64,000 nucleotides of DNA. Source: a virus. The translations under genes and the position numbers were made by a program. Numbering within the stretch: the first letter of the stretch is position 1; each line of letters opens with the position of its first letter. Shown piece by piece: positions 1 through 64,000 of the stretch. The stretch is from positions 1 to 64,000 of IMG/VR virus record IMGVR_UViG_3300037065_000037. One strand, 5' to 3'. The notes under the pieces were generated by a model. That model did no database searches, was not told where the DNA came from, and saw only the letters and a program-made list of their open reading frames with translations.

Positions 1-95
1 CGAGGGCGGCGGAGGCGGCGGCGGCGAGGGCGGCGGCAGAGGCGGCGAGGGCGGCGGCAGAGGCGGAGGCGGCGGCGAGGGCGGCGGCAGAGGCG
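1..95 (+). repeat. GC-rich triplet repeat coding for poly-Ala
   Basis: Near-perfect GCG/GAG/AGG triplet repeat, read in frame as Ala with interspersed Glu/Arg. It is the end of the variable tail of the truncated paralogue. Confidence 0.8.
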
Positions 96-146
96 CAGAA
101 GGACTTTGATGTCCTCAACATCATCAAAAAGGTCGTCAACCACTGA
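1..146 (+). CDS. C-terminal fragment of an Ala-rich repeat protein (first of three tandem paralogues)
   Basis: Only the 3' end is present. The frame ending at TGA 144-146 is an almost pure Ala run broken by Arg and Glu, closed by the tail AEAQKDFDVLNIIKKVVNH. The two genes that follow carry the same tail with one or two changes, so this is the last part of a third copy of the same gene. The start lies outside the window. The function is unknown; see the neighbouring full-length copy for the conserved N-terminal domain. Confidence 0.75.
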   Translation, partial: RAAEAAAARAAAEAARAAAEAEAAARAAAEAQKDFDVLNIIKKVVNH

Positions 147-161
147 AAGGAAAAGGGAAAA

Positions 162-851
162 ATGAAACTTTACAAGTTGACAGATGAGCACAACGAAACG
201 TATGGCCACACGAAGTGGGGAGAGAACGTAAGCCACACAGCCACCGGAACTGGTGGGCTGTGTTCCAGCGGTGTTATTCACGCGTATACAGATCCACTGC
301 TGGCTGCGTTTTTCAATCCCATCCATGGGGACTTTAAGTCACCGCGTCTGTGGGAAGCTGAGTCTGGAGACGAGCTTGTCTCGGATGGCACCAAAGTGGG
401 TGTGAAAACTTTGACCACCGTTCGTGTCGTCGATCTGCCAGAAATATCTACTACTCAGCGCGTGGAGATTGCGATCCGTTGCGCTCTCATTGTGTACCAC
501 AATCCTGATTTTGAGACATGGGCTAACAATTGGCTCTCGGGTAAAGATAGGACTGAGGAGGCGGCGGCGGCGGCGATGGCGGTGGCGGCGATGGCGGTGG
601 CGGCGGCGGCGGAGTGGACGGCGGTGGCGGCGTGGGCGGCGATGGCGGCGAGGGCGGCGAGGGCGGCGGAGGCGGCGAGGGCGGCGGCGAAGGCGGCGGC
701 GGCGGAGTGGACGACGGAGGCGGCGAAGGCGGCGGAGGCGGCGAGGGCGGCGGCGGCGGCGGCGGAGTGGACGACGGAGGCGGCGGAGGCGGCGGAGGCG
801 CAGAAGGACTTTGATGTCCTCAGCATCATCAAAAAGGTCGTCAACCACTGA
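162..851 (+). CDS. Ala-rich repeat phage protein, DUF7666-like N-terminal domain
   Basis: Protein of 229 residues. Residues 1-130 form a conserved domain starting MKLYKLTDEHNETYGHTKWG with a second block WANNWLSGKDRT. It resembles a family of phage proteins I know as DUF7666, whose function is not established. Residues about 133-212 are almost only Ala with Glu, Arg, Met and EWT/AWA insertions, most likely one long helix. The last 19 residues repeat the tail of the neighbours. The start has a purine-rich AAGGAAAAGGG ribosome-binding stretch. The copy downstream is about 80 percent identical in the domain but has a much longer Ala tail, so the tail length varies between copies. Family assignment is by memory of the motif only. 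Confidence 0.8.
   Translation: MKLYKLTDEHNETYGHTKWGENVSHTATGTGGLCSSGVIHAYTDPLLAAFFNPIHGDFKSPRLWEAESGDELVSDGTKVGVKTLTTVRVVDLPEISTTQRVEIAIRCALIVYHNPDFETWANNWLSGKDRTEEAAAAAMAVAAMAVAAAAEWTAVAAWAAMAARAARAAEAARAAAKAAAAEWTTEAAKAAEAARAAAAAAEWTTEAAEAAEAQKDFDVLSIIKKVVNH
561..800 (+). repeat. GCG/GGC triplet repeat tract
   Basis: About 240 bp of GCG-type triplets with recurring GAGTGGACG (Glu-Trp-Thr) interruptions. All six frames stay open over long parts of it, which creates spurious Gly-rich and Arg-rich frames. Confidence 0.85.
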
Positions 852-867
852 AAGGAAAAGGAAAATC

Positions 868-1775
<908 letters not shown>

Positions 1776-1779
<4 letters not shown>

Positions 1780-2279
1780 AAGCACCCGATTATGTACTTG
1801 GCATTGACCCAGGCCTCCACGGCGCGCTAGCGCTGCTCAGTCTCAGCACGCACAAAATCTGCGATATTTGGGACATGCCGACGAGGGAAGGTAAAGTGGA
1901 CCCGGCGGGCGTGGCCTTGGTCGTTGATATGGCGAAGTCAATAGCCTCCGGCAGGTTGGTGGCGGCCGTTGAGAATGTGAATAGCCGGCCTCATCAGGCC
2001 CATGCCTTTTCATTTGGGCTGTCGGTCGGAATCATTCACGGAGTGCTGGGAAGCTTGGGAATTCCTTTTTGTCTGGTGGCCCCGCAGTCGTGGAAAGGCT
2101 CTTTTGGGCTGTGTCGTGTAGGAGCTGAGGCCCAGTCCGGCACCAAGGCGCGAGCGAGAGAACTCGCGTCGCGTCTATGGCCTGAGCACGCCGTGGACTT
2201 TAAAAGGGTAATGTATGCAGACAGAGCGGAGGCTGCGCTTATTTCGAGATTTTTTGCGTCGAAGAATAGCTGGATGTAG
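1776..2279 (+). CDS. RuvC-like Holliday junction resolvase
   Basis: 167 residues, the usual length for phage RuvC-type nucleases. The first catalytic block LGIDPGLHGAL (residues 8-18) supplies the first Asp, AVENVNSRP (about 64) a Glu, and YADRAEAALIS near the C-terminus the last acidic pair. Members of this family cut four-way junctions and help resolve replication intermediates before packaging. The start overlaps the previous stop as ATGA. Being first in the replication block agrees with this role. The specific substrate is inferred from the family. Confidence 0.85.
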
Positions 2280-2336
2280 AATGGGGTTGTAGGAGTCGTA
2301 AGCTCCTGCACATCTCAGGTCTCAGGAGGACCAGCA

Positions 2337-3236
2337 ATGTCAACCCCAGAACAACATAATAGCACGAATGTCATTCCTGCGAGAACCAAGTCAAGAGATC
2401 TCTCGGGGCAGAGATTTGGAAAGCTTCTTGTAGTTGCTAGAGCCGAAGGCACTCGTAAAAGGGATGCCGCTTGGCTATGTGTCTGTGACTGTGGGAAAAC
2501 GAAGATCGTGGTGGGTTATAGCCTCCTCGGAGGAAGAACGAAGTCTTGTGGGAAACACGGTTCAGGGCACAGATTGAAGGACGTAACGGGTCAACGATTC
2601 GGAAGACTTGTTGTGGTTCGCCGTTTTGGAAGCAACTCTAAAAAGTCAGCCACTTGGCTGTGCGCTTGCGATTGTGGCGGCTCTACAATTGTTCCTACCA
2701 CTCATCTCTTAGACGGTCACACAGCATCATGCGGATGCCTTTCAAAGGAGAGATTCAGGGCTATGGTTACTCGTCATGGGCAAGCAAGACGGTCTGGTTA
2801 TAGCGGGGCGTACAGTAGCTGGACGGGCATGATAAAACGATGCACAAATCCTAATTTTCGCTTTTGGAAAGATTACGGTGGGCGTGGAATAAAAGTCTGT
2901 GATGCTTGGCTGAAATTTGAGAATTTTTACTTATCCATGAAGGATAGGCCTGAGGGCCTGACCCTAGATAGGACCGATAACAACGGAAACTATGAGCCTG
3001 AGAATTGCGAGTGGGTTGGGAGGCGTAGGCAGGCTCAGAATCAGCGTCTTCGAGTGGATAATAAGACAGGGGTAAAGGGAGTTACTAGCCCGGGGAGATT
3101 AAGATATAAGGCAGGTATTAGTTATGCCGGCAAGAAGATCTATTTAGGAAGTTTTCCTTTTACACCAGAAGGCCTTGAAGCTGCCAAGAATGCGCGCCAA
3201 ATTGCAGAGGAAACGTATTGGGGTGAATCTAGATGA
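2337..3236 (+). CDS. HNH/AP2-type homing endonuclease-like protein with two zinc-ribbon repeats
   Basis: 299 residues. Residues about 23-75 and 83-138 are two copies of a small Cys-rich unit (GQRFGKLLVV ... CVCDCG ... KSCG and GQRFGRLVVV ... CACDCGG ... ASCGC). Residues about 155-230 carry an HNH-like core (SWTGMIKRCTNPNF, YGGRGIKVC, LDRTDNNGNYEPENCEW). The C-terminus (VKGVT ... YKAGISYAGKKIYLGSF) looks like an AP2 DNA-binding fold. This order is typical of free-standing homing endonucleases in phages. It has a clear ribosome-binding site, AGGAGGACC, and overlaps the helicase gene by four bases. It is probably a mobile gene inserted in the replication operon. Confidence 0.82.
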   Translation: MSTPEQHNSTNVIPARTKSRDLSGQRFGKLLVVARAEGTRKRDAAWLCVCDCGKTKIVVGYSLLGGRTKSCGKHGSGHRLKDVTGQRFGRLVVVRRFGSNSKKSATWLCACDCGGSTIVPTTHLLDGHTASCGCLSKERFRAMVTRHGQARRSGYSGAYSSWTGMIKRCTNPNFRFWKDYGGRGIKVCDAWLKFENFYLSMKDRPEGLTLDRTDNNGNYEPENCEWVGRRRQAQNQRLRVDNKTGVKGVTSPGRLRYKAGISYAGKKIYLGSFPFTPEGLEAAKNARQIAEETYWGESR

Positions 3237-4579
3237 CTCCTACAGATTTTCGTCCCGAACTTATTCAGCCGTTCCCTTTTCAAATTGAGGATGCGAAATG
3301 GCTGGCTTCCAAAGATTCAGCCTTTCTAGCCAATGAGATGCGGGTAGGGAAAACACCTGCTGTTATCAGAGCTATCGACATTCTTGGCTTGAAAAATTGT
3401 TTGATAATTTGTCCAGCGAGTGTGCGGGCTAACTGGGCTAGGGAGCTTCAACGGTTCTCCCCGTTTGATCGTCCAACGCAGGTGGTTTTTCCGGGCATGA
3501 GGCCTAACACTTCCGATGTAGTTATCATCAGTTACGATATGCTTGTGACTTACAAAGACCTTCTTAAATCCGTCCAGTGGGACATTGTCGTGGCAGATGA
3601 GGCTCACTTGGCAAAAGAGAGAACTGCTGCGCGCACAAGGGCTTTGTATGGGCATGGGAAGCGATCTTTGGGCATCATTTCCAGTGCGAAGCGCTGCTGG
3701 CGCCTCAGCGGTAGCCCCTGTCCAAATAATGTGTCAGAATTATGGCCTCACCTTCACTCCGCTGGTCTGGCGCCGGAGAGTTATTGGGATTTTACATTTT
3801 TTTTCTGCTCAGGATTCAACACCGACTATGGCTTTTCGATTACAGGCTCGAAGAACGTTAACGAGTTGAAAGCGCGGCTCTCAGGGTTCATGCGTAGGCG
3901 CACGCTCGCAGAGGTTATGCCTGATTTACCTCCCGTCACATTCGAGACTGTCACCGTGCCGCGTTCAGAGGCTTGCTTGAGCCCGGAGTTCATTCCACTG
4001 ATACCTCAGCTTGCGCAGGTTGACCAGGAGTTACAAGTGGCTTTGTCGGCTATTCCTCTAGATGAGCAGGCTAGTATGATCGAGCGCACGGCGGGCAGTG
4101 TGACAACTCTGAGAAGGTTTACGCTGATGCTGAAGCTTCCTGCAATCGGAGAGCAATTAGAATCTGATTTAGAAAGCGGAGCGATCGACAAGATCGTGAT
4201 ATTTTGTGTGTTCAAAATTGGTGTGGAGTGGATGGCCGCGCGTCTCAAAAAGTTTGGGGTGGTGACTCTCAACGGGGAGACTCCGGCCAAGAAGCGCCAG
4301 GAAAATATTGATCAGTTCAAATACCGAAAAGACACGCGGGTTTTCATTGGGAATTTGATCGCAGCAGGAGTTGGCATCGATCTCACTCCATGCACTGAAT
4401 GCGCGCTTCTGGAATGCTCTTACGTCCCTGGGGACAATGCTCAAGCTGTCAAAAGGCTGCAAGGCGTCAATCAGAAGGCTCCCGTTCGTGTTAGAGTCTT
4501 TTCGCTGTTCAAATCCGCAGACGAAAGGGTATCCGAGGCCCTCGTGCGTAAGGTCAAAGAGCTTGCAAAGATTCTCTAA
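3233..4579 (+). CDS. SNF2-type DNA helicase/ATPase
   Basis: 448 residues, compact for the SNF2 superfamily. Visible motifs: Q-like PFPFQIEDAKWL (13-24), Walker A NEMRVGKTPAV (33-43), motif Ia LIICPASVRANW, Walker B VVADEAHLAK (about 119), motif III RLSGSPCPNN (about 160), and a C-terminal helicase lobe with VIFCVFKIGVEWM, LNGETPAKKRQ, AAGVGIDLT and QAVKRLQGVNQ. It should translocate on duplex DNA using ATP. Phage homologues often sit with replication or recombination genes, as here. The start overlaps the endonuclease stop as ATGA. Confidence 0.88.
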   Translation: MTPTDFRPELIQPFPFQIEDAKWLASKDSAFLANEMRVGKTPAVIRAIDILGLKNCLIICPASVRANWARELQRFSPFDRPTQVVFPGMRPNTSDVVIISYDMLVTYKDLLKSVQWDIVVADEAHLAKERTAARTRALYGHGKRSLGIISSAKRCWRLSGSPCPNNVSELWPHLHSAGLAPESYWDFTFFFCSGFNTDYGFSITGSKNVNELKARLSGFMRRRTLAEVMPDLPPVTFETVTVPRSEACLSPEFIPLIPQLAQVDQELQVALSAIPLDEQASMIERTAGSVTTLRRFTLMLKLPAIGEQLESDLESGAIDKIVIFCVFKIGVEWMAARLKKFGVVTLNGETPAKKRQENIDQFKYRKDTRVFIGNLIAAGVGIDLTPCTECALLECSYVPGDNAQAVKRLQGVNQKAPVRVRVFSLFKSADERVSEALVRKVKELAKIL

Positions 4580-4588
4580 AAATACTTC

Positions 4589-4617
4589 TTGACAGCCCAA
4601 ACAGCATGATGTAGGGT
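4589..4617 (+). promoter_or_regulatory. Candidate sigma70-type promoter (TTGACA-N17-TAGGGT)
   Basis: A perfect -35 box TTGACA at 4589-4594, a 17 bp spacer, and TAGGGT at 4612-4617 as -10. Transcription would start near 4624, just before a long inverted repeat, and read into the gene at 4775. It lies in the first sizeable non-coding gap of the plus block. Confidence 0.55.
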
Positions 4618-4628
4618 TATGTCAGTTT

Positions 4629-4757
4629 TGAACAACGAACGGCAGAAAAGAGAGCAGGAGTGCAGGGAACACAAATGATGAGCGAGACTCCAAAGTTGAT
4701 AGCCGAGTCATTTCCCGATCGCTAATACCTGCTCTCTTTTCTGCTGTTCACAATTTT
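4629..4757 (+). ncRNA. Structured leader or small RNA with a 17 bp perfect inverted repeat
   Basis: The 195 bp between the helicase and the next gene holds two arms, 4642-4658 and 4728-4744, that are perfect reverse complements over 17 bases and enclose about 70 bases. TGAACA outside the left arm is also mirrored near the right arm. A TTGACA promoter lies just upstream. The element could be a 5' leader of the gene at 4775, a small RNA, or a recognition site for replication; the sequence does not decide. Confidence 0.45.
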
Positions 4758-4774
4758 GAAAGGCGCATCGAACA

Positions 4775-5404
4775 ATGAACATTCAATTTGACACATCGAA
4801 TTTTTCTCAGACAGAGGCGCGGGGCCTTATCTCTCTTCTGGCCACTTTGATTTTGGCTGCCGATCAATTGGCTGAAGCTGTCACTGAGCCAGCCGCCGGT
4901 ATAGCTCTCGTTCCCACCGCATCACCTGCATCACCTGCATCACCCGCATCACCCGCATCACCTGCATCACCCGCATCACCTGCACCTGCATTTCCTGCAC
5001 AATCGGCTGCGCCAGTGCAGCCCGCGTCGCCTGAGCCTTCTCCCAGCATCGGCGCTGCAACGCAACATGGCGCCCAGCCTACTCTGGCCGCCCCCGCAAT
5101 CGAGCAGCCTGCCAAGCGGCATCGCCGCACCAAGGCCGAGATCGAAGCTGACGAGGCCGCGGCGAAGCAAGCATCAGCAGTTACCGATGTCCCAGCTTCC
5201 ACGGCCGCCCCTGAGACCAAGACCGTTGAGATCGAGATCGTCGATGCGGACAAACTGCGCTTCCTGCTGAACGGCTACATTGCCAAGCACTCCATGGAAG
5301 AGGCGATCGGCCAGCTTCAGACTTTCGGCTGCAACCGCGTCACCGAAGCCCTTGCCCTTGATCCTGTAAAGCTGAATGACCTTGCCGGGGCGCTCCGTGG
5401 ATAG
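4775..5404 (+). CDS. Hypothetical phage protein with Ser-Pro-Ala repeats
   Basis: 209 residues. The N-terminal 35 residues are ordinary, then SPA repeats (about 48-70) and a long Ala/Pro-rich linker follow. A basic patch KRHRRTKAEIEADEA sits at about 113. The C-terminal 60 residues form a compact domain (VEIEIVDADKLRFLLNGYIAKHSMEEAIGQ is its start). Such C-terminal domains occur in phage proteins beside ssDNA-binding genes, but I cannot name the family. First gene after the candidate promoter at 4589. Confidence 0.75.
   Translation: MNIQFDTSNFSQTEARGLISLLATLILAADQLAEAVTEPAAGIALVPTASPASPASPASPASPASPASPAPAFPAQSAAPVQPASPEPSPSIGAATQHGAQPTLAAPAIEQPAKRHRRTKAEIEADEAAAKQASAVTDVPASTAAPETKTVEIEIVDADKLRFLLNGYIAKHSMEEAIGQLQTFGCNRVTEALALDPVKLNDLAGALRG
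4919..4981 (+). repeat. Seven 9-bp tandem repeats coding for Ala-Ser-Pro
   Basis: Seven consecutive copies of GCATCACCT or GCATCACCC, in frame, forming a proline-rich linker. Confidence 0.85.
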
Positions 5405-5579
5405 CGGGGCCGTTGTCCCCCGCGACTCTGTAGTCCGATTTCTTCTCGCGGAGTTTCGCAGGGATTGGGCTCGAAAATTGGAGGGGTGCTCAGATCCAGA
5501 CTGTCTTTCCTGTCAGCGTAAGAAAGACTTTATTGCCCGTGTCGACGCGGCATTAGGAGAGGGTGAATCCAATGGCTAG
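5397..5579 (+). CDS. Small hypothetical protein with a Cys triad
   Basis: 60 residues if the GTG at 5397 is used; it overlaps the previous stop by eight bases and has GGGG seven bases upstream. An ATG at 5376 is in frame but lacks a ribosome-binding site. The protein has a CSDPDCLSCQ motif that could bind a metal. Its end overlaps the start of the next gene. Function unknown. Confidence 0.6.
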   Translation: MDSGAVVPRDSVVRFLLAEFRRDWARKLEGCSDPDCLSCQRKKDFIARVDAALGEGESNG

Positions 5580-6798
5580 TCCTACTGATCATTCCAAGCT
5601 CCCGCCCTCCGGGGCGGAGCGCTGGATGACTTGTCCTGGCTCGGTCGTTCTGAGCGAGGGGATGCTGGAGAGCGAGTCCGAGTACGCCGAAGAGGGCACC
5701 AGGGCGCACGCTATGGCCGAGCGCTGGCTGCTGATGTACTTGGCGCAGCATGGATCGCAGCCTACGTTCACAACCCCGGAAGACGTCGAGATGGCCAAGC
5801 ACGTCAAGGTCTACATCGACGAGTGCATCGGTCTTACAGGTCCGGGCGTCAAAGTCTTCGTGGAGACGAAGGTCGCGGTGAACGAGGACGTTTACGGGAC
5901 CGCGGACTTCATTGCGTGGCATCCGGGGCCGCAGATTCTCTACGTGCGGGATCTGAAGTATGGCGCGGGCGTTGCTGTCGACGTAAGTCGCAACGTTCAG
6001 CTCCGTATTTATGCTCTCGCCGCTCTGATGGCTATGAAGCTTCCGGCGAAGGTCGTGAACATAGGTATCGTTCAGCCACGCTACGACCACCCGGATGGTT
6101 TGGTGCGCACCATTGACTTTGATGCTACCGATCTTCTGGACCTGTACGCCGACGTGTTGGATGCGGTTACCCTGGTAAACATAGCGAGCGATAAGCGGGA
6201 CTCAAAGACTTGGGATGCCGATTTTCTGCATCCTTCCGAGAAGGGTTGCCGGTGGTGCTTGGCCGCGCCCAAGTGCCCGGTGCTCAAGTCAAAGGCTCAG
6301 GCTATCGCCAAGCAGGTTTTTGCACCTGTGCCGGAGGGGGCCGTTCTGTCCCCAGAAAACAAGCTGGTCCTGGCCTATGATCCTCTGGAGCTGGCACGTA
6401 CGCTTGATTTCCTTCCGATCTTGGAAGCGTGGATCAAGAACACACGCGAGTTTGCCTATGGTGAGGCCGAGCGGGGTATTGAGATTCCTGACTACAAGCT
6501 GGTTGAGAAGCAGGCTGTCCGCAAGTGGAAAGAGGGGATCAATCGGGTCGATCTGGCGCGCGTTCTGCGTGTGCCTATGTGTGATGTTCTGAAGCCTGTC
6601 GAGTTGATCAATATTGGCGACGCGGCGAAGATGGCGCCGGGGAAGAATGCCAAGGAACGGGACGCTGAGCTTGAGCGCTTTGTCGAGCGCAAATCCAGCG
6701 GTCATACCTTGGTCCATGTCAGCGACAAGCGCGATCCTGTTCGAGTGGACGCGAAGGCTGCCTTTGCTCCGGTCACGATTGCGGGGATACTGGAATGA
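5572..6798 (+). CDS. DUF2800-family PD-(D/E)XK (RecB/Cas4-like) nuclease
   Basis: 408 residues from the ATG preceded by AGGAGAGGG. N-terminal PSGAERWMTCPGSV and EEGTRAHAMAERWL are hallmarks of phage DUF2800 proteins. The nuclease core shows VYGTADFIA (Asp), YVRDLKYGAG (D-x-K) and NVQLRIYALA (Gln). GCRWCLAAPKCP provides closely spaced Cys residues, as in Cas4/AddB-type iron-sulphur nucleases. Phages often carry it beside a DUF2815 ssDNA-binding protein and a family A polymerase, both nearby. A role in recombination or end processing is inferred. Confidence 0.85.
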   Translation: MASPTDHSKLPPSGAERWMTCPGSVVLSEGMLESESEYAEEGTRAHAMAERWLLMYLAQHGSQPTFTTPEDVEMAKHVKVYIDECIGLTGPGVKVFVETKVAVNEDVYGTADFIAWHPGPQILYVRDLKYGAGVAVDVSRNVQLRIYALAALMAMKLPAKVVNIGIVQPRYDHPDGLVRTIDFDATDLLDLYADVLDAVTLVNIASDKRDSKTWDADFLHPSEKGCRWCLAAPKCPVLKSKAQAIAKQVFAPVPEGAVLSPENKLVLAYDPLELARTLDFLPILEAWIKNTREFAYGEAERGIEIPDYKLVEKQAVRKWKEGINRVDLARVLRVPMCDVLKPVELINIGDAAKMAPGKNAKERDAELERFVERKSSGHTLVHVSDKRDPVRVDAKAAFAPVTIAGILE

Positions 6799-7583
6799 GA
6801 GAACTTAGCTGGAACGATCTTCAGTGGTGCTTGCGCCGGTCGCCTAAGTGCCTATTGGAGTTGCTCAAGGAGAAGCCGGGAAAAGTGTTTGTTGGCGGTG
6901 GATTCGTTCGCGCTTGCATAGCCAACGAGACTGTCAATGATATTGATCTGTTCGTTGGCAGCAAAAATGATGCTTGGGGTATGGCACATTTTCTGGTAGC
7001 GAAATTGGCAAACAAGGGCGCGCGGCTGCACGAAACAGATAATGCCTTTACCATTCACGGTGCGGGGATACCTATTCAAATTATCCATCGTTGGACGTAC
7101 ACGACTCCAGAACAGCTGATGAAGTCATTCGACTTCACAATTGCTATGGCTGGTTTTTGGTGGCGCTCTGCGGAGACCGATGGGGAAGTAGCACAATCTG
7201 TGGTGCATCACGTGAATCGTCCAGCGGGATGGCAGTCTATTTGCGATGATAGGTTCTACGAGGATCTGGCCGCGAAGCGCTTGCGATACACATCTCCTCA
7301 GCGCAATGAGGATGCTGGTGGAAGTTTGCTTCGGGTGCTGAAATTCTATCAGCGTGGCTATCGGATTCCGTTGGATAGCTTGGGCGCGGTAGTTGCTCGG
7401 CTTCAAACGGGCGTGATTACAGAAGCGCTGCATGGGGCTAAAGGGTCTACCGAAGAAGAAAGGTTAGCGCGAGTTTTGACGGGCTTACTTCATGAGGTCG
7501 ATCCTAATATCGACCCGGAGCACATAGCCCATCTTCCGTCGGCAGAAGAATCAGACGAGAAGGCATCAGAAAAAGTTTCGTAA
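6795..7583 (+). CDS. Nucleotidyltransferase-fold protein
   Basis: 262 residues. The segment KVFVGGGFVRACIANETVND (about 30-49) followed by IDLFVGSKND matches the GG..R....DxD signature of polymerase-beta/poly(A)-polymerase head folds. The middle part DFTIAMAGFWW continues the fold; the C-terminus is acidic. Phage members of this family occur in replication blocks, with unknown substrate. The start overlaps the DUF2800 stop (ATGA). Confidence 0.75.
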   Translation: MRELSWNDLQWCLRRSPKCLLELLKEKPGKVFVGGGFVRACIANETVNDIDLFVGSKNDAWGMAHFLVAKLANKGARLHETDNAFTIHGAGIPIQIIHRWTYTTPEQLMKSFDFTIAMAGFWWRSAETDGEVAQSVVHHVNRPAGWQSICDDRFYEDLAAKRLRYTSPQRNEDAGGSLLRVLKFYQRGYRIPLDSLGAVVARLQTGVITEALHGAKGSTEEERLARVLTGLLHEVDPNIDPEHIAHLPSAEESDEKASEKVS

Positions 7584-7597
7584 GGCAAGAGCAACAG
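7576..7597 (+). repeat. 22-bp leader repeat, copy 1
   Basis: TTTCGTAAGGCAAGAGCAAC plus AG, identical to 8174-8195. This copy includes the TAA stop of the nucleotidyltransferase gene and lies just before a small membrane-peptide gene. Confidence 0.8.
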
Positions 7598-7620
7598 CGA
7601 GCAGAAACAAGGAGTGGTAA

Positions 7621-7707
7621 ATGGGAGTGCAACTTCTAATCGTAGCGGCTTCAGGAATAGCGGGAATCATTCTTGGAATAGTCGCAATTGTGAGGACACA
7701 GGAATGA
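7621..7707 (+). CDS. 28-residue single-span membrane peptide
   Basis: The ATG at 7621 follows AAGGAGTGG at good spacing. The peptide reads MGVQLLIVAASGIAGIILG, then IVAIVRTQE, so it is one hydrophobic segment with a short charged C-terminus. Its TGA overlaps the next ATG (ATGA). The strong ribosome-binding site, coupling and membrane character support a real microprotein. No function can be read from it. Confidence 0.65.
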   Translation: MGVQLLIVAASGIAGIILGIVAIVRTQE

Positions 7708-8165
7708 GCGATCACTTCATTTATCGTGACGGAGACGAAGTAGAAGTCAGCTGGCTGGAATGGAAGCTGGACAATTTACGCCGTTCTGCGGTAGATCTTT
7801 GGCGGGGATTTCGTGATACCGATTGGCTACACTACTTTTGCGAAAACGGACACGGTGACGTAACGTTCAAGGAGTTCAGCGGATTCCGAAAATGCCAAAA
7901 TGTTGTGGCCGTTTTAGGTCAGTGGACGATCTGTATTAAAGGTGGAAGGCGTAGGTACTTGGGAGAGTGCTACTACCGCAGCGTCATGTTGCGAGATCCT
8001 GAATCAATAATCTGTGCTGTCCACGGAGAAGCCTGTTGGTCAGATTATGTTAAAAACCGTGTCGCGATGGCAGAGGCTGTCGTGGATCGATACGCTTACC
8101 CCAATTGTACTTGCCGCGTAGGATTCCATCGCCGATGTCCACATCATTTTAGGACACGGGATTAA
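7704..8165 (+). CDS. Hypothetical protein with C-terminal Cys/His cluster
   Basis: 153 residues starting MSDHFIYRDGDEVEVSWLEW, coupled by ATGA to the membrane peptide. It is rich in Trp and Tyr. The end, CTCRVGFHRRCPHH, could bind zinc. I do not recognise the family. Confidence 0.65.
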   Translation: MSDHFIYRDGDEVEVSWLEWKLDNLRRSAVDLWRGFRDTDWLHYFCENGHGDVTFKEFSGFRKCQNVVAVLGQWTICIKGGRRRYLGECYYRSVMLRDPESIICAVHGEACWSDYVKNRVAMAEAVVDRYAYPNCTCRVGFHRRCPHHFRTRD

Positions 8166-8173
8166 CTAACTTT

Positions 8174-8195
8174 TTTCGTAAGGCAAGAGCAACAG
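8174..8195 (+). repeat. 22-bp leader repeat, copy 2
   Basis: Exact copy of 7576-7597 in the 90 bp before the ssDNA-binding gene. Both copies are followed within about 50 bases by a ribosome-binding AAGGAG, so the repeat behaves like a duplicated leader segment. Confidence 0.8.
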
Positions 8196-8256
8196 CTCCC
8201 CAGCCGATAACCGATAACGACGATCAACAGCAAACAGAAATAAGGAGAGCACTTCG

Positions 8257-8826
8257 ATGAGTGACAATTTGATCACCCCTGAATTTCGTGCCGCTTTTAT
8301 TAGTGTCTTCAAGGCCACAAGCATGAAGAACGCAGACGGCTCCGTCAATAAGCCGAAGTACAGCGTCCGTGCTTGCTTCGCCCCCACGGCGAAACTGGAC
8401 GAGCTCAAGAAGGAAGCCGGGCTCGCCGCCAAGGAGAAGTGGGGAGACAAGATCCCGAAGACCCTGCGCTCACCCTTCCGGCTGAACGAGGAGCTGGAGA
8501 ACCCCATCGTCGGCATTGGCGACGATTGGATCATCATGAGCTTCTCGGCCAACGAGGACCGGCGGCCTGGCATTGTGGATGCCAAGCTGCAGGACATCAT
8601 GGACGACAGCGACGTATATTCCGGCGCATGGTATCGGGCTCAGGTTCGCGCCTTTGCCTACGAGAACGCGGGCAACAAGGGCGTCAGCTTTGGTCTGCAG
8701 AATGTGCAGAAGCTGAGGGACGACGATCCCTTGGGCAGCGGCCGTATGCCGGCGTCCAAGGCCTTCGAGCCGGTCGATGTGCCGAACGAAGGCGGAGCGA
8801 AGACTGCAACGTCGATCTTCGGATAA
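8257..8826 (+). CDS. DUF2815-family single-stranded DNA-binding protein
   Basis: 189 residues. The start MSDNLITPEFRAAFISVFKA, the KYSVRACFAP block, WIIMSFSANEDRRPGIVD and the central DVYSGAWYRAQVRAFAY are typical of DUF2815, a phage ssDNA-binding family with an OB-like fold. The C-terminus is flexible, as in other SSBs. Together with the DUF2800 nuclease and family A polymerase it forms a recurring phage replication set. The ribosome-binding site is AAGGAGAG. Confidence 0.88.
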   Translation: MSDNLITPEFRAAFISVFKATSMKNADGSVNKPKYSVRACFAPTAKLDELKKEAGLAAKEKWGDKIPKTLRSPFRLNEELENPIVGIGDDWIIMSFSANEDRRPGIVDAKLQDIMDDSDVYSGAWYRAQVRAFAYENAGNKGVSFGLQNVQKLRDDDPLGSGRMPASKAFEPVDVPNEGGAKTATSIFG

Positions 8827-8847
8827 TTTTGATTTTGATTTTGACCG

Positions 8848-8886
8848 CAAGGGGGCCGAGGCTGGATTTGGTCCCCTTGATTTTTT
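8848..8886 (+). terminator. Rho-independent terminator
   Basis: Arms CAAGGGG (8848-8854) and CCCCTTG (8873-8879) followed by ATTTTTT. It lies directly downstream of the DUF2815 gene and ends that transcript. Confidence 0.75.
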
Positions 8887-8929
8887 GGGACATGGGCCAA
8901 GAGGCCTGTCTTGGAATCGAGGGATACTT

Positions 8930-9253
8930 GTGAAATATGTTTTGGCAGTTATCGCGGTGATCGCTCTTTTCTTCGGCCTGTCATGGGCAGTCGAAGGCAA
9001 CGATTTCTTCTTGTACAAATACTTTGCCCCGAAACGTGCGAATGTAGAGCGCGAAGTCTTTGTCAATACCAACAGCTATATTCAGGGCAAGACGGACTAT
9101 CTTAGCCGTCTTCGGCTTGAATACCAGACCAGCAAAGACCCGGACCAAAAGGCTGCGCTGAAGACTTTGATCCTGACCGAAGCATCGAACGTGGATAATT
9201 CAAAGCTCCCGGTCGATCTACAGGGGTTCGTTGCGAATCTCAAGGAGAACTAA
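8930..9253 (+). CDS. Membrane-anchored protein paired with a lipoprotein
   Basis: 107 residues from GTG 8930. The N-terminal VKYVLAVIAVIALFFGLSWA is one membrane span; the rest (YKYFAPKRANVEREVF and onward) is charged and probably helical outside the membrane. I recall similar proteins in phages and plasmids next to a small lipoprotein, as here, with unknown role. Upstream in-frame codons run through the terminator and are unlikely to be translated. The pair resembles an inner/outer spanin layout but lies in the replication block. Confidence 0.7.
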   Translation: MKYVLAVIAVIALFFGLSWAVEGNDFFLYKYFAPKRANVEREVFVNTNSYIQGKTDYLSRLRLEYQTSKDPDQKAALKTLILTEASNVDNSKLPVDLQGFVANLKEN

Positions 9254-9254
9254 C

Positions 9255-9785
9255 TTGAAAAAACTGATTTTTCCAATCGTTGCTATGGTGGTCATGTCGT
9301 GCTGTGCGTTTGATGATCGGGGATGCGCAGGAACAAAGTCCGCAGATGAGCAGGTTGCGCAGCAGCAGGAAACGTCGCAACGTCAGCAGGTAGCCCAGAC
9401 TGGGCTGCCAGGAATCACAAATTACACGGAAGCAAAACTGGTCAAGCATCTGTACGAGCTTCGTGACCAGAAGATTGTGACGTACACTTATGTCCCGGAC
9501 ATGAATGGAAAGCTGTGGCATTTGTGTAACTCGATTGGCTACGGACTTCCTTATGGAGTGCAATTCAGCAATCCAGAGAAGGTTACAAAGGACAGCCAGT
9601 ACGGCTACGGAACGCTGCCTCAGGCCGAGCCGAACGGGCTTTACATGCCGCCTTCAGCGGAGGGTACGTGGGTGGTGTGTGCCAATCCTAACGGCTCAGG
9701 AGATGTGTCCCCTGTGTATGTTGAGCCCCGTGTAATTGTCAGTCCTTTTAAGTTGCGGTCTGAAGGCGAGTACGCAGCTAAATGA
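9255..9785 (+). CDS. Phage-type lipoprotein of unknown function
   Basis: 176 residues from TTG 9255, chosen because AAGGAG lies seven bases upstream; an ATG at 9231 has no such site and would spoil the signal peptide. LKKLIFPIVAMVVMSCC is a lipoprotein signal with VMSC as lipobox. A Gln-rich linker follows, then a conserved domain with GLPGITNYTEAKLVKHLYEL and GLPYGVQFSNPEK. It belongs to a lipoprotein family common in phages and plasmids, partner to the membrane protein just upstream. Confidence 0.75.
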   Translation: MKKLIFPIVAMVVMSCCAFDDRGCAGTKSADEQVAQQQETSQRQQVAQTGLPGITNYTEAKLVKHLYELRDQKIVTYTYVPDMNGKLWHLCNSIGYGLPYGVQFSNPEKVTKDSQYGYGTLPQAEPNGLYMPPSAEGTWVVCANPNGSGDVSPVYVEPRVIVSPFKLRSEGEYAAK

Positions 9786-9875
9786 ATTCGCAGTAGCCAT
9801 CTTTTTGTCAATTCTTCGTGGGGGCGACGTGTGACGTGCTGGGTGTCTCTTCGACAGGGACGCAGGTTCAGCGAA

Positions 9876-10067
9876 ATGAAATGCTTTGAAGGCTGCGGCA
9901 GAGTCGTTCCCGAAGATCGCCTGACAGAATCGTCCCTTAGTCGCGTAAGATGCGACGAATGCACTCGAAGAATACTAATCGAGCGGGCTGCAATGTCGCT
10001 CGGCGAATTGCGAGTGCATGATCAGGCTATTGTCAGACAGCAAAATGGAGCGCGGCCAGGACGGTAA
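9876..10067 (+). CDS. Small Cys-rich (zinc-ribbon-like) protein
   Basis: 63 residues starting MKCFEGCGRVVPEDRL with CDEC later; the four Cys could bind zinc. There is no clear ribosome-binding site, and the last 21 bases overlap the tRNA, so the call is uncertain. An upstream in-frame start at 9831 exists. Confidence 0.45.
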   Translation: MKCFEGCGRVVPEDRLTESSLSRVRCDECTRRILIERAAMSLGELRVHDQAIVRQQNGARPGR

Positions 10068-10132
10068 TGGAACTGGTTGCTAACCAGCACAGCTTTCGGG
10101 CTGACGGTGTTCGACTCACCGGCGCTCCGCCA
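10047..10132 (+). tRNA. tRNA-Ser (anticodon GCT)
   Basis: Acceptor arms GGAGCGC (10047-10053) and GCGCTCC (10122-10128) pair over seven bases, with discriminator G and encoded CCA. The T arm CGGTG-TTCGACT-CACCG is perfect. The anticodon loop TTGCTAA holds GCT, and a long variable arm CAGC...GCTG is present, as in serine tRNAs. Oddities: position 8 is G instead of the usual T, and the top pair of the anticodon stem is A-C. It reads AGC/AGT serine codons if functional. Confidence 0.82.
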
Positions 10133-10155
10133 TTTAAGCTAAGAAAGAATCCATC

Positions 10156-12192
10156 ATGCAATCTCTTGGTCTTGATTTTGAAACCTTTTCCGAAGTAGAC
10201 CTGAAAAAATCAGGCTTGCATAACTATGCCACCAATGAATCCACAGGTGTGCATTGCTTCTCTTATGGCCCCGACCCGGAGCAAGTCAAGACTTGGGTGG
10301 AAGGTGAGCCCTTCCCCGAGGATCTCAAGGCTCACGTCGAAGCAGGCGGCATCATCACGGCGTGGAATGCGGCTTTCGAGTGGGCTATCTGGAATCTCTG
10401 CTGCGTTCGCAAGTACGGTTGGCTTCCCCTCCCCATCAAACAGGTCCGTTGCTCCATGGTGCGGGCCTACGCGATGGCTCTTCCTGGTGCGTTGGAAGAC
10501 GCCGCGCCGGCGCTCGGAGTAGACCAGCGCAAGGACGCAGTAGGCCACAGGATCATGCTGCAGTTGGCGAAGCCGAAGAAAGATGGAACGATGTGGCGCC
10601 GCACGCCCGAGACTTTGGACAAGTTTCTCGCACTCTACAGCTACAACAAGCAGGACGTGCGTACCGAACTGGCTTGCCTTGGCCGGTTGATGGACCTGTC
10701 TCCGTCCGAGTGGGCTCTGTGGGAGCTGGACCACAAGATCAACAACCGTGGCGTGATGTGCGATCTGGAGAGTGTTGACAAGGGCATAGCGATTATCCAG
10801 TCTGAGCAGAAGCGGCTGAACGGAGAGATGCTGAGGGTCACCGGTGGCGTGGTCGGTTCCTGCACTGAGGTCCAGATGCTTGGCAAGTGGATTGCCTCTC
10901 AAGGCGTCGAGATGGATGGCTTGGCCAAGGCTGACGTGCTGAACGCTTTGGCCAACGATGACGAGGAGTCTGCTTCGTGGGGGGTAATACTTCCTCCGGC
11001 GGTACGCCGCGCGCTGGAACTCCGTCAGGAGGCTGCCAAGTCTTCTACTGCGAAACTGATCGCCATGCGCGACAAAGCGTCGGCAGACGGCCGCATTCGC
11101 AATATGCACCAGTTCCACGTGGCATCGACTGGTCGATGGGCAGGCCGGGGGGTACAAGTCCAGAATCTTCCGCGGCCTCGATTGGGGACAAAGTTTGCGG
11201 ATGTCGAGGCTATGTTCTCGATGCTCGACGATAAGGAGATGCTTGATTTGTTTTACGGGCCGAGCATGACTGCGATTTCCGATTGCATCCGTGGGATGCT
11301 GATCGCGGGTGAAGGCAACGAACTGGTGGCCTGTGACTTCTCTCAGATCGAAGCACGCGCGCTCCCGTGGCTTGCCGGGCAAGACGATGTGCTTGAAGTC
11401 TTTCGCACGCACGGCAAAATCTACGAGCACGCGGCGGCGGGCATCTACCACATCCCGATGGAAGAGGTAAATTGGTTTCAGAGGTTGGTCGGAAAAGTGA
11501 GCATTTTGCAACTTGGATATGGCGGAGGAGTCGGGGCTTTTCAGTCAATGGCTAAGAATTATGGTATCCACGTCCCAGATGAGGAAGCGGACGAGATTAA
11601 AACGAACTGGCGCCAAGCGAACAAAAAGACGGTTTCCTACTGGTACGCTCTGGAGCGCGCCGCGCTCGATGCGATGCAATCGACTGGCGTGTACGCTGTC
11701 GGTCCCGCTGGCCGTCAGGTGAAGTTCCGCAAGGCCGGCTCGTTCCTGTGGATGTTGTTGCCCAGCGGCCGCGCTCTGTGCTATCCGTACCCAGAGATTC
11801 GTACAGTGATGACTCCTTGGGGCGCAGAAAAAGAAGCGCTCACGTTCATGACTGTCGTTGATCAGACGCAGAGAAAGAAGCTGAAGGTTTTGCCAGATCC
11901 TAATTCGAAAGGCAGATGGCAGCGTGTGTCCACGCATGGCGGGCCGTTAGCTGAGAATGCGACGCAGGGCTTCTGTCGTGATCTTCTGGCTACAGCGATG
12001 ACCGCGATCGAAGCTGAGGACATTCCCATTGTTTTCCACGTTCACGACGAGCCTGTGGCTGAAGTTAAGCAGTTCCGCGCGCAGTACGCGATGGAGCGTA
12101 TGATCGCGATCATGTCCACAACGCCAAGCTATGCGCCGGGATTACCATTGGCTGCCGAGGCTTGGCACGGGAAGCGTTATAGGAAGGGGTGA
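10156..12192 (+). CDS. Family A DNA polymerase with 3'-5' exonuclease domain
   Basis: 678 residues. The exonuclease I motif LDFETFSEVDL is at 5-15, with NAAFEWAIW about 77 and YNKQDVRTE about 164. Polymerase motifs follow: TGRWAGRGVQVQNLPRP (about 320), motif A VACDFSQIEARALPWLAG (about 395), motif B with Lys in RLVGKVSILQLGYGGG, and motif C FHVHDEPVAEV (about 636). It has no 5' nuclease domain, as is usual for phage enzymes of this type. It is the main replicative polymerase of the set with PrimPol-helicase and SSB. It lies 23 bases after the tRNA. Confidence 0.93.
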   Translation: MQSLGLDFETFSEVDLKKSGLHNYATNESTGVHCFSYGPDPEQVKTWVEGEPFPEDLKAHVEAGGIITAWNAAFEWAIWNLCCVRKYGWLPLPIKQVRCSMVRAYAMALPGALEDAAPALGVDQRKDAVGHRIMLQLAKPKKDGTMWRRTPETLDKFLALYSYNKQDVRTELACLGRLMDLSPSEWALWELDHKINNRGVMCDLESVDKGIAIIQSEQKRLNGEMLRVTGGVVGSCTEVQMLGKWIASQGVEMDGLAKADVLNALANDDEESASWGVILPPAVRRALELRQEAAKSSTAKLIAMRDKASADGRIRNMHQFHVASTGRWAGRGVQVQNLPRPRLGTKFADVEAMFSMLDDKEMLDLFYGPSMTAISDCIRGMLIAGEGNELVACDFSQIEARALPWLAGQDDVLEVFRTHGKIYEHAAAGIYHIPMEEVNWFQRLVGKVSILQLGYGGGVGAFQSMAKNYGIHVPDEEADEIKTNWRQANKKTVSYWYALERAALDAMQSTGVYAVGPAGRQVKFRKAGSFLWMLLPSGRALCYPYPEIRTVMTPWGAEKEALTFMTVVDQTQRKKLKVLPDPNSKGRWQRVSTHGGPLAENATQGFCRDLLATAMTAIEAEDIPIVFHVHDEPVAEVKQFRAQYAMERMIAIMSTTPSYAPGLPLAAEAWHGKRYRKG

Positions 12193-12196
12193 TTTA

Positions 12197-12652
12197 ATGG
12201 CTAATTGGAATAAAAGATTTCTTGACATGGCATGTTTGTTTGCGAGCTGGTCGAAAGATCCTTCTACGAAAGTCGGATGTGTCATTGTGGACGAAGATCA
12301 TAACCTGCTTTCGGCGGGTTTCAACGGTTTCCCCCGTGGCGTAGCTGACGACCGTCGCCTGTATGATCGCGAGACAAAGCTGAAGCTGGTGGTCCATGCG
12401 GAGGCAAATGCTGTAGCCGCTGCGGCGCGGAATGGGCACTCGCTCAAGGGAAGTGTGGCATACATCACTCTGCCGCCATGCGCACAGTGCGCCGCGCTGC
12501 TCATTCAAGCCGGTATGTGCCGGGTCGTGTTTCTAAGTGGAACCAAACCGAGTAAGTGGGAAGCCGACTGGGCATTGGCCCAAGGGCTACTGACCGAAGC
12601 TGGCGTTCAATTTGAGGAAAAAGATCATGAAAACAGTTATGAGGCCACCTAG
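12197..12652 (+). CDS. dCMP deaminase
   Basis: 151 residues. The zinc site is HAEANAV (about 73) and PPCAQCA (about 96), the H-A-E and PCxxC signature of the cytidine/deoxycytidylate deaminase family. STKVGCVIVD and FNGFPRG are also typical of dCMP deaminases. It converts dCMP to dUMP, feeding dTTP synthesis during phage replication. The ATG follows GAAGGGG just after the polymerase gene. Confidence 0.9.
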   Translation: MANWNKRFLDMACLFASWSKDPSTKVGCVIVDEDHNLLSAGFNGFPRGVADDRRLYDRETKLKLVVHAEANAVAAAARNGHSLKGSVAYITLPPCAQCAALLIQAGMCRVVFLSGTKPSKWEADWALAQGLLTEAGVQFEEKDHENSYEAT

Positions 12653-12857
12653 TCTGGAGCTCCTTGAGAAGAAAGTTCGGGGCTCAAGTGAAGTGGATCG
12701 GTATTGGATAGTCCGTGATAATAACAGGAGGGGTTTCATCGCTCTCCAGGTTCACGTATCGTATCCCTTTTCGAGAGAGGTAGCAAAGCGATTTATGAAT
12801 ACTTTGAATGGGGTTCCTGTCCCGACTCGTAAACTTGATCTTCCTGAGGGGGTGTAG
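12627..12857 (+). CDS. Small hypothetical protein
   Basis: 76 residues starting MKTVMRPPSLELLEKKVRGS. The start lies inside the end of the deaminase gene with GAGGAAAAA upstream, a normal overlap in this operon. No domain recognised. Confidence 0.6.
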   Translation: MKTVMRPPSLELLEKKVRGSSEVDRYWIVRDNNRRGFIALQVHVSYPFSREVAKRFMNTLNGVPVPTRKLDLPEGV

Positions 12858-12861
12858 GGCT

Positions 12862-13065
12862 ATGGGTTACAACGATCTAAGTCAATCCACGTTGACGCCG
12901 CAGGAGAGACGTCTCGAAGCATCCAAGATTGTGGGCCGAATTCAGGACTGCCTGGATCAGATGACTCTAGGCGAACGTAAGTTTGTGGAGTCGATGGGCT
13001 GTGACTTCGCGCCTGTTAGCGTGAAACAGTTGTTTTGGTTGCGGGATCTGAATGAGAAATACTGA
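12862..13065 (+). CDS. Small hypothetical protein
   Basis: 67 residues, MGYNDLSQSTLTPQERRLEA at the start and KQLFWLRDLNEKY at the end. The conserved-looking segment CLDQMTLGERKFVESM could be helical and may mediate binding to a partner. It lies between the dCMP deaminase and the MazG-like gene. No family recognised. Confidence 0.6.
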   Translation: MGYNDLSQSTLTPQERRLEASKIVGRIQDCLDQMTLGERKFVESMGCDFAPVSVKQLFWLRDLNEKY

Positions 13066-13079
13066 AGGAGGGCACAAAG

Positions 13080-13574
13080 ATGAGTTTTAGCGCAAAGAGG
13101 TACTCGGAAAAGCATCACGAGATAGCGAAGGCGGCGAAGAAAGTTTTGTTCATGTGGGAGATGGACAAACGGTATATGGCTGATGTGCGGGATCGCAGCA
13201 AGATACAATGCTGCGGGGTCATTTCCAGGGAAAAGGCTCGCAGGATATGGGCGATCATTCAGGATCGGGACGAAGCTGAAGCTAAGCCATACGAGTTTCT
13301 GAACTCTGGATTCCTTGAGTTGATGAACGAGATCGGCCGCTATGGCGAGGAGAAATACGGTGCCGATAGCTTCCACGCCAGAGCGCAGACCGGGGATCGC
13401 TCACGAGGTAGCCTGTTACGGACGCGGAAGGAACAGATTCTCAATCACGCGCGTCAACACATTACAGACTACGAGAACGGTATTCTGCACGACCATTTTG
13501 GCGACGCAAGTCACCAGCTTGCCGCCGCGGCTTTCAATCTGCTCATGGAATTCTACTTTTCTCAGGGTGAGTAA
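13080..13574 (+). CDS. dATP/dGTP diphosphohydrolase-like (MazG-related) protein
   Basis: 164 residues. The segments LMNEIGRYGEEKYGADSF (about 86), LRTRKEQILNHARQHI and FGDASHQLAAAAFNLLMEF resemble the all-helical dNTP diphosphohydrolase N-terminal family seen in phages, related to MazG. These enzymes hydrolyse dNTPs to dNMPs and PPi. Next to dCMP deaminase it would shape the nucleotide pool. The first 70 residues are not recognised. A preceding AGGAGGG sets the start. Confidence 0.6.
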   Translation: MSFSAKRYSEKHHEIAKAAKKVLFMWEMDKRYMADVRDRSKIQCCGVISREKARRIWAIIQDRDEAEAKPYEFLNSGFLELMNEIGRYGEEKYGADSFHARAQTGDRSRGSLLRTRKEQILNHARQHITDYENGILHDHFGDASHQLAAAAFNLLMEFYFSQGE

Positions 13575-15749
13575 GTGTCCTCTTCTCAATTCGAATTCGC
13601 GCTGCGTTTGGCTGCCGGTGGATTCCGTATTTTTCCGTGCATATCCAACTCTAAGTTGCCGGCGGTTAAAGACTACCCGAACGTCGCGACTACGGACCCA
13701 GAGCAAATCGAATCCTGGTGGAGAGATCAGCCGGGGAACATTGGAATATCCACCAGTCACTACAGCAGGGATCAAGCCCTAGTGGTTGTGGATGTCGACA
13801 TAAAGAAGGGCAAGCGCGGAGATCTGAGCCTTCTCAATCTCGAACTTGAGGGCTTTGAGCTACCCGAGACATTCACGGTTTTAACGCCAAGTGGTGGCTC
13901 CCACTTCTACTACCGGACGCCCAAGGCTTTGCGCCAAGGGACCGACACCCTCGGAAGCGGTATAGACACAAGAAGTCGTGGCGGATATGTCTTGGGACCA
14001 GGTAGCGTCATCGATGGCAAAGAATACGTGGTTTCGCATCACACTCAGATTGCACTGGCTCCAGACTGGCTAGTCCAGCGCCTCGGCGCGGCCAAGGAGC
14101 GCGCTGAGGGGGATACGAAGGCGCTGACGGGCATTGAGCCGGGCCGAGCGGCGCAGCGGGCCGCTGCGTGGCTGGAATCCTATGCCCCGACAGCGACCGA
14201 GGGCGCCGGGGGCGATACCGAGACCTACAAGGTGGCTTTGCACCTGAAGGACTTGGGCTGCTCGGCCGATCAGGCGATCGAGCTGATGACCTCTTGGAAT
14301 GAGCGCTGCTCTCCTCCCTGGAACGACGAAGAACTTGAAACGAAAGTTCGCAACGCGTTCAAGTATGGAAAAGATCCGCAAGGTGTGGCTGCGCCGGAGG
14401 CAATTTTCCCTCCAGTCGAACCCCAGACTGAGGAGCAGGCTAAACTCCACCCTTTCTATAAGTTGAACGAGAATTTTGCTTTTGTCTTCGCCGGGGGCAC
14501 AGGCAACATCTTGTGGGAAACGACGGATCGGAAGGCTGACTATGCCTTCCACCTGATGAGCAAGCAGTCGTTTCTGGACATGCAGGCCAACAACAAGCTG
14601 CAGATCGCAGATAAGCTCAGACCTGTGGCTCCGATGTGGTTGGAGTGGCCTGAGCGCAGGAGCTTCGACGGTATGGTCTTCGAGCCGGGCTTGGATGCAG
14701 GCGCTCGTTGGTTCAATATGTGGAGGGGCTTCGCCGTGAAGCCGGCCGACACCCCGGATCACCCCATGGTCGAGCGCTGGAAAGAGCATCTGCTTGAGAA
14801 CATCTGTGGTAACGAGAAGCTATTGGCTGACTGGCTCACCGGCTGGTTTGCCCATCTGGTGCAGAAGCCGTACGAGAAGCCATTGGTGGCTGTTGTCTTC
14901 CGCGGCGGGAAGGGCACAGGCAAGAATGCACTTGTGGAGCGTGTCAGCAGATTGCTCGGCGGCCATGCCATGACCACGTCTCGCCGCCGATATTTGGTTG
15001 GCAACTTTACCTCGCACTTGCAACGGTGCTTGCTGTTTGTTCTCGACGAGGCTTTCTGGTCCGGGGATAAGGAAGCGGAAGGCGTGGTCAAGGATCTGGT
15101 GACCGGCACAGAGCACCTGATCGAGTTGAAGGGAAAAGAGTCATTTACGGTTCGGAACCTGACCAGGGTGGTCGTGATCGGCAATGAGGAGTGGCTTGTG
15201 CCAGCCAGTGAGGACGAGCGCCGTTGGGCGGTCTTTGAGGTGGGGGATGGGCGCAAGCAGGATCGCAAGTATTTCGAGGAGATGCGCCTGGGCTTGGACG
15301 AGCAAGGAGGCTCGGCTTATCTGCTGCGCTACCTCATGGACTACAAGATCACGCAGGACGTGAACCTGGCTCCTAACACGGCGGGCCTTACCTCTCAAAA
15401 GATTTCGTCTCTGGAGCCCGTACCACAATGGTGGTACGATACATTGTCGGCGGGTACGATCGCCGGCGGCGACTGGGGTGGCGAATGGCCGGATACGATT
15501 CCCTCTAATCGGCTGCGGGAGGCTCTTCGCCGTTGGTCTGGCAATCGGAACATTAAGGGGAGGCTGCCCAACGACGTGGGCTTTGGAAAGATCCTTCGCC
15601 AGATGGCGCCAAGCTTTGAGAAGAGGAAGATCGGTGGCGCGCGGCTGGCAGAGGGTGATACGAGCTACGCCTACTTCAAAGCGCCTCTGGAAACTTTGCG
15701 GAAGGAATTTGACAAGTATATAGGGGGTGGCGTGCCGTGGACGGAATGA
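13575..15749 (+). CDS. Primase-polymerase with DUF5906-type helicase domain
   Basis: 724 residues, GTG start directly after the previous stop. The N-terminal PrimPol domain shows IFPC..NSKLPAVKDYP, the metal-binding VVVDVDIKKG (about 69-78), GGSHFYYR and SRGGYVLGPGS. A linker helix region follows. The C-terminal ATPase has Walker A FRGGKGTGKNALVERV (about 437), Walker B LLFVLDEAFWSG (about 478) and an arginine-finger-like EDERRW. It should make primers and unwind DNA at the phage fork, replacing separate primase and helicase genes. It partners the polymerase at 10156 and SSB at 8257. Confidence 0.9.
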   Translation: MSSSQFEFALRLAAGGFRIFPCISNSKLPAVKDYPNVATTDPEQIESWWRDQPGNIGISTSHYSRDQALVVVDVDIKKGKRGDLSLLNLELEGFELPETFTVLTPSGGSHFYYRTPKALRQGTDTLGSGIDTRSRGGYVLGPGSVIDGKEYVVSHHTQIALAPDWLVQRLGAAKERAEGDTKALTGIEPGRAAQRAAAWLESYAPTATEGAGGDTETYKVALHLKDLGCSADQAIELMTSWNERCSPPWNDEELETKVRNAFKYGKDPQGVAAPEAIFPPVEPQTEEQAKLHPFYKLNENFAFVFAGGTGNILWETTDRKADYAFHLMSKQSFLDMQANNKLQIADKLRPVAPMWLEWPERRSFDGMVFEPGLDAGARWFNMWRGFAVKPADTPDHPMVERWKEHLLENICGNEKLLADWLTGWFAHLVQKPYEKPLVAVVFRGGKGTGKNALVERVSRLLGGHAMTTSRRRYLVGNFTSHLQRCLLFVLDEAFWSGDKEAEGVVKDLVTGTEHLIELKGKESFTVRNLTRVVVIGNEEWLVPASEDERRWAVFEVGDGRKQDRKYFEEMRLGLDEQGGSAYLLRYLMDYKITQDVNLAPNTAGLTSQKISSLEPVPQWWYDTLSAGTIAGGDWGGEWPDTIPSNRLREALRRWSGNRNIKGRLPNDVGFGKILRQMAPSFEKRKIGGARLAEGDTSYAYFKAPLETLRKEFDKYIGGGVPWTE

Positions 15750-15949
15750 GCCGAATCATCACATCCGATCAGCTTGCGGTCCGCTGGCGCACCAGCCGCG
15801 GGTACTTGGCAAATCTGAGGAGTCAGGGAAAGGGCTGCCCTTATGTCAAGCTGGGCCGCCGCGTGGTGTACCGCTTGGCCGACGTAAAGAAGTATGAGCT
15901 GGACCGGCGCGTCGCTGCCGAGTTTGTCAGACCAAGAGTTCGCAATTAA
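15746..15949 (+). CDS. AlpA/excisionase-like HTH protein
   Basis: 67 residues. SDQLAVRWRTSRGYLANLR and YVKLGRRVVYRLADVKKYE form a winged-HTH of the MerR/AlpA/excisionase type. ATG overlaps the PrimPol stop (ATGA). It could regulate transcription or act as a recombination directionality factor; no integrase is visible in the window, so a regulatory role is more likely. Confidence 0.75.
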   Translation: MSRIITSDQLAVRWRTSRGYLANLRSQGKGCPYVKLGRRVVYRLADVKKYELDRRVAAEFVRPRVRN

Positions 15950-15950
15950 A

Positions 15951-15998
15951 GAAAGTTTGCAAATAAGGATTGACAGGATGTAAGAAGAGTGATACAGT
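15951..15998 (+). promoter_or_regulatory. Promoter TTGACA-N17-TACAGT with upstream GAAAGTTTGCAA element
   Basis: -35 TTGACA at 15970-15975, 17 bp spacer, -10 TACAGT at 15993-15998; start predicted near 16005, 17 bases before the ATG at 16022. The 12-mer GAAAGTTTGCAA (15951-15962) occurs again inside the promoter at 48779. Confidence 0.65.
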
Positions 15999-16021
15999 TT
16001 GGGAAGTGGAGGGATCAGATT

Positions 16022-16291
16022 ATGAAAATCGAAGATTGCTCTAGCCTTCCTCCGCCACAGCCGCCGGATCGGCCGGGAATCAGGCCAGCGACGAACTGGC
16101 AGAAGGTAGCGGATATGGTCAGACTGATTCAAAAGAAACTGGCCGGAGAACGGGTGAAGGCGAAAGGGCAGATCGATGAGCGGATCAACTTTGACAATTC
16201 GCAAGGATTCTTCAGGCAAGATCAGGTCTGTGTCTGCATCAGGAAAGTACGCGATGGCTTTGTTCAAGGCTATGCAGCCGGTAACGGTTGA
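16022..16291 (+). CDS. Hypothetical early protein
   Basis: 89 residues from ATG 16022, which has GGAGGG eight bases upstream; the in-frame GTG at 15989 lies inside the promoter and is excluded. A Pro-rich start is followed by NWQKVADMVRLIQKKL and a basic middle. No family recognised. First gene of the small-early-gene group. Confidence 0.65.
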   Translation: MKIEDCSSLPPPQPPDRPGIRPATNWQKVADMVRLIQKKLAGERVKAKGQIDERINFDNSQGFFRQDQVCVCIRKVRDGFVQGYAAGNG

Positions 16292-16329
16292 ACGGGCGGC
16301 CAAACAGACGCAAAAGATCGGGGGCAATC

Positions 16330-16497
16330 GTGCCCGACAAGAAGATTCATGACTCGACTTGGGATCAGAAGCGGTGTGAGCATCCAGAGCACAACGCGCC
16401 AAACATGCTTTACGTGCCTCCCGGCGAAGTTTGGGAGCATACTTGTCCGGCGTGTGGCGCCAAGACGTTTATACGTGGATCTGGCGTCTCTCTTTGA
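16330..16497 (+). CDS. Small zinc-ribbon protein
   Basis: 55 residues from GTG 16330 with GGGGG upstream; a TTG at 16288 overlapping the previous stop is the alternative. CEHPEH and CPAC give a likely zinc site. Similar short phage proteins are common, function unknown. Confidence 0.6.
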   Translation: MPDKKIHDSTWDQKRCEHPEHNAPNMLYVPPGEVWEHTCPACGAKTFIRGSGVSL

Positions 16498-16939
16498 TTT
16501 AAGTTTACGACGGCTTGTAGTGTTGGACTATGACTTGTATGGGTGGTTCAAAATTGCTTGGAGTCCAGCCGCGGTGACGCGGTGCATATTAGTAGGACTT
16601 CTCCAGGGGTAGCCAATCCCGCTTACGCGGCGATAAGGGCGTCGAGGAATGCGGCAATCAAACATAGCCAAGTGTCCCGGTTCGATCTTGGTTATACCGA
16701 ACCAAGTTGGTGAAAACCCAACCCGTCGTATCAAGTTTGCAGCCCCTCGGCCCGCCCAGACCGAGCACCAGGCTTCCAGTACAGCTTCAGCGCGGGCCTT
16801 TCCCTACTCCACTCACCTCGCGCTGAGGCTTGGAAGTTGGGCTGCAACGAAGAGGGCCTGAGCTGAGATTATCTGGCGATTCTCCCAGCTTGGGCCTTCT
16901 TTGAAACAATTGGGCGCGTTTGGAAGAGAGGAATCGGGA
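16498..16939 (+). other. 440-bp non-coding stretch rich in inverted repeats
   Basis: No convincing gene on either strand. From 16571 onward hairpins follow each other: CCGC/GCGG twice, CTTGGTT/AACCAAG (16687-16706), GTTGG/CCAAC (16706-16722), a nested structure at 16737-16847 and an 11-bp hairpin at 16848-16903. A T-loop-like GGTTCGATC at 16679 does not fit a tRNA. Confidence 0.6.
16737..16903 (+). ncRNA. Candidate structured RNA: closed junction plus long hairpin
   Basis: TTGCAGCCC (16737-16745) pairs with GGGCTGCAA (16839-16847). Inside are CTCGG/CCGAG (16746-16765), CTTCCA/TGGAAG (16773-16778, 16831-16836) and CTTCAGCGCG/CGCGCTGAGG (16785-16794, 16819-16828), so the parts can form a three-way junction. 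Directly after it, 16848-16858 pairs with 16893-16903 (allowing G-U), enclosing AGCTG/CAGCT. The transcript would come from the promoter at 15970. It may be a riboswitch-like leader, a small RNA, or a DNA element. Confidence 0.4.
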
Positions 16940-17176
16940 ATGATTGTCGATTTGGAGAAAGATCAATTCGTGGCTGACTGCCCGCTTTGTGGGACTGAGG
17001 CTAAGTTGCACACAAATAACGATCGGGTGAGCCAAGCTAGTCGGTCACAGTTTTGGGTAAAATGCGATAACTTGGCTTGCCGTTGCACGACTATCGCGTA
17101 TGAGTCTTCGCAAGATGCTCTGGCTATGTGGAACCGGCGTCACATCTGTGGCAGTGACGCGAGCAGAAGCGCTTAG
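16940..17176 (+). CDS. Lar-like restriction alleviation protein
   Basis: 78 residues. The pattern CPLCG ... WVKCDNLACRC ... SSQDALAMWNRRH fits the Lar family: a two-CxxC zinc ribbon, then a helix ending in WNRR. Lar proteins of lambdoid prophages lessen restriction by type I enzymes. Here it would protect incoming phage DNA, alongside the methyltransferase at 48817. GAGAGGAA precedes the ATG. The activity is inferred. Confidence 0.6.
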   Translation: MIVDLEKDQFVADCPLCGTEAKLHTNNDRVSQASRSQFWVKCDNLACRCTTIAYESSQDALAMWNRRHICGSDASRSA

Positions 17177-17178
17177 CC

Positions 17179-17382
17179 GTGCGCCCGGTCAACGATGCGG
17201 AAGTTCTAGCCGATCTGGACCAGCACACTGAGGGCTATGGATCTGGCGCGCGGCTGGCCCGACAGATTGGCATCGATCCCGCTCACTTGCGCGAAGTGAA
17301 GTCTGGCCGGCGGCCTATGAATCCAAAAGTGGCCGCGGGCTTAGGGTGGGAACTAAGGTGGGTTAGGAAGGTGAAGCCATGA
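17179..17382 (+). CDS. Small HTH DNA-binding protein
   Basis: 67 residues, GTG start two bases after the previous stop. GSGARLARQIGIDPAHLREV followed by KSGRRPMNPKVAAGLG is a Cro/C1-type helix-turn-helix. Likely a small transcription regulator, possibly of this early cluster. Confidence 0.65.
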   Translation: MRPVNDAEVLADLDQHTEGYGSGARLARQIGIDPAHLREVKSGRRPMNPKVAAGLGWELRWVRKVKP

Positions 17383-17831
17383 ACTACGCACAAGAGCAGT
17401 ACATCGAAGCGCGTAAGATGATTTACTACGAGACTGGGATCGAGTTGCCTGACAAGAAAATCGACCGCATACTATCCATCTTCTCCACGGTTCCGAAGGT
17501 AACACTTGGAGAAGCAAACGAGATGCACGACAGATATCTGTCTACAAAAAATGGGTTGCATAACGCGTGCGTAGATTTCCTCGATGCGGTCAACGCCGTC
17601 CTTGCCAAGCAGGAGCCGGTGATTGCAGCACAGCCAACCGTCACGCTGCTAGACCCCACCGGAGGCCAGTCTATGGATGTACCGGCCAGCGCGGTGCATG
17701 AGATGGAGTACCCGGAGGTCGTCATGTACACGCCTATCGATTTTACAGAAACAGACGAGTGCAATATCTGCGGAGCGTGTGTTGCTGACAGGGATAAGCA
17801 TACTGCGTTCCATGGAAGGGCGGCGCGGTGA
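17379..17831 (+). CDS. Hypothetical protein with C-terminal Cys/His finger
   Basis: 150 residues, overlapping the HTH gene by four bases. The first half is helical (EQYIEARKMIYYETGIELPD). The end has CNICGACVADRDKHTAFH, a CxxCxxC...HxxxH set that could bind zinc. No family recognised. Confidence 0.6.
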   Translation: MNYAQEQYIEARKMIYYETGIELPDKKIDRILSIFSTVPKVTLGEANEMHDRYLSTKNGLHNACVDFLDAVNAVLAKQEPVIAAQPTVTLLDPTGGQSMDVPASAVHEMEYPEVVMYTPIDFTETDECNICGACVADRDKHTAFHGRAAR

Positions 17832-18148
17832 TGGACAAGCCAATTCCTGAAGACCTGAAGGATCAGTATAACCGTATTGCTAATAGTTTGCGCTCAGATT
17901 GGCGGTGGGCGCTACCACTCTTCGAGCGCATAGGACACTTGGAGCAGACGGTCGCAAGCCAGCGCAAGTTGCTGGACAAGTACGACGCCGCCAATACCAA
18001 GCTCTTGCATGAGAACGCCAAGTATTATCTGAATGGGCGTAACGAGTACTACAACCGAATGAAGCACGAGCAGCGCGTCAACGCTTCGTTGCGGGGAGTT
18101 ATCACACGCATGAAACGGAAGGAGAGGGATTCTATCCGCCATGACTGA
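17831..18148 (+). CDS. Hypothetical coiled-coil protein
   Basis: 105 residues from ATG 17831. The stretch FERIGHLEQTVASQRKLLDK and onward has heptad spacing typical of a coiled coil; the C-terminus is very basic. It is coupled to the previous gene by stop/start overlap. Function unknown. Confidence 0.6.
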   Translation: MDKPIPEDLKDQYNRIANSLRSDWRWALPLFERIGHLEQTVASQRKLLDKYDAANTKLLHENAKYYLNGRNEYYNRMKHEQRVNASLRGVITRMKRKERDSIRHD

Positions 18149-18434
18149 GCACTCCATGAAAAGCTACATCCCACTGTCGTCCGCATTTCTCTGCCAGGAT
18201 TGTAGCAATATCGGCAATGATGCGCTGGTGTGTCCCGCTTGCGCGTCTACCGTGCTCCTGCCCCTTGCTGGTGTGTTGGGCAGAGAAACGCCCGTGCCGC
18301 GGGGTGACGACGGGCCTATGGCTGGGCGTCGCGAACCATCTGCGCGATTGCGGATTCTATCTTCCCTGACGCCCAACTTGCGGGCCATGGCGCCGCTAGG
18401 CACTGAAGTGACAGGACACCAGTGCTCGGACTGA
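18141..18434 (+). CDS. Hypothetical zinc-ribbon protein, last gene of the plus block
   Basis: 97 residues. FLCQDCSNIGNDALVCPACA gives two CxxC pairs, followed by VLLPLAGVLGRE, a combination seen in small phage proteins. The last 40 residues overlap a minus-strand gene tail-to-tail and look less like real protein. The N-terminal half is the better-supported part. Confidence 0.5.
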   Translation: MTEHSMKSYIPLSSAFLCQDCSNIGNDALVCPACASTVLLPLAGVLGRETPVPRGDDGPMAGRREPSARLRILSSLTPNLRAMAPLGTEVTGHQCSD

Positions 18435-18582
18435 ACTGATAAGTGACAGTGTACCCTTGAGATGACGCCTGTCCTTCTAGGCCAGTGATGATCACGCCTG
18501 TTTTAGCCTTCACTTTTTCTATCAGTGAAGCGTAGATCGCAGGAGTGATATTCTCAAAAAGCTGTTCTCTGCATAGCGCCAC
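18316..18582 (-). CDS. Small hypothetical protein at the end of the lysis block
   Basis: 88 residues from a GTG with GAGGTGAATT upstream. TPAIYASLIEKVKAKTGVII and GYTVTYQFSPSTGVLSLQC give a two-strand/helix pattern seen in small phage proteins. An intrinsic terminator sits immediately upstream of its ribosome-binding site, so it is expressed only by read-through or from its own start. It overlaps the plus-strand gene at 18141 by 119 bp. Confidence 0.6.
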   Translation of the reverse strand: MALCREQLFENITPAIYASLIEKVKAKTGVIITGLEGQASSQGYTVTYQFSPSTGVLSLQCLAAPWPASWASGKIESAIAQMVRDAQP

Positions 18583-18593
18583 AATTCACCTCG

Positions 18594-18624
18594 AAAAAAC
18601 AGGGCCGCTGCAATGAGCGACCCT
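18594..18624 (-). terminator. Rho-independent terminator (minus strand)
   Basis: On the minus strand AGGGTCGCT, a six-base loop, AGCGGCCCT (one G-U pair), G, then TTTTTT. It ends the minus-strand transcript after the lipoprotein-like gene at 18646. Confidence 0.75.
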
Positions 18625-18645
18625 TGTCAAATTTTGTTCACTAGT

Positions 18646-19227
18646 TTACACCTTGGCGAATCCGGCGCCGGGGTTATTCTTCACCGCTTCGTTCCAAGCC
18701 GCTCTGAAGTCTCCCTCACGCGACCGGCCAAAGCGATGTTTGATGTTCGCCTTTCCCGCCCACGGACTGCTGGTCGACCGCAGCGCACTCTTCGCGAGTG
18801 ATGCCGATGTGGTTCCGACATAAGAGTAGATGGCCTCGATGCCCGCAATGGCAATAGGCAGGAACTCCGAAATCGTCTGCGTCACGGTTGTTGGGATAGC
18901 CGACAGAATCGTGTCAAGCGCCTCAAGCACGGCAATCAGGCGGGCCTCGGTGGTTGTGCCGGAGAGCAGCGCATTGGCCACGCTGGACACGTCGTTGGCC
19001 GCCAGGGTGATCTTGGCCGAGATGGTCGGATAGAGGTCTGCGGCGGCCGTGGCAATCTGGAGCGCAACCTTGGCTACGGCAGTCGCGTCGTTGGCGATCT
19101 GCGTTGTGGTCACCGTGCAGCCGGTCATGGTGACAGCGGTTGCAGGGACAAACATCGTGGCAAAAATCATCAGCGATGCCATCGTCAGGACTTTCATCTT
19201 TTCTGTGAAGCGATCAATCGTGGTCAT
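18646..19227 (-). CDS. Putative exported or lipoprotein of the lysis block
   Basis: 193 residues. MKVLTMASLMIFATMFVPAT inside the N-terminus is a signal sequence and is followed by MTGC, a possible lipobox. The mature part is Ala/Thr/Ile-rich and helical with a hydrophobic stretch (PIAIAGIEAIYSYV). AAAGGA precedes the ATG at 19227. It lies next to the holin and endolysin, so a role in disrupting the envelope is possible but unproven. Confidence 0.6.
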   Translation of the reverse strand: MTTIDRFTEKMKVLTMASLMIFATMFVPATAVTMTGCTVTTTQIANDATAVAKVALQIATAAADLYPTISAKITLAANDVSSVANALLSGTTTEARLIAVLEALDTILSAIPTTVTQTISEFLPIAIAGIEAIYSYVGTTSASLAKSALRSTSSPWAGKANIKHRFGRSREGDFRAAWNEAVKNNPGAGFAKV

Positions 19228-19259
19228 GTGTTCCTTTCGTGTGCGCCATCTTGCGGCGG

Positions 19260-19556
19260 TTACTTGTTCAGGCCGAGCGTGTTCGCGCCGTCCACAGGAG
19301 GCTTCGCCGGATCATAGGGCTCGCCGTGCAGACCATAGGGAGTGGCATCCGTGTCACCCGGCAAAGGGCTTTGCTTAAGCAGCGCCAGAACCGGGATGAT
19401 GGCACCTGTGATGGCAAGCTCCAGAATGTGCAGAGCGCCGGTCGTAGTGAAGTTGAAAATGGTCGGCGCGACGATCACTGCCGACAGCGCACTAACCGCG
19501 CCGCCAATGGCGGCTGCGGCAATGGAATGAAGCCATGCTTTCACGGTAGTTGACAT
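19260..19556 (-). CDS. Candidate holin
   Basis: 98 residues from the ATG after AAGGAGAACAATC. Two hydrophobic segments are visible, WLHSIAAAAIGGAVSALSAV and a second around ILELAITGAIIPVLALL, followed by a soluble tail. Size, topology and position between a lipoprotein and a SleB hydrolase fit a holin, which would form membrane lesions at lysis. The sequence alone does not name a holin family. Confidence 0.6.
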   Translation of the reverse strand: MSTTVKAWLHSIAAAAIGGAVSALSAVIVAPTIFNFTTTGALHILELAITGAIIPVLALLKQSPLPGDTDATPYGLHGEPYDPAKPPVDGANTLGLNK

Positions 19557-19567
19557 GATTGTTCTCC

Positions 19568-19972
19568 TTACTTCGTCTTGAAAAATGTGTGCGCCCCGAT
19601 GACGGCGGTCTGTGTCAGTTTTGACCAGTTCCAATCGGGATGGCAGACGTGCAGGTTCGCGTACATCGTAGCCCCGCCCGTGGGATCATTATCAGAACCA
19701 TTGTAAACCGATTCTGCTATCTGCATAGCGTCTTCAAAGGCAGCGTCCGGTTGCTTGGGCCATTTAATCAGCATAGGATCGCCCGGAGCAGTAATGCTGG
19801 AGAACTGAGCCTTGGCTTCGATAACATCTTCCCATTGAAAAGGAAGGTGCGTAGCCAACACGCGATTGCGGATGACGTGAGCCACGGCCCGCATTCCGGT
19901 ATGTCCCTGATCTGCCGCCTCTCGCCAAAGCACAAGAGAAAGCAGCGACTTGAAATAGGCTTCCCAGTTCAT
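19568..19972 (-). CDS. SleB-like cell-wall hydrolase (endolysin)
   Basis: 134 residues. The fold signature LVLWREAADQGHTGMRAVAH (with the catalytic-type Glu), VIRNRV, FSSIT, and DPTGGATMYAN is that of the Hydrolase_2/SleB family, which cleaves peptidoglycan. No signal peptide, so it needs the holin to reach the wall. It overlaps the upstream peptidase gene by four bases (ATGA). Confidence 0.85.
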   Translation of the reverse strand: MNWEAYFKSLLSLVLWREAADQGHTGMRAVAHVIRNRVLATHLPFQWEDVIEAKAQFSSITAPGDPMLIKWPKQPDAAFEDAMQIAESVYNGSDNDPTGGATMYANLHVCHPDWNWSKLTQTAVIGAHTFFKTK

Positions 19973-20769
19973 CTCGTCACCGCCGCAAGATCAGCCTGAA
20001 GCTGTGCCTGATTGAACCCGGAGGGGGCTGCGTCTTTGTTGAACCAATCGTAGCTCAGAATTGCGTGCGCCTCATCCACGTACTTATCCCAGAAGGCCCA
20101 GGTCATGTAGTACCTCTCGCCCCAAGAGATTACCTCAAGCTTCTGGTCATCATAGCCAACCACAAACACACAGTGGCCACCGTCTGTCGCTTCAGCACCG
20201 GCCACGTCCCACGTCGCCCCGGCATCCTCATCGATGTTGCTCGGAACCTCGAAGCCGATGTACAGACCGCCAAATAACCAGATGGCCGTCTTGACCTCGG
20301 TGTGATTCTTCGGGTTGGGGTCAGCAAAGGCGTAAATCCTGTGACCGGAGAATCCCTGAGCACGCCATTTCTTCAGCACGTCCAGCTCAATGCCTCCCTG
20401 GTCGCTGTCTGGCGTCCCGTCGTAGCCGTCCCACGACTTGTAATACGCTTCCACTGTCGAGTCTGGAATCGTGACGACCGCGCCGTTTGCCGCCGTCCAC
20501 GTCTGGATGCCATGCGCCACACCTGCGATTGTACAATCCCCTAAAGTCGCATTGAGCATCATGCCCCAAGTCGTGAAGCTGGAAGCCCAGTGCTGCACAG
20601 ACGGAGGCGTGGGAAGGGCGATTCCTTCGACGTAACGCGCCAGCTTCAGCGTTCTGGAATCAGTAACAAGAGCCTTGCGGCCACGACGGAACTTGTGGCA
20701 CTCAATGATAGGATGCGGGTCAGGCCTGGGCCATGGCGTAATCGGATATCCGTCTTTTTGGTCACTCAT
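19969..20769 (-). CDS. Papain-like cysteine peptidase
   Basis: 266 residues. ATLGDCTIAGVAHGIQTW places a candidate catalytic Cys at 79, GGHCVFVVGYD a His near 198, and WGERYYMTWAFWDKYV follows as in C1/C39-type peptidases. I recall similar proteins in phage lysis or tail regions. It could cut peptidoglycan cross-links or a phage or host protein. AAAGGACG precedes the ATG. Confidence 0.75.
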   Translation of the reverse strand: MSDQKDGYPITPWPRPDPHPIIECHKFRRGRKALVTDSRTLKLARYVEGIALPTPPSVQHWASSFTTWGMMLNATLGDCTIAGVAHGIQTWTAANGAVVTIPDSTVEAYYKSWDGYDGTPDSDQGGIELDVLKKWRAQGFSGHRIYAFADPNPKNHTEVKTAIWLFGGLYIGFEVPSNIDEDAGATWDVAGAEATDGGHCVFVVGYDDQKLEVISWGERYYMTWAFWDKYVDEAHAILSYDWFNKDAAPSGFNQAQLQADLAAVTR

Positions 20770-20772
20770 TGT

Positions 20773-21138
20773 CTAGCGTCCTTTCAATTCTGTTGCAATT
20801 GCGGCTGGAATACTGCTATCAACGGGACGGCGTTGTTCTGCGTTTGCGTGGGGTGTGTCCGTTTGGCTTATCCTGTGACTGAGCTGCAAATACCCGACGT
20901 ATAGCGCCGCCGCAGCGATAGCAAGGCTAAGCACGACACCAATGCCCTTGACCCACTTCAGAGACGTGGCAGCGATCACCTTCAGCTCTGCTACCTCGGC
21001 CTTGATCCCCGGTTTCCCATTGCCGTTCACTGTCTTGTCAAGCTGCTCAAGTGTGGTCCGAATCAGAGGCGCGGCTTGTTCCCAAGTACCGTCTCCAAAA
21101 TCGAGTTGATCGCTCATCTCTGGCCCTTTCGTGCCCAT
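20773..21138 (-). CDS. Small membrane protein of the lysis block
   Basis: 121 residues from ATG 21138, which has AAGAGG upstream; ATG 21117 is an alternative. The N-terminal half is soluble and helical, then VKGIGVVLSLAIAAAALYVG spans the membrane. Possible antiholin or regulator, by position only. Confidence 0.55.
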   Translation of the reverse strand: MGTKGPEMSDQLDFGDGTWEQAAPLIRTTLEQLDKTVNGNGKPGIKAEVAELKVIAATSLKWVKGIGVVLSLAIAAAALYVGYLQLSHRISQTDTPHANAEQRRPVDSSIPAAIATELKGR

Positions 21139-21142
21139 AATT

Positions 21143-21391
21143 TTACCTCTTCGACAGCCACACAAACAATGCTGCGATCCCTGCTGCTACCAGTCCTGCC
21201 ACCCACTTTAGCACCGCGCTGATAGGGCTGGTGGACGCGGCTGACAGTGCCACCTCGTTGCTGACCGCCAGCTTTAGGGTTTTTTCGGCCTCTTGAGCCT
21301 CGCGGGTGTGGCGCTCTTCGTGGGCCTCCATCTGCGCCTCCAGCTTCGCCACCCTCTCGTTCGTGTCCGCGATGTCCCTGTCGATTACCAT
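21143..21391 (-). CDS. Coiled-coil membrane protein, XhlA-like
   Basis: 82 residues from the ATG after GAGAGGGC. NERVAKLEAQMEAHEERHT is a coiled coil, and AVLKWVAGLVAAGIAALFVW a C-terminal membrane span. This layout recalls the XhlA-type proteins that accompany holins. Function inferred from layout and position. Confidence 0.6.
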   Translation of the reverse strand: MVIDRDIADTNERVAKLEAQMEAHEERHTREAQEAEKTLKLAVSNEVALSAASTSPISAVLKWVAGLVAAGIAALFVWLSKR

Positions 21392-21406
21392 GATGCCCTC
21401 TCGCAC

Positions 21407-22459
21407 TTAGGGAGTATAAGTGATAACTACGATACCTTGTCCGCCCGCTCCACCTGAACCCATGGTCGATGTACTACTAAATCCTCCACCTCCACCGCCA
21501 CCGCCATACAGACCACCGGAACCACCGTTTCCAGCCGGACCAGTACACCCAGATGATCCCGTGGAGCATCCTCCACCGCCACCGCCACCGCCGCCAGAAC
21601 CTACCGATCCCCATTCAATCCCATTGCCACCTGAGCCCCCTATATTGCCGACAGTGCTAGCTGTGTTTTTAGTGCCGCCGCCACCGCCAGAAGCACCGTT
21701 TGAATCTCCGCTTCCCGCAACAGCTCCCGCACCTGTGTCGCCCGCGCCTCCTGCAACCGACGCCGTGTAATTCGCGCCGCCAGCTCCGCCTATGGCGTCA
21801 TTTCCGGAAGGATCGCTACCCGCCGCACCACCCCCAGACCCTCCGCCTCCGCCAGCTCCCGGTGCACCGGTGGTCGTGTTTCCTGCTCCTCCGTTGGCCC
21901 CGACTCCGTTCGGACCCGCTGCGCCACCACCGCCACTAAAAGCAGTGTGCGTATTTGGAGTGCCTGCCGATCCTCCATCATGCAGCGTTGAACCTGTTCC
22001 CGCCGTTCCTCCCGACGCCAGAGTGGAGGTATTTGTCGCACCGGCTCCTCCATTGGCGATAACAGAAGACCCGAAAGAGCTTGCGCTGCCAGCGTTGCCT
22101 GTACTTGTGTTGCTTAATGCACCGCCTGCACCTACCGTGACAGCGACAACCGACCCGGACGTGTAGGATATCGAAGATTCGGCGTATTCCCCGCCGCCGC
22201 CGCCTGATCCATAACTGGCGTTACCTTGATTTCCACCGCCGCCACCACCTATTGCCTCCACCGTGATATTGGAGCCATTGGTGACAGCGTGCCAGGACAC
22301 GCTTGACGTGCAGAACTCTCTGACCTGAGAGCCAACAATCACCGATGGGCAGACAGTGGGTGAACCTGCAACGGGCGCAAAAGAGCGCGATCCGATTGTC
22401 CATTGGCCTTGAGCCACTGTCGTCAACAAAAGCACGAGGATAAAAATAGCCTTCTTCAT
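21407..22459 (-). CDS. Secreted Gly-rich adhesin or tail-tip-like protein
   Basis: 350 residues from ATG 22459, which overlaps the stop of the upstream gene. Residues 1-19 (MKKAIFILVLLLTTVAQGQ) are a classic signal peptide. ITVEAIGGGGGG starts a long Gly-rich region ending GGAGGQGIVVITYT, a pattern of Gly-rich distal tail-fibre domains that may form polyglycine-II-like bundles. Cys pairs are present near the start and in the Gly region. A signal peptide on such a protein is unusual. Probable receptor-binding tip. Confidence 0.7.
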   Translation of the reverse strand: MKKAIFILVLLLTTVAQGQWTIGSRSFAPVAGSPTVCPSVIVGSQVREFCTSSVSWHAVTNGSNITVEAIGGGGGGNQGNASYGSGGGGGEYAESSISYTSGSVVAVTVGAGGALSNTSTGNAGSASSFGSSVIANGGAGATNTSTLASGGTAGTGSTLHDGGSAGTPNTHTAFSGGGGAAGPNGVGANGGAGNTTTGAPGAGGGGGSGGGAAGSDPSGNDAIGGAGGANYTASVAGGAGDTGAGAVAGSGDSNGASGGGGGTKNTASTVGNIGGSGGNGIEWGSVGSGGGGGGGGGCSTGSSGCTGPAGNGGSGGLYGGGGGGGGFSSTSTMGSGGAGGQGIVVITYTP

Positions 22460-24423
22460 TGTGCGCTCACATTCCAGGTGGTACTTGATCCAGGCACTAT
22501 CGCCGTGCTGGTCGCATTGCACACTTGATAGTTCAAGGTATTTGCTGTCGGATAGGATGTAAAGTACAGACCGGGTGTGCTAGGCGTCCATCCGCTCACT
22601 GCGGAGTAATCCGTGCTCCATGTAAAGCTGAAGGTCATGCTTGTGGTCACGCCGGTCATCGTCGCCGTGCTGTAAGTCGTTCTGGTAGGCAAGCAGCCAC
22701 CTGCCGGAACGCTCGTCGTACCTACTGCAATCATAGTGTGGATGGCAGAACTACTTCCTCCCGAGTATACGGGGATGTTCAGCACGCCTCCAGTGTAGGT
22801 TGCCGGTCCGCTCGTGCCTGTCGTGGATAGCGCGAAAGATGAGGAGCCGCCACTGAACGTTGTCCACGTCCCGCTGAGGCAGCGTGTCAGCGATCCATCA
22901 ACAGCAGGGACCCATTGGCCATTCGTAGAGCATGAACCTGTAGGCGCAGCGGTCGCTGTAGCGAAGACGCTGTACAGCCTCGCACTCCCCAGTCCGTCGT
23001 TGAAGTTTGGTCCATCAAAACTAAGAGTTCCGTCCGCATAGCGTGAAAGTCCTGTGGTGCAATTACTTATACCGTTATCACTATTCTTCGGGCACCACCG
23101 AAACGTGGTCTTATTGAACATCATCCGCTGAAAGGCTGTTACCGCTGCGTTCGGTCCCCACTTCTCTACGGGCATACGAGAATTAGTTCCGAAGATAGTC
23201 TGCGTGTTGGAGTCATCTATCAGGAATTGAAAATCATAGGTGTTGCTCGGGCCACCACCGCCAGCAACATCTGTTCCTACATACATATGCGGCGTATTGT
23301 AGACAGGATAGTAAAGGCCCAACAATAAACTAGAAGAGCTGGGATATACAGTCACCGTGGGGTTATAGGAGCTGTCAAGAAACGTTAATGAAGAGTCGTA
23401 GGCTAAGCCATTGGTCCACGCGTTCCAGAATGGTAGATGACCTGTGTGGTCACCCTCCTGAGTGGCATATGCACGATTTACATACGTCGCAAAAGCGTGC
23501 GCTCCGCTGGCCGTGTTTGCCACCAAATTGTTCGAGGCATACAAATCCGAGCCAAACTCAATCCAACGATCCCAGTACGCGCCACCGGAAGCACCCGAAG
23601 AACTCTTTGCCTGTAGCTCCAACCATGTGTTGACTGCGGCAATTGTTCCCCTTGCGGTATCGCCATCGTATAGGCCAAAAGATGTCGGCAGAATAGCTCC
23701 CTGCACCACCACGCATCCGGCAGCGTGCGCCTGGGTCCACACGGATTTGAAATTTTGCTCCACCGTGTATGCGCTGTTGCTATTCACTGCTATATCTGCT
23801 TGGCCTATTTGCAAAATAAGATAGGTCGGTGTACCTAGAGAACAATTCACCTTGCTCGAAAAGTAGGTGTTGGCATCCGCAAGAGTTGACCCTACTTGCG
23901 AAAGACTCCCGTGACCCTTGATGAAGGGCATGTTTGCAAGCTGATACGCGGCCCAATAGTTCGCCGAATTGATCGTGCCTCCCGTGCCACTTCCAGTGTT
24001 GGTCGAATAGGAAAAGGTGAACTGGGTTGGAGACGTTACCGTAACTTGGAATACACCCTGACCTGTATCATAGGAACTTCGGTTTGTCTGCGGTGAAAAC
24101 CAGCCAGTGAGCCCCAGAACCTTCACCCAATCGCCTGTAGTAAGTCCGTGCGCTGTGGTCGTATTGACCGTGCCAGTCGTTCCGTCAGCCGACCATGCAC
24201 CGGCAGTAATAGACGGTCCGCTCAGTCCTCCAAAATCATCCGTTGTGACCGATGAGCTGAGAATAATATAGGCTGTCGTGGTTGGGTTGTAATGCACCGC
24301 GTCGGCATCCGTGCCGCCTCCTCCGCTCTGGATAATCGTCGGTCCGGTGATCCTGGTCTGTGCCTGGCAAACAGGCAGAAGAATCGATGATAGTACGAAA
24401 ACAATAGCAGCCAGCTTGCGCAT
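22456..24423 (-). CDS. Secreted tail-fibre-like protein with a possible SGNH esterase domain
   Basis: 655 residues. Residues 1-22 form a signal peptide ending QAQ. Residues about 165-340 show features of an SGNH hydrolase: GHGSLSQ, LILQIGQADIAV (a variant of GxND) and GDHTGHL (DxxH), though the canonical Asn is missing. The C-terminal half is beta-rich with Ser/Thr/Gly repeats, as in fibres. Such esterases remove acetyl groups from surface sugars. The enzymatic call is a motif-level guess. Confidence 0.6.
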   Translation of the reverse strand: MRKLAAIVFVLSSILLPVCQAQTRITGPTIIQSGGGGTDADAVHYNPTTTAYIILSSSVTTDDFGGLSGPSITAGAWSADGTTGTVNTTTAHGLTTGDWVKVLGLTGWFSPQTNRSSYDTGQGVFQVTVTSPTQFTFSYSTNTGSGTGGTINSANYWAAYQLANMPFIKGHGSLSQVGSTLADANTYFSSKVNCSLGTPTYLILQIGQADIAVNSNSAYTVEQNFKSVWTQAHAAGCVVVQGAILPTSFGLYDGDTARGTIAAVNTWLELQAKSSSGASGGAYWDRWIEFGSDLYASNNLVANTASGAHAFATYVNRAYATQEGDHTGHLPFWNAWTNGLAYDSSLTFLDSSYNPTVTVYPSSSSLLLGLYYPVYNTPHMYVGTDVAGGGGPSNTYDFQFLIDDSNTQTIFGTNSRMPVEKWGPNAAVTAFQRMMFNKTTFRWCPKNSDNGISNCTTGLSRYADGTLSFDGPNFNDGLGSARLYSVFATATAAPTGSCSTNGQWVPAVDGSLTRCLSGTWTTFSGGSSSFALSTTGTSGPATYTGGVLNIPVYSGGSSSAIHTMIAVGTTSVPAGGCLPTRTTYSTATMTGVTTSMTFSFTWSTDYSAVSGWTPSTPGLYFTSYPTANTLNYQVCNATSTAIVPGSSTTWNVSAQ

Positions 24424-24432
24424 AAATCTCTC

Positions 24433-25668
24433 CTAATTTCCCGTCACGGTGCAGAACGCTCCCCAGCCGGAATTGTCAATGGCCAGCGAGATAGTTGATA
24501 GTGTCCACGCATAAGTTGCCAAGCCTGACGCATAGTCATTACCAGTGGTGCAGGATGCGCCCGAAGCGCATCTGGACGGCAGGCATGTGACGTTCTGAAT
24601 TGTGTTCGGCAGCGCATACGGTAAAGTGTACGTGTGCGTCACTTGTATATCCGGTGCCGCGTAGAATTGCTCCCAGATAAGCCCGTTCGCGTCTGTCCAA
24701 TAGCAGCCATTCGAGTTGCATGTGCGCGCCGTCGCTGTACCCGCAACGATTGCCGTTATTCTGCCGTAGATATCCACGGTGATTGAAGACGGGTAGGCAT
24801 AGGTTCCTGCTGTGACGCCACTGGTTGCTGCTCCCAAAGTAAAGGTTCCGCTTGAGGTGACCGGAGAGCCGCTGACCGTCAAGGGTGATCCTGCCGCCAC
24901 CGTTACTGCAACGCTGGTGACGGTACCGTTTCCCGTGCCGCATGGAATACCGCTACCGCTTACTACGCCGCCGGCGACAGACAGACAACCGGATTTTCCG
25001 CCAAGGATACTATCCGCCGTGGTCTGTGGCGTGGAGTCGTCCAAGATCCACGAAGCGGTAAGCGCCTCTTGCGGTCCGATGGTAACGGTGAAGCTCTGGG
25101 GGCACCCGTCTATGCACAGGCCGACAGCAGGATCGTAAGTTAACGTGGCGTATCCGGCGAACTCGCCGTACGAATTAACCTGGACGTCGGTATTGCTGCC
25201 ACCGGGGGTGCCGCTGCCACCGCCCCCACTGCCTTTGCAAGGATCGGTTGGAACTGCTGCGGTAACTTCAGCCGAGATGTCCTCGGTTCCGCCGCCGCCA
25301 GTGACCGGAATCGCGACCAGAAAGCCATTATTGGTTGCCCCAGCGGGACAGGCCACAGTGAAGGCAAAAGTCCAAGTTGAGGGTGATGGGCAGATCTGCG
25401 CAGTGTCAGCGAGCAAGATTGAGAAATGTCCGTTAGAGTCCAGCCGACCGTTTACCGTGGTCTGGAAGGTAGACACGCAGCCAAGCAGTCCGAGTTGAAC
25501 CGAAGAGGAAAGATTGGTCCAGGAGGCGCCAAAGGTTCCATTGGCCAAAGCTGAAACCGTGGCCGTAGTCTGGACGTAGCCAGAGGGGATCTGCGCCGAC
25601 AGAGAGCAAGGGACAGAAGCGCCAGCGAGCGCGAGCAACGCCACCACGCGTTTGACAGAATTTTTCAC
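24433..25668 (-). CDS. Secreted tail-fibre-like protein
   Basis: 411 residues from GTG 25668, preceded by AAGGAGGAATCCA. It starts with a signal peptide (KRVVALLALAGASVPCSLSA). GNGTVTSVAVTVAAGSPLTV and the following VSGSPVTSSGTFTL form the repeat typical of phage tail fibres, and a Cys-rich C-terminal tip follows. The N-terminal part shares its pattern with the adhesin gene at 45671. Likely one of several receptor-binding proteins. Confidence 0.7.
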   Translation of the reverse strand: MKNSVKRVVALLALAGASVPCSLSAQIPSGYVQTTATVSALANGTFGASWTNLSSSVQLGLLGCVSTFQTTVNGRLDSNGHFSILLADTAQICPSPSTWTFAFTVACPAGATNNGFLVAIPVTGGGGTEDISAEVTAAVPTDPCKGSGGGGSGTPGGSNTDVQVNSYGEFAGYATLTYDPAVGLCIDGCPQSFTVTIGPQEALTASWILDDSTPQTTADSILGGKSGCLSVAGGVVSGSGIPCGTGNGTVTSVAVTVAAGSPLTVSGSPVTSSGTFTLGAATSGVTAGTYAYPSSITVDIYGRITAIVAGTATARTCNSNGCYWTDANGLIWEQFYAAPDIQVTHTYTLPYALPNTIQNVTCLPSRCASGASCTTGNDYASGLATYAWTLSTISLAIDNSGWGAFCTVTGN

Positions 25669-28196
25669 TGGATTCCTCCTTGTGCTTCAGGCAGATATTG
25701 CTCTTGCTGGTCAGGCCTACTTTGGCTTCGCTGCATTGCGGCGGCATACGCGGCGAGCAACGGACTGACCGGCACGCCGCGCCCTTTGGCCGCGGCCACA
25801 ATGTTTGGCAGCTCTCCGCGCAGTTCAGACGGAATCTGCGCGACTTGCTGTCGGGTAGGACGAGTGAGAAATTCTCTAACATCGGGATGAGCAAGTAGCT
25901 CTTCGATAGCCATACTGGTAGCTCCAGCGGCCGGAATGGCCGCCAGGCCATTAGGCTCAACCTCTTTTCCCCGCATGAGATCGCTTAGCATGTGAAATGC
26001 GGGCCAGACCATAGCGAGCCGGATCAGACTGCCTGCTGCTGATGATCCGCGACGCTCAACGGCGGCTTCGTTGGCACGGCGCAAGTCAGCCTCAGAAATC
26101 ACTTGAGTAGGTGTGATTTTGGGCGCATGAAATGGCACAGCTTCAGGCTCAGGTAGAATCGGAGGCAGAGGTGCATTGACCGCACGGGGCTCAGGGGCGG
26201 ATTCCATAATTGGGGGCAGAGATAGATTAGCCCCGGCAGGAACGGGCTGAACCTTTGGCGCGGGAATATCCGCAACGGTCTTACGAGCTGGAATTGAAAC
26301 TTTGGTTTGCGCCGTTTGCCGAACTTTTTGAGCGAGGTTGGCCAAGCTGTCGCTGTATTGGCGTAGATTGGCTACACCGCGATCGCCGGCGTCGCCGGCA
26401 AATTTATCGACGGCGGTAAGAGGATCTTTAGCCAAGAGTGCCTGGGCAATGGGCGAGCCTGAACTAGACGGCCCGGTCGGGTCGTGGAACGCTTTCATAT
26501 AGTCACGGTAAAACGCGCGCGCAGCTTGAAATTGGGGGCCCGTGTCGTGCGCATCAGCTAACTGTTGCATCTGATCGCCAATAAAACCATGAACCTGCTG
26601 AAGCGCTTTGTAAATGTCTCCTTTACCGGGCTGAGGACCGTCGGCGATTTTGGCCCCAGTCTCTTCGTAAAACCCTTGAAGATCGTTCCAAGAAATAGGC
26701 TTGGTTCCTTGACCGATTGCCGCTTGCCATACGTCGGGCGGAAGTACACGCGAAAGCGTGTCACGCATCTGCGGGCTGGTAATCGCGGCGTGAAAGTCCT
26801 TATATCCAAGGTTTTGCGCGGTTTGATTGGCTAGGGCAAGTTCTGGGCCGGGTTCTCCTGTAGAGAGCATCGCGTTGAATTCACGAACTTTCTCCGGCGA
26901 CCCACGGATCCACTTTTCCTGCGCGGCTTTAACAGCGTCAGTCAAGGCGTCTGAGGGGAGAGAAGCGCTGGACATACGCTCACGGACAACATCATACAGT
27001 GAGTTGGCCCGTTCACGAAGAGAGCGGTCAAGCTGATTCAACCCATAGATGAGCTGGCTCCCGCCTACTTGCATTTGGACAGCTTGATCAGACTTGGCGC
27101 GCTCAGCCGCAGTAGCTGCGCGGTTTTGCTGCGCAACTTGACCAATTTTATGTGCGTGCTCACGTTCCGCCGCGGTATTGGCCTTTTGCGCCGCAGCGCG
27201 CGCCTGTTGGAATTTTTCTTTTGCGTCTCGAACAGATTGGTCGTACTTCTGTTTGGCGGCCAACTGCTTTTCCTGGTACTGCGCTCGATCGGCGGCAGTC
27301 CCTGTGCGAGCTTTTTCCTGAGCGACGCGCGTATCCTGCGCATACTTTTGCTTAAGTCGAAGCAACTCGGCCTTGTGGCTCTCTAACGCCTCAGCCTGCT
27401 TCTCTTGCCAGGTTTGCTGCGCGTCGGCCCTTCGATCGGCATTGTGCAAGCTGATCTTACGATTATCTTCAGCAACCTGTCGCGCGAGATTACGCGCTAC
27501 GCCGGGGCCGGAGCCAGCCAATCGCCGAATGACAGATTGCGCCGCCTCAGGCGCAGCGTGTAGCGCCTTGCCCGCGGCCTTGGGTGCGAGGGCCAGTGCG
27601 GCGTTACCCAGCGCTGTTCCCGCTGCACCCGCGTAGTTTCCTGTTCCGATCTGTTCGCCTTCCAGCTCGCCTAACTGTGCAGCCCAAGGGCCAGCCATGG
27701 GCACGGCAGCTGCTAGTCCATGGCCAAGAGCTTTCTCACGATGCTCTACAGCCTTTGCTGATGGGTGCATGGATGTCCAAGACGTTTCTTTACCAGCTTG
27801 CTGAAATTCTGACCTCGCTTGCCTTCCCTGCTCGACTTGGGGGTCGACCAACATACGCTTTGCCGCCAAGACAGCCCGGCCGACAATTGGCGAAGCGTCC
27901 TGCCACAAGCTTACCCCTGGTCGTGCATTTACGATCCGGGCCTCAACTGGATTCTGCGGGCCTTCGTAAATGGCCGATTTGAGTCCTTTGGCTGCGCCTA
28001 TGAAGGGCGCGGCCAAGGAAGACAAAAAACCTTCCTGAGACGCTGCGGACGGCTGCGGTGCCGGAGGTGGAGCAAAGCTACGCTGAGGCGCAGAGACAGC
28101 TTTATCTTCATACTGCGCCCACTTGTCGGGCTTGGCCTTAGCAGCGGGCGCGGCAACCTCGTATTGTGCCCATTTATCTGGCTTATTGACGGGCAT
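25665..28196 (-). CDS. Large internal virion-like protein
   Basis: 843 residues. KPDKWAQYE occurs twice in the first 30 residues. Residues about 245-400 form a long charged coiled coil; before it is an Ala/Gly-rich hydrophobic stretch (HGLAAAVPMAGPWAAQLGEL). A Pro-rich linker and a last helical domain follow. Size, order and position next to the nozzle/adaptor region resemble the ejection (internal virion) proteins of podoviruses, which cross the host envelope with the DNA. No lysozyme motif seen. Confidence 0.6.
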   Translation of the reverse strand: MPVNKPDKWAQYEVAAPAAKAKPDKWAQYEDKAVSAPQRSFAPPPAPQPSAASQEGFLSSLAAPFIGAAKGLKSAIYEGPQNPVEARIVNARPGVSLWQDASPIVGRAVLAAKRMLVDPQVEQGRQARSEFQQAGKETSWTSMHPSAKAVEHREKALGHGLAAAVPMAGPWAAQLGELEGEQIGTGNYAGAAGTALGNAALALAPKAAGKALHAAPEAAQSVIRRLAGSGPGVARNLARQVAEDNRKISLHNADRRADAQQTWQEKQAEALESHKAELLRLKQKYAQDTRVAQEKARTGTAADRAQYQEKQLAAKQKYDQSVRDAKEKFQQARAAAQKANTAAEREHAHKIGQVAQQNRAATAAERAKSDQAVQMQVGGSQLIYGLNQLDRSLRERANSLYDVVRERMSSASLPSDALTDAVKAAQEKWIRGSPEKVREFNAMLSTGEPGPELALANQTAQNLGYKDFHAAITSPQMRDTLSRVLPPDVWQAAIGQGTKPISWNDLQGFYEETGAKIADGPQPGKGDIYKALQQVHGFIGDQMQQLADAHDTGPQFQAARAFYRDYMKAFHDPTGPSSSGSPIAQALLAKDPLTAVDKFAGDAGDRGVANLRQYSDSLANLAQKVRQTAQTKVSIPARKTVADIPAPKVQPVPAGANLSLPPIMESAPEPRAVNAPLPPILPEPEAVPFHAPKITPTQVISEADLRRANEAAVERRGSSAAGSLIRLAMVWPAFHMLSDLMRGKEVEPNGLAAIPAAGATSMAIEELLAHPDVREFLTRPTRQQVAQIPSELRGELPNIVAAAKGRGVPVSPLLAAYAAAMQRSQSRPDQQEQYLPEAQGGIQ

Positions 28197-29628
28197 CAGG
28201 ATGATCCTTCTTAAACTCGGCTACTTGGCTACGAGGAATGTTGTAAGTCTTGCCCCCGGCATGGAGAGCTACCGTACCTTTTGGCGGGCTCGTGTGGCTT
28301 CCAGTTCCGCCGGCCGCTCTCGGTCCCGGTCCCGGTGCGGCCGTGCCTTGAGTCTGTTGAATCGCCCCACTCAGATCCACACCGTAAGTTGCTCCGGTAT
28401 CCTTGACTTGTTGCCACTGCAGGTCATTACGCTGCCGGGCGAGATCCACCATCTGGCCGACTTGTTGGCCAGTGAGGTTAGTTCCCCCCTTAGGCCCGTC
28501 ATAGATAAAGTCGCCATTCATATCGCGATGGCCTATGGATGAAAGCTTAGTCTCCAGCCACGGCGCGGACCGTTCTGCATCGTTGATAGTCGCCTTGGAC
28601 ACATGGGTGCCCTTCTGCGCGCCAAGGGTCATCCCGATGTGGTTCATCAAGAGAGAAACCATCGCCTGCTGGTTTCCTTGGTAAGCTTCTTGCGCATTCT
28701 GCTGCATGATTCTGAATCGGGTTTGTGCGTCCCTGGCCACACCGAATTCTTTACCAATCGTGGCGGCGATTGCAGGCGGAAGAGGAATGGACGAGCCACC
28801 ACCGTTGGCAAACGTAAGGCCGCCAGTACGCCGATTGAAGCTTCCCATCGCGATCGATTCAGTTTGTGGGTTGTAGGAGGCCATCGGCTCGAACAATCCT
28901 GTCTCTGCAAAGGTTGTCTGCGGCCTGAAGTCAGGCATCGCATTTCCCGCGGCGTCCTGCCACTGCTTCTTACCAGGGTTGAAGAATCCGAACGCGTTGC
29001 GCCCGTGAGAAAGTCCTGGATGTGGAGCGCCGGGCTTCGGCTCAGGGGGCTTGTAGCCTGCCTCGACTGGCCGGGATACGATGTTTCCGGTTTCGTCTCG
29101 GCCAAACTCCACAAAGGACTTTCCGGTCGGATCAGCCGAACTAGGCTGCGGTTGACCTGCTGCTCCGGGTAGCGGAGTAAATTTGGCAGCGGGGGGTGGC
29201 TTTATGCCGTAAAACTCCGGCGCAACAGCCTCTTTCTGCTCCGGCGTAAGTTTGAGGCCCATCTTCTCTACAGAGTCAATGTAATTCTTGAACCTGGCTT
29301 CGTTAGACGGTGTGTCTGCTACGCGCTTCACCCCGGTCGGCGTGAAATAGTCGGTGTAATTTGATCCATCCTCGCTTTTGCCCTTACGTAGCGGGATGCC
29401 TAGCTGTTGTTGAACGGTCTGTCTCTCCTGCTCCTCTCTGGCGGCGAGTGCGTTTTGCTGGCGCGCGCCCTCAGCAGCGAGCTGCTGCACGATCATCTGG
29501 GCCTTGTGTGATTCGGCTTCCTGCGCAGCTTTGGCCGCATCCTGCGTCCGTTGGGTACGGATGTCCTGCGCGTCGGACAACGCTGGTCCGACTGGGCCAA
29601 GTACTGAGAGTGCGTTCCAGAATCCCAC
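28183..29628 (-). CDS. Internal virion-like protein
   Basis: 481 residues from GTG 29628 with AAAGGAG upstream. The N-terminus is helical and Gln/Ala-rich (AQEAESHKAQMIVQQLAAEG); the middle is Pro/Gly-rich. It overlaps the gene at 25665 and sits in the internal-protein position, so I group it with the ejection apparatus. No catalytic motif seen. Confidence 0.55.
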   Translation of the reverse strand: MGFWNALSVLGPVGPALSDAQDIRTQRTQDAAKAAQEAESHKAQMIVQQLAAEGARQQNALAAREEQERQTVQQQLGIPLRKGKSEDGSNYTDYFTPTGVKRVADTPSNEARFKNYIDSVEKMGLKLTPEQKEAVAPEFYGIKPPPAAKFTPLPGAAGQPQPSSADPTGKSFVEFGRDETGNIVSRPVEAGYKPPEPKPGAPHPGLSHGRNAFGFFNPGKKQWQDAAGNAMPDFRPQTTFAETGLFEPMASYNPQTESIAMGSFNRRTGGLTFANGGGSSIPLPPAIAATIGKEFGVARDAQTRFRIMQQNAQEAYQGNQQAMVSLLMNHIGMTLGAQKGTHVSKATINDAERSAPWLETKLSSIGHRDMNGDFIYDGPKGGTNLTGQQVGQMVDLARQRNDLQWQQVKDTGATYGVDLSGAIQQTQGTAAPGPGPRAAGGTGSHTSPPKGTVALHAGGKTYNIPRSQVAEFKKDHPDARQ

Positions 29629-29659
29629 GATTTAGCTCCTTTCCTGCCAAAGCACACGC

Positions 29660-30295
29660 TTAGTCTTCGCTACCACCGCCTGCACCCCCTGGGGTGTACA
29701 TCTCCGCCGTATAGTCTGGTTGCCAGGTTTGCGTCTGCTCGGTTGGAAGAGCTTGTCCTGGTGTGTCAGTCGTTTGTGGAGTAGAGCCTGAGTTCACCAA
29801 TTGGAGAAGCTGCTTGAGCGCAGCGCTGCCATTGTTCGCGCCGCCCAATGACGAAAAGGCCTTGGCCAGACTGGAAACACCATTTGCCGCTTGCGCGCCA
29901 GTATTAGCCGCCCCGCCGCCGAGATTCAGTGCTTGAAGCGCGTCCGAGTAGCCTGTTTTCTGATTCTCTTGTACGTAGGGCGCGATCGCTTGAGATTGAA
30001 CCTGCGCAGCGATCTGCGGCGACTCTGACAATCCGCGTTGCGCAAGATAAGCCTGTGTATTATTGCCTACGGCCGAGTTGAGCCCGGCGGTCAAGGGCTT
30101 AGTGAACTTGGACGCGTAAGCATTCATTTTTGATGGGTCTTGCGCGTAGCTGCGGAGCTGATTTTGGTAGGCCTGGTTCTGATAGTTGTTGTACAGTCCG
30201 TAGCCAATAGAGCCAAGGTTGGCAAGATTTGTTGCGCTTTTGGTTGCAGATGAATTGCCGACCGATTGGAGCGCCGAATTGATGGATTCTGTCAT
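29660..30295 (-). CDS. Hypothetical virion-associated protein
   Basis: 211 residues from ATG 30295, chosen because AAAGGA precedes it; the frame is open further upstream over the neighbour. Ala/Asn/Gln-rich, low complexity, with NNYQNQAYQNQLRSYAQD near residue 40. It is probably a structural protein of the internal or neck region. Confidence 0.6.
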   Translation of the reverse strand: MTESINSALQSVGNSSATKSATNLANLGSIGYGLYNNYQNQAYQNQLRSYAQDPSKMNAYASKFTKPLTAGLNSAVGNNTQAYLAQRGLSESPQIAAQVQSQAIAPYVQENQKTGYSDALQALNLGGGAANTGAQAANGVSSLAKAFSSLGGANNGSAALKQLLQLVNSGSTPQTTDTPGQALPTEQTQTWQPDYTAEMYTPGGAGGGSED

Positions 30296-30335
30296 TGGGC
30301 TAAGTCCTTTGCTTGCACTTTCCTTCGCGTTATGG

Positions 30336-30956
30336 CTAAACGAGAGGGTTGGCCAGTTCGTGGTAGGGCTGCGGCTGTGCAGTTTGTGACTGCCAGTTAC
30401 CACCGGAGATTGTAGAGGCGGAGTTGGCGCCGCCGCTTCCTCCCCCGCCACGCAAAGCTGCCAAGATTGACGCTATGGCCGAGGAAGAATCCGTACCGGC
30501 ACCTGTTCCGCCGCCACTACTGTTCGCGCTCAGCGTCGTAGGTGAGATGGATGAGCTCGCGCCGACGCCACTAGCCATGCCCCCGCCAGTTGCGTTTGCT
30601 GTGTCAGCGATTGCGGTACTCGTCGTGCCTGCGTTTGCGTTCGATCCTGTGCCTGAGTTTGAGCCTGTACCCGAGGCGGTTGAATACCCTGGATACCCGG
30701 CCAGCAGGTCAGTCAAAGCTGCCGTACCCGAGTCTGTCAATGATCCGCCAGTTTGCTGCTGTGCCTGACCCTGCTGGCCGAGAACGGCCTCTCGCTTGGT
30801 AAGATTGGCTTGGGCAGCGGTAGACTGCGCTGACTTTTTTGCATTATCCGCTGTCGCGCTACGGGTTGCCTGACCCTCGTAGATAGAAGTTCCCACACCC
30901 GCCGCAGATGCCGCGATCGCCGCTATTGAGAGAGCTGTTCCAAGAGTACCTGCCAT
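30336..30956 (-). CDS. Hypothetical virion-associated protein
   Basis: 206 residues. ALSIAAIAASAAGVGTSIYE gives a hydrophobic N-terminus, then Gln-rich helices, then Gly/Ser/Ala low complexity. AAAGGAGGG precedes the ATG. Small proteins with such a hydrophobic start are common upstream of internal virion proteins. Function unknown. Confidence 0.6.
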   Translation of the reverse strand: MAGTLGTALSIAAIAASAAGVGTSIYEGQATRSATADNAKKSAQSTAAQANLTKREAVLGQQGQAQQQTGGSLTDSGTAALTDLLAGYPGYSTASGTGSNSGTGSNANAGTTSTAIADTANATGGGMASGVGASSSISPTTLSANSSGGGTGAGTDSSSAIASILAALRGGGGSGGANSASTISGGNWQSQTAQPQPYHELANPLV

Positions 30957-30980
30957 ATTGCTAACCCTCCTTTGTCAATT

Positions 30981-31451
30981 CTACTGACCCGTGACAGTAA
31001 TCGTGTCCTGGCTGCTGTCTTTGCGCGACATCAACTGGCCAGCTTCGGAGAAAATCTCATTTTCTGCTTCCTCAACAGTAGTAGCTGAAGTTGGAAAAAT
31101 CATTGTCATCTCGACCGCGCTACGAGTCAGGAACAATTGCTTCCGGCCAGCACAGCCAGGGATAACGCTGTATCCAGACAGTTCAAGCGTTTTATCACCG
31201 ACCACAACCGCGCAGTCGCCGTGTACGATCAATGTAGTTGCCAGCCTGATCAGCGACCCTATCATCCACTCTCCGGGGATCAGCCGAATCGTCCTTGCGT
31301 ACATTCCACCATGGAGAAGATGCTCAGTGGCGACGGGGACTTGTGGCTGAGCCAGGATTAGTTCCTGTGCCTGAGCCAACTTGTCAAGTGTCTCCGGCGA
31401 AGGCGGGGTTAACGCAGCGGTGATCGGAAGCGGAACAGCAAGGGCGCTCAT
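30981..31451 (-). CDS. Cupin-like protein
   Basis: 156 residues from the ATGA overlap at 31451. IRLIPGEWMIGSLIRLATTL, HGDCAVVVGD and the next beta strands resemble a phage cupin-like sugar-binding or enzymatic fold. It stands in a run of small accessory proteins in the structural operon. The fold call is tentative. Confidence 0.5.
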   Translation of the reverse strand: MSALAVPLPITAALTPPSPETLDKLAQAQELILAQPQVPVATEHLLHGGMYARTIRLIPGEWMIGSLIRLATTLIVHGDCAVVVGDKTLELSGYSVIPGCAGRKQLFLTRSAVEMTMIFPTSATTVEEAENEIFSEAGQLMSRKDSSQDTITVTGQ

Positions 31452-31969
31452 GCCGGGTCTCCATTCTCGCTCAGCCATCGCGTGTGCTGTGTGTGGGTCA
31501 AAGTGTACCCCTCGCGCCGGGAGAGCACCTTATCGAAGGCACTGCCGATACGAGACATGCAGGTCAGAGCCACACAACCAGAATCCACTGCATACTGTTC
31601 GGCAGTGGATAGAAGCTTCGCTCCAGCACCGGTGCCTCGATAAGCCGGATCGACAAACAGGGACTCAACAGTGGCGATAAGTTGTCCACTGTGGGGCATG
31701 ACAGCTCGGATAATTGAGATAAAGCCCACAATCAGAGCCGAAGGGTCTTTGCCTAGCAAAAAGTTACCGACATCAGTGTATGAATATGCTGCAAAGCACC
31801 GAAACGCTTTTACCTTTTCCATTGCTTCGTAAGTCTCACGCTGAGGCTCAGCGTCCGGGATCAAGCATTCTTTGGCGTAGGCACGGATCAGAGTATCCGA
31901 GTTCGGAGCGTCAAAAATCGCAGCGACAGGAACGTGAAGAATAATGATTTGGGCCTTGGTGTCTGTCAT
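31448..31969 (-). CDS. GNAT-family acetyltransferase
   Basis: 173 residues. VESLFVDPAYRGTGAGAKLL (about 107) is the acetyl-CoA binding motif A of GNAT enzymes, followed by a helix and LTCMSRIG. The substrate is unknown. It overlaps genes on both sides by four bases, so it belongs to the structural operon, where phage GNAT-like proteins sometimes occur. Confidence 0.8.
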   Translation of the reverse strand: MTDTKAQIIILHVPVAAIFDAPNSDTLIRAYAKECLIPDAEPQRETYEAMEKVKAFRCFAAYSYTDVGNFLLGKDPSALIVGFISIIRAVMPHSGQLIATVESLFVDPAYRGTGAGAKLLSTAEQYAVDSGCVALTCMSRIGSAFDKVLSRREGYTLTHTQHTRWLSENGDPA

Positions 31970-32403
31970 TGTGATTTTCCGTCCTCTTCCTCAATTCCAG
32001 GGAGTAACCCGCACCCCATAGCTCCTTGAAATGAAAGGCTTGTCCCCCCTACCATTCGAGTGACAATCCGAGCAATCTGGGCCTCTTCCGGGCGGTTGTC
32101 GGCCAGCAGAGTCAGAAACCCAACGCACCCCCGCACCCGCGCCTCAGCGAAGACTTGGGGAAAGGCTTCCTTGATCCAGTTTAGCGGAATTTCGGGGGGG
32201 AGTGGGGATACCGCGATCAGTCGCCACAACACTAACCAGCCGTGGCAGAAAGAAGTGACAACGATGGCAAAAGGCTCTGGGCTATCCCTGGTCTCTATGA
32301 TCCAAACCCATTCGGGAACCAAATATGGCATTCCGGTGTTTTGGAGGGCCGGAGGGAGGGTATCCGCCTCTCCCTCGCGAAGGTTACGAACGTAGATAGC
32401 CAT
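31966..32403 (-). CDS. Hypothetical protein, possible second GNAT-like fold
   Basis: 145 residues from ATG 32403. EWVWIIETRDSPEPFAIVV and GCVGFLTLLADNRPEEAQIA are compatible with a degenerate acetyltransferase fold; the acetyl-CoA loop is not clear. It may bind rather than modify its target. It overlaps the GNAT gene. Confidence 0.5.
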   Translation of the reverse strand: MAIYVRNLREGEADTLPPALQNTGMPYLVPEWVWIIETRDSPEPFAIVVTSFCHGWLVLWRLIAVSPLPPEIPLNWIKEAFPQVFAEARVRGCVGFLTLLADNRPEEAQIARIVTRMVGGTSLSFQGAMGCGLLPGIEEEDGKSQ

Positions 32404-32405
32404 GG

Positions 32406-32687
32406 TCACGCTAATCTCTGATTCTTTTTGGCTGCAATTTCAGCCAAGAGCATTGCCAATTTGGTTTCTGTCATGCGCTTTTGTTTGACGATCACTTCGC
32501 CAGTATCCATGTCTGCGCATCCGACTAGCGGGCAATGTGCTCTCCATCTTTTCCCCAGGTCGACGGACACGATGTACCGATTGGGAAAAACAAAGCTCAC
32601 GTGGTTTGCGCTATCTTTGTTCCCCAGTGCATAGTAAGGAAATGTTTCGACCGCAGAGGTGCGCTTAACTTCGTATTCGTTTTTCAT
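32406..32687 (-). CDS. Small hypothetical protein
   Basis: 93 residues, MKNEYEVKRTSAVETFPYYA at the start; SVDLGKRWRAHCPLVGCADM includes two Cys. AGGAGAAGA precedes the start. No family recognised; it separates the GNAT pair from the nozzle gene. Confidence 0.6.
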   Translation of the reverse strand: MKNEYEVKRTSAVETFPYYALGNKDSANHVSFVFPNRYIVSVDLGKRWRAHCPLVGCADMDTGEVIVKQKRMTETKLAMLLAEIAAKKNQRLA

Positions 32688-32704
32688 CTTCTTCTCCTGT
32701 CTTC

Positions 32705-35401
32705 TTAGCTAATAACCCGCCTCGACATTGCCGACTTCGGACTCACGGCCCAGTCGATCGAATCGATCACCCCCGCCGCGCCGCCATTGTTTCCTGACAC
32801 GTCCAAGTGCGCCCGACTGCCAGAACGAAATATCCTGACTCGTGCCTCGAACAGATTTGATCCGCCCTGGGGAATGATGTCGATGGCTTGAGCGCCAAGT
32901 TGCTGACCGTCCAGCCAAAGTGCAGCGATAATTGATTTGGCCATGGCCGTTGACCCATAGCCTGTGATCGTAGCCTGCTCATAAAACATCTTCTGCGTAC
33001 CACCTTCGCCGAAGAGATCAGGCGAACGGAAGGACCACTGGACGGCGGCCTGAGCGTTATCGCCCTGGTTCCAGTTCAAGTCCCCTGCTTGAATGCGATG
33101 AACTGCGCCATCGACCTTCCCGGCCAGCACAAGCGGATACCCCTCTCCTGCAGCAATGGTTGAAAGGGTGGTGATTGCCCAAGGCAAATCTAGTATTGCC
33201 CAGGACTTCATTACCAGATCGTAGCAGAATAAGCGGGTCAGCAGACCTGATCCAGCCACGCCGCCCACCCCCGGCGCCCCGGCCAGGGGCATTGCGCACA
33301 TGTACATCGGCGGAGTGATCGTTTGCGCAGATTGAGAAAGATACAGGTAACTGGGGTCGACGGGGGTTATGTCTGCCTCAGAGTCCACCCCGCCGAACAT
33401 ATATGGCCGGATGTCTTCTGAGATTAGCCGATCGTTGATCCCGTCAAACACTGCGAACCCAAGATGGCTGTACCGGACAATGCCAAATCCTGGCAGAAAT
33501 TGAATCGAGCGCGAGGCAATGCAGCCAAGATTGGTCTGTGCAGGCTGAATCTCATACGAGGTAGATCCGAACACACCAATAAACTGGTACGTAGTGAATT
33601 CCTTAAAAATACAAAGCGATCCGGTAGGCGAGATACCCAGGGCAGCGATTGTGAAAGGCTGAATCCCGGTGATCTGAGTTCCGTCGCTTCTTCCGATGAA
33701 GGCCACGTTAGTCGGATTCCACGAGTTTGCATTGTTCGATTCCGACATTTTCAGGCAGCTTGGGCCGTCGATGCCCGCAGTCAACGCTGCGGTACTGACC
33801 GCCGCCGTCCAGGTTACTCCACCATCGGTTGTAGTCCCGCCATCAGTGAAATTCCACGCCGGAGTTGTGCTGCCGGAAGTCCCGCCGACCGACGCCGTGA
33901 ATATCCAGTAGCCTTGCAGATCAGAAGCAACATTCGCCGTGGTGCAAGTCCACGTCACTCCGCCATCGGTTGTAGTTTCCCCGACTGTGTAATGCCACGA
34001 CGGAGTCGAAGTCCCCGAGGTTCCGGCAGTAGTCACGGTAAACACATAAGACGTTGCGCTGCCACTATTTATGACAATAATCGTCTCGCCCAACGTGTAG
34101 GCTGTTGACTTTATCCAGCTTCCGTACTCCTCCACAGAGATCTGATCGCCAGGGACGTAGTCTGTGCTCTCCACCCAGGAGTCATACTCAGTTGAGATCG
34201 GCCAAGTATTCGCAAGCCAGAGCGAGCCAGCATAAGTGATAGCATGCGCCGCACCGATGGGCGCAATAGAGGCGATAATCGGCCCTTGACTGGTCCAGAT
34301 CACAGACCCGTCAGTGGTTTTCGTCCCTTTGGCAAAGTTCCAAGATGGCTCGGAAGATCCAGAAACCCCGCCCTGAGTTGCAGTGAAATAATAGTTGGTC
34401 TTTCCGTTGGCCGCGGTGAGTTGATCGTCTGTAGTCCAGCTTACCGAAGCCTCCCAAGACGGGTATGAGTCTTGAAAGGTGTTGGTGAGCGCCGTGACTG
34501 CGCCGGTGGTTCCCTGTGCCGGAGCGTAGGACCTTGGCGCGTAGCCGTTGCCAAGAATCAGGATGGACTGACCGGCAAACTGCATGATTTGTGGCAGCGG
34601 GCCTGCAAGGCCAGCAATGCCCCCATAAGGGGAGAAGCTCGGTATGCTGGGGGTGGCGTTAAAACCGGCAGTTCCCGGCGCAAGCGTGGCGGGTTGCGGC
34701 GGCGTGAAAGGAAAGACCCCCGCGGTGACTTGCCCAAAGGTTATTTGCGGGGGCAAAGAAACTAGAGCGGTGTTCACATAAAGAAGAAGCTCGTAAGTGT
34801 TGTTGAACGTTGGCGCGGGACTAACGGCGCCGGTAGTGGGCAGCACGCCCGTGTAGGTAAACGCTGTGCTGGTCGAAGTTCCAAGAGGAATGTAGCCCCT
34901 CCATAGTCCTTCACGAACAATTAGATACACGGTGTATCCGGTTGCCCCAGTAACCGCTGTCCAGGTGAAATTTACTGCATTAAATGTGCCAAATTGACCC
35001 ACTGTCAATGTGTACGCAGAATTTTTCGCATTGGTGTGCGTAGCACCCACATTTGCCGCAACAGCAAAAGTGTACGAGCCTGCTGGATTGTCCGTTCCGT
35101 GCACAATTGATGAAACGGTGAAGTCCGTCACGTCGGCCAGTTGCGGTGTGGAATCATAGGCCAGCGCTTCGTAGTAAGGGAATTGACCCGGCTGCAAATT
35201 TGCAAACGATCCCAACGCAGCGATCAAGGACGAGGGAATGGCCGTAGAAATAGCGGTGGAGCCATCCGCAATCTGGAGTGAGCCTCGCTGAGTGAACAAC
35301 AGGTTCGAGAGGCGAGTGATCGCACCAGAGGCTTGAGAAAGCGCGCCTGTCGAGGCCACGAGCTTGGCCCACTTCTTTTGGCTGACAATTTTCGCGCTCA
35401 T
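32705..35401 (-). CDS. Tail nozzle/hub protein with inserted repeat domains
   Basis: 898 residues. The N-terminus and the last 350 residues have the beta-propeller-like repeats (YSHLGFAVFDGINDRLISED, FCYDLVMKSWAILDL) seen in podovirus nozzle/DNA-stabilising proteins such as T7 gp12 or P22 gp10. Residues about 305-535 hold three to four repeats ending GTSGSxxPxW...DGGVTWT, which look like small carbohydrate-binding modules inserted in the hub. It would close the tail channel and stand beside the adaptor encoded upstream. Assignment rests on pattern and position. Confidence 0.6.
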   Translation of the reverse strand: MSAKIVSQKKWAKLVASTGALSQASGAITRLSNLLFTQRGSLQIADGSTAISTAIPSSLIAALGSFANLQPGQFPYYEALAYDSTPQLADVTDFTVSSIVHGTDNPAGSYTFAVAANVGATHTNAKNSAYTLTVGQFGTFNAVNFTWTAVTGATGYTVYLIVREGLWRGYIPLGTSTSTAFTYTGVLPTTGAVSPAPTFNNTYELLLYVNTALVSLPPQITFGQVTAGVFPFTPPQPATLAPGTAGFNATPSIPSFSPYGGIAGLAGPLPQIMQFAGQSILILGNGYAPRSYAPAQGTTGAVTALTNTFQDSYPSWEASVSWTTDDQLTAANGKTNYYFTATQGGVSGSSEPSWNFAKGTKTTDGSVIWTSQGPIIASIAPIGAAHAITYAGSLWLANTWPISTEYDSWVESTDYVPGDQISVEEYGSWIKSTAYTLGETIIVINSGSATSYVFTVTTAGTSGTSTPSWHYTVGETTTDGGVTWTCTTANVASDLQGYWIFTASVGGTSGSTTPAWNFTDGGTTTDGGVTWTAAVSTAALTAGIDGPSCLKMSESNNANSWNPTNVAFIGRSDGTQITGIQPFTIAALGISPTGSLCIFKEFTTYQFIGVFGSTSYEIQPAQTNLGCIASRSIQFLPGFGIVRYSHLGFAVFDGINDRLISEDIRPYMFGGVDSEADITPVDPSYLYLSQSAQTITPPMYMCAMPLAGAPGVGGVAGSGLLTRLFCYDLVMKSWAILDLPWAITTLSTIAAGEGYPLVLAGKVDGAVHRIQAGDLNWNQGDNAQAAVQWSFRSPDLFGEGGTQKMFYEQATITGYGSTAMAKSIIAALWLDGQQLGAQAIDIIPQGGSNLFEARVRIFRSGSRAHLDVSGNNGGAAGVIDSIDWAVSPKSAMSRRVIS

Positions 35402-35518
35402 CCAGTCCTCGCAAACTCCCCGTGGAGTTCAAATGCGGCCTCGCAATACGCTGCGTGGGCAAAACTTTCATATTTTTGCCCCAAAAATTACATTTCTAAA
35501 CCCCTTATTCTCTTATAT
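35402..35518 (-). promoter_or_regulatory. Non-coding gap with two hairpins before the hub gene
   Basis: Contains GGGCAAAA/TTTTGCCC (35457-35481) and AACTCC/GGAGTT (35413-35428), the latter close to the hub gene's ribosome-binding site. On the minus strand TGAAAGTTTTGCCC resembles the GAAAGTTTGC element found in two promoters. No clear -35/-10 pair. Confidence 0.35.
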
Positions 35519-36799
35519 TTACGGCAAAATCACACCCCCAAAATACCCTCCGAGCCCCATGCACACCTCCGGGCCTTGACTTCCACCTACCTGCACCTGC
35601 CGCGGAGACATCACCTCACGATTTCCTCTGATGCTGCTGCATTTTGCCTCGAACTGCTTCAACAGCGCCTGTGCGCCTTCAGCGTCTTGTTCAGCCTGCT
35701 TAAACCGGGCAGAGAGATAATCTCTCAGGGCATCAATCCACGCCGGCGGCAACTGAAGCTGGTTGGCCGATTGACCTCGCAAATAGTGCAACGGGTACCG
35801 GATACCAGAGAAGTATATGTTGGCCTCCATGACAGACGTACCGGACGGCCACGCTTGAGCGCTGGTCCCGCCCATTCCTCTGGTGACGGGCGAAAGCGAG
35901 TTGGAGACATTGCCGGAGTAGTAAATGATTTCTGAAGCAGACGGATCAGCCGGGTACGGCCCAATCAGCGCCAACCCAAACCCCAAGACCCAGCCAGAGG
36001 AACCCGGTGTGTACGGGATCACGGTCGCCGTAGCAGACAGCGCTCCGTTCAACACACCGTTTCCTGAAGTCCGGCTCGACTGCGGGTACAGCTCAACCTG
36101 TTGCACCACGGAATCTTGATTGAGAACCGTCGTACCGGAGATTCCTCTGACGTTGCTACGACGGAAGATGTCCGACTTGCTGCCCATGGTGATGGGATAC
36201 CCGTCGTAAAAGCCAGACGTGAGCTTGCGCCAATTCGATACCACTTGGTACTGTGCCTGGCCAGCAGTGGACGGGATTCCGGTTACGTCACGGATGCCCT
36301 CGGCCAAAGCAGTAGCCGCATCCAGCCCTTCATTGATCCATCTGTAGAGCGCCGCGCACGACAGCGCTGTCCCATCTGTGTCCGGCAGCCAAGCAGATGA
36401 GCGTGTCGGCGGGAATCCCTGCGCAATCCCTGTCGAGGAAAGAGTGAACGGGATCGAGAACGCACCGACGCCACCGGCGGGGATCGCGTACGGGAAATAG
36501 CGATCCTCTTGGCCTGCCCCTGCGAGAGTGAAATAGACGCGAAGAGCTGTGGCCGCGAACGAGCACGATCCAGCGACCGTGAAAGTTGAGCCAATCGCGC
36601 CATTCGTGACAACAGTCTCAGTCGACGCAGGAGACTCGCCCCAGGGGGTAAGCTGGGTGACGACAAACCAGAGAGAAGTTGCGCCTGTCGGAGAAGGCGT
36701 GACCGTGACAGAAGACGGCGCGGGGAGGGACGACGGCGGGTCCGCTGCTTGCTCCCGCAGTGCCATCAGCACATCCCCTACCAGTGACCATTGCGGCAT
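35519..36799 (-). CDS. Head-tail adaptor/connector protein
   Basis: 426 residues. LYRWINEGLDAATALAEGIR and TAGQAQYQVVSNWRKLTSGF, then a C-terminal helix pair (RDYLSARFKQAEQDAEGAQA), match the layout of podovirus gp11/gp4-type adaptors that sit between portal and nozzle. An N-terminal Ig-like part (TSLWFVVTQLTPWGESPAS) precedes it. Position upstream of the hub gene supports the role. Confidence 0.6.
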   Translation of the reverse strand: MPQWSLVGDVLMALREQAADPPSSLPAPSSVTVTPSPTGATSLWFVVTQLTPWGESPASTETVVTNGAIGSTFTVAGSCSFAATALRVYFTLAGAGQEDRYFPYAIPAGGVGAFSIPFTLSSTGIAQGFPPTRSSAWLPDTDGTALSCAALYRWINEGLDAATALAEGIRDVTGIPSTAGQAQYQVVSNWRKLTSGFYDGYPITMGSKSDIFRRSNVRGISGTTVLNQDSVVQQVELYPQSSRTSGNGVLNGALSATATVIPYTPGSSGWVLGFGLALIGPYPADPSASEIIYYSGNVSNSLSPVTRGMGGTSAQAWPSGTSVMEANIYFSGIRYPLHYLRGQSANQLQLPPAWIDALRDYLSARFKQAEQDAEGAQALLKQFEAKCSSIRGNREVMSPRQVQVGGSQGPEVCMGLGGYFGGVILP

Positions 36800-36821
36800 A
36801 ACGGCTTTCCCTTCTCCTATG

Positions 36822-36860
36822 AAAAAAGGCGGACGCCTCCGGTTAGGTAAGGCGTCCGCC
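36822..36860 (-). terminator. Strong Rho-independent terminator (minus strand)
   Basis: GGCGGACGCCT and AGGCGTCCGCC form an 11-bp perfect stem, followed on the minus strand by TTTTTT. It separates the head genes (capsid and decoration) from the adaptor-tail genes. Confidence 0.85.
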
Positions 36861-36915
36861 GATGGAGGACAGCGGTTGAACAGATGAACAAACCGAGCGG
36901 CCAGCTATCCGGTCG

Positions 36916-37356
36916 CTAATTCAAACTTACTTCCCAATCCACAGTTGCCGTCTGCGTCCCACCCAGGGTTACCACGGCGCTCAGGCTCGTGATCCCAAGA
37001 TCGGTGATAAACGGGAGGGTATAGTCCATCACAGTGCCAGCCACAGTTGGGGGAATCTGCCCGACCACAACTGTGCTCGTGCCGTCAGTAGCTGTGAAAT
37101 TCACGGCCACCGTAGTGTCCGATCCACCCAACCCTGACGCGCGCAAGTGCAACTTGCCCCGGCACGGCGCGGGTTCACCACTGGTGTTGAACGGCTGAAA
37201 CCCATTGCTGGCCGTAGCCGCGGGCGTTGTGGACGTGGCCGCAATGACCAGAGTAGCGCTGGCCGCAGCAACGGCCTGCGAAACGCACCCATAAAAAGAG
37301 GCGCAAGCATAACTCGGCATGGTCTGCGTAAGCGGTTTGGTGAATGGTAACGCCAT
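36916..37356 (-). CDS. Decoration-type virion protein, paralogue 3
   Basis: 146 residues. It shares the anchor MALPFTKPLTQTMPSYACAS and the C-terminal DYTLPFITDLGITSLSAVV ... VDWEVSLN with the two genes upstream. The core is beta-rich. Three tandem paralogues right after the major capsid gene suggest head decoration or fibre proteins. GAGGAA precedes the ATG. Confidence 0.65.
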   Translation of the reverse strand: MALPFTKPLTQTMPSYACASFYGCVSQAVAAASATLVIAATSTTPAATASNGFQPFNTSGEPAPCRGKLHLRASGLGGSDTTVAVNFTATDGTSTVVVGQIPPTVAGTVMDYTLPFITDLGITSLSAVVTLGGTQTATVDWEVSLN

Positions 37357-37390
37357 TGTGTGTTCCTCTGCTTTCTTATTCTCCAGCTGG

Positions 37391-37828
37391 CTAGTTCTGC
37401 AACCCGACTTCCCAATCCACAGACGCGGTGTACGTCGACCCGCCCAAGGTTACCGCGGCAGAGATCGACGTGATTGCCAGATCGGTGTTGAACTGGACGA
37501 TTTCGTCGATCGCCGCGCCCGCCGCGCTGGCCGCAAGCTGCCCCACCTGTTCCGTGGTTGTTCCGTCGGTCACCGTAAACACAACCGCCGTGGTTGTACT
37601 CGCGTTCACCGTATTGGTGCGGAACCGGATGAGACCACGGGATGGAGGCGGGCCGCCATTGAGGTTGAACGGGGTACCGCCGGTTGACGGCGTGGTCGTA
37701 GCAGCCGCGATAGTCAAAGTGGTCGGCCCTGCCGTGGTCGTAATGGTCTGCGTCCCCGCGCCGTAAAACGAGGGCGATCCCCAGCCAGGCATTGCTTGCG
37801 AAACAGGATTCAAAAACGGTAGCGACAT
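37391..37828 (-). CDS. Decoration-type virion protein, paralogue 2
   Basis: 145 residues from ATG 37828 (GGGAGAG upstream). MSLPFLNPVSQAMPGWGSPS, TDGTTTEQVGQLAASAAGAA and ASVDWEVGLQN match its neighbours. It is the shortest clear version of the shared domain, without insertions. Likely exposed on the capsid. Confidence 0.65.
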   Translation of the reverse strand: MSLPFLNPVSQAMPGWGSPSFYGAGTQTITTTAGPTTLTIAAATTTPSTGGTPFNLNGGPPPSRGLIRFRTNTVNASTTTAVVFTVTDGTTTEQVGQLAASAAGAAIDEIVQFNTDLAITSISAAVTLGGSTYTASVDWEVGLQN

Positions 37829-37854
37829 GATGCTCTCCCTATTCTGCGCTTCGA

Positions 37855-39225
37855 CTACACTAGCGAAACTTCCCAATCCACAGCGGCGGTGTAAGTCCCC
37901 CCACCAAAATTGATGACGGTATTGACAGCCGTAATGTTGAGATCAGTATTGAACTCGACAGTTTCATCCACCGCCACGCCCGCCGCGACTGGACCAAGAC
38001 TGCCAACTTGTTCCGTGGTGGTCCCGTCTGTAACGGTAAAAGATGCGGCAGTCGTAGTCGATCCACCTACAGCACTCGTCCTCAAATGAATCATGCCGCG
38101 AGACGGAGCCGGACCGCCGTCTTGATTGAAGGCGAGCGAAGAGGGAAGGACCGTTGTACCCGCGGTTGGCGTAATCGAGCCCGACGTGTAAGGATTCGCC
38201 GTAGTGTTGGCCACCACCAGCGTGCCTGTAGTCGCTCCGGCTGCGCTCACTGAGTAGATCGAATAGCTCGCCGCGCCTGCCGCCGCAGTGAATGCAAAAG
38301 CGTACGTTGTCGCCCCTGCCGCGCCGTTCGCCACAGCCACATAAGTAGGCGGGGACACCGTGCCATCGGCGTAATTGGCAATCAGCGCAAACTCGTACTT
38401 GGTCGTACCCGGCGCGCCGACCGTAACCGTAACAGCAGTGGGAGAAGCTTTAGTGGCCGCAGTAATCCCCCAGGCACTCGCGCCTGACCCTGTGGTAGTT
38501 ATGGCTGTCGCTGCCGAAATAGTGACCGCGCCGGTACCCGCAAGCGCGCGGCCATTCAGTACACCGCCACCCAAGGTAACGCTGGCCGCCGCGAGAACGT
38601 TCCCGTTTACGGTCGAGGTCGCAACCGAGGTGAAGGATGTTCCGGCAACGAAGACCACATTCGCGGCCAAGGCGCCGTTAACCAACGTGATAGCCTGCCC
38701 ACTGGCGAGATTGATTGTCGACCCTGCTACGAACACAAATTGCGCAGCAGAATTGCCCTGCGCGTCAAGGATAATCCCCGTCGGCATGGTCAAGCTGGTT
38801 GAGCCAAAATAATTTCCTGCTGTGTAAGTGGCCGCTGTCGAGCCGTTTCCGCCGGTGCTGAGATTGGACAGGCCGGAAAGTGTTGGGGTCAGCCCCTGAT
38901 AGTAACTGATCGCCGCCGTCAAGGCTGTCTTCGCTGCCCCGGCGTTGGTGTTATCAATCACTGCCGGCGCTGTGAAGTTGGCACTGGTCAGGCCGGTAAC
39001 CGATGCCGTCGGAGAGCTGCCAACATTCCCGCCGGTAATGGTCGTGCTGCCAACGTTCGTGACCCCGCTACCAGCCAAGAGGGAGTACGCGGCCGCGCTA
39101 CCCAGTGCCGCCGCAACAGCCGCGCCACTGCCGGAGGCCAAAGTGAATGACCCGGAACCGTAGTTCGAGGGGCTACCGTAAGCAGGCGTGCATTGTGCTA
39201 CCGAATTGTAAAATGGCAGTGCCAT
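37855..39225 (-). CDS. Decoration-type virion protein with inserted DUF3494 ice-binding-like domain
   Basis: 456 residues from ATG 39225 after GAGGAGG. Residues 1-25 (MALPFYNSVAQCTPAYGSPS) and 350-456 (DGTTTEQVGSL ... VDWEVSLV) are the shared decoration domain. Between them, residues about 35-245 read as DUF3494: AAAYSLLAGSGVTNVGSTTI, GLSNL, then PTGIILDAQGNSAAQFVF, ALAANVVFVAGT and NGRALAGTGAVTI. A fibronectin-III-like unit (about 255-345) follows. DUF3494 is the fold of bacterial ice-binding proteins and adhesins. Here it would project from the capsid. Ice binding itself cannot be read from sequence. Confidence 0.8.
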   Translation of the reverse strand: MALPFYNSVAQCTPAYGSPSNYGSGSFTLASGSGAAVAAALGSAAAYSLLAGSGVTNVGSTTITGGNVGSSPTASVTGLTSANFTAPAVIDNTNAGAAKTALTAAISYYQGLTPTLSGLSNLSTGGNGSTAATYTAGNYFGSTSLTMPTGIILDAQGNSAAQFVFVAGSTINLASGQAITLVNGALAANVVFVAGTSFTSVATSTVNGNVLAAASVTLGGGVLNGRALAGTGAVTISAATAITTTGSGASAWGITAATKASPTAVTVTVGAPGTTKYEFALIANYADGTVSPPTYVAVANGAAGATTYAFAFTAAAGAASYSIYSVSAAGATTGTLVVANTTANPYTSGSITPTAGTTVLPSSLAFNQDGGPAPSRGMIHLRTSAVGGSTTTAASFTVTDGTTTEQVGSLGPVAAGVAVDETVEFNTDLNITAVNTVINFGGGTYTAAVDWEVSLV

Positions 39226-39325
39226 GAAGTTAAGCCTCCTCGGCGCGAAAAAGAAGGAAAGAGAGGGAGAATTCAAGCTTAGCCTGATTTATCCGCCCTC
39301 TCCCTCCGTGCTCAGTTCCGTTCTG

Positions 39326-40312
39326 TTACAGAATGCTCGTAAACGCAACATTCATTCTGGGCGAGATGCAGCTCAGGTTCCAGGTCAAGTACATGCAGCT
39401 CACCAGAACACGCTGGTTGCTTGGCTTCAGGAACGGGTCCACGTTGAAGTAATCCGCCTCGTGAAACACGGGGAAGATGTACTTCGAGTTCAGCAGCATG
39501 GCCTGATTGGCGGTCGCAAAATAATCCGCCACCGTGACCGCGTTGTTGAACAGGAAGTGGTTGCGGAAGCCAACCTGCAAAGCTTCATCATCCTGCATTC
39601 CCTGGCCGAAGCGAATCTGGCCAACGTAGGTGTTCTTGAACGCCGCGTAGCTGGTCCTGTTCATCACGAACAGATCCGGCTCGTCATAGCCCCAAGTGAC
39701 GGACTGATAGCCCGGCTCGGCAATAGTCGAGGACAAGGCCGCCGAGCCGCCGGCAACTGCCGTCGCGGGCAGCCACCAGGCATTGGCCGAACTGGCGCGA
39801 TTGATCCCGGCGATCGTATTGGTCGTCGAGGCCACCCAAGCGTTCAGATCATCCACGTCGAGAGAAGTGTTCTGTGGCGAGGTGTGCCAGAGCGCACGAG
39901 AAAGCTTCTGAAGGAAGCTGCCCGATGCGGTCTGGAACTTGGCCCGGATGATATCCAGATTGTTCGACCCGCCACGGTTGAGAATGATGTCTGTGATCGG
40001 AATCACGACAGGCTGGCGGTACGGCTTCCATTGCTGGTTCGCCGGCTGCACGGAATCGACCACGGAAGTGTCAAGCAACTGGTCGCCATAGTAAGCGCCA
40101 CCAGGAAGCTCTTCCTGGTAGATTTCAGGGAAGATCAACTCCCCGGCGCCGAACCGCTTGCCCTCGCGCGTGAGAGCCCAGAAAACCGGGCTCGGCTTGA
40201 ACACGTTGTCGCCGAGGACAGGAACGATAAACTTCTGGGAGATTGCGTTGACGGTATTGGACAACTGTACCGGCGGTGATGCTAGTCCCAGTCCAACCAC
40301 GCTCTGTGCCAT
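39326..40312 (-). CDS. Major capsid protein
   Basis: 328 residues from ATG 40312 (AGGAGC upstream). NTVNAISQKFIVPVLGDNVF, RFGAGELIFPEIYQEELPGG, DIILNRGGSNNLDIIRAKFQ and DEPDLFVMNRTSYAAFKNTY are a capsid-like order. It lies between the scaffold and the decoration genes, the usual position. HK97-type fold is expected for tailed phages but not proven here. Confidence 0.8.
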   Translation of the reverse strand: MAQSVVGLGLASPPVQLSNTVNAISQKFIVPVLGDNVFKPSPVFWALTREGKRFGAGELIFPEIYQEELPGGAYYGDQLLDTSVVDSVQPANQQWKPYRQPVVIPITDIILNRGGSNNLDIIRAKFQTASGSFLQKLSRALWHTSPQNTSLDVDDLNAWVASTTNTIAGINRASSANAWWLPATAVAGGSAALSSTIAEPGYQSVTWGYDEPDLFVMNRTSYAAFKNTYVGQIRFGQGMQDDEALQVGFRNHFLFNNAVTVADYFATANQAMLLNSKYIFPVFHEADYFNVDPFLKPSNQRVLVSCMYLTWNLSCISPRMNVAFTSIL

Positions 40313-40412
40313 GATGGCTGCTCCTGGTCTGGCAACGGGGAAGGGGGAGGTACCGCGCCGGACATGGTTAAAAGTTAAAGTCAAGGGAGAAGGCCAGTTT
40401 CACCCATCCCAG

Positions 40413-40440
40413 AAAAACTTGTGCCGCTGCGTTGCAGCGG
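40413..40440 (-). terminator. Possible weak terminator after the scaffold gene
   Basis: CCGCTGC-GTT-GCAGCGG hairpin (40424-40440) followed on the minus strand by CACAAGTTTTT. The T run is offset by six bases, so it may attenuate rather than stop transcription. Confidence 0.45.
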
Positions 40441-40448
40441 ACGACGCG

Positions 40449-41438
40449 CTACTGTACGGCGCCGCCAAAACTTGCCGAGGACATCGCCGACTTCAGAACA
40501 TCCTCGTCAGCCATCGCTTCGGACATCGCTTGCTCGAAGGACTTTACCTCGCGAACCTTGGTTCCCTTCGCGTCGGTGCGCTCGGTGTATGGGTTGAACT
40601 CGCCCTCTTTGGCCACGGTCGTGTGAAGCGGATTGCGTGACTGAGGCGGGGTGAGAGAAGCCAACTTGCTCTTATCCTCGATCTCTTTGGTAAGCTTGAC
40701 CGTTTCCTGTGCCTTCCACTCGTCGCGCTCGGCCTTCTTGCGCGCATCCCATGTCAGCCGGTCCACAGCGTCATTGATCTGAAGGAAGCCGTCCTTGTCT
40801 TTAAGCTGGTGATCGGAGGCATATTTGTAGGCCGTCTCATAATCGACCGTAACGCCTTTGGGAAGGGACTTGGTAGCGTCGGCAAACTGCTCCTGGTACT
40901 GATCATTCAGATAACGGCCAACCGAAGTGTTCAGGACACCCGTCACACGGCCAAGCGCGTCGGTCATGGTCGTCTTCAGGCCGTTGATCTCAGTTGGAAA
41001 CGCATCCAGCTTGGCGCGCAGATCAGTGATGGTCTGATCTCGCTGGGCCAGCTCTGACTTGACCAACTTGACTACTGGGCCGAGGAGCGGATCATTCTCG
41101 TCCAAATTGAACTCTGCAGCCGCGGCGGTGCGGACCTGAGCGGCGGTGGGCTGAGATGGAAGGGATTGAGCCGACTGCGGAGGCGGAACAACATGAACCT
41201 TGCCGTCGCTGTCTTGCACCATCCACCCGGCATTGATCGCTTCTTGAAACTTAGACGTAAAAGCCAATTCAGCTTGGTTAAGATAGCCTTGACGCTCTTC
41301 AATCTGCGCAGTCAAGGCCTTGCGTTCCTCGACAGGAAGAGAACGAATCTCGCCGACCTGCACAGTCGAGCCATCAGGCAGGCTTAGCACCATATCATCA
41401 GCGTATTTCCCGTTGGAAAGAATATCTTTGAGGGCCAT
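40449..41438 (-). CDS. Scaffolding protein
   Basis: 329 residues, charged and helical. TITDLRAKLDAFPTEINGLK is a coiled coil, RKKAERDEWKAQETVKLTKE a basic-acidic helix. Its place just upstream of the capsid gene and the amino-acid composition fit a capsid assembly scaffold. AAAAGGAG precedes the ATG. Confidence 0.7.
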   Translation of the reverse strand: MALKDILSNGKYADDMVLSLPDGSTVQVGEIRSLPVEERKALTAQIEERQGYLNQAELAFTSKFQEAINAGWMVQDSDGKVHVVPPPQSAQSLPSQPTAAQVRTAAAAEFNLDENDPLLGPVVKLVKSELAQRDQTITDLRAKLDAFPTEINGLKTTMTDALGRVTGVLNTSVGRYLNDQYQEQFADATKSLPKGVTVDYETAYKYASDHQLKDKDGFLQINDAVDRLTWDARKKAERDEWKAQETVKLTKEIEDKSKLASLTPPQSRNPLHTTVAKEGEFNPYTERTDAKGTKVREVKSFEQAMSEAMADEDVLKSAMSSASFGGAVQ

Positions 41439-41475
41439 GGGGGAGGACTCCTTTTAGGTCTGTTGCGGCTGGGGG

Positions 41476-42000
41476 CTACCCAGCCTGTTGTGATTGCTGC
41501 CCGCCGACTGGCGCGGAACCTTGCCGACCAGCCGGATGCGGAATAGCTGCGTTGTTGGCGATAGGTCCAGCGGCGGACGTAGTCGCCGCGGCCTTCTCCG
41601 CTTCTTGGATTGCGCTATCAAGATACTTGACCACGTTGGCCAGATTGCGCGACACGCCCGGCATAGTGAACGCGGCTCTTGTGTAGAGCTGAACCGCCAT
41701 GGACTTCTGCGAGGTTAATGACTTGACCATCGCATCCGGGTCCGCGCCCTGCAGCTCGGCCAATTGCTGAGAAAGCTGCAAACCAGCGGGAACGGTAGGA
41801 GGTGAATTCGGATCGGAGCCCGAACCGCCCGCACCAGAATCGGAACCCGGGCCAGGTCCGCCCGCTTGTCCAGTCATTCCCGATTGGGGAGGCATCGGAC
41901 TACCGGGACCAGCAGACGAGCCACCACCGGCTCCGCCGACAAACTTACCAATCAGCTGCCGAGCCATCATCTGTGCCAAAGCCGGATTTGCTGTTCCCAT
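41476..42000 (-). CDS. Hypothetical head-module protein
   Basis: 174 residues from ATG 42000. A Gly/Pro-rich N-terminal linker is followed by helices (LSQQLAELQGADPDAMVKSL, VVKYLDSAIQEAEKAA). No catalytic motif. Likely assembly or minor head protein by position. Confidence 0.55.
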   Translation of the reverse strand: MGTANPALAQMMARQLIGKFVGGAGGGSSAGPGSPMPPQSGMTGQAGGPGPGSDSGAGGSGSDPNSPPTVPAGLQLSQQLAELQGADPDAMVKSLTSQKSMAVQLYTRAAFTMPGVSRNLANVVKYLDSAIQEAEKAAATTSAAGPIANNAAIPHPAGRQGSAPVGGQQSQQAG

Positions 42001-42060
42001 TGAAAGCCTTCTTGTTATGCTCAACTACGTTCGCGCCGAACGATTTATCAGGCTCGTGCT

Positions 42061-42246
42061 TTACCGACCCGCCCAATGAGGCTTGTCGCCGCCCTCGGGA
42101 ATCAGGCCAAGTGGATCTTTGGGCTGAGCAATCGGGTTGTTGTAAACATCGGGACCGGGTTCGTTACCGACGCGGCCGACGGTCAGGGGGGACTTCAAAA
42201 TGTCCTCGTTAAAAGTGTTGCCCATCGATTCCTTGATCTTCGCCAT
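42061..42246 (-). CDS. Small hypothetical head-module protein
   Basis: 61 residues, MAKIKESMGNTFNEDILKSP at the start, Gly/Pro/Asp-rich later. AAGGAGCAGC precedes the ATG. No recognised family, but the strong ribosome-binding site supports expression. Confidence 0.6.
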   Translation of the reverse strand: MAKIKESMGNTFNEDILKSPLTVGRVGNEPGPDVYNNPIAQPKDPLGLIPEGGDKPHWAGR

Positions 42247-42302
42247 GATGCTGCTCCTTGGAACTGAGTTCGTTGTGCTGATTGATCGCTTCGACAGGCT
42301 GA

Positions 42303-42386
42303 CTACTTCCTGCCGGCCCTGCTCTTGCCTACGCGCCGGTCAACCTTCTTGGTCATCCGGGGAATTGCACAGCCTCTACCTGCCAT
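42303..42386 (-). CDS. 27-residue basic microprotein
   Basis: ATG 42386 follows AAGGAGATTCGATC. The peptide MAGRGCAIPRMTKKVDRRVG then KSRAGRK has ten Lys/Arg and one acidic residue. It is one of several tiny basic proteins in this operon, perhaps DNA-binding virion components. Confidence 0.6.
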   Translation of the reverse strand: MAGRGCAIPRMTKKVDRRVGKSRAGRK

Positions 42387-42539
42387 GATCGAATCTCCTT
42401 GGGACTTGGGCCAGAAGATTTACATCCCTGGCCCGCATCCTGTCTTGCGCATCGAACGCTTTCAGCGGGGAGGGCGGGGTTAGTCCCCCACCAACTCCCA
42501 CCATCGCCGCCGAACGGGCAGACTGGCGAGCCAGTCCCC

Positions 42540-42599
42540 CTACTTGCGAGCGGCGGTGCGCCGACGCCGAACGGATCGTCTTCCTCCGCGAGCAGCCAT
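42540..42599 (-). CDS. 19-residue Arg-rich microprotein
   Basis: ATG 42599 follows a near-perfect GAAGGAGGTACGC. The peptide MAARGGRRSVRRRRTAARK is protamine-like (nine Arg/Lys of 19). Short, but the ribosome-binding site is among the strongest in the window. Confidence 0.55.
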   Translation of the reverse strand: MAARGGRRSVRRRRTAARK

Positions 42600-42721
42600 G
42601 CGTACCTCCTTCGCTCCGGTTGCCAGACAACAGGCCTGTCAGGAATGGTTGCTCCTGAAGGTCCAGTCCAACTGTTAAGAAGGCGGGGCGCGAAGGCCAG
42701 CAGCACCGTCTCCGGGATGAG

Positions 42722-42862
42722 TCAGGACCGCTTGGCCGCACGGGCAGAACGAGTCTTTCCAGCACGGTTGCCAATCTTGGCACGCATGTCACGCAGGAAC
42801 TTCCGGGGTTGACCAAAGTCCTTGACAACACGGGATGGAATTTTACGGGGAGTTCCGGCCAT
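42722..42862 (-). CDS. 46-residue basic microprotein
   Basis: ATG 42862 follows AAAGGAGC. MAGTPRKIPSRVVKDFGQPR, then a helix with KFLRDMRAKIG and the end NRAGKTRSARAAKRS. Highly basic. Its HPVKFLR-like relative is the 46-residue protein at 47989. Confidence 0.6.
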   Translation of the reverse strand: MAGTPRKIPSRVVKDFGQPRKFLRDMRAKIGNRAGKTRSARAAKRS

Positions 42863-42949
42863 CTGGATTCGGGCTCCTTTCAAGAAGTTGACGCGTGACT
42901 AAAATGAAGCGCAAAAGGCAACGGAAGAGGATAAATCCTCTCGGGCTGA

Positions 42950-43015
42950 CTACTTACGCTTTGCAGCGGCACGCCGCTGCGCCTTGGTCTCACCGCGATG
43001 GGTACGCTTGGACAT
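42950..43015 (-). CDS. 21-residue basic microprotein
   Basis: ATG 43015 follows AAAAGGAGAACCATC. The peptide MSKRTHRGETKAQRRAAAKR plus K is strongly basic. First of the microproteins after the putative late promoter element at 43123. Confidence 0.55.
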   Translation of the reverse strand: MSKRTHRGETKAQRRAAAKRK

Positions 43016-43122
43016 GATGGTTCTCCTTTTGCACAAACTCAAGTCAGAGCCGAAGCCCAAACATGAACAGGTGCGATTGAGAAAAGGATATGGCAAGGAA
43101 AGGGCGAAGTCCATCCCCTAGG

Positions 43123-43135
43123 CACAACACTAAAT
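43123..43135 (-). promoter_or_regulatory. ATTTAGTGTTGTG element, copy upstream of scaffold/capsid genes
   Basis: The 13-mer is identical to 48761-48773, where it lies in the spacer of a candidate minus-strand promoter. Here it heads the microprotein-scaffold-capsid run, about 110 bases before its first gene. The -35/-10 around it are weak, so another factor may be needed. Confidence 0.45.
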
Positions 43136-43151
43136 AGGTGAGGGTAAGGCG

Positions 43152-43787
43152 TTAGTAAATATTCTGAATGAAAGTTCTGCCTGAATGCGGCCTGCCTGAG
43201 CAAAATCGATAAGTCGGAATGCCAAACGCGGCCAACGTGCCATTTCTAAGCCAAGCATGAACCGTGTAAGGACGGCGGCCTACTACCTGAGCAAATTCAT
43301 TGACCGTCAACCAATGAGTACGCCACAAACAGGGAGGAATGCGCCGCGCGGAAGAAGCGTGTAAAGAAGGACGGCGAGGGGCGGCGGCAAGAGCGCAATC
43401 CCCAGATAAAACTGGAGCCACTGTTTCGTGCATTTTATCAGCTCCAAGCATCGCGGGTAGCAAAATTGCGTGTCCGCTATCGGATCTTCTGCTAATCGCA
43501 AATTCCCAACGGGTAATCCAGCGACAATTTCCGGCCGGCGGGCAGCAACGAGGGCAAAGAAATCCTAAATCAGAATTTCTCCTACTAAGGCACATATTCT
43601 GCGCACGCGGACCCATATCAGCCGCGAACTGATCAAAATCACGCAACCAATGCTCGCACATCACCAACCCACGTTTGCCAATCCGTTGCCAACTATCCTG
43701 GTTGGGATTAATTGCACTCTGCTTAGCGCCTTGCCAAACAGCGTACACAGGATTGGCGGTAGATCGTATGCGCATTTTCGTTAGCAT
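43152..43787 (-). CDS. Degenerate HNH-type endonuclease fused to an HTH domain
   Basis: 211 residues from ATG 43787 (GAGAGGG upstream). Residues about 10-95 follow the phage HNH plan (YAVWQGAKQSAINPNQDSWQ, GKRGLVMCEHWLRDFDQFAA, NCRWITRWE), but the usual LDRIDNDGNY core is replaced by a Cys-rich insert. Residues about 160-211 (THWLTVNEFAQVVGRRPYTV) are an HTH. The gene separates portal from scaffold. Probably a homing endonuclease, possibly inactive. Confidence 0.55.
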   Translation of the reverse strand: MLTKMRIRSTANPVYAVWQGAKQSAINPNQDSWQRIGKRGLVMCEHWLRDFDQFAADMGPRAQNMCLSRRNSDLGFLCPRCCPPAGNCRWITRWEFAISRRSDSGHAILLPAMLGADKMHETVAPVLSGDCALAAAPRRPSLHASSARRIPPCLWRTHWLTVNEFAQVVGRRPYTVHAWLRNGTLAAFGIPTYRFCSGRPHSGRTFIQNIY

Positions 43788-43857
43788 TTCCGTCAACCCT
43801 CTCGATCCTGCTTTTGCGTGCGTTGCGCAAACTTTTTCATCTTTTCACCCAAATACC

Positions 43858-45630
43858 TTATTTTCTACCCGACTTCACCTTAGCCAGCGCAGCCAAAGCC
43901 TGACTGGTCTGCTGCTCGTGCGCGATGCCCTCTGGATCAGGATAGCCCAACGTGCGCAGTCCACGTTCCGGCCCGACCACGCCGGACTTCATCAGGTCAG
44001 GTGTGATCTTGCGCACAATGGCCTCCGACAGCGGCCGCACACTTGCCTCGTCCAATGCCACATCAAACGTGCTCGGATCAACCTGTCCGTTCCATGCCGC
44101 AAGAGTGATCCCCTCTGGACCTCGATAAGGTAATGTCGTCGACTGTTGGTACTTGCACATCGTGTCGAAGAAAAACTCGCCTGTCATTTGCGCCGTTTCG
44201 GTGAGCCAACGTCCGGCAAGCTGAAGCAGACCGGAGGACTGCAGCACAGCCGAGTCAAACAAATCGGTCGAAACGTTCCCCGCACCAGGATTACCCTGCC
44301 GCGAAGCAGAGAATCCAAGGCAATCATTCTGAAGAGAAAGCAGCTTCTCAGCCCCTTGCAGCGCACTGTTGCCTATGGCCTGGGGAGTGATCGGCGATGG
44401 AGGCTTGCTACCTGGCTTGATCGTTACCACCTCGCCCGGAAGACCTCCAAAGCCATCAATGTCAATTCCTGTATTCTCTTCGATCACCCACAATGCGTTG
44501 TTCATACGCAGGCCATTCTCGAAGATCTGCGAGTAAAATCTCTGGGCAAGCCTCTGCATATTCTCGGTCATACGAGTAGCTGGAATCCCCCACGGACCGA
44601 ACAGTGGTGGCAGAACGTAATTTGGGAAGATAGGAAACCTGGGCGCGTTCAAATCGCGGCGGCGAGGATATGGGTTGTCTCCATCCTGCAAAATCACACC
44701 CTCGCACTCGACCAGCCAGCGGCCGTTGGGATACTTCAGCCGAACTTCCGGGTCAATCAACGAAGTTGCGGGCACGTCCGCCTTCTCGACCGTCTCACGG
44801 GTGTAATCCCGACAGAACACATGCCTTACCAGCACACGCCACTCGGAGGTTTGCGTGCGGGCGTTCTGGCCGGAGAGCCCAGGCATCGACGACATCGGGC
44901 CGGAGGGCTGATGAATACCATATCCCGAGTCACCTGAAAAAGGCTGGAATCCACCTGAAGTGTGCCGCGGGGCGATCGCACGAGCAGTTCCTGGCCATTT
45001 CAGCCGAACATCTTCCAAGTTCATCCATGTGCCCCAGCCTGCGTAGGCGGGATTCCATGTGTAGTCCGCGCCGGGATCGAAAAACACCAGCCGTGGATCA
45101 ATCGACCTTGCCCACATACCGCCGCGCGCGCGAGAGAGATCAGAATCGAACCCGGCAACAATCCACCCGGCGCCGCAATACCGTGCCGTCAGCCCAGCCA
45201 TAAGCAGATGCAGATTCATTTTGCTGATCTGCCACTGAGCCTGAAGGGAAACCTCACGGGCGAGGTCACGAGCGGAGGTGGGAGCTAAGGAGGAATCCGC
45301 TTGCCGCGCGCCAGAGTAGGAGGGGTCAGATGCACCGGCAGACGGGAACACATACATCCGTGGGGAGAGGTTCGAGACCTGATTCGCCTCCTCCAGCATG
45401 ATCCGCTGCAGCATGGGAATTGACAGAGATGGACGGTAAACGGGACCGGGGGCCATCGCATCTTGAAGATTGTAGAGGTCTTCGGCAGATTTAGCGAAAT
45501 TCTCCCCAAGGGCTTTGTTGCGCGCAGAGTCCGAAGCCTCCACCCACTCCTGTATGTGGCGAGCCCTGGGGTCGATTGACTCCTGCTTCGCGGACTTGCG
45601 CGCCGTTCCGATGAACGTCAAATTCCCCAT
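43858..45630 (-). CDS. Portal protein
   Basis: 590 residues. N-terminal helices (ARHIQEWVEASDSARNKALG), RDLAREVSLQAQWQISKMNL, SIDPRLVFFDPGADYTWNPA, a central stem with NMQRLAQRFYSQIFENGLRM and a Gln/Lys-rich C-terminus follow the portal layout. It lies upstream of scaffold and capsid, as expected, though an endonuclease gene intervenes. Confidence 0.8.
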   Translation of the reverse strand: MGNLTFIGTARKSAKQESIDPRARHIQEWVEASDSARNKALGENFAKSAEDLYNLQDAMAPGPVYRPSLSIPMLQRIMLEEANQVSNLSPRMYVFPSAGASDPSYSGARQADSSLAPTSARDLAREVSLQAQWQISKMNLHLLMAGLTARYCGAGWIVAGFDSDLSRARGGMWARSIDPRLVFFDPGADYTWNPAYAGWGTWMNLEDVRLKWPGTARAIAPRHTSGGFQPFSGDSGYGIHQPSGPMSSMPGLSGQNARTQTSEWRVLVRHVFCRDYTRETVEKADVPATSLIDPEVRLKYPNGRWLVECEGVILQDGDNPYPRRRDLNAPRFPIFPNYVLPPLFGPWGIPATRMTENMQRLAQRFYSQIFENGLRMNNALWVIEENTGIDIDGFGGLPGEVVTIKPGSKPPSPITPQAIGNSALQGAEKLLSLQNDCLGFSASRQGNPGAGNVSTDLFDSAVLQSSGLLQLAGRWLTETAQMTGEFFFDTMCKYQQSTTLPYRGPEGITLAAWNGQVDPSTFDVALDEASVRPLSEAIVRKITPDLMKSGVVGPERGLRTLGYPDPEGIAHEQQTSQALAALAKVKSGRK

Positions 45631-45670
45631 CTAAGCCCCTGTCCATCTTCAGAGTAGCACCACCCTGTCG

Positions 45671-47515
45671 CTAGTGCACCCGCCGCGCAGTGATGTTTCC
45701 ATAAGCCGTCACCGTACCCGCCGTGAATGTCGCTTCAGCCACAAGGTAGATGGGAGTTGACACAGACACGTTGACAATCTTGCGTGTGATAGCGAGGCTG
45801 GTGTTGAAGGATGTCGTGGCAATTACCGCCATAACTCCGAAGAACTGCTCTGTACCATCGGTGGGAAGAGCGGCCGTGGCAGTGCCGATTCCGCTCTCCC
45901 AGATGGACGAAACCGAAGCACTTGCAGTGCTCGCCACATAAGTAACGCTACCTGAGACATCCCAATCGCCAGCCGTCAAGGTAATTGATGTGACATTCTT
46001 TGGGGTAGCTGTCGTCAGAGAAACGGCTGAGCCTGATGGGATCAAAGAGGAAAGTGGCTGCCCAACGTATCCCGCCGCCGCTGCCGCTCCGCTTGTCACG
46101 CCAGCAATTCCTACTGTCGATGAAATCGCGCCAAGAAAGTTGGTTGGACCCTGGTTTCCAGGGACCAGTATGCAACCAGTTTCCGTCGTTAAATTGAAAC
46201 CAAAGGAGAGGTACACATTAGAGTTTGGACAGCTTACCCCCGCGCCAGCCGTGGTAATAAGCCCACTGATCGCATGCGCCGTAGTTGGGCTGTTGGCTGT
46301 TGGGAGATATATGTTTGCCGTCCCCGCTACCGTACTCAACAGCCCCCCATTGAGAAGAAGCTGCCCCCCAGCGGTCATATCAACGTTGTACCCGCTGGAT
46401 TTGATCATGTTCGGGTTGTAGAGCGCAATTAAAGCGCCCGGTCCACCCGATGTGATCTTTTGGCTTCCGGTGATTGCCTCTCCGTAAAGCAACGCCGCTG
46501 TCGAGGCCCCTCCAACTGTAAAAATATTGCTGTTCCCGCTCAGATTTGTGCCGAACGCATGGAGATACCCTTGGGCTAAATTCACATTTCCGAGAAATGC
46601 CCCACCATGCTTCTCGCTGCGATCTGTGCCTGCATAGTTGTATGTCACAGCCGCGCCATCGATCAAATCGTAGGAGATAGTCTTGGCAGTGAGGGTAAGG
46701 CCGCCGGTGACCGTCCACGTCGAGTTGTTTCCGTAGACTGTCAGTGGAATGGCTGGAAGAACGGTTGCCACAGAATTGGCATATGAAGCGTTCGGACTGG
46801 TGAATACCGATGCCAATCCTGTGCTTGGAATAACCAATGTTGGGAGGTTTTTATACGGGCGCTCAATCGTTCCGTCTTCAACGTAGCCGTCGGTTCGGTT
46901 CAAGCTCAAGGTGAGATTATGTGTGTCGGTCGCCGGATACACAAAAGCAGTCGTATTGAGCGCAGTCTGATAAGGCTGTGCACCCGCTGATCCCCCGGAC
47001 AGACTACTCGCACCTGATCCACCGCTACCAAAATAAGCCACTCCCGTTTTGTTGTCCTGGTAGTAGAGCGCTGGCGCACCCGCACTGACAGCAGTGGAGT
47101 AATCCCCGGCAGCGCTTACGGTCACCAACGACGAATAGCACTGTTGATATGTGTCAAGCCACGTAAGCGAGGCCGGAGCCGGATAAGCTGGAGCGGAGCA
47201 AATGGCGAACTTCCAGTAAGTTGCAGTCGTGCCCGGAGGAGGCGCGAAGGCCGAGTTTGGGTAGATTGAGACCGCGAGCGAGCCCGTTGAGCTAAGCGAA
47301 CCAGAAAAAGAAGGCGGGATGACCGTGCCACTGGATTGAATCGCCGCGCCAGAGGAGTCCACCAAAGATATTTGGTAGGAACCGTACTCGTAAGGCGCGG
47401 AATTGGCGCCAATGGCGGTCGCGGTTACGGCAACGGGGACCGGCACTTGCGCCGAGGCGAGCGCCACGCACCCGGCCAAGGATATGGCAGCAAAGATCAT
47501 CTTCGACGTAGACAC
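45671..47515 (-). CDS. Secreted adhesin/tail-fibre-like protein
   Basis: 614 residues from GTG 47515, set by AAAAGGAG eight bases upstream. Residues 1-23 are a signal peptide (MIFAAISLAGCVALASAQ). The N-terminal domain (SLVDSSGAAIQSSGTVIPPS, WKFAICSAP) resembles that of the gene at 24433. A beta-helix-like middle and a C-terminal TNF/C1q-like end (LTAGDWDVSGSVTYVAS, FFGVMAVIATTSFNTSLAI) follow. Such tips bind receptors. A signal peptide on this class is unusual. Confidence 0.65.
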   Translation of the reverse strand: MSTSKMIFAAISLAGCVALASAQVPVPVAVTATAIGANSAPYEYGSYQISLVDSSGAAIQSSGTVIPPSFSGSLSSTGSLAVSIYPNSAFAPPPGTTATYWKFAICSAPAYPAPASLTWLDTYQQCYSSLVTVSAAGDYSTAVSAGAPALYYQDNKTGVAYFGSGGSGASSLSGGSAGAQPYQTALNTTAFVYPATDTHNLTLSLNRTDGYVEDGTIERPYKNLPTLVIPSTGLASVFTSPNASYANSVATVLPAIPLTVYGNNSTWTVTGGLTLTAKTISYDLIDGAAVTYNYAGTDRSEKHGGAFLGNVNLAQGYLHAFGTNLSGNSNIFTVGGASTAALLYGEAITGSQKITSGGPGALIALYNPNMIKSSGYNVDMTAGGQLLLNGGLLSTVAGTANIYLPTANSPTTAHAISGLITTAGAGVSCPNSNVYLSFGFNLTTETGCILVPGNQGPTNFLGAISSTVGIAGVTSGAAAAAGYVGQPLSSLIPSGSAVSLTTATPKNVTSITLTAGDWDVSGSVTYVASTASASVSSIWESGIGTATAALPTDGTEQFFGVMAVIATTSFNTSLAITRKIVNVSVSTPIYLVAEATFTAGTVTAYGNITARRVH

Positions 47516-47519
47516 TGGT

Positions 47520-47705
47520 TTATCTCCTTTTGCGGCTGCGCTTGGATTGAGACTTCTTCACGACAGAATTGGCGCCGCGGATCGCGCGCGCATCGCTGCC
47601 GGTTCGCTCAAGAATCGAATTCGCCACGTCACTCCACTGGCGCCTGCGCTTCGGCGTATTGGCCGCATGATCATATTTGCCAGCATCTTTGGCCTTCCAC
47701 GGCAT
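47520..47705 (-). CDS. Small conserved basic protein
   Basis: 61 residues from ATG 47705. MPWKAKDAGKYDHAANTPKR then RQWSDVANSILERTGSDARA belongs to a small family common in phages and bacteria whose members start MPW..KDA and contain QW..VANS.L. Function unknown; strongly basic end. The frame is open upstream, but family members start at this MPW. Confidence 0.65.
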   Translation of the reverse strand: MPWKAKDAGKYDHAANTPKRRRQWSDVANSILERTGSDARAIRGANSVVKKSQSKRSRKRR

Positions 47706-47709
47706 ACAG

Positions 47710-47985
47710 CTACCTCCGCTTGCCTGCCGCAGGCCTTGCCGGCGCACGCTTGGGGGATCGCTTTGTAGGCTGTCTGGCCGTGCCAGCTGCCTTTGCCGCC
47801 GCGTCTTTCTCAGCCTGCTGCCGAAAAGAGTCGTTAGCCTTCCGAACCATATCGTCGTGCCAGGAAGTGTCCTGCCGCTTAGGAAATACGGGCTGGCCCA
47901 ATCGATCATACACAGCTTCAGCCTTACGCATAGACCTCATATAAGGCCCAACGAGTGGCTCCGCAGCACCGTAATCCTGTGGCAT
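47710..47985 (-). CDS. Small basic head-module protein
   Basis: 91 residues. MPQDYGAAEPLVGPYMRSMR at the start, helical middle, and a very basic end (TKRSPKRAPARPAAGKRR). Fits the basic microprotein group; possible DNA-binding virion component. Confidence 0.6.
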   Translation of the reverse strand: MPQDYGAAEPLVGPYMRSMRKAEAVYDRLGQPVFPKRQDTSWHDDMVRKANDSFRQQAEKDAAAKAAGTARQPTKRSPKRAPARPAAGKRR

Positions 47986-47988
47986 AGA

Positions 47989-48129
47989 TCAGCCCCGTTT
48001 CCGCGCCCGGCGCTTGCCGGGCTTCTTCTTGGCGTCGCGGACGGCTTGGCGAAGGAACTTGACAGGGTGAGAACGAGCTTCAAGAGCGGGAGTTTCCTGA
48101 CTTTCGGGAACTGCGGCTTCGTGCTTCAT
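47989..48129 (-). CDS. 46-residue basic microprotein
   Basis: ATG 48129 overlaps the previous stop as ATGA. An acidic-neutral start (MKHEAAVPESQETPALEARS) leads to HPVKFLRQAVRDAKKKPGKR and RARKRG. Same size and design as the protein at 42722. Confidence 0.6.
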   Translation of the reverse strand: MKHEAAVPESQETPALEARSHPVKFLRQAVRDAKKKPGKRRARKRG

Positions 48130-48491
48130 CGACGGCCTCCTACGCGCGGACGACGGCGACGAGCGCTGTTCCGTGCGGATGTGTGTAAAGCGTGACCAGA
48201 TTGGGCAGCGGGGGCAGAGAATTCCTCCCCCGCTTCGGCTGGACTTGCGCCTGACTGCCCATCCCGTTTAATCGATTTCCGCTTGGACGCCTTGCCCCCG
48301 CCACCAAGCGCTGTCCTCGCGTGCTCCAAAGCGTCGTCCACAGAGGCGGCGACACGCCGGATAGTCCGGCCATCCCCGTCCTTCTTTCCCCCGCGCTGAT
48401 AGTGCCTGACAACAAATCCGTTGTCAGCAGGCTCGATGGTGACTTCGGGAGCTTCAGGAGAGGCGTGCATGGGAATGGAAGTGTTAGCCAC
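48126..48491 (-). CDS. Basic protein with flexible Arg/Lys-rich tail
   Basis: 121 residues from GTG 48491 with AAGGAG upstream. The N-terminal half (PEVTIEPADNGFVVRHYQRG) is a possible beta domain; the second half is Ala/Ser/Arg-rich ending SARRRRPRVGGRR. Co-transcribed with the other basic proteins. Confidence 0.6.
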   Translation of the reverse strand: MANTSIPMHASPEAPEVTIEPADNGFVVRHYQRGGKKDGDGRTIRRVAASVDDALEHARTALGGGGKASKRKSIKRDGQSGASPAEAGEEFSAPAAQSGHALHTSARNSARRRRPRVGGRR

Positions 48492-48687
48492 GATGGCGGC
48501 TCCTTGCCTTCACCCGGCGGCGGGAGGACGAAACGCGATGAGGCGTCGACACGGCGAGGCCGCCGCCGGAACGGCCGGGAGGCCTGGCAGAAGGATCACG
48601 AAAATTCTTGCGAGGATTTTCCGGGAGACCGGAAGAGAACTCAGCGGGATCATTCGCGTCGTATTTGGGGCGGGCAGTGTTGGCCAA
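48484..48687 (-). CDS. Small basic protein, first gene of the minus structural run
   Basis: 67 residues from TTG 48687, chosen because AGGAGG lies about seven bases upstream. The peptide begins with Ala-Asn-Thr-Ala-Arg-Pro-Lys and ends SSRRRVKARSRHRG. It directly follows the divergent promoter region. Confidence 0.6.
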   Translation of the reverse strand: MANTARPKYDANDPAEFSSGLPENPRKNFRDPSARPPGRSGGGLAVSTPHRVSSSRRRVKARSRHRG

Positions 48688-48756
48688 GAAGGTTCCTCCT
48701 GTGGCGAGACGGTACTACTGAGGATAATAGTCGAATTGCGGGACAAGAGACCCGAC

Positions 48757-48785
48757 ATGACACAACACTAAATGCGAGTTGACAA
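48757..48785 (-). promoter_or_regulatory. Candidate minus-strand promoter (TTGTCA-N17-TGTCAT) containing ATTTAGTGTTGTG
   Basis: -35 TTGTCA at 48785-48780, 17-bp spacer, -10 TGTCAT at 48762-48757. The 13-mer ATTTAGTGTTGTG covers the end of the spacer and the first bases of the -10; it recurs at 43123. Drives the structural genes to the left. Confidence 0.5.
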
Positions 48786-48807
48786 AAATGAAAGTTTGCA
48801 ATAAACT
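48779..48807 (+). promoter_or_regulatory. Promoter TTGACA-N17-TAAACT for the methyltransferase
   Basis: -35 at 48779-48784 and -10 at 48802-48807. The spacer contains GAAAGTTTGCAA (48790-48801), shared with the promoter region at 15951. Start predicted near 48814, only three bases before the GTG, so the mRNA is probably leaderless. The -35 overlaps the divergent minus promoter. Confidence 0.65.
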
Positions 48808-48816
48808 CTGAGCATC

Positions 48817-49947
48817 GTGGCAAATTCAACAAGAGCCTACTATAACGAGATTGATCCTTTCGCAGCCGCCTGGTTACGAAACCTGATCGCAGCAGAACTG
48901 ATCGCAGATGGAGACGTGGATGAACGAGACATTAGAGACGTGTTCCCTATCGACCTTGCTGGGTACACCCAATGCCATTTCTTCGCCGGAATCGGCGGCT
49001 GGAGCTACGCTCTCCGTCTCGCAAGTTGGCCCAACGATGAGCCCTGCTGGACCGGCTCGTGTCCTTGCCAGCCTTTCAGCGCGGCAGGCCAAGGAGCAGG
49101 GTTTGATGACGAGCGGCACCTATGGCCTGCCTTCTTCCACCTCATCCAGCAGTGCAAGCCTCCAGTCGTCTTTGGAGAGCAAGTTGCCAGCAAGGATGGA
49201 CTCGCGTGGCTCGACCTTGTTCAAACTGACCTGGAAGCGGCGGGCTACTCCGCAGGGGCGGTCGATCTTTGCGCTGCGGGCATCGGGGCTCCGCACATCC
49301 GTCAGCGTCTATTCTGGTGTGCCGACACCTTGCACGCTCAACGGCGGTCGGTCAATGAGCATCGAGAAGATGAATGCGACCGGGAAGACACTGGACGGAC
49401 GGAAGCATACGGCGAGCTTGGAGCATGTTGCCAAGTTTTCGAGCGTGCCAACACCGATGGCCGAAGCACCAGCACAGAACGGGAACAACGAAGCCGGGAA
49501 CACAGACCTCAGCCGAAAGATTGTAGCTCTGGCCTCAGTCCCGACACCAACGTTACACGATTCAGATCGGGGAGGCCAAGCGAAACGCGCGATGGGCGAG
49601 GATCGCCACGGCAGCAACCTTCAGGACTTTGCGTTGCTCAGTTCGACGGCGACTCCCGCCGCCAGGGACTACAAGAGCAACTCATCCTCGGACGAATTTC
49701 AATCGCGGCAATGGAACCACCCGAGAGGGAAGCCTTTGTCCGCGCAGGCTACACTCGCGGATTCTGGGGAGGGTGCGACTGGTGGCATGGTCGTGACGAA
49801 AAGTTCCGGCCAATTGAACCCGGAGTACAGCCGCTGGCTACAGGGATATCCAAGCGCATGGGGAAACTGCGCGGATACGGTAATGCTATTGTCCCGCCGC
49901 TCGCGGCGGAATTCCTGAAATCCTACATGGACTGCTGCCCATCCTGA
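48817..49947 (+). CDS. C5 DNA (cytosine) methyltransferase
   Basis: 376 residues from GTG 48817. Motif I HFFAGIGGWSYAL (about 53), motif IV GSCPCQPFSAAGQG with the catalytic Cys (about 85), motif VI-like VFGEQVASKDG, motif VIII RQRLFWCAD, and motif X GYGNAIVPPLAAEFLKS. Residues about 170-300 form the target-recognition region and are unusually hydrophilic because the same DNA is read in a second frame. It would methylate phage or host DNA, masking restriction sites. It is the only plus-strand gene in the right half. Confidence 0.88.
   Translation: MANSTRAYYNEIDPFAAAWLRNLIAAELIADGDVDERDIRDVFPIDLAGYTQCHFFAGIGGWSYALRLASWPNDEPCWTGSCPCQPFSAAGQGAGFDDERHLWPAFFHLIQQCKPPVVFGEQVASKDGLAWLDLVQTDLEAAGYSAGAVDLCAAGIGAPHIRQRLFWCADTLHAQRRSVNEHREDECDREDTGRTEAYGELGACCQVFERANTDGRSTSTEREQRSREHRPQPKDCSSGLSPDTNVTRFRSGRPSETRDGRGSPRQQPSGLCVAQFDGDSRRQGLQEQLILGRISIAAMEPPEREAFVRAGYTRGFWGGCDWWHGRDEKFRPIEPGVQPLATGISKRMGKLRGYGNAIVPPLAAEFLKSYMDCCPS
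48908..49918 (+). CDS. Long overlapping frame inside the methyltransferase gene
   Basis: 336 residues in another forward frame, fully inside the methyltransferase. It is Ser/Thr/Ala-rich with three repeats of the type S-V-P-T-P (GVPTPC, SVPTPM, SVPTPT, then TATPAARDYKS) and the segment PAQNGNNEAGNTDLSRK. The end LNPEYSRWLQGYPSAWGNCA matches proteins I recall being annotated next to, or over, such methyltransferases in other phages. That recurrence suggests coding in both frames. The start could be 48908 or 48920. Function unknown. Confidence 0.5.
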   Translation: METWMNETLETCSLSTLLGTPNAISSPESAAGATLSVSQVGPTMSPAGPARVLASLSARQAKEQGLMTSGTYGLPSSTSSSSASLQSSLESKLPARMDSRGSTLFKLTWKRRATPQGRSIFALRASGLRTSVSVYSGVPTPCTLNGGRSMSIEKMNATGKTLDGRKHTASLEHVAKFSSVPTPMAEAPAQNGNNEAGNTDLSRKIVALASVPTPTLHDSDRGGQAKRAMGEDRHGSNLQDFALLSSTATPAARDYKSNSSSDEFQSRQWNHPRGKPLSAQATLADSGEGATGGMVVTKSSGQLNPEYSRWLQGYPSAWGNCADTVMLLSRRSRRNS

Positions 49948-50435
49948 TCGCTTTCATCTTCAGGATCTACTTCCTCGGCCTCAGTCAACTCTTCTGGCTC
50001 CGGCTCCGCAACGGCTCCAGCTTCCAACTCGGCCACCTCAGTGGCGTCCATCCTCAGCCACCGACCCAAGATAGTCGCCGGAGTCTCGGTCGATTCGGTC
50101 TCCGTCTCCTTGGTGTACTGCTCCAGGTTGGTGATGATGGCCGTCGCTTCCTTCAAATCAAGCGCGCCGCCCATGATCAACGTGTCCAGATTCGCCATCA
50201 GATCGTGGCGGAAAGCGGCATAGGCTGCCGTCTTGGACTTCTTCCGGTTTCTGTTGAACGTCTCACCGATCTCGCGGAACAGACGCCGGGCATCGGAGCG
50301 CTCAGTCTCGGTGGGGACCAGACGCGGAGGAACAGTGGACGCCTGGGCATCCTTCGGAATCAGCTTCGCTATGGCTTTTGGGAGTACGGCGGCAGCACCG
50401 GACGCAAGCGGCTTCGCCGACCCGCCTCCGGCCAC
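49923..50435 (-). CDS. Hypothetical protein between methyltransferase and terminase; start uncertain
   Basis: The part from about residue 15 on is clearly protein-like: SDARRLFREIGETFNRNRKK, KEATAIITNLEQYTKETETE and an acidic end. The frame is open upstream to 50882 but there reads as Gly/Arg shadow. GTG 50435 (170 residues) is the best start in this frame, with a poor ribosome-binding site. The preceding frame A (50369-50875) may be joined to it by a frameshift. Perhaps a small terminase-like protein, by position only. Confidence 0.5.
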   Translation of the reverse strand: MAGGGSAKPLASGAAAVLPKAIAKLIPKDAQASTVPPRLVPTETERSDARRLFREIGETFNRNRKKSKTAAYAAFRHDLMANLDTLIMGGALDLKEATAIITNLEQYTKETETESTETPATILGRWLRMDATEVAELEAGAVAEPEPEELTEAEEVDPEDESDQDGQQSM

Positions 50436-50875
50436 ACTCCCGGCACGCCGTCCGCGAACCCGCCCTCCGCCGCCGCCCGCTGCCGCGGACTGGGCTGGCC
50501 CGTCGGCTGCGGCGCTTGTCCCGGCCGGCTGAACGGCAGCACCCCGTCCCTCAAGGTCGTCTGCGCGCGGAGCAATCGGTCGTGCGCCGTCTGCCCCGAC
50601 TGCCGCTGATTGAACAGTTGATCCTGCCGCTCGGGCGTTAAGACGATGCGGCGCGAGCGGAAAGACGCGGACTCCGGGGAAGCCGGGATCTGGTCCGGGC
50701 CCGCCGCTGGCGTGATCTCCGGGGACAACTCTGAAGGTGGCACGGAGACTACGCCCGATGCGGGGGCCTCGGACGGGCTTGGCCGGAGCAGAGTCGCCAA
50801 GAAAGCTGCGAAGGTCGTCGCCGAGTCCGGCGTCGGAAAGGTGAGAACCAACTTGCCGCCCTGTTGCTCGATCAT
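50369..50875 (-). CDS. Hypothetical protein, possibly the 5' part of a frameshifted gene
   Basis: 168 residues. MIEQQGGKLVLTFPTPDSAT, then ESASFRSRRIVLTPERQDQL, look real, whereas the end FADGVPGVWPEAGRRSRLRP looks less so. TAGGAGAG lies 13 bases before this ATG, and closer to an ATG in another frame at 50882. Either a separate gene overlapping the next or one gene split by a frameshift near 50380-50450. Confidence 0.45.
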   Translation of the reverse strand: MIEQQGGKLVLTFPTPDSATTFAAFLATLLRPSPSEAPASGVVSVPPSELSPEITPAAGPDQIPASPESASFRSRRIVLTPERQDQLFNQRQSGQTAHDRLLRAQTTLRDGVLPFSRPGQAPQPTGQPSPRQRAAAEGGFADGVPGVWPEAGRRSRLRPVLPPYSQKP

Positions 50876-50897
50876 TTTGCATCCTGCTCTCCTAAAT

Positions 50898-52625
50898 TCA
50901 TTCCAAATGGTTTCTCTTTGACTTCTTCTTCCCGTATGCTTCCAGCTTGCGAAGATGGTCGTTTCCACTGGTCAGCAGCATCCCGCTCCCCGTCACGCTG
51001 GGGTCACGCAACCATTGGGGCATCTTCCCACGCTCCAGCGAGAACCCAGCCTGCTCGATCTCTTCCTTGGTCAGCATGATGTTGCGAGGAGCGACCGGAT
51101 GACAGGGCGTAGGGTGATTCTGCTCCTTGGCGATCCAAGCAAGCAGGATAGCCATCAAAAGGTCATCGTGGCCAACCGAAACTGTCCACCGCCATCCCAT
51201 CTCCATCTTGGCTTTTTTCATCTGACTGATAAGCGTCTTATCCTTGGGAACAACTTCCTTGCGATGCAACGACGTACGAAACAGTGAAAACATCATCCGG
51301 CGGAAACGATCGCTGGTCTCGAAGCCGTAAGCCTGGCCGCGCTTCGATCTGTCCGCACGGTCGTCGCGGCCTTTCCAAAGGTACTGGTTGGGATAGTAGA
51401 GCCGATCGCGCAATTCCCGCATGGTCACGTAGCCAATGTTGTTCAGCTCAACATTGAGCATGGCCGAGTTGAAATAGTAGCCCAACGCGGCAGCAATCCC
51501 AGACAGCTCCTCGGGCGAGACACGGGCCATATACGTCGCAGCCACATTGCCTGTCTCCGCGTTCACGCAGCCCAACGCGGCGTAGTCACCGGGGGCCAAA
51601 GTGGATTCCTCACCACGCGCCGAGTCCACGCCGATGAAGTAGTGGTGTTTAGGCTGAGGCGTTTCGTACAAGCAGAGAGGCCCCTCAATAGACTTCCTGA
51701 TCTCACCGTGCTTCTGATCAGGGGTCAGGACACAATTGCCACGCCAAGGGATTGGCGTCTTTGAATTCTCAGCGAATTGCATCTCCTCAATGGTGAAAGC
51801 GGGGTTGCCTGTAGCAACAAAGGCTTCCTCGGGAGTTGCCGGCATCTCAGCTCGCCATTTTTCAATGATTCCTTCGCAGCGCGTCGAGAGGGTCTCTCTG
51901 AACCAAGCTATCTGTGACTTAGTTATTTTTACTTTCTTTCCCGTCTTCCAATGCTTGATGTCATTCATCAAGTAGCGTTCGTACTCATCCCGTGGCGCGT
52001 CAAGCGCAAACTCTTCCGGGAGCTGATACGCCGGATCATCCCACCACGGCAGAAAAATAGGGAGGAACTCGTTGTCACCCGCAACTGCTGCTTCCCACGC
52101 TTGATAATACGCTTCGCCTGGGCCTTCCATCCCGTTGGCCGTTGTTTCTATAAGCACTATGTTGTTTGGATCTTTACTTACCGTGTTCATGAGTGACGTG
52201 AACGCGCCATCGTATGGGTAAAAGGCTGCTTCCGTAAGATGGAGACAACTTGAAGTCAGTCCTCTCTGACCGTGAACAGTCGCCGCCGTGTGGTGGGTGA
52301 ACTGAGAATCCGGTCCGTCACTGTGAGGCCAAATCAACGTCTTCTTAGTCGGCTTCGGCGCGCCCGGATAAAGATCACGGCAATCCTCTCGAAACTCGCA
52401 AGCCATGGCAAAGTTCGCAGCGGCAACTTCCGAATTTTGCGCGATGCAACGTGCGAGGGAACCCGGATGAGCTATGCAGTGCGCTTGGCCAAGAGCTGTC
52501 GCAAGAGTGGAAATTCCCAATCTGCGTGCTTTAAGAAAGCAGATGAAGAGTCTTCTCCTACGTGCAAGATGCGCCTTGGCTAATTCAAAAATCTCAGCCT
52601 GCTGTGGCCGAAGCACGAAAGGCAC
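50898..52625 (-). CDS. Large terminase subunit (ATPase-nuclease)
   Basis: 575 residues from GTG 52625. ATPase: Walker A-like FLKARRLGIST (about 30), Walker B/Glu LHLTEAAFY (about 127), coupling motif IETTANG. Nuclease: IGVDSARGEE (about 325), VELNN, and GHDDLLMAI near 503. It cuts and packages DNA through the portal. The frame remains open 96 bases upstream and reads DFPTPLDLNHVTRFFERLNI, which looks like true terminase N-terminus, but no ATG/GTG/TTG is available there; see findings. Confidence 0.88.
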   Translation of the reverse strand: MPFVLRPQQAEIFELAKAHLARRRRLFICFLKARRLGISTLATALGQAHCIAHPGSLARCIAQNSEVAAANFAMACEFREDCRDLYPGAPKPTKKTLIWPHSDGPDSQFTHHTAATVHGQRGLTSSCLHLTEAAFYPYDGAFTSLMNTVSKDPNNIVLIETTANGMEGPGEAYYQAWEAAVAGDNEFLPIFLPWWDDPAYQLPEEFALDAPRDEYERYLMNDIKHWKTGKKVKITKSQIAWFRETLSTRCEGIIEKWRAEMPATPEEAFVATGNPAFTIEEMQFAENSKTPIPWRGNCVLTPDQKHGEIRKSIEGPLCLYETPQPKHHYFIGVDSARGEESTLAPGDYAALGCVNAETGNVAATYMARVSPEELSGIAAALGYYFNSAMLNVELNNIGYVTMRELRDRLYYPNQYLWKGRDDRADRSKRGQAYGFETSDRFRRMMFSLFRTSLHRKEVVPKDKTLISQMKKAKMEMGWRWTVSVGHDDLLMAILLAWIAKEQNHPTPCHPVAPRNIMLTKEEIEQAGFSLERGKMPQWLRDPSVTGSGMLLTSGNDHLRKLEAYGKKKSKRNHLE

Positions 52626-52720
52626 CTGCGTACCTTCGTCGCGATCACGAATGTTTAGTCGCTCGAAGAAACGAGTTACGTGATTAAGATCAAGAGGCGT
52701 GGGGAAATCTCCTAATTTTA

Positions 52721-53152
52721 TTACCTATGTTCTTGCAGCGCCAACGAAAATTTCTGCCTACGGACTATCCTTGGAAACTGCTCGCAAGCGTAGCTAAACG
52801 CTGCCTTAGGCTCAGGATAGCCGAACCCACGAACGTAGAAACCTGAGTTACAAGCACCCCGTCTATCAACTGACCGATCCCACCAATAGAAAGCATACCA
52901 AAAAGCATCTGCCCCGCCACAAGTCCAAAATACGCGTCCATCAGGAATGTCAGGAACCTTGCCGTTCGCAAGCAAAAGTCCATCCATGGCCGTCTCATCC
53001 CAAGGAAGGTCAACAGGCCTGTGGTGATCCTGCCAGATTGTTCTCCCGTCAATGCCGTGCAAGTAGTGTCCTGGTTGATCCCAACAGCCAAAGTAAAGCG
53101 CTAGCTTACCAAGCAACTTGCCATTCTCGACTGCTTGTTCCAGAGTTTTCAC
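52721..53152 (-). CDS. Conserved hypothetical phage protein
   Basis: 143 residues. LYFGCWDQPGHYLHGIDGRT, then WYAFYWWDRSVDRRGACNSG and FYVRGF are Trp/Tyr-rich. I recall this family from other phages as an early protein without known function. It ends just before the terminase. Confidence 0.7.
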   Translation of the reverse strand: MKTLEQAVENGKLLGKLALYFGCWDQPGHYLHGIDGRTIWQDHHRPVDLPWDETAMDGLLLANGKVPDIPDGRVFWTCGGADAFWYAFYWWDRSVDRRGACNSGFYVRGFGYPEPKAAFSYACEQFPRIVRRQKFSLALQEHR

Positions 53153-53466
53153 TGCACCCTTTTCAGTGCTGGCGCATTCAAATCAGTGATGATCCGGCTG
53201 ACCGAGTCCGTCACCTTCGCCCGCTCCGCCGCAGCCTGATCGATCACACTTAACGCCTCAATCAGATCTTGCCTCGTGGCTTTCTCCAGCCCGCCCCGAA
53301 CAAGCAGAACCGGATTAGCGTAAGGCGTGAAGCCCACACCCTGGTTGGTCATCTGGAGAAAGGTATCCATGTCCCGCTCATCGCGAACGATCAGCAAGTC
53401 ATTGGGCTGGAGGGACAGCTTGGCAACGCGGGACTGCATCTTGGCAAATCGATCAGATTCAGACAT
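53149..53466 (-). CDS. Small hypothetical protein
   Basis: 105 residues. LQPNDLLIVRDERDMDTFLQ and ATRQDLIEALSVIDQAAAER are helical. The gene overlaps both neighbours by four to eight bases, typical of this operon. No family recognised. Confidence 0.6.
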   Translation of the reverse strand: MSESDRFAKMQSRVAKLSLQPNDLLIVRDERDMDTFLQMTNQGVGFTPYANPVLLVRGGLEKATRQDLIEALSVIDQAAAERAKVTDSVSRIITDLNAPALKRVQ

Positions 53467-53779
53467 TACGCTTACTCCGTTTCCGAGTTATAATTTCCAG
53501 CCCAGTTGAAGGCTTCGGCCTGAGCACGCTTCCTATGCGCGCCTCACAAGGAATGACCACATAGGCTTGTCCATCAACATAAAAGTGAAGCGCCTTGTCA
53601 GGATCTACGGTGGGCAAACGGTGATTCATATGCTTCCACTTGGCGTGTGAAATCAGCACGGCCACAGTATCTTTCCCATAAGTCATAAACACTGGACCGC
53701 CGTCAAGAACAATACCGGCAACTTCTCCCGGGCTAACCTTTCCCCATCTCTCATAAGGAAGACGCGGCGTTTTGCTCAC
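53459..53779 (-). CDS. Small hypothetical protein
   Basis: 106 residues. VSPGEVAGIVLDGGPVFMTY and FYVDGQAYVVIPCEARIGSV suggest a small beta-rich fold. ATGA coupling on its left and right. No recognised family. Confidence 0.6.
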   Translation of the reverse strand: MSKTPRLPYERWGKVSPGEVAGIVLDGGPVFMTYGKDTVAVLISHAKWKHMNHRLPTVDPDKALHFYVDGQAYVVIPCEARIGSVLRPKPSTGLEIITRKRSKRNV

Positions 53780-54420
53780 AGAATATCCCCCTGCTCCTGC
53801 CCGTCAAACCGCAATTTGTTACGCTCCTCAGGGGGAAGCATCTTGTCGCGGTTGCGCTTGCGAATGCACTGCGGGCCACAGTAGCGATAAGGCATAGGCA
53901 CCCCAGTCTCAGAATCGACCTCGCTTCCCATCATCAAGAACTGACTCTTGTGGGCCTCTTCCAGAGTCTTTCCGCAACCGGAACACCTCTCCTGGCTCCC
54001 ATCGTCTATTCTGCCCTGCAAAGTCTCGGCCGCCAGATCGCACTGATGGCGCATCTTGGCCAGTTCCTCCAGCCCGCTCTGGACCGAAATCGAGCGAAAA
54101 TACTTCCTGACTTCCAGCTCCGTGGCCGAGAGAGACAGCCACGCGGCAGTCGTCGCGGCGCGCGTGGCGGAGTATGGGTCACGAGGGTTGACCTTCGCAG
54201 AGGCAGGGCTACCATGGCCTTGATTAGCATCGGAAGCCGGGTCGTTGTGGTTCATGGCTTCAAGATCGGCGACCAAAGCCTCTGCCACGTCCGCCTCGAC
54301 GCGCTGAGCCTCAAGGGGAGAGGCGTACTGACGGGTGGGGACGGGCTTGACTGCGTGCGCTGGACTGGCGCCTATTCCCTGCGTGGGCTGGCCGGTGTGA
54401 ACTGCTGCAAGACGAGACAT
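53776..54420 (-). CDS. Hypothetical protein with C-terminal zinc finger
   Basis: 214 residues. The N-terminal half is Ala/Pro/Asp-rich; the end has CSGCGKTLEEAHKSQFLM ... YRYCGPQCIRKRNR, two Cys pairs of a treble-clef-like finger. It may bind nucleic acid or protein. AAAGGAAACTC precedes the ATG. Confidence 0.6.
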   Translation of the reverse strand: MSRLAAVHTGQPTQGIGASPAHAVKPVPTRQYASPLEAQRVEADVAEALVADLEAMNHNDPASDANQGHGSPASAKVNPRDPYSATRAATTAAWLSLSATELEVRKYFRSISVQSGLEELAKMRHQCDLAAETLQGRIDDGSQERCSGCGKTLEEAHKSQFLMMGSEVDSETGVPMPYRYCGPQCIRKRNRDKMLPPEERNKLRFDGQEQGDIL

Positions 54421-54489
54421 TGAGTTTCCTTTCGGTGATTGATGACTGACTAGACTACTAACAAACTGACACGACTCTACTAACTCCGT

Positions 54490-54948
54490 TTACTCGATAA
54501 CTTTCACTTGATTTTTGAGTAGCTCAACCGTGTTTTCAAACGCCTTCTGAAGAACTTCAGGCTTGATGTTGAGCGGATAAACAGAGCCTGAACGCGCCAT
54601 ACCAGCCATAACGCAATCGGCGATCATCTCCAATACGTCGATCAAGTTTACATCAGTAGGAACGCCATCCTCCTCAATGAGGTGATGACGATTGATCTTA
54701 CGATGCTTATCCCACCAAGAGTGCTCCTTAAAGCCTGTGAGAAAATCAGCGTGGAACCCATCAATGTCACTGATCTTATCGAAATCATGAGTAGAAGCCG
54801 CAGAACCGAGCATCTGGGCAAACAGCATCATCGCGCTTTCGACGTCAGAGATGTGATGCTCACTGCTTGTGGTTAACGTCTCTTTACTCACCTTCGAGAA
54901 GTCGCAAGTTCGAGTATCCGCTGTCGGACTCTTCTTGATTTGGATCAT
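54490..54948 (-). CDS. Conserved phage protein, HD-like helical fold
   Basis: 152 residues from ATG 54948 (GGAGG upstream). HISDVESAMMLFAQMLGSAA, THDFDKISDI, KEHSWWDKHRKINRHHL and VNLIDVLEMIADCVMAG give the H/D spacing of a family widespread in phages, possibly with a metal site. Function not established. Confidence 0.65.
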   Translation of the reverse strand: MIQIKKSPTADTRTCDFSKVSKETLTTSSEHHISDVESAMMLFAQMLGSAASTHDFDKISDIDGFHADFLTGFKEHSWWDKHRKINRHHLIEEDGVPTDVNLIDVLEMIADCVMAGMARSGSVYPLNIKPEVLQKAFENTVELLKNQVKVIE

Positions 54949-54949
54949 G

Positions 54950-55012
54950 CTAATACGCCTCCTGCTCACGCTGAGCAGATTCCTCTGGCAACAGCGGCGA
55001 GCTATCTACCAA
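54950..55012 (-). pseudogene. Relic of a duplicated gene end
   Basis: Frame VDSSPLLPEESAQREQEAY then TAG, which is nearly the end of the gene at 55326 (APLSPEESQQRETEAY). Only a TTG could start it and no ribosome-binding site is visible. It is likely a leftover of a duplicated 3' end. Confidence 0.45.
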
Positions 55013-55024
55013 ACAAGTCTCACA

Positions 55025-55285
55025 CTACTTGGCTACGCGCTCTTCCTTCACCGCGGATACCAGCCCTTTGATGGGAATGATCGCCTGCACCAACGGCTCT
55101 TTGATAATGACGCTGCTATTGCCCTCACCCTCAAATACCGCCTTATTTAAAACGACAATCAATCCCTTCTCCAGCATGTCCTGATCTATATACGAGGACG
55201 GCATGTCCAAAACCTGTGCGACGTACTCGCCCTTACTATCGAGCATATCGTATGTGAACTTCCAACGATTGCCTATGTCGATCAT
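55025..55285 (-). CDS. Small hypothetical protein
   Basis: 86 residues from ATG 55285 with AAGGAGGT upstream. MIDIGNRWKFTYDMLDSKGE and KGLIVVLNKAVFEGEGNSSV suggest a compact alpha/beta protein. The upstream open frame is the end of the neighbouring gene. Function unknown. Confidence 0.65.
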   Translation of the reverse strand: MIDIGNRWKFTYDMLDSKGEYVAQVLDMPSSYIDQDMLEKGLIVVLNKAVFEGEGNSSVIIKEPLVQAIIPIKGLVSAVKEERVAK

Positions 55286-55325
55286 GCTCAAACCTCCTTT
55301 TCTGGTTAAGGCAGAATTGCCATCA

Positions 55326-55883
55326 CTAATACGCTTCCGTTTCCCTTTGTTGGCTTTCTTCTGGACTAAGCGGCGCGCGCGGGTCGCCATACAAATGCAG
55401 CATCAACTCGCTCCCGTGCGCCACCCGAGTCCAGTACGCTTCCTCGGTCCTGAACTCTTCCCGGCTAGCGATGTGATCGTCCATCTGTGGGCAAAGTTTG
55501 CCGCCAACTGCCATTTGGATGTGAAGATCACCGTCAGCTAGATGCTCGTACCGCACCAGCTCGTACTTGCCGTCGCGAGAGCGGCGCGCGGCCGCGTCCC
55601 AACCGATCGTGTCCGGTTGCCGGGGGGCAAAGTGCGGCTGACGGATCGGCGGCGGCGCATTCAGCAGGCCACCCGAGGCCGCCAACGCACGATGAACCTC
55701 GCGCTTGTAAAACTGATCGGTCATTACCCGCACGGAAAGTTTGTGGTTCACATCCCGGCAAGCCTGACAACCAAACACATGCGCGTGATCCTTGGTCTGA
55801 AGATAAATCATCCGGCGAGGGAACCCCGCCGGATGCTGCGGATTATCGCAGAGGGGAAGGGCGGATTCAGAGATAGTAGACAT
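55326..55883 (-). CDS. Hypothetical protein with N-terminal Cys pairs
   Basis: 185 residues from ATG 55883. Early LCDNPQHPAGFPRRM and FGCQACRDV may bind zinc. The middle DTIGWDAAARRSRDGKYELV is followed by an acidic end PEESQQRETEAY, also found as a relic at 54950. The frame is open upstream through a repeat but the start there has no support. Confidence 0.6.
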   Translation of the reverse strand: MSTISESALPLCDNPQHPAGFPRRMIYLQTKDHAHVFGCQACRDVNHKLSVRVMTDQFYKREVHRALAASGGLLNAPPPIRQPHFAPRQPDTIGWDAAARRSRDGKYELVRYEHLADGDLHIQMAVGGKLCPQMDDHIASREEFRTEEAYWTRVAHGSELMLHLYGDPRAPLSPEESQQRETEAY

Positions 55884-55918
55884 TCGGGGGGTGATGCCTC
55901 CACTAATTCGTTCGCAAT

Positions 55919-56410
55919 TTATCCTAACACGCCAGCATTGTGACCCAGACCAAATGCCGCTGACACGGACTGAACCAACGATCCCAAACCAGATTCCGCC
56001 GGATGAGCCTGGGCCAACGATCCCAAACCAGATTCCGCCGGATGAGCCTGGGCCAACGATCCCAAACCAGATTCCGCCGGATGAGCCTGGGCCAACGATC
56101 CCAAACCAGATTCCGCCGGATGAGCCTGGGCCAACAAAGACAAATACCCAAGCATAGCTCCGGAATTTACCAACATACAGCTTCCCGGAACCAGCGCCAT
56201 CACCTGAGCCTGAGCTTCCTCTGGCATCTGATCCAGCTCCATCCGAGCAATCCCGGTCAGCTTCCATTCAAGACCGACGACGTTACAGTCAGGAAAGAAG
56301 TTCCGCGCGTAGCAAACTACGGTGCGATCCCACGCTGGATGACGAAACACGCATAGAAGAGAGCGTGGCGCAGGGCGGTAAACGTAATTTGTCCAGTCAA
56401 TTCCGATCAT
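55919..56410 (-). CDS. Hypothetical protein with 13-residue tandem repeats
   Basis: 163 residues from ATG 56410. The N-terminus MIGIDWTNYVYRPAPRSLLC is shared with the 60-residue gene at 56740. After a middle part with CNVVGLEWKLTGIARMELDQ, four perfect copies and one worn copy of SLAQAHPAESGLG form the C-terminus. The repeats suggest recent expansion. Function unknown. Confidence 0.65.
   Translation of the reverse strand: MIGIDWTNYVYRPAPRSLLCVFRHPAWDRTVVCYARNFFPDCNVVGLEWKLTGIARMELDQMPEEAQAQVMALVPGSCMLVNSGAMLGYLSLLAQAHPAESGLGSLAQAHPAESGLGSLAQAHPAESGLGSLAQAHPAESGLGSLVQSVSAAFGLGHNAGVLG
55975..56130 (-). repeat. Four perfect 39-bp tandem repeats
   Basis: Units at 55975-56013, 56014-56052, 56053-56091 and 56092-56130 are identical; a diverged unit adjoins on the left. 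Thirty-nine b is a multiple of three, so the frame is kept. There are no spacers. Confidence 0.9.
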
Positions 56411-56430
56411 CGTAAACCCTCTCCACAAGC

Positions 56431-56727
56431 CTAAGTGTGCCCGCATTTAGAATCAGGAGTCTGGATCAGGCTAGGCTCCGCGGCTGTCACAGTCAGCGGC
56501 ATTCCATGCTCGCTGCAAACCGATTGTAGTCTCGCAGCAACGCTTTTGAGAAGCACGCTCTCCGCTCCCTCAATAGAAATCAGCTTAGCCTGAGCACAAT
56601 CAGCAACGCTAGTCCGATGCCCTATAAACGCAGCCTTTATTTCCTCAGGAGTCTCGAGCCACGAAGGCATGGTCCAATCGCACAAGCTACACTTCTGAGT
56701 ACGAACTCGCAATTCTCCCAGTTTCAT
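56431..56727 (-). CDS. Small hypothetical protein with Cys pair
   Basis: 98 residues, MKLGELRVRTQKCSLCDWTM with a CxxC, then helices (TPEEIKAAFIGHRTSVADCA). The CDW near the start and SKCGHT at the end could form a metal site. No family recognised. Confidence 0.6.
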   Translation of the reverse strand: MKLGELRVRTQKCSLCDWTMPSWLETPEEIKAAFIGHRTSVADCAQAKLISIEGAESVLLKSVAARLQSVCSEHGMPLTVTAAEPSLIQTPDSKCGHT

Positions 56728-56739
56728 CTCTTATCTCCC

Positions 56740-56782
56740 TTACCGAAACTTCGGACTGCGGGCGAACGCCTGAACCTGCCCG
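56740..56782 (-). repeat. 43-bp gene-end repeat, copy 1
   Basis: 38 of 43 bases identical to 57086-57128; encodes the shared C-terminus QVQAFARSPKFR and the stop codon. Confidence 0.8.
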
Positions 56783-56922
56783 GCGACGTTAAACACAGAC
56801 AAAAAATCTTTAGCGTAACCCACGAATTGCCAAAGATAATCTCCGTCCTGACGACGAAACTGGCACAAGAGGGAACGCGGCGCGGGGTGGTAAGCGTAAT
56901 TTGTCCAGTCAAGTCCGATCAT
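56740..56922 (-). CDS. 60-residue paralogue of the protein at 55919
   Basis: MIGLDWTNYAYHPAPRSLLC matches MIGIDWTNYVYRPAPRSLLC of the gene at 55919. The end GQVQAFARSPKFR matches the end of the unrelated gene at 57086, so the gene seems a hybrid of two neighbours. It overlaps the 51-residue gene by ATGA. Confidence 0.6.
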   Translation of the reverse strand: MIGLDWTNYAYHPAPRSLLCQFRRQDGDYLWQFVGYAKDFLSVFNVAGQVQAFARSPKFR

Positions 56923-57074
56923 CGTAAAGGCCTGACTTCAAGTGAGGAACAGCGCTTGCACTTAAAATAATATTCAGGCGGCTTCCCAAATGCCTTCATC
57001 TTCACATCGAAATACGGACGCCAGTCCGTCCGTACAAAATCGTGCCCAAACAGAAAACACAAAAACTTTTTCAT
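56919..57074 (-). CDS. 51-residue hypothetical protein
   Basis: ATG 57074 follows AAAGGAGCATCAA. MKKFLCFLFGHDFVRTDWRP, later YYFKCKRCSSLEV with a CxxC. It is similar in plan to the 56-residue protein at 63640 (MKLFRKLICRLFGH ... CSRCG). Stop overlaps the next ATG. Confidence 0.65.
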   Translation of the reverse strand: MKKFLCFLFGHDFVRTDWRPYFDVKMKAFGKPPEYYFKCKRCSSLEVRPLR

Positions 57075-57085
57075 TTGATGCTCCT

Positions 57086-57128
57086 TTACCGAAACTTCGG
57101 GCTACGGGCAAACGTTTGAACCTGCCCG
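57086..57128 (-). repeat. 43-bp gene-end repeat, copy 2
   Basis: Encodes GDGQVQTFARSPKFR and the stop; near-identical to 56740-56782. Confidence 0.8.
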
Positions 57129-57892
57129 TCACCGTGACAAACCGGGCAAGCTCCCTGGAACCCGCTCTCACCAACAATCTGACCCGCGCCGCCGCAGCGA
57201 CCACAGGCTCTGCCGGTAACGGCAAGCTGCCGCGGCGCGCGCTTGCGCGGCTTGGCCGCAGCAGGCTCAGCCTGTTCGGACTCATCGGCCCCGGCCTGCA
57301 CAGCCTGCTGGCGCTGAAAGCGCTGATCCTCTGCCACCTTCTCCGCATCCCTCTCGGCCTGAGCGGATTCCTCGACCAACCGGGCCATCTCAGCTTCAGC
57401 CAGCTCCGGCGCCGGCGGCGCGGCGGCATCCTGAAAAATCTGGTGGCGGGGCTTACGCCTGGATGGAATCTCAACAGGATCATTCGGGCCAGGAGTGGGT
57501 GTGGAAGACTCACCTGTCGCAGCCTCACCAGTCCTGCCAGCTTCAAGATCGGCTGCAAATTGCTCCTGAACATCAGACTCGGAGTTGCTGAGGGAGGCCA
57601 CGGACGAGGCTTGTGAGGCAGCCCGCTGGGCAACAGAGTTAACCGTCACCGGCCCCTGCTGCGCCATTGCCGCTTGCCCGTGGCCTCCCTCAACAACCGC
57701 CTCGCTCCCGCTACGCTTCATCACCTTCATCTCGCCGTCAGTGATGATCGTCACTTTACGCGCGGAAGCAGCGAGAGGGAGCACGGCCTGAGCCATGGCC
57801 TTACCGACCGACCCAGTCGAGTTGATGATGAAGTCCCCGTCATCAAGAACAACTGAAAGGGCTGGCTTTACAGATTCTATTTCGCTACTCAT
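57086..57892 (-). CDS. Hypothetical protein with DnaJ-like zinc finger
   Basis: 268 residues from ATG 57892 (AAAGG ten bases upstream). MSSEIESVKPALSVV matches the start of the gene at 57894 (MSNEIESVKSPLSL). A helical, charged middle is followed by CGRCGGAGQIVG and GACPVCHGDGQ, two CxxCxGxG-like units as in DnaJ. It may bind unfolded or partner proteins. The C-terminal end is the shared FARSPKFR segment. Confidence 0.65.
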   Translation of the reverse strand: MSSEIESVKPALSVVLDDGDFIINSTGSVGKAMAQAVLPLAASARKVTIITDGEMKVMKRSGSEAVVEGGHGQAAMAQQGPVTVNSVAQRAASQASSVASLSNSESDVQEQFAADLEAGRTGEAATGESSTPTPGPNDPVEIPSRRKPRHQIFQDAAAPPAPELAEAEMARLVEESAQAERDAEKVAEDQRFQRQQAVQAGADESEQAEPAAAKPRKRAPRQLAVTGRACGRCGGAGQIVGESGFQGACPVCHGDGQVQTFARSPKFR

Positions 57893-57893
57893 A

Positions 57894-58292
57894 CTAATCA
57901 TGCCTTTCATGATCCCGCAAATCTTTCACTTCAGATTCCAGATCATCGACGTAACTGACCAACGCCAGAAACACCTCGGCTACGGATCTAGGCAACTGCG
58001 CCCCAGCCAGAACATCCAACAATTTCTTCGCTTGATCGTTGCCCAAGGCCTTGCGTATGTGAGCGTAAGGCGTTATATGGGGGACCAAACTTACCCAGTA
58101 GCCAGACTTCAGAACCTGATCAAGCGAGCGAGAAAGCTTTGCGTCTCGAAACTTCATTCCTGGATATCTCTCGCCGAGCCTGGCAATAGACCGACGAGAG
58201 TCACTCCCCAAAACAAATAACCAGCGGCGACTTGGGCGATCATAAACTTGCAGCGAAAGGGGTGACTTTACGGATTCTATTTCGTTGCTCAT
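57894..58292 (-). CDS. Hypothetical protein sharing its N-terminus with the next gene
   Basis: 132 residues from ATG 58292 (AAGGTGG upstream). MSNEIESVKSPLSLQVYDRP; later PRSVAEVFLALVSYVDDLES is helical with a charged end. The shared N-terminus with the gene at 57086 could be a binding tag. Function unknown. Confidence 0.6.
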   Translation of the reverse strand: MSNEIESVKSPLSLQVYDRPSRRWLFVLGSDSRRSIARLGERYPGMKFRDAKLSRSLDQVLKSGYWVSLVPHITPYAHIRKALGNDQAKKLLDVLAGAQLPRSVAEVFLALVSYVDDLESEVKDLRDHERHD

Positions 58293-58501
58293 TTGACCAC
58301 CTTCACAATCTGTGTGCAGGACAGACTTTCTTCCAGCGTATACACGTGGCCATGCTGGGGGCAATCAGGATTAGGGCAGTAGGCGTCACGAATAAACCGG
58401 CCATTCTGCTCAGGAAAAAATCTCCAATCCTGTCCACATGATGGGCAATGAACCGTAGTCGAAATTCGCCAAGTTAGAGGAAGAGGAACTGGTGCGCTCA
58501 T
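58289..58501 (-). CDS. Small zinc-ribbon protein
   Basis: 70 residues. VHCPSCGQDWRFFPE and YCPNPDCPQHGHVY give two Cys pairs plus a His. Overlaps both neighbours. Likely a zinc ribbon; role unknown. Confidence 0.65.
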   Translation of the reverse strand: MSAPVPLPLTWRISTTVHCPSCGQDWRFFPEQNGRFIRDAYCPNPDCPQHGHVYTLEESLSCTQIVKVVK

Positions 58502-58899
58502 GCTTGCCTCGATCCTTCCACAGCCTTAGCCATATCCGATAGCGCTTCGCCGAACTCTGCACCAGTCATGTCTGCCAAACGCTTTCTTGGCCCGCGGCGC
58601 TCAGGCACTTGAAGATTGCGCTCCACCCAACTGATCGCGCCGCCACCGTCGGCCTCAGCCCGTGCACAGTACTCGCAGGTTTCTGGCAGCCCAGAGCAGT
58701 AAGCTTTCTCTCCATCCTTGGCCGCCAACAGATGGGGCCCATTACGATGGATCGGACTATTCTCCGGCAAGCCACACATGACCTGTCCGCCAAGCCATGT
58801 GTGAAAATGGCTGCATCGATTTTCCTCACCGGGACGCCAATGAAACGGATGGGCCAAATCCGGGCGGGATTTATCAAGGTTGGCTAGATTTGCGCTCAT
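58498..58899 (-). CDS. Hypothetical protein, Cys/His-rich
   Basis: 133 residues. NRCSHFHTWLGGQVMCGLPE and GLPETCEYCARAEA contain a possible metal site; a basic then helical end follows (MTGAEFGEALSDMAKAVEGS). Overlaps neighbours by four bases. Confidence 0.6.
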   Translation of the reverse strand: MSANLANLDKSRPDLAHPFHWRPGEENRCSHFHTWLGGQVMCGLPENSPIHRNGPHLLAAKDGEKAYCSGLPETCEYCARAEADGGGAISWVERNLQVPERRGPRKRLADMTGAEFGEALSDMAKAVEGSRQA

Positions 58900-59225
58900 T
58901 GCGGCCCTCGTCCTGGATCTTCCTTTTCTACTTTGACGGCGTCTTCTACCAAAGGCAAAGCCCCGCCAATTACCGGAAAAGTATCTGCCTTTACTGGCCG
59001 TACCCGACCACTACGCTGATCTCCAACAACCAAATCAATCGTCCCGTCAGGACGCTTAGGCCAATTGTCATGTGCAGGAAGCTTCTCACGCTTGCGCCAA
59101 TCCACCGGAGCAGGACCACCATAAACCGTCTTCCCGTAGTCTCCACACTCCATCGCGGTCTTGAGCAGAACCAAAATCTGAGCTCCGCGCTTCAGCGCTT
59201 CGTAAATAAAATTCCGTAAGGTCAT
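58896..59225 (-). CDS. Small hypothetical protein
   Basis: 109 residues, MTLRNFIYEALKRGAQILVL at the start, then GKTVYGGPAPVDWRKREKLP. Coupled by overlaps on both sides. No recognised family. Confidence 0.6.
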   Translation of the reverse strand: MTLRNFIYEALKRGAQILVLLKTAMECGDYGKTVYGGPAPVDWRKREKLPAHDNWPKRPDGTIDLVVGDQRSGRVRPVKADTFPVIGGALPLVEDAVKVEKEDPGRGPQ

Positions 59226-59755
59226 GACTTCCTCCCCAGATACTCTTGCAACCGGGCATCCACTTCCTCGTCGCTGGTCCCGTTCAACACCAGATCCGGC
59301 GCCTGCTCGCTGACCGCGCCATAGCTGACCTTTATGGCTCCAGCCATGCTCGCTGCATCCCGATTCAGATCGGCCATCTCGTCCGCCAGCTTCCGGCCGT
59401 CCTCAGCGACTTCCAGAATCCTGAAACCTGAATATGGAGAACCCCAAGCGGCGTCAGCCTCAGCAAGAGAACTTCCCTTGCGCGTTCCGACCGCCATCGC
59501 GCCGGGCTTGCCATCACGCCCGGCCCCGGCAAAGAGAACTCGGTCAACCTTCTTCCCAGCGGCGTCATAGTACGCCACGTTGCCTTGGTCATCCATACGG
59601 GTTTCAAGGGGCGAGCCGTCAGCGGAGACAGGGGAGGGCAAACCCTCGCGCTTGCGCAGAGAGATCAAGGCAGCAAGACGGAAGGCTTTCCTCTGCTCAA
59701 AGAAATCCCCAACACGTTGAACTTGACGCTGAGGAGAGATCAAGGGATCAAACAT
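59222..59755 (-). CDS. Hypothetical protein
   Basis: 177 residues. FFEQRKAFRLAALISLRKRE is helical; GNVAYYDAAGKKVDRVLFAG and GAIKVSYGAVSEQAPDLVLN suggest beta strands. No motif recognised. Overlaps the upstream gene by eight bases. Confidence 0.6.
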   Translation of the reverse strand: MFDPLISPQRQVQRVGDFFEQRKAFRLAALISLRKREGLPSPVSADGSPLETRMDDQGNVAYYDAAGKKVDRVLFAGAGRDGKPGAMAVGTRKGSSLAEADAAWGSPYSGFRILEVAEDGRKLADEMADLNRDAASMAGAIKVSYGAVSEQAPDLVLNGTSDEEVDARLQEYLGRKS

Positions 59756-60101
59756 GAGGAACCTCCTTTCCTACCGGCTCATCCACCGCCTCAAGCCGCA
59801 CACCATCAAGAGACTTCAGCCAAAGAATCAACTGCTCGCGGAACCAGCCGGCGGTATCGGGATCTTTGCAATGTATCGTAGCGGACTCTCCAAGCAGCCA
59901 AAAATATCGAGCCTTGGGCTTTGTCTCCGTGCCTGGGCCATAACAGCCAAGCATAAGACGCAGCTTGACCTCGTTCAGCTCACTGTGGCAAGCGGAAAAA
60001 ACTTTCTGATTCTCAGGCTCATCCGTCAGACCGGACGACTTGACCTCAACACGGATCGAGTCCTGGTCCCACTGAGCACGAGGTAATCTAGGCCTGGGCA
60101 T
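59748..60101 (-). CDS. Hypothetical protein
   Basis: 117 residues. KVFSACHSELNEVKLRLMLG and TAGWFREQLILWLKSLDGVR; mixed alpha/beta. Its start abuts the stop of the 73-residue gene. No family recognised. Confidence 0.6.
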   Translation of the reverse strand: MPRPRLPRAQWDQDSIRVEVKSSGLTDEPENQKVFSACHSELNEVKLRLMLGCYGPGTETKPKARYFWLLGESATIHCKDPDTAGWFREQLILWLKSLDGVRLEAVDEPVGKEVPHV

Positions 60102-60322
60102 TATTTCTTAGCCTTTCCTGGAAAGACTTCCTTAACCCTGAACTCTTCCTCTGGAAAACTCTCTCGCGCCTGGGATAACGCCAGCTTCGCCGCACGCGCC
60201 GACACGGGCTTGCTGCCGCGAGTCCAGAACGCTGGCTTCGACTGCCAGCGGCCATTCCTCTTGATCTGGATTACGAACATCCGCCTCAACTTCGTCGATA
60301 GCAAAAACTTGGTTTCGCTCAT
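60101..60322 (-). CDS. Small basic hypothetical protein
   Basis: 73 residues, KLRRMFVIQIKRNGRWQSKP suggests a short beta hairpin; the end is Lys-rich. It directly follows the 56-residue gene (TAA then ATG). Confidence 0.6.
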   Translation of the reverse strand: MSETKFLLSTKLRRMFVIQIKRNGRWQSKPAFWTRGSKPVSARAAKLALSQARESFPEEEFRVKEVFPGKAKK

Positions 60323-60493
60323 TTATCTGCCTGCTTCCCTTTTCTGCAAAATTTCCCGGCACGACTTGTTCGCATACTTGGCCAACGCTTCGCGACCCAG
60401 CACCGGGCCATGCTTCAACCGGCGGAGAATCTCCTGGCGCTCAGCCGAAGTCAAGCCAGAAAGTTCATGAGCATACGTGGCGAGATCACTCAT
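60323..60493 (-). CDS. 56-residue hypothetical protein
   Basis: ATG 60493 overlaps the stop of the upstream gene (ATGA). MSDLATYAHELSGLTSAERQ, EILRRLKHGPVLGREALAKY, then a basic end: two helices. The overlap and the clean frame support it. Function unknown. Confidence 0.6.
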   Translation of the reverse strand: MSDLATYAHELSGLTSAERQEILRRLKHGPVLGREALAKYANKSCREILQKREAGR

Positions 60494-60885
60494 GCCAGCC
60501 ACCGCCGGCCCGCGCGCTGCTCAATCTCTGCCCGCTGCTTCCGGGTCTCCTGCCTCTCACCGGACTTGACCTGCCTGCTGGACTTCTGCCCCTTGATGAG
60601 ATCGGCAAAGGCGCTGCCGATCGAGAAGTTGTACTCGCGGTCCGGTTGCATCACGCGGCGAGCCTCGTCCTCACTCACGGGCCAGAACTCCCACTCTGCT
60701 CCGGTCGTTCTGTAGCGCACATGGAGCAGGGGAGCGGCAGGACGGAGAGCGCGACCCGTAACTTCATCGAACAAAGCTGAAGCATCGGGGGACCACTCCA
60801 GCCAGGAAAATACTTTACTCGGACTGGGATCAAGCCGAAAGCCCGCGGGGGAAGCCGCAGCGGTATTGGGGGAGGGCAAAGTCAT
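60490..60885 (-). CDS. KTSC-like domain protein
   Basis: 131 residues from ATG 60885. FSWLEWSPDASALFDEV, LHVRYRTTGAEWEFWPVSED and YNFSIGSAFADLIKG follow the pattern of KTSC domains found in phage and bacterial proteins of unknown role. It lies just after the candidate promoter at 60896, with a leader of only a few bases. Confidence 0.55.
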   Translation of the reverse strand: MTLPSPNTAAASPAGFRLDPSPSKVFSWLEWSPDASALFDEVTGRALRPAAPLLHVRYRTTGAEWEFWPVSEDEARRVMQPDREYNFSIGSAFADLIKGQKSSRQVKSGERQETRKQRAEIEQRAGRRWLA

Positions 60886-60895
60886 CACGAAAAGG

Positions 60896-60924
60896 ATCAT
60901 ATCAATTGGTTGCAATCTTTGCAA
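60896..60924 (-). promoter_or_regulatory. Candidate promoter TTGCAA-N17-TATGAT (minus)
   Basis: -35 at 60924-60919, 17-bp spacer, -10 TATGAT at 60901-60896 (five of six matches). Start expected near 60889, four bases before ATG 60885, which has no ribosome-binding site, so a leaderless message is likely. Confidence 0.5.
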
Positions 60925-60944
60925 GAGAAAAGTTCAGAAAAAGT

Positions 60945-61097
60945 CTACAACCATCTGGATAGCTCCACTCCTACAGACACTCGGCCAAGATACAACCTCC
61001 ACGTCCTGAATGGACCACGTTTCAAATACCAGCCGCGGAAGTATTGCAGCGTAGACCCAAGGACAACCGTCTTACGGCCTAACTTAATTTTCAGCAT
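60945..61097 (-). CDS. 50-residue basic hypothetical protein
   Basis: ATG 61097 follows AGGAAAGGAGAGGCC and overlaps the upstream gene. MLKIKLGRKTVVLGSTLQYF then RGWYLKRGPFRTWRLYLG, basic and aromatic. Function unknown. Confidence 0.6.
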   Translation of the reverse strand: MLKIKLGRKTVVLGSTLQYFRGWYLKRGPFRTWRLYLGRVSVGVELSRWL

Positions 61098-61407
61098 GGC
61101 CTCTCCTTCCTTTCCTCCCAATACCGGCGCACCGACGCTTCCTCGCCTCTTCACGCTCATGCCAGTAGGGATGCAAATACCCATACTTGCCCCCGATCAC
61201 CGGAGGAGCCCAGCTATCCTCCACCCATTCAAACAACTGGCGAGCGCTGACGGGAACGCCAAACAAGTCCTCACCAAAATGAATGAAGCCCTGGTGATCC
61301 TCCGAATAGACACGATCCACAGTTGACTCACAGCCTGGGCTCAATTCTTCAATCAGCTCAACCCGAGCGTTAGTTCCATCACCGATAAGAGAAAACTCGA
61401 TCCTCAA
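61084..61407 (-). CDS. Hypothetical protein
   Basis: 107 residues from TTG 61407, which overlaps the stop of the HTH gene (TTGA). Begins LRIEFSLIGDGTNARVELIE; later SARQLFEWVEDSWAPPVIGG and a basic tail. Probably co-expressed with the regulator upstream. Confidence 0.55.
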   Translation of the reverse strand: MRIEFSLIGDGTNARVELIEELSPGCESTVDRVYSEDHQGFIHFGEDLFGVPVSARQLFEWVEDSWAPPVIGGKYGYLHPYWHEREEARKRRCAGIGRKGRRGHAEN

Positions 61408-62006
61408 GCCCCTACCTCCGCCGCTCGCAAGATCCTGCTCACCACCATCTGGCCTATGCCGACCATCTTGCCAATCTCCGTCTGGCTCAGTCGCCGCCCA
61501 TCGTCCGGGTCCACCCAGGCAAGCCAATCAAGAGCCGTGGCCCTCTGTTTCGCGCTCACCTTCCTGGCCCGCGGCACGGCCACCCCGGCCACGCGCCGGC
61601 AGCGCCAGCAATTGCACCCCATCTGCCATCTCACCTTTGTTCCGTGAGCGGGGCGAACATCCTTGGCCCGAAAGCCCAACTGCATCGCCATTGACAAACT
61701 GAGACCAAGGGCGCGGGCGACAGATTCAGCAGACTCACCCGCTGCAACCCTGGCGCGCAAATCCACCATCTTCTCGGCGGCGCGATCTCGCTTCGGCGCG
61801 GGCCGAGGGCCAGAGGGGCAGCAATTTGGCCGTCCAAGAGGACCAACGAGCGAGGCAACACGCTGCCTGGTGACACCAAGGGATTGAGCAACCGCAGCAA
61901 GAGTGATACCAGGATCGGCCAGCAAGATGACCCGAAGCTGGGAGCAAAACTCTGCAAGCGGAAGAGCCTCACGAGAATGAAGAAGAGAAACAAGTTTACT
62001 ACTCAT
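61404..62006 (-). CDS. HTH transcription regulator
   Basis: 200 residues. GITLAAVAQSLGVTRQRVAS (about 34) is an HTH; AGESAESVARALGLSLSMAM a second; SQTEIGKMVGIGQMVVSRIL a third. HGTKVRWQMGCNCWRCRRVA is a Cys-rich unit seen in phage proteins. Several HTHs suggest a DNA-binding regulator of the early genes. Its promoter at 62013 carries a palindrome, hinting at self-control. Confidence 0.7.
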   Translation of the reverse strand: MSSKLVSLLHSREALPLAEFCSQLRVILLADPGITLAAVAQSLGVTRQRVASLVGPLGRPNCCPSGPRPAPKRDRAAEKMVDLRARVAAGESAESVARALGLSLSMAMQLGFRAKDVRPAHGTKVRWQMGCNCWRCRRVAGVAVPRARKVSAKQRATALDWLAWVDPDDGRRLSQTEIGKMVGIGQMVVSRILRAAEVGA

Positions 62007-62012
62007 TCTTCA

Positions 62013-62041
62013 AACTTAGCACAATTACTGATTGTTGTCAA
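62013..62041 (-). promoter_or_regulatory. Promoter TTGACA-N17-TAAGTT with palindrome (minus)
   Basis: -35 at 62041-62036, -10 at 62018-62013. The spacer begins ACAATCAGTAATTGT, a palindrome with five-base arms and a five-base centre. Start expected near 62006, the A of the regulator's ATG, so its mRNA is probably leaderless. The promoter overlaps the stop of the upstream gene. Confidence 0.6.
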
Positions 62042-62867
62042 CAGTTGGCGCTGTCTTCTTTACCAACTCTCGGTAGGCCTTCAGCAGCCGGGAATAGTCC
62101 TCCGCTCGAACGCAGGTCACGTTCTCCCGAATCCCCTGCTGCTTCTCGCGCTCAGAAATTGGCTCGTCGGCTGCCGTAGCCGGCCGCTCAAGAATGGCGC
62201 AAAACATAGGGACAGGGGCGAAAATCTCGACCTCAGAACGAGAAGGCTCTACTGTGGGCGGCTCCTTGTGGCCGCAACCCAATTTCCCATTTACGAACGA
62301 ATGAGCCCACGTCGTCCTCATTTTTGTCCGGTCTATCCCGCATACGGGACAAAGCCTATCATCCACTTCCTTCGGCTTTGAGGCTGTCGAAACCTCCGTC
62401 TCCGGCACTCTGTGCCCAGGCATCACCTGTCCGCTCGGACCAAAGTGCGCCAGAGTCGTATCCCGCCGCTTGCCGTCGGCCCCACAGATTGAACAGATGC
62501 CAAACTCATACGAGGGCACAGGCACGTCGTACATCCTACGTATCCAAGCGTGGCATATTCTTTGGAACTCAATCGCCGGAGATTCGCGGGTTAGCTCATC
62601 GTAATGCCACTTCTTATGCAACTCATCGTACTGTTCTTGCATTGGAACTCGCGGATGCTCCTTCTGCCAGAGAAGCGCGACTTCGATATGATGCCTGGCG
62701 ACGCCCTCATGCCCCGCTACGCAAGGGTCCGCCTCCAATACCGCGGCCAGCATCCCTTCCGGTACTACAACCTTCGTCTGCTCGCTCATCCCAATTCCTT
62801 TCTCCCTGAAATGATCCAACACCGGAGTGGTCAAATATCCCCCACCGGGGCCACCGATGATCTTCAT
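62025..62867 (-). CDS. Hypothetical multi-zinc-finger protein
   Basis: 280 residues from ATG 62867, which overlaps the upstream stop (ATGA); ATG 62789 has a better ribosome-binding site (AAAGGAA) and would give 254 residues. ICSICGADGKRRDTTLAHFG and LCPVCGIDRTKMRTTWAHSF are two related zinc fingers. The end is acidic and helical. Function unknown. Confidence 0.6.
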   Translation of the reverse strand: MKIIGGPGGGYLTTPVLDHFREKGIGMSEQTKVVVPEGMLAAVLEADPCVAGHEGVARHHIEVALLWQKEHPRVPMQEQYDELHKKWHYDELTRESPAIEFQRICHAWIRRMYDVPVPSYEFGICSICGADGKRRDTTLAHFGPSGQVMPGHRVPETEVSTASKPKEVDDRLCPVCGIDRTKMRTTWAHSFVNGKLGCGHKEPPTVEPSRSEVEIFAPVPMFCAILERPATAADEPISEREKQQGIRENVTCVRAEDYSRLLKAYRELVKKTAPTVDNNQ

Positions 62868-63043
62868 AGCTGGCACCATATCTTCTCGGATAGAGTTCTG
62901 TTCCACCCGTGGACTAGAACCGCCAGCCAAGCCTCCACGGACACGTTGACCGGCGCATTGGCCGGAAGATTCGGTCTGACAAATCGATACCAAGACAACA
63001 GCTTGATAGTCTCCAACCTATGCCACGGCAATCCCTTGCTCAT
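62864..63043 (-). CDS. 59-residue hypothetical protein
   Basis: Starts MSKGLPWHRLETIKLLSWYR, ends LSEKIWCQL. ATGA overlaps at both ends (with 63040 and 62864) place it firmly in the operon. Trp-rich. No family recognised. Confidence 0.6.
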   Translation of the reverse strand: MSKGLPWHRLETIKLLSWYRFVRPNLPANAPVNVSVEAWLAVLVHGWNRTLSEKIWCQL

Positions 63044-63222
63044 CCCCGTTTTCCTTCCTCATCCAGAATAGGGCAGCCGTTCTTGTAGCCAGCATCCTGG
63101 CGGCCGTGCTCCCTCAGCAGGTCCAACGCGCGCTGCAGACCGGCCTCGTACAACACATCGGTTCTGGCTTTCCGAATGTGATTCAACTCATCGCAGATCA
63201 GCCAATATGCCTCGTTATCCAT
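63040..63222 (-). CDS. 60-residue hypothetical protein
   Basis: ATG 63222 follows GGGAGGAATCC and the overlap TAATG. MDNEAYWLICDELNHIRKAR, helical, ending CPILDEEGKRG. Coupled to both neighbours. Function unknown. Confidence 0.6.
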   Translation of the reverse strand: MDNEAYWLICDELNHIRKARTDVLYEAGLQRALDLLREHGRQDAGYKNGCPILDEEGKRG

Positions 63223-63338
63223 TATGCGGATTCCTCCCGCGCCCACTCATGCGCCTTCGCCCAGTGACTCCGCCAAGCGTCATGTGAGGGGAAGAGAAGC
63301 CCGCAGAGGGGACAAATGCGCTCGTGAAAATGGATCAC
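63222..63338 (-). CDS. 38-residue C2H2-like zinc-finger microprotein
   Basis: GTG 63338 overlaps the upstream stop (GTGA); the TAA overlaps the next ATG. ICPLCGLLFPSHDAWRSHWA then KAHEWAREESA fits a C2H2 finger (CxxC ... HxxxxH). The double overlap supports translation. Confidence 0.6.
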   Translation of the reverse strand: MIHFHERICPLCGLLFPSHDAWRSHWAKAHEWAREESA

Positions 63339-63643
63339 TTCTGTTGATCCCTCGATGGCAGATACTGAAATCCCATGCCCGGCAGATCTGCGTCCTTATG
63401 CAAAAGCCTCGGCGCCCACCGCTTCAGCGCCAGGTTCGCGCCCTGCGCAATCTGCTGGGCCTCGTAGCAGGATCGAATGCCACGGAAGACTGTCTCGTAG
63501 ACGACAGAAAAAAGAGACTCGAACCTGATATTGACCGTGTAACTTTGACCTGGACCGCCTCCCCAAGTGAACCGAATTCGGGGATTAACTGTCAGCCTCT
63601 CCCAAGCAAAGACCAGTTTGTTGAATGCGGATTTGAGCTTCAT
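63335..63643 (-). CDS. Hypothetical protein
   Basis: 102 residues from ATG 63643 (GGAGG upstream). MKLKSAFNKLVFAWERLTVN, PRIRFTWGGGPGQSYTVNIR, FRGIRSCYEAQQIAQGANLA. Alpha/beta; function unknown. ATGA overlap with the upstream gene. Confidence 0.6.
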   Translation of the reverse strand: MKLKSAFNKLVFAWERLTVNPRIRFTWGGGPGQSYTVNIRFESLFSVVYETVFRGIRSCYEAQQIAQGANLALKRWAPRLLHKDADLPGMGFQYLPSRDQQK

Positions 63644-63810
63644 AAAGCCTCCGTCAGGCCGCGTTTGTACTCGCCCAGCATCTTCCCGCACCGCGAGCAA
63701 TGCAAGGTGCCAACCTCATAAAGTCCATCCCAGGAAAAAAAGAAAACAGCAGGAATCTTGGCAGACGTGTGGCCAAAGAGCCGGCAGATCAGCTTGCGAA
63801 ACAGTTTCAT
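63640..63810 (-). CDS. 56-residue hypothetical protein with CxxC
   Basis: ATG 63810 (GAGGAAGG upstream). MKLFRKLICRLFGHTSAKIP, ending LHCSRCGKMLGEYKRGLTEA L. It resembles the 51-residue protein at 56919 in length, start and Cys pair. Function unknown. Confidence 0.6.
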   Translation of the reverse strand: MKLFRKLICRLFGHTSAKIPAVFFFSWDGLYEVGTLHCSRCGKMLGEYKRGLTEAL

Positions 63811-63935
63811 TTTGCGACCTTCCTCGTCGCCACCCACTCCGCCGCGCTCTTCCACGCGGCCACCCGGCGCTGCTCCGTGGTTCCTGTACTGATCGTGTCC
63901 CCAAGAACAAAGGGAATATCCCCTTGCTGCATCAT
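63807..63935 (-). CDS. 42-residue hypothetical protein
   Basis: MMQQGDIPFVLGDTISTGTT then EQRRVAAWKSAAEWVATRKV AK. Overlaps the upstream stop and the downstream ATG (ATGA at both ends). The frame is open some codons further upstream (VPWGNGQACI), which also looks protein-like, so the true start may lie earlier without a standard start codon. Function unknown. Confidence 0.55.
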   Translation of the reverse strand: MMQQGDIPFVLGDTISTGTTEQRRVAAWKSAAEWVATRKVAK

Positions 63936-64000
63936 GATGCAAGCCTGACCATTTCCCCAGGGTACACGCTCTTAACTTGCGCTTCATAGTCCACCGACGA
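63932..64000 (-). CDS. C-terminal fragment of a phage protein running off the window
   Basis: The last 22 codons read DYEAQVKSVYPGEMVRLAS then TGA; the TGA overlaps the next ATG. The start lies beyond 64000. Too short to assign. Confidence 0.5.
   Translation of the reverse strand, partial: SSVDYEAQVKSVYPGEMVRLAS

Follow-up and report, generated by a model that had tools for sequence, protein, structure and literature searches.

A DUF3494 β-solenoid of the ice-binding type grafted into a putative capsid decoration protein of a tailed phage

Introduction

Bacterial ice adhesins, such as MpAFP of Marinomonas primoryensis, attach a particle to ice through an ice-binding domain carried on a surface anchor. 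Type 1 microbial ice-binding proteins (IBPs) with the DUF3494 fold (PF11999), among them EfcIBP (6eio), AnpIBP (7bwx) and FfIBP (4nu2), are cellular and mostly secreted. The fold also occurs in a eukaryotic giant virus, Hyperionvirus, for which BFVD holds two DUF3494 proteins (A0A3G5A745, E = 5.8e-11); we know of no capsid-graft context for these. PF11999 genes in Arctic vOTUs have been reported as possible host-cryoprotection genes (AMGs), and Synechococcus phage S-SKS1 has been named as having ice-binding-like homologues (PMC11515562). Our PF11999 search of S-SKS1 (L265, HQ633071) returned no match, in a run in which no positive control matched.

Phages are known to add accessory adhesive domains of the Ig-like type to head and tail proteins, and a review of decoration proteins describes five folds, the DUF3494 solenoid not among them (PMC7602432). 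Examples are T4 Hoc, T5 pb10 and N4 gp17, in which the Ig-like domains are variably present between close relatives. Our search of the open-access literature turned up neither an account of a virion protein with a DUF3494 domain nor any report joining DUF3494 with phage. Here we analyse a phage gene, P0001, in which a DUF3494 domain is fused to parts of a capsid-adjacent protein family.

Results

The virus record from IMG/VR is 65.5 kb long, and the whole stretch of DNA analysed here (the window) covers 64.0 kb. Its minus strand carries a tailed-phage structural module in the order terminase large subunit (a phrog_2 match), portal-like protein, scaffold-like protein, capsid protein, three decoration-like paralogues, SU10-type adaptor and large nozzle-like protein, the nozzle label being taken from position and weak family matches. 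L followed by a number denotes a compared locus.

43858..45630, minus strand: portal-like protein; weak SU10_portal match (E = 0.022, below cut-off) and synteny
40449..41438, minus strand: scaffolding-like protein; no family match, assigned by position and synteny (kept before the capsid gene in L036-L038)
39326..40312, minus strand: major capsid protein; phrog_9953 major head protein (E = 1.9e-22), 26% identity to the Mx9 capsid protein
37855..39225, minus strand: P0001, decoration-like protein of 456 aa with grafted DUF3494 domain; profile match, AlphaFold, ribosome-binding site
39154..39225, minus strand: N-terminal anchor of P0001, residues 1-24; common to the paralogues and L212 (75% identity over 24 aa)
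38482..39129, minus strand: DUF3494 (Ice_binding) β-solenoid of P0001, residues ~33-248 (Pfam match 50-240); PF11999, AlphaFold, Foldseek
38140..38451, minus strand: β-sandwich (Fn3-like) unit of P0001, residues ~259-362; L212 homologue, strands of low pLDDT
37858..38139, minus strand: C-terminal decoration domain of P0001, ending VDWEVSLV; paralogue alignment, family present in 57 of 58 related loci
37391..37828, minus strand: paralogue without DUF3494, 145 aa; paralogue alignment
36916..37356, minus strand: paralogue without DUF3494, 146 aa; paralogue alignment
35519..36799, minus strand: SU10-type adaptor; PF24175 (E = 8.8e-5, just under cut-off)
32705..35401, minus strand: large nozzle-like protein of 898 aa after the adaptor; phrog_20658 (E = 1e-14) and position

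P0001 lies directly downstream of the major capsid gene and starts 101 bp past it, at an ATG at 39225 with a strong ribosome-binding site (GAGGAGG) upstream. A 473-aa reading frame that opens at a TTG is a mechanical ORF only. The protein is rich in Ala, Gly, Ser and Thr over its whole length, and inspection revealed no signal peptide. The two downstream paralogues consist of the anchor and the C-terminal domain alone, and end in VDWEVGLQN and VDWEVSLN. The alignment thus agrees with a sequence-only reading of this region, which had described three adjacent paralogues after the capsid gene with a common N-terminal anchor and C-terminal domain.

The same reading had assigned about 210 extra residues of P0001, and of P0001 only, to DUF3494. 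The assignment is not in doubt: PF11999 matches residues 50-240 over profile positions 2-206 of 208 (E = 7.1e-28), scoring 98.1 bits against a curated cut-off of 28.7, and this match is unique within the 65.5-kb record. The insertion itself is real, with limits slightly different from those first given (38490-39125), as the domain spans approximately 39129-38482. AlphaFold was run on the domain and the scaffold separately; for the domain, the input alignment combined homologues from viruses and cells. The domain is predicted with a pLDDT of 92-98 across residues ~41-245, except for a value of 81 near residues 121-130. As anticipated, the model is an irregular triangular β-solenoid with a long α-helix (residues 95-110, the DUF3494 helix) alongside the solenoid strands. 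In a Foldseek search all 31 PDB matches at E ≤ 0.001 were DUF3494 proteins (best TM-score by target, 0.84), nearly all of them described as ice-binding or antifreeze proteins; EfcIBP, AnpIBP, FfIBP and LeIBP were at the top, and the entries matched include 6eio, 7bwy and 4nu2. Structural alignment with type 1 IBPs such as EfcIBP, AnpIBP and FfIBP gives 26-34% sequence identity.

The remainder of P0001 is less well defined. The unit following the solenoid is predicted to be all-β at a pLDDT of about 50-67 and has no Pfam match; it is a separate unit, as had been proposed, and has a homologue in L212, but the fibronectin name given to it stands as a likeness only. The model of the C-terminal decoration domain is β-rich (pLDDT 69), and at this level of confidence no solved structure matched the decoration fold with a query-normalised TM-score above 0.5.

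We compared 58 virus loci with the same capsid type as the window and at least 700 nt of sequence downstream. Of these, 57 have a decoration homologue behind the capsid gene, 50 of them within 150 bp. It is nearly always present as one copy, usually of ~144 aa, directly after the capsid gene, and none of the decoration genes in these 58 loci contains DUF3494. The protein after the capsid gene of Mx9 has no detectable homology to the family. The L212 virus has a capsid protein 95% identical to that of the window. Its second decoration copy (250 aa) shares 44% identity with residues 259-456 of P0001 and 75% with the first 24 residues, and is composed of anchor, Fn3-like unit and C-terminal domain without the solenoid, a natural "empty" version of P0001. 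It is fair to infer a stepwise build-up from the plain protein to one with the sandwich and then to one with the solenoid. DUF3494 is absent from L212, L036, L186 and L187; in the last two, the B scaffold is present together with its capsid type.

Close homologues of the P0001 domain were found in 25 further IMG/VR viral contigs. We built a tree from 135 DUF3494 domains; its bootstrap is not fully settled, and some of the other viral rows in it have long branches. The 22 phage rows group as a single clade, with a support of 100/100 and a long stem (0.93). The cellular domains (Actinomycetota, Acidobacteriota, Planctomycetota and others) lie outside this clade. A profile search of genome contigs with the phage profile recovered no cellular relative, and a search of genome contigs with an approximate cellular consensus gave 501 DUF3494 matches. 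As judged from these searches, the DUF3494 family is common in cells and the phage clade is not. Searches of annotated phages by tblastn with P0001 and with the L005 domain gave no matches.

The flanks of the phage-type domains fall into at least six families without BLAST similarity to one another, a count made from pairwise comparisons at 1e-4 that leaves room for distant kinship between families. In L002, L003 and L008 the carrier gene lies one to three genes past the capsid gene, which is of phrog_1357 in L002 and of phrog_9953 in L008. In L017 and L026 the carriers are proteins of 1,290-1,635 aa encoded soon after an SU10 adaptor homologue, and the slot of the 898-aa nozzle-like protein of the window holds DUF3494 in L017, L023 and L026. 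Of the clade's records searched with PF11999, four contain two DUF3494 copies, and one copy lies within a nozzle-like protein of very great length. The graft has a neighbouring paralogue without the domain in the A, B/C and F families; L127 and L123 are independent cases of this arrangement. Among independent contigs with such insertions, domain identity is no more than 79%. In B-type viruses dN/dS is 0.04-0.08 for the domain and 0.08-0.16 for the scaffold; these ratios show a domain kept by purifying selection at the level of that on the scaffold or stronger.

Two loci deserve separate mention. At positions 5293-6792 of L127, whose virus also matches phrog_511 (internal virion protein), there are two adjacent duplicates of 138 and 352 aa with signal-peptide-like starts, of which only the second contains DUF3494; this pair is an independent parallel to the case in the window. 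A 2,561-aa protein in what appears to be the baseplate region of L128 (positions 853-8538) contains a DUF3494 domain that is more distantly related (PF11999, E = 1e-22); the same record holds a second one.

The ice-binding face published for AnpIBP (PMC7277481) was used as the reference for mapping the equivalent surface of P0001. It corresponds to the strands SGVTNV, TSLTMP, STINLA, TSFTSV, ASVTLG and GAVTIS, and column 4 of this face consists of T, T, N, T, T and T, to which loop 6/7 adds another Thr. A Thr ladder runs along the surface of P0001 that corresponds to the ice-binding face of AnpIBP. The face (B-face) is uncharged and its outward positions are mostly Ser, Thr, Ala and Gly. The ladder is equally strong in DUF3494 proteins of soil bacteria, and within the phage clade conservation at the B-face exceeds that of other surface strands by only a small margin.

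Discussion

Overall, P0001 is best explained as an optional decoration protein with a solenoid graft displayed on the particle, an explanation that we consider reasonably probable. Since the carrier is optional and duplicated, and since there are many carriers in both capsid and tail slots, we take P0001 to be a display-type decoration subunit. Judged from its gene context, it is quite probably located in the virion, and the solenoid probably points outward from the particle. P0001 would be a version of the decoration protein in which the solenoid and a β-sandwich spacer have been placed between anchor and C-terminal domain. The conserved parts would position it on the capsid among the two domainless paralogues, probably as a minority subunit, and the solenoid would project outward as an adhesive surface, perhaps for attachment to ice or to something else with an ordered surface. 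In other phages the domain may be displayed by capsid-proximal proteins of unrelated families and by proteins of the tail nozzle region. Display on the head had already been suggested from the sequence of the window, and the recurrent grafts in unrelated virion-module proteins, the domainless paralogues and the strong purifying selection all support such a role.

This arrangement resembles the Ig-like grafts, which are also optional and occur in several unrelated virion-module proteins. P0001, however, carries a β-solenoid rather than an Ig sandwich; the one part that might be a sandwich is the unit next to the solenoid. Compared with the type 1 IBPs, P0001 has the same domain and fold inside a phage structural-module protein, in a separate viral clade. 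An ice-bound P0001 would work in the manner of MpAFP, which has a different adhesin architecture and sits on a cell, not a virus.

The most likely ligand would be ice, or ordered water at an ice surface, bound via the Thr-lined B-face. Such binding would hold particles at ice-water boundaries, protect them during freezing, or both. We put this forward tentatively: ice is a credible candidate for the natural ligand, and the sequence does not single it out, because the ladder is the same in soil bacteria and conservation of the face barely exceeds that of its surroundings. For the same reasons, the abundance of the family in soil bacteria and the ladder common to them, membership of PF11999 does not by itself equal ice binding. 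Somewhat more doubtful is the wider proposition that tailed phages possess a dedicated lineage of antifreeze-type solenoids, mounted on their capsids and tail nozzles as organs of adhesion to ice. With these, virions might hold on at the boundary of ice and water, come through freezing intact and encounter hosts that are concentrated in brine veins or in soil as it thaws.

It is also possible, though we do not favour it, that the displayed solenoid binds a carbohydrate of the host surface or matrix (EPS, cell wall or plant polysaccharide), DUF3494 being a generic adhesin. Streptomyces and further soil bacteria have PF11999 proteins in abundance, the ladder on the ice face fails to tell the two ligands apart, and carbohydrates are what the grafts known from decoration proteins bind (PMC7602432). 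The domain is found in nozzle-like and baseplate-region proteins near host-contact structures as well. On the other hand, an uncharged B-face of Ser, Thr, Ala and Gly is expected for ice or ordered water and would be unusual for a glycan site, and among the solved DUF3494 structures that we found none is described as a glycan binder.

The solenoid could have no ligand of its own and merely lengthen the decoration protein as a structural spacer or scaffold. A repetitive solenoid of low charge next to another spacer-like β-sandwich, in a protein rich in small residues, is what such a role would look like. We regard it as improbable. A specific function is argued for by purifying selection stronger than that on the scaffold and by the reuse of one specific clade across unrelated scaffolds.

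Slightly less probable again is an auxiliary role, in which the gene product would shield the infected host against freezing and form no part of the virion. This is how the PF11999 genes of the Arctic vOTUs, members of the same Pfam family, have been read (PMC11515562), and L121 (positions 5911-6855) encodes a stand-alone DUF3494 protein with a signal-peptide-like start, located between scaffold-like and phrog_9953 capsid genes. A secreted or auxiliary IBP would be expected to stand alone, to carry a signal peptide and to be encoded outside the virion module. P0001 instead shows no such peptide on inspection and is a fusion within a paralogue of a capsid-adjacent family, and its clade recurs in structural gene slots and in nozzle-like proteins of 1,300-1,600 aa.

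An assembly chimera or annotation artefact is very improbable. A single metagenomic record is all that represents the virus, but the junctions are in frame, both flanking parts have an L212 homologue, and insertions of this kind are present in many independent contigs.

Returning to the displayed decoration protein, what appears to be new is the combination of a known domain with a known type of use, the display graft, which we did not find described. The occurrence of an ice-binding fold in viruses, in contrast, was already known from PF11999 in viral contigs (PMC11515562) and from Hyperionvirus; the virion context appears to be the new element. If the proposal is correct, a non-Ig module of the solenoid type would join the display domains of phage particles, and viral PF11999 matches that have so far been counted as host-cryoprotection genes could be virion proteins. 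Adhesion of a virus to ice could be put to a direct test with a single domain that is small and soluble. This domain carries almost no charge, is modular and is tolerated by unrelated scaffolds, properties that also make it technically useful as a module carried on particles and possibly active towards ice.

As to the host, an assignment to Acidobacteriota was rejected, 297 genomes having yielded one distant match for the capsid protein and none for the tail-fibre-like protein; Planctomycetota gave no convincing match.

Some other genes of the window are worth recording. Four tail-fibre-like proteins on the minus strand (45671-47515, 24433-25668, 22456-24423 and 21407-22522), two of them with PHROG tail matches, have starts resembling Sec signal peptides, which is odd for fibres assembled in the cytoplasm; fibre-like genes of L003, L008, L186, L187 and L233-L237 have signal-peptide-like starts likewise. 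A possible acetyltransferase, recognised by eye, is encoded inside the structural module (31448-31969, minus strand) and is kept in L036. On the opposite strand, adjoining the terminase gene region, lies a gene for a C-5 cytosine DNA methylase (48817-49944, plus strand; PF00145, E = 1e-13).
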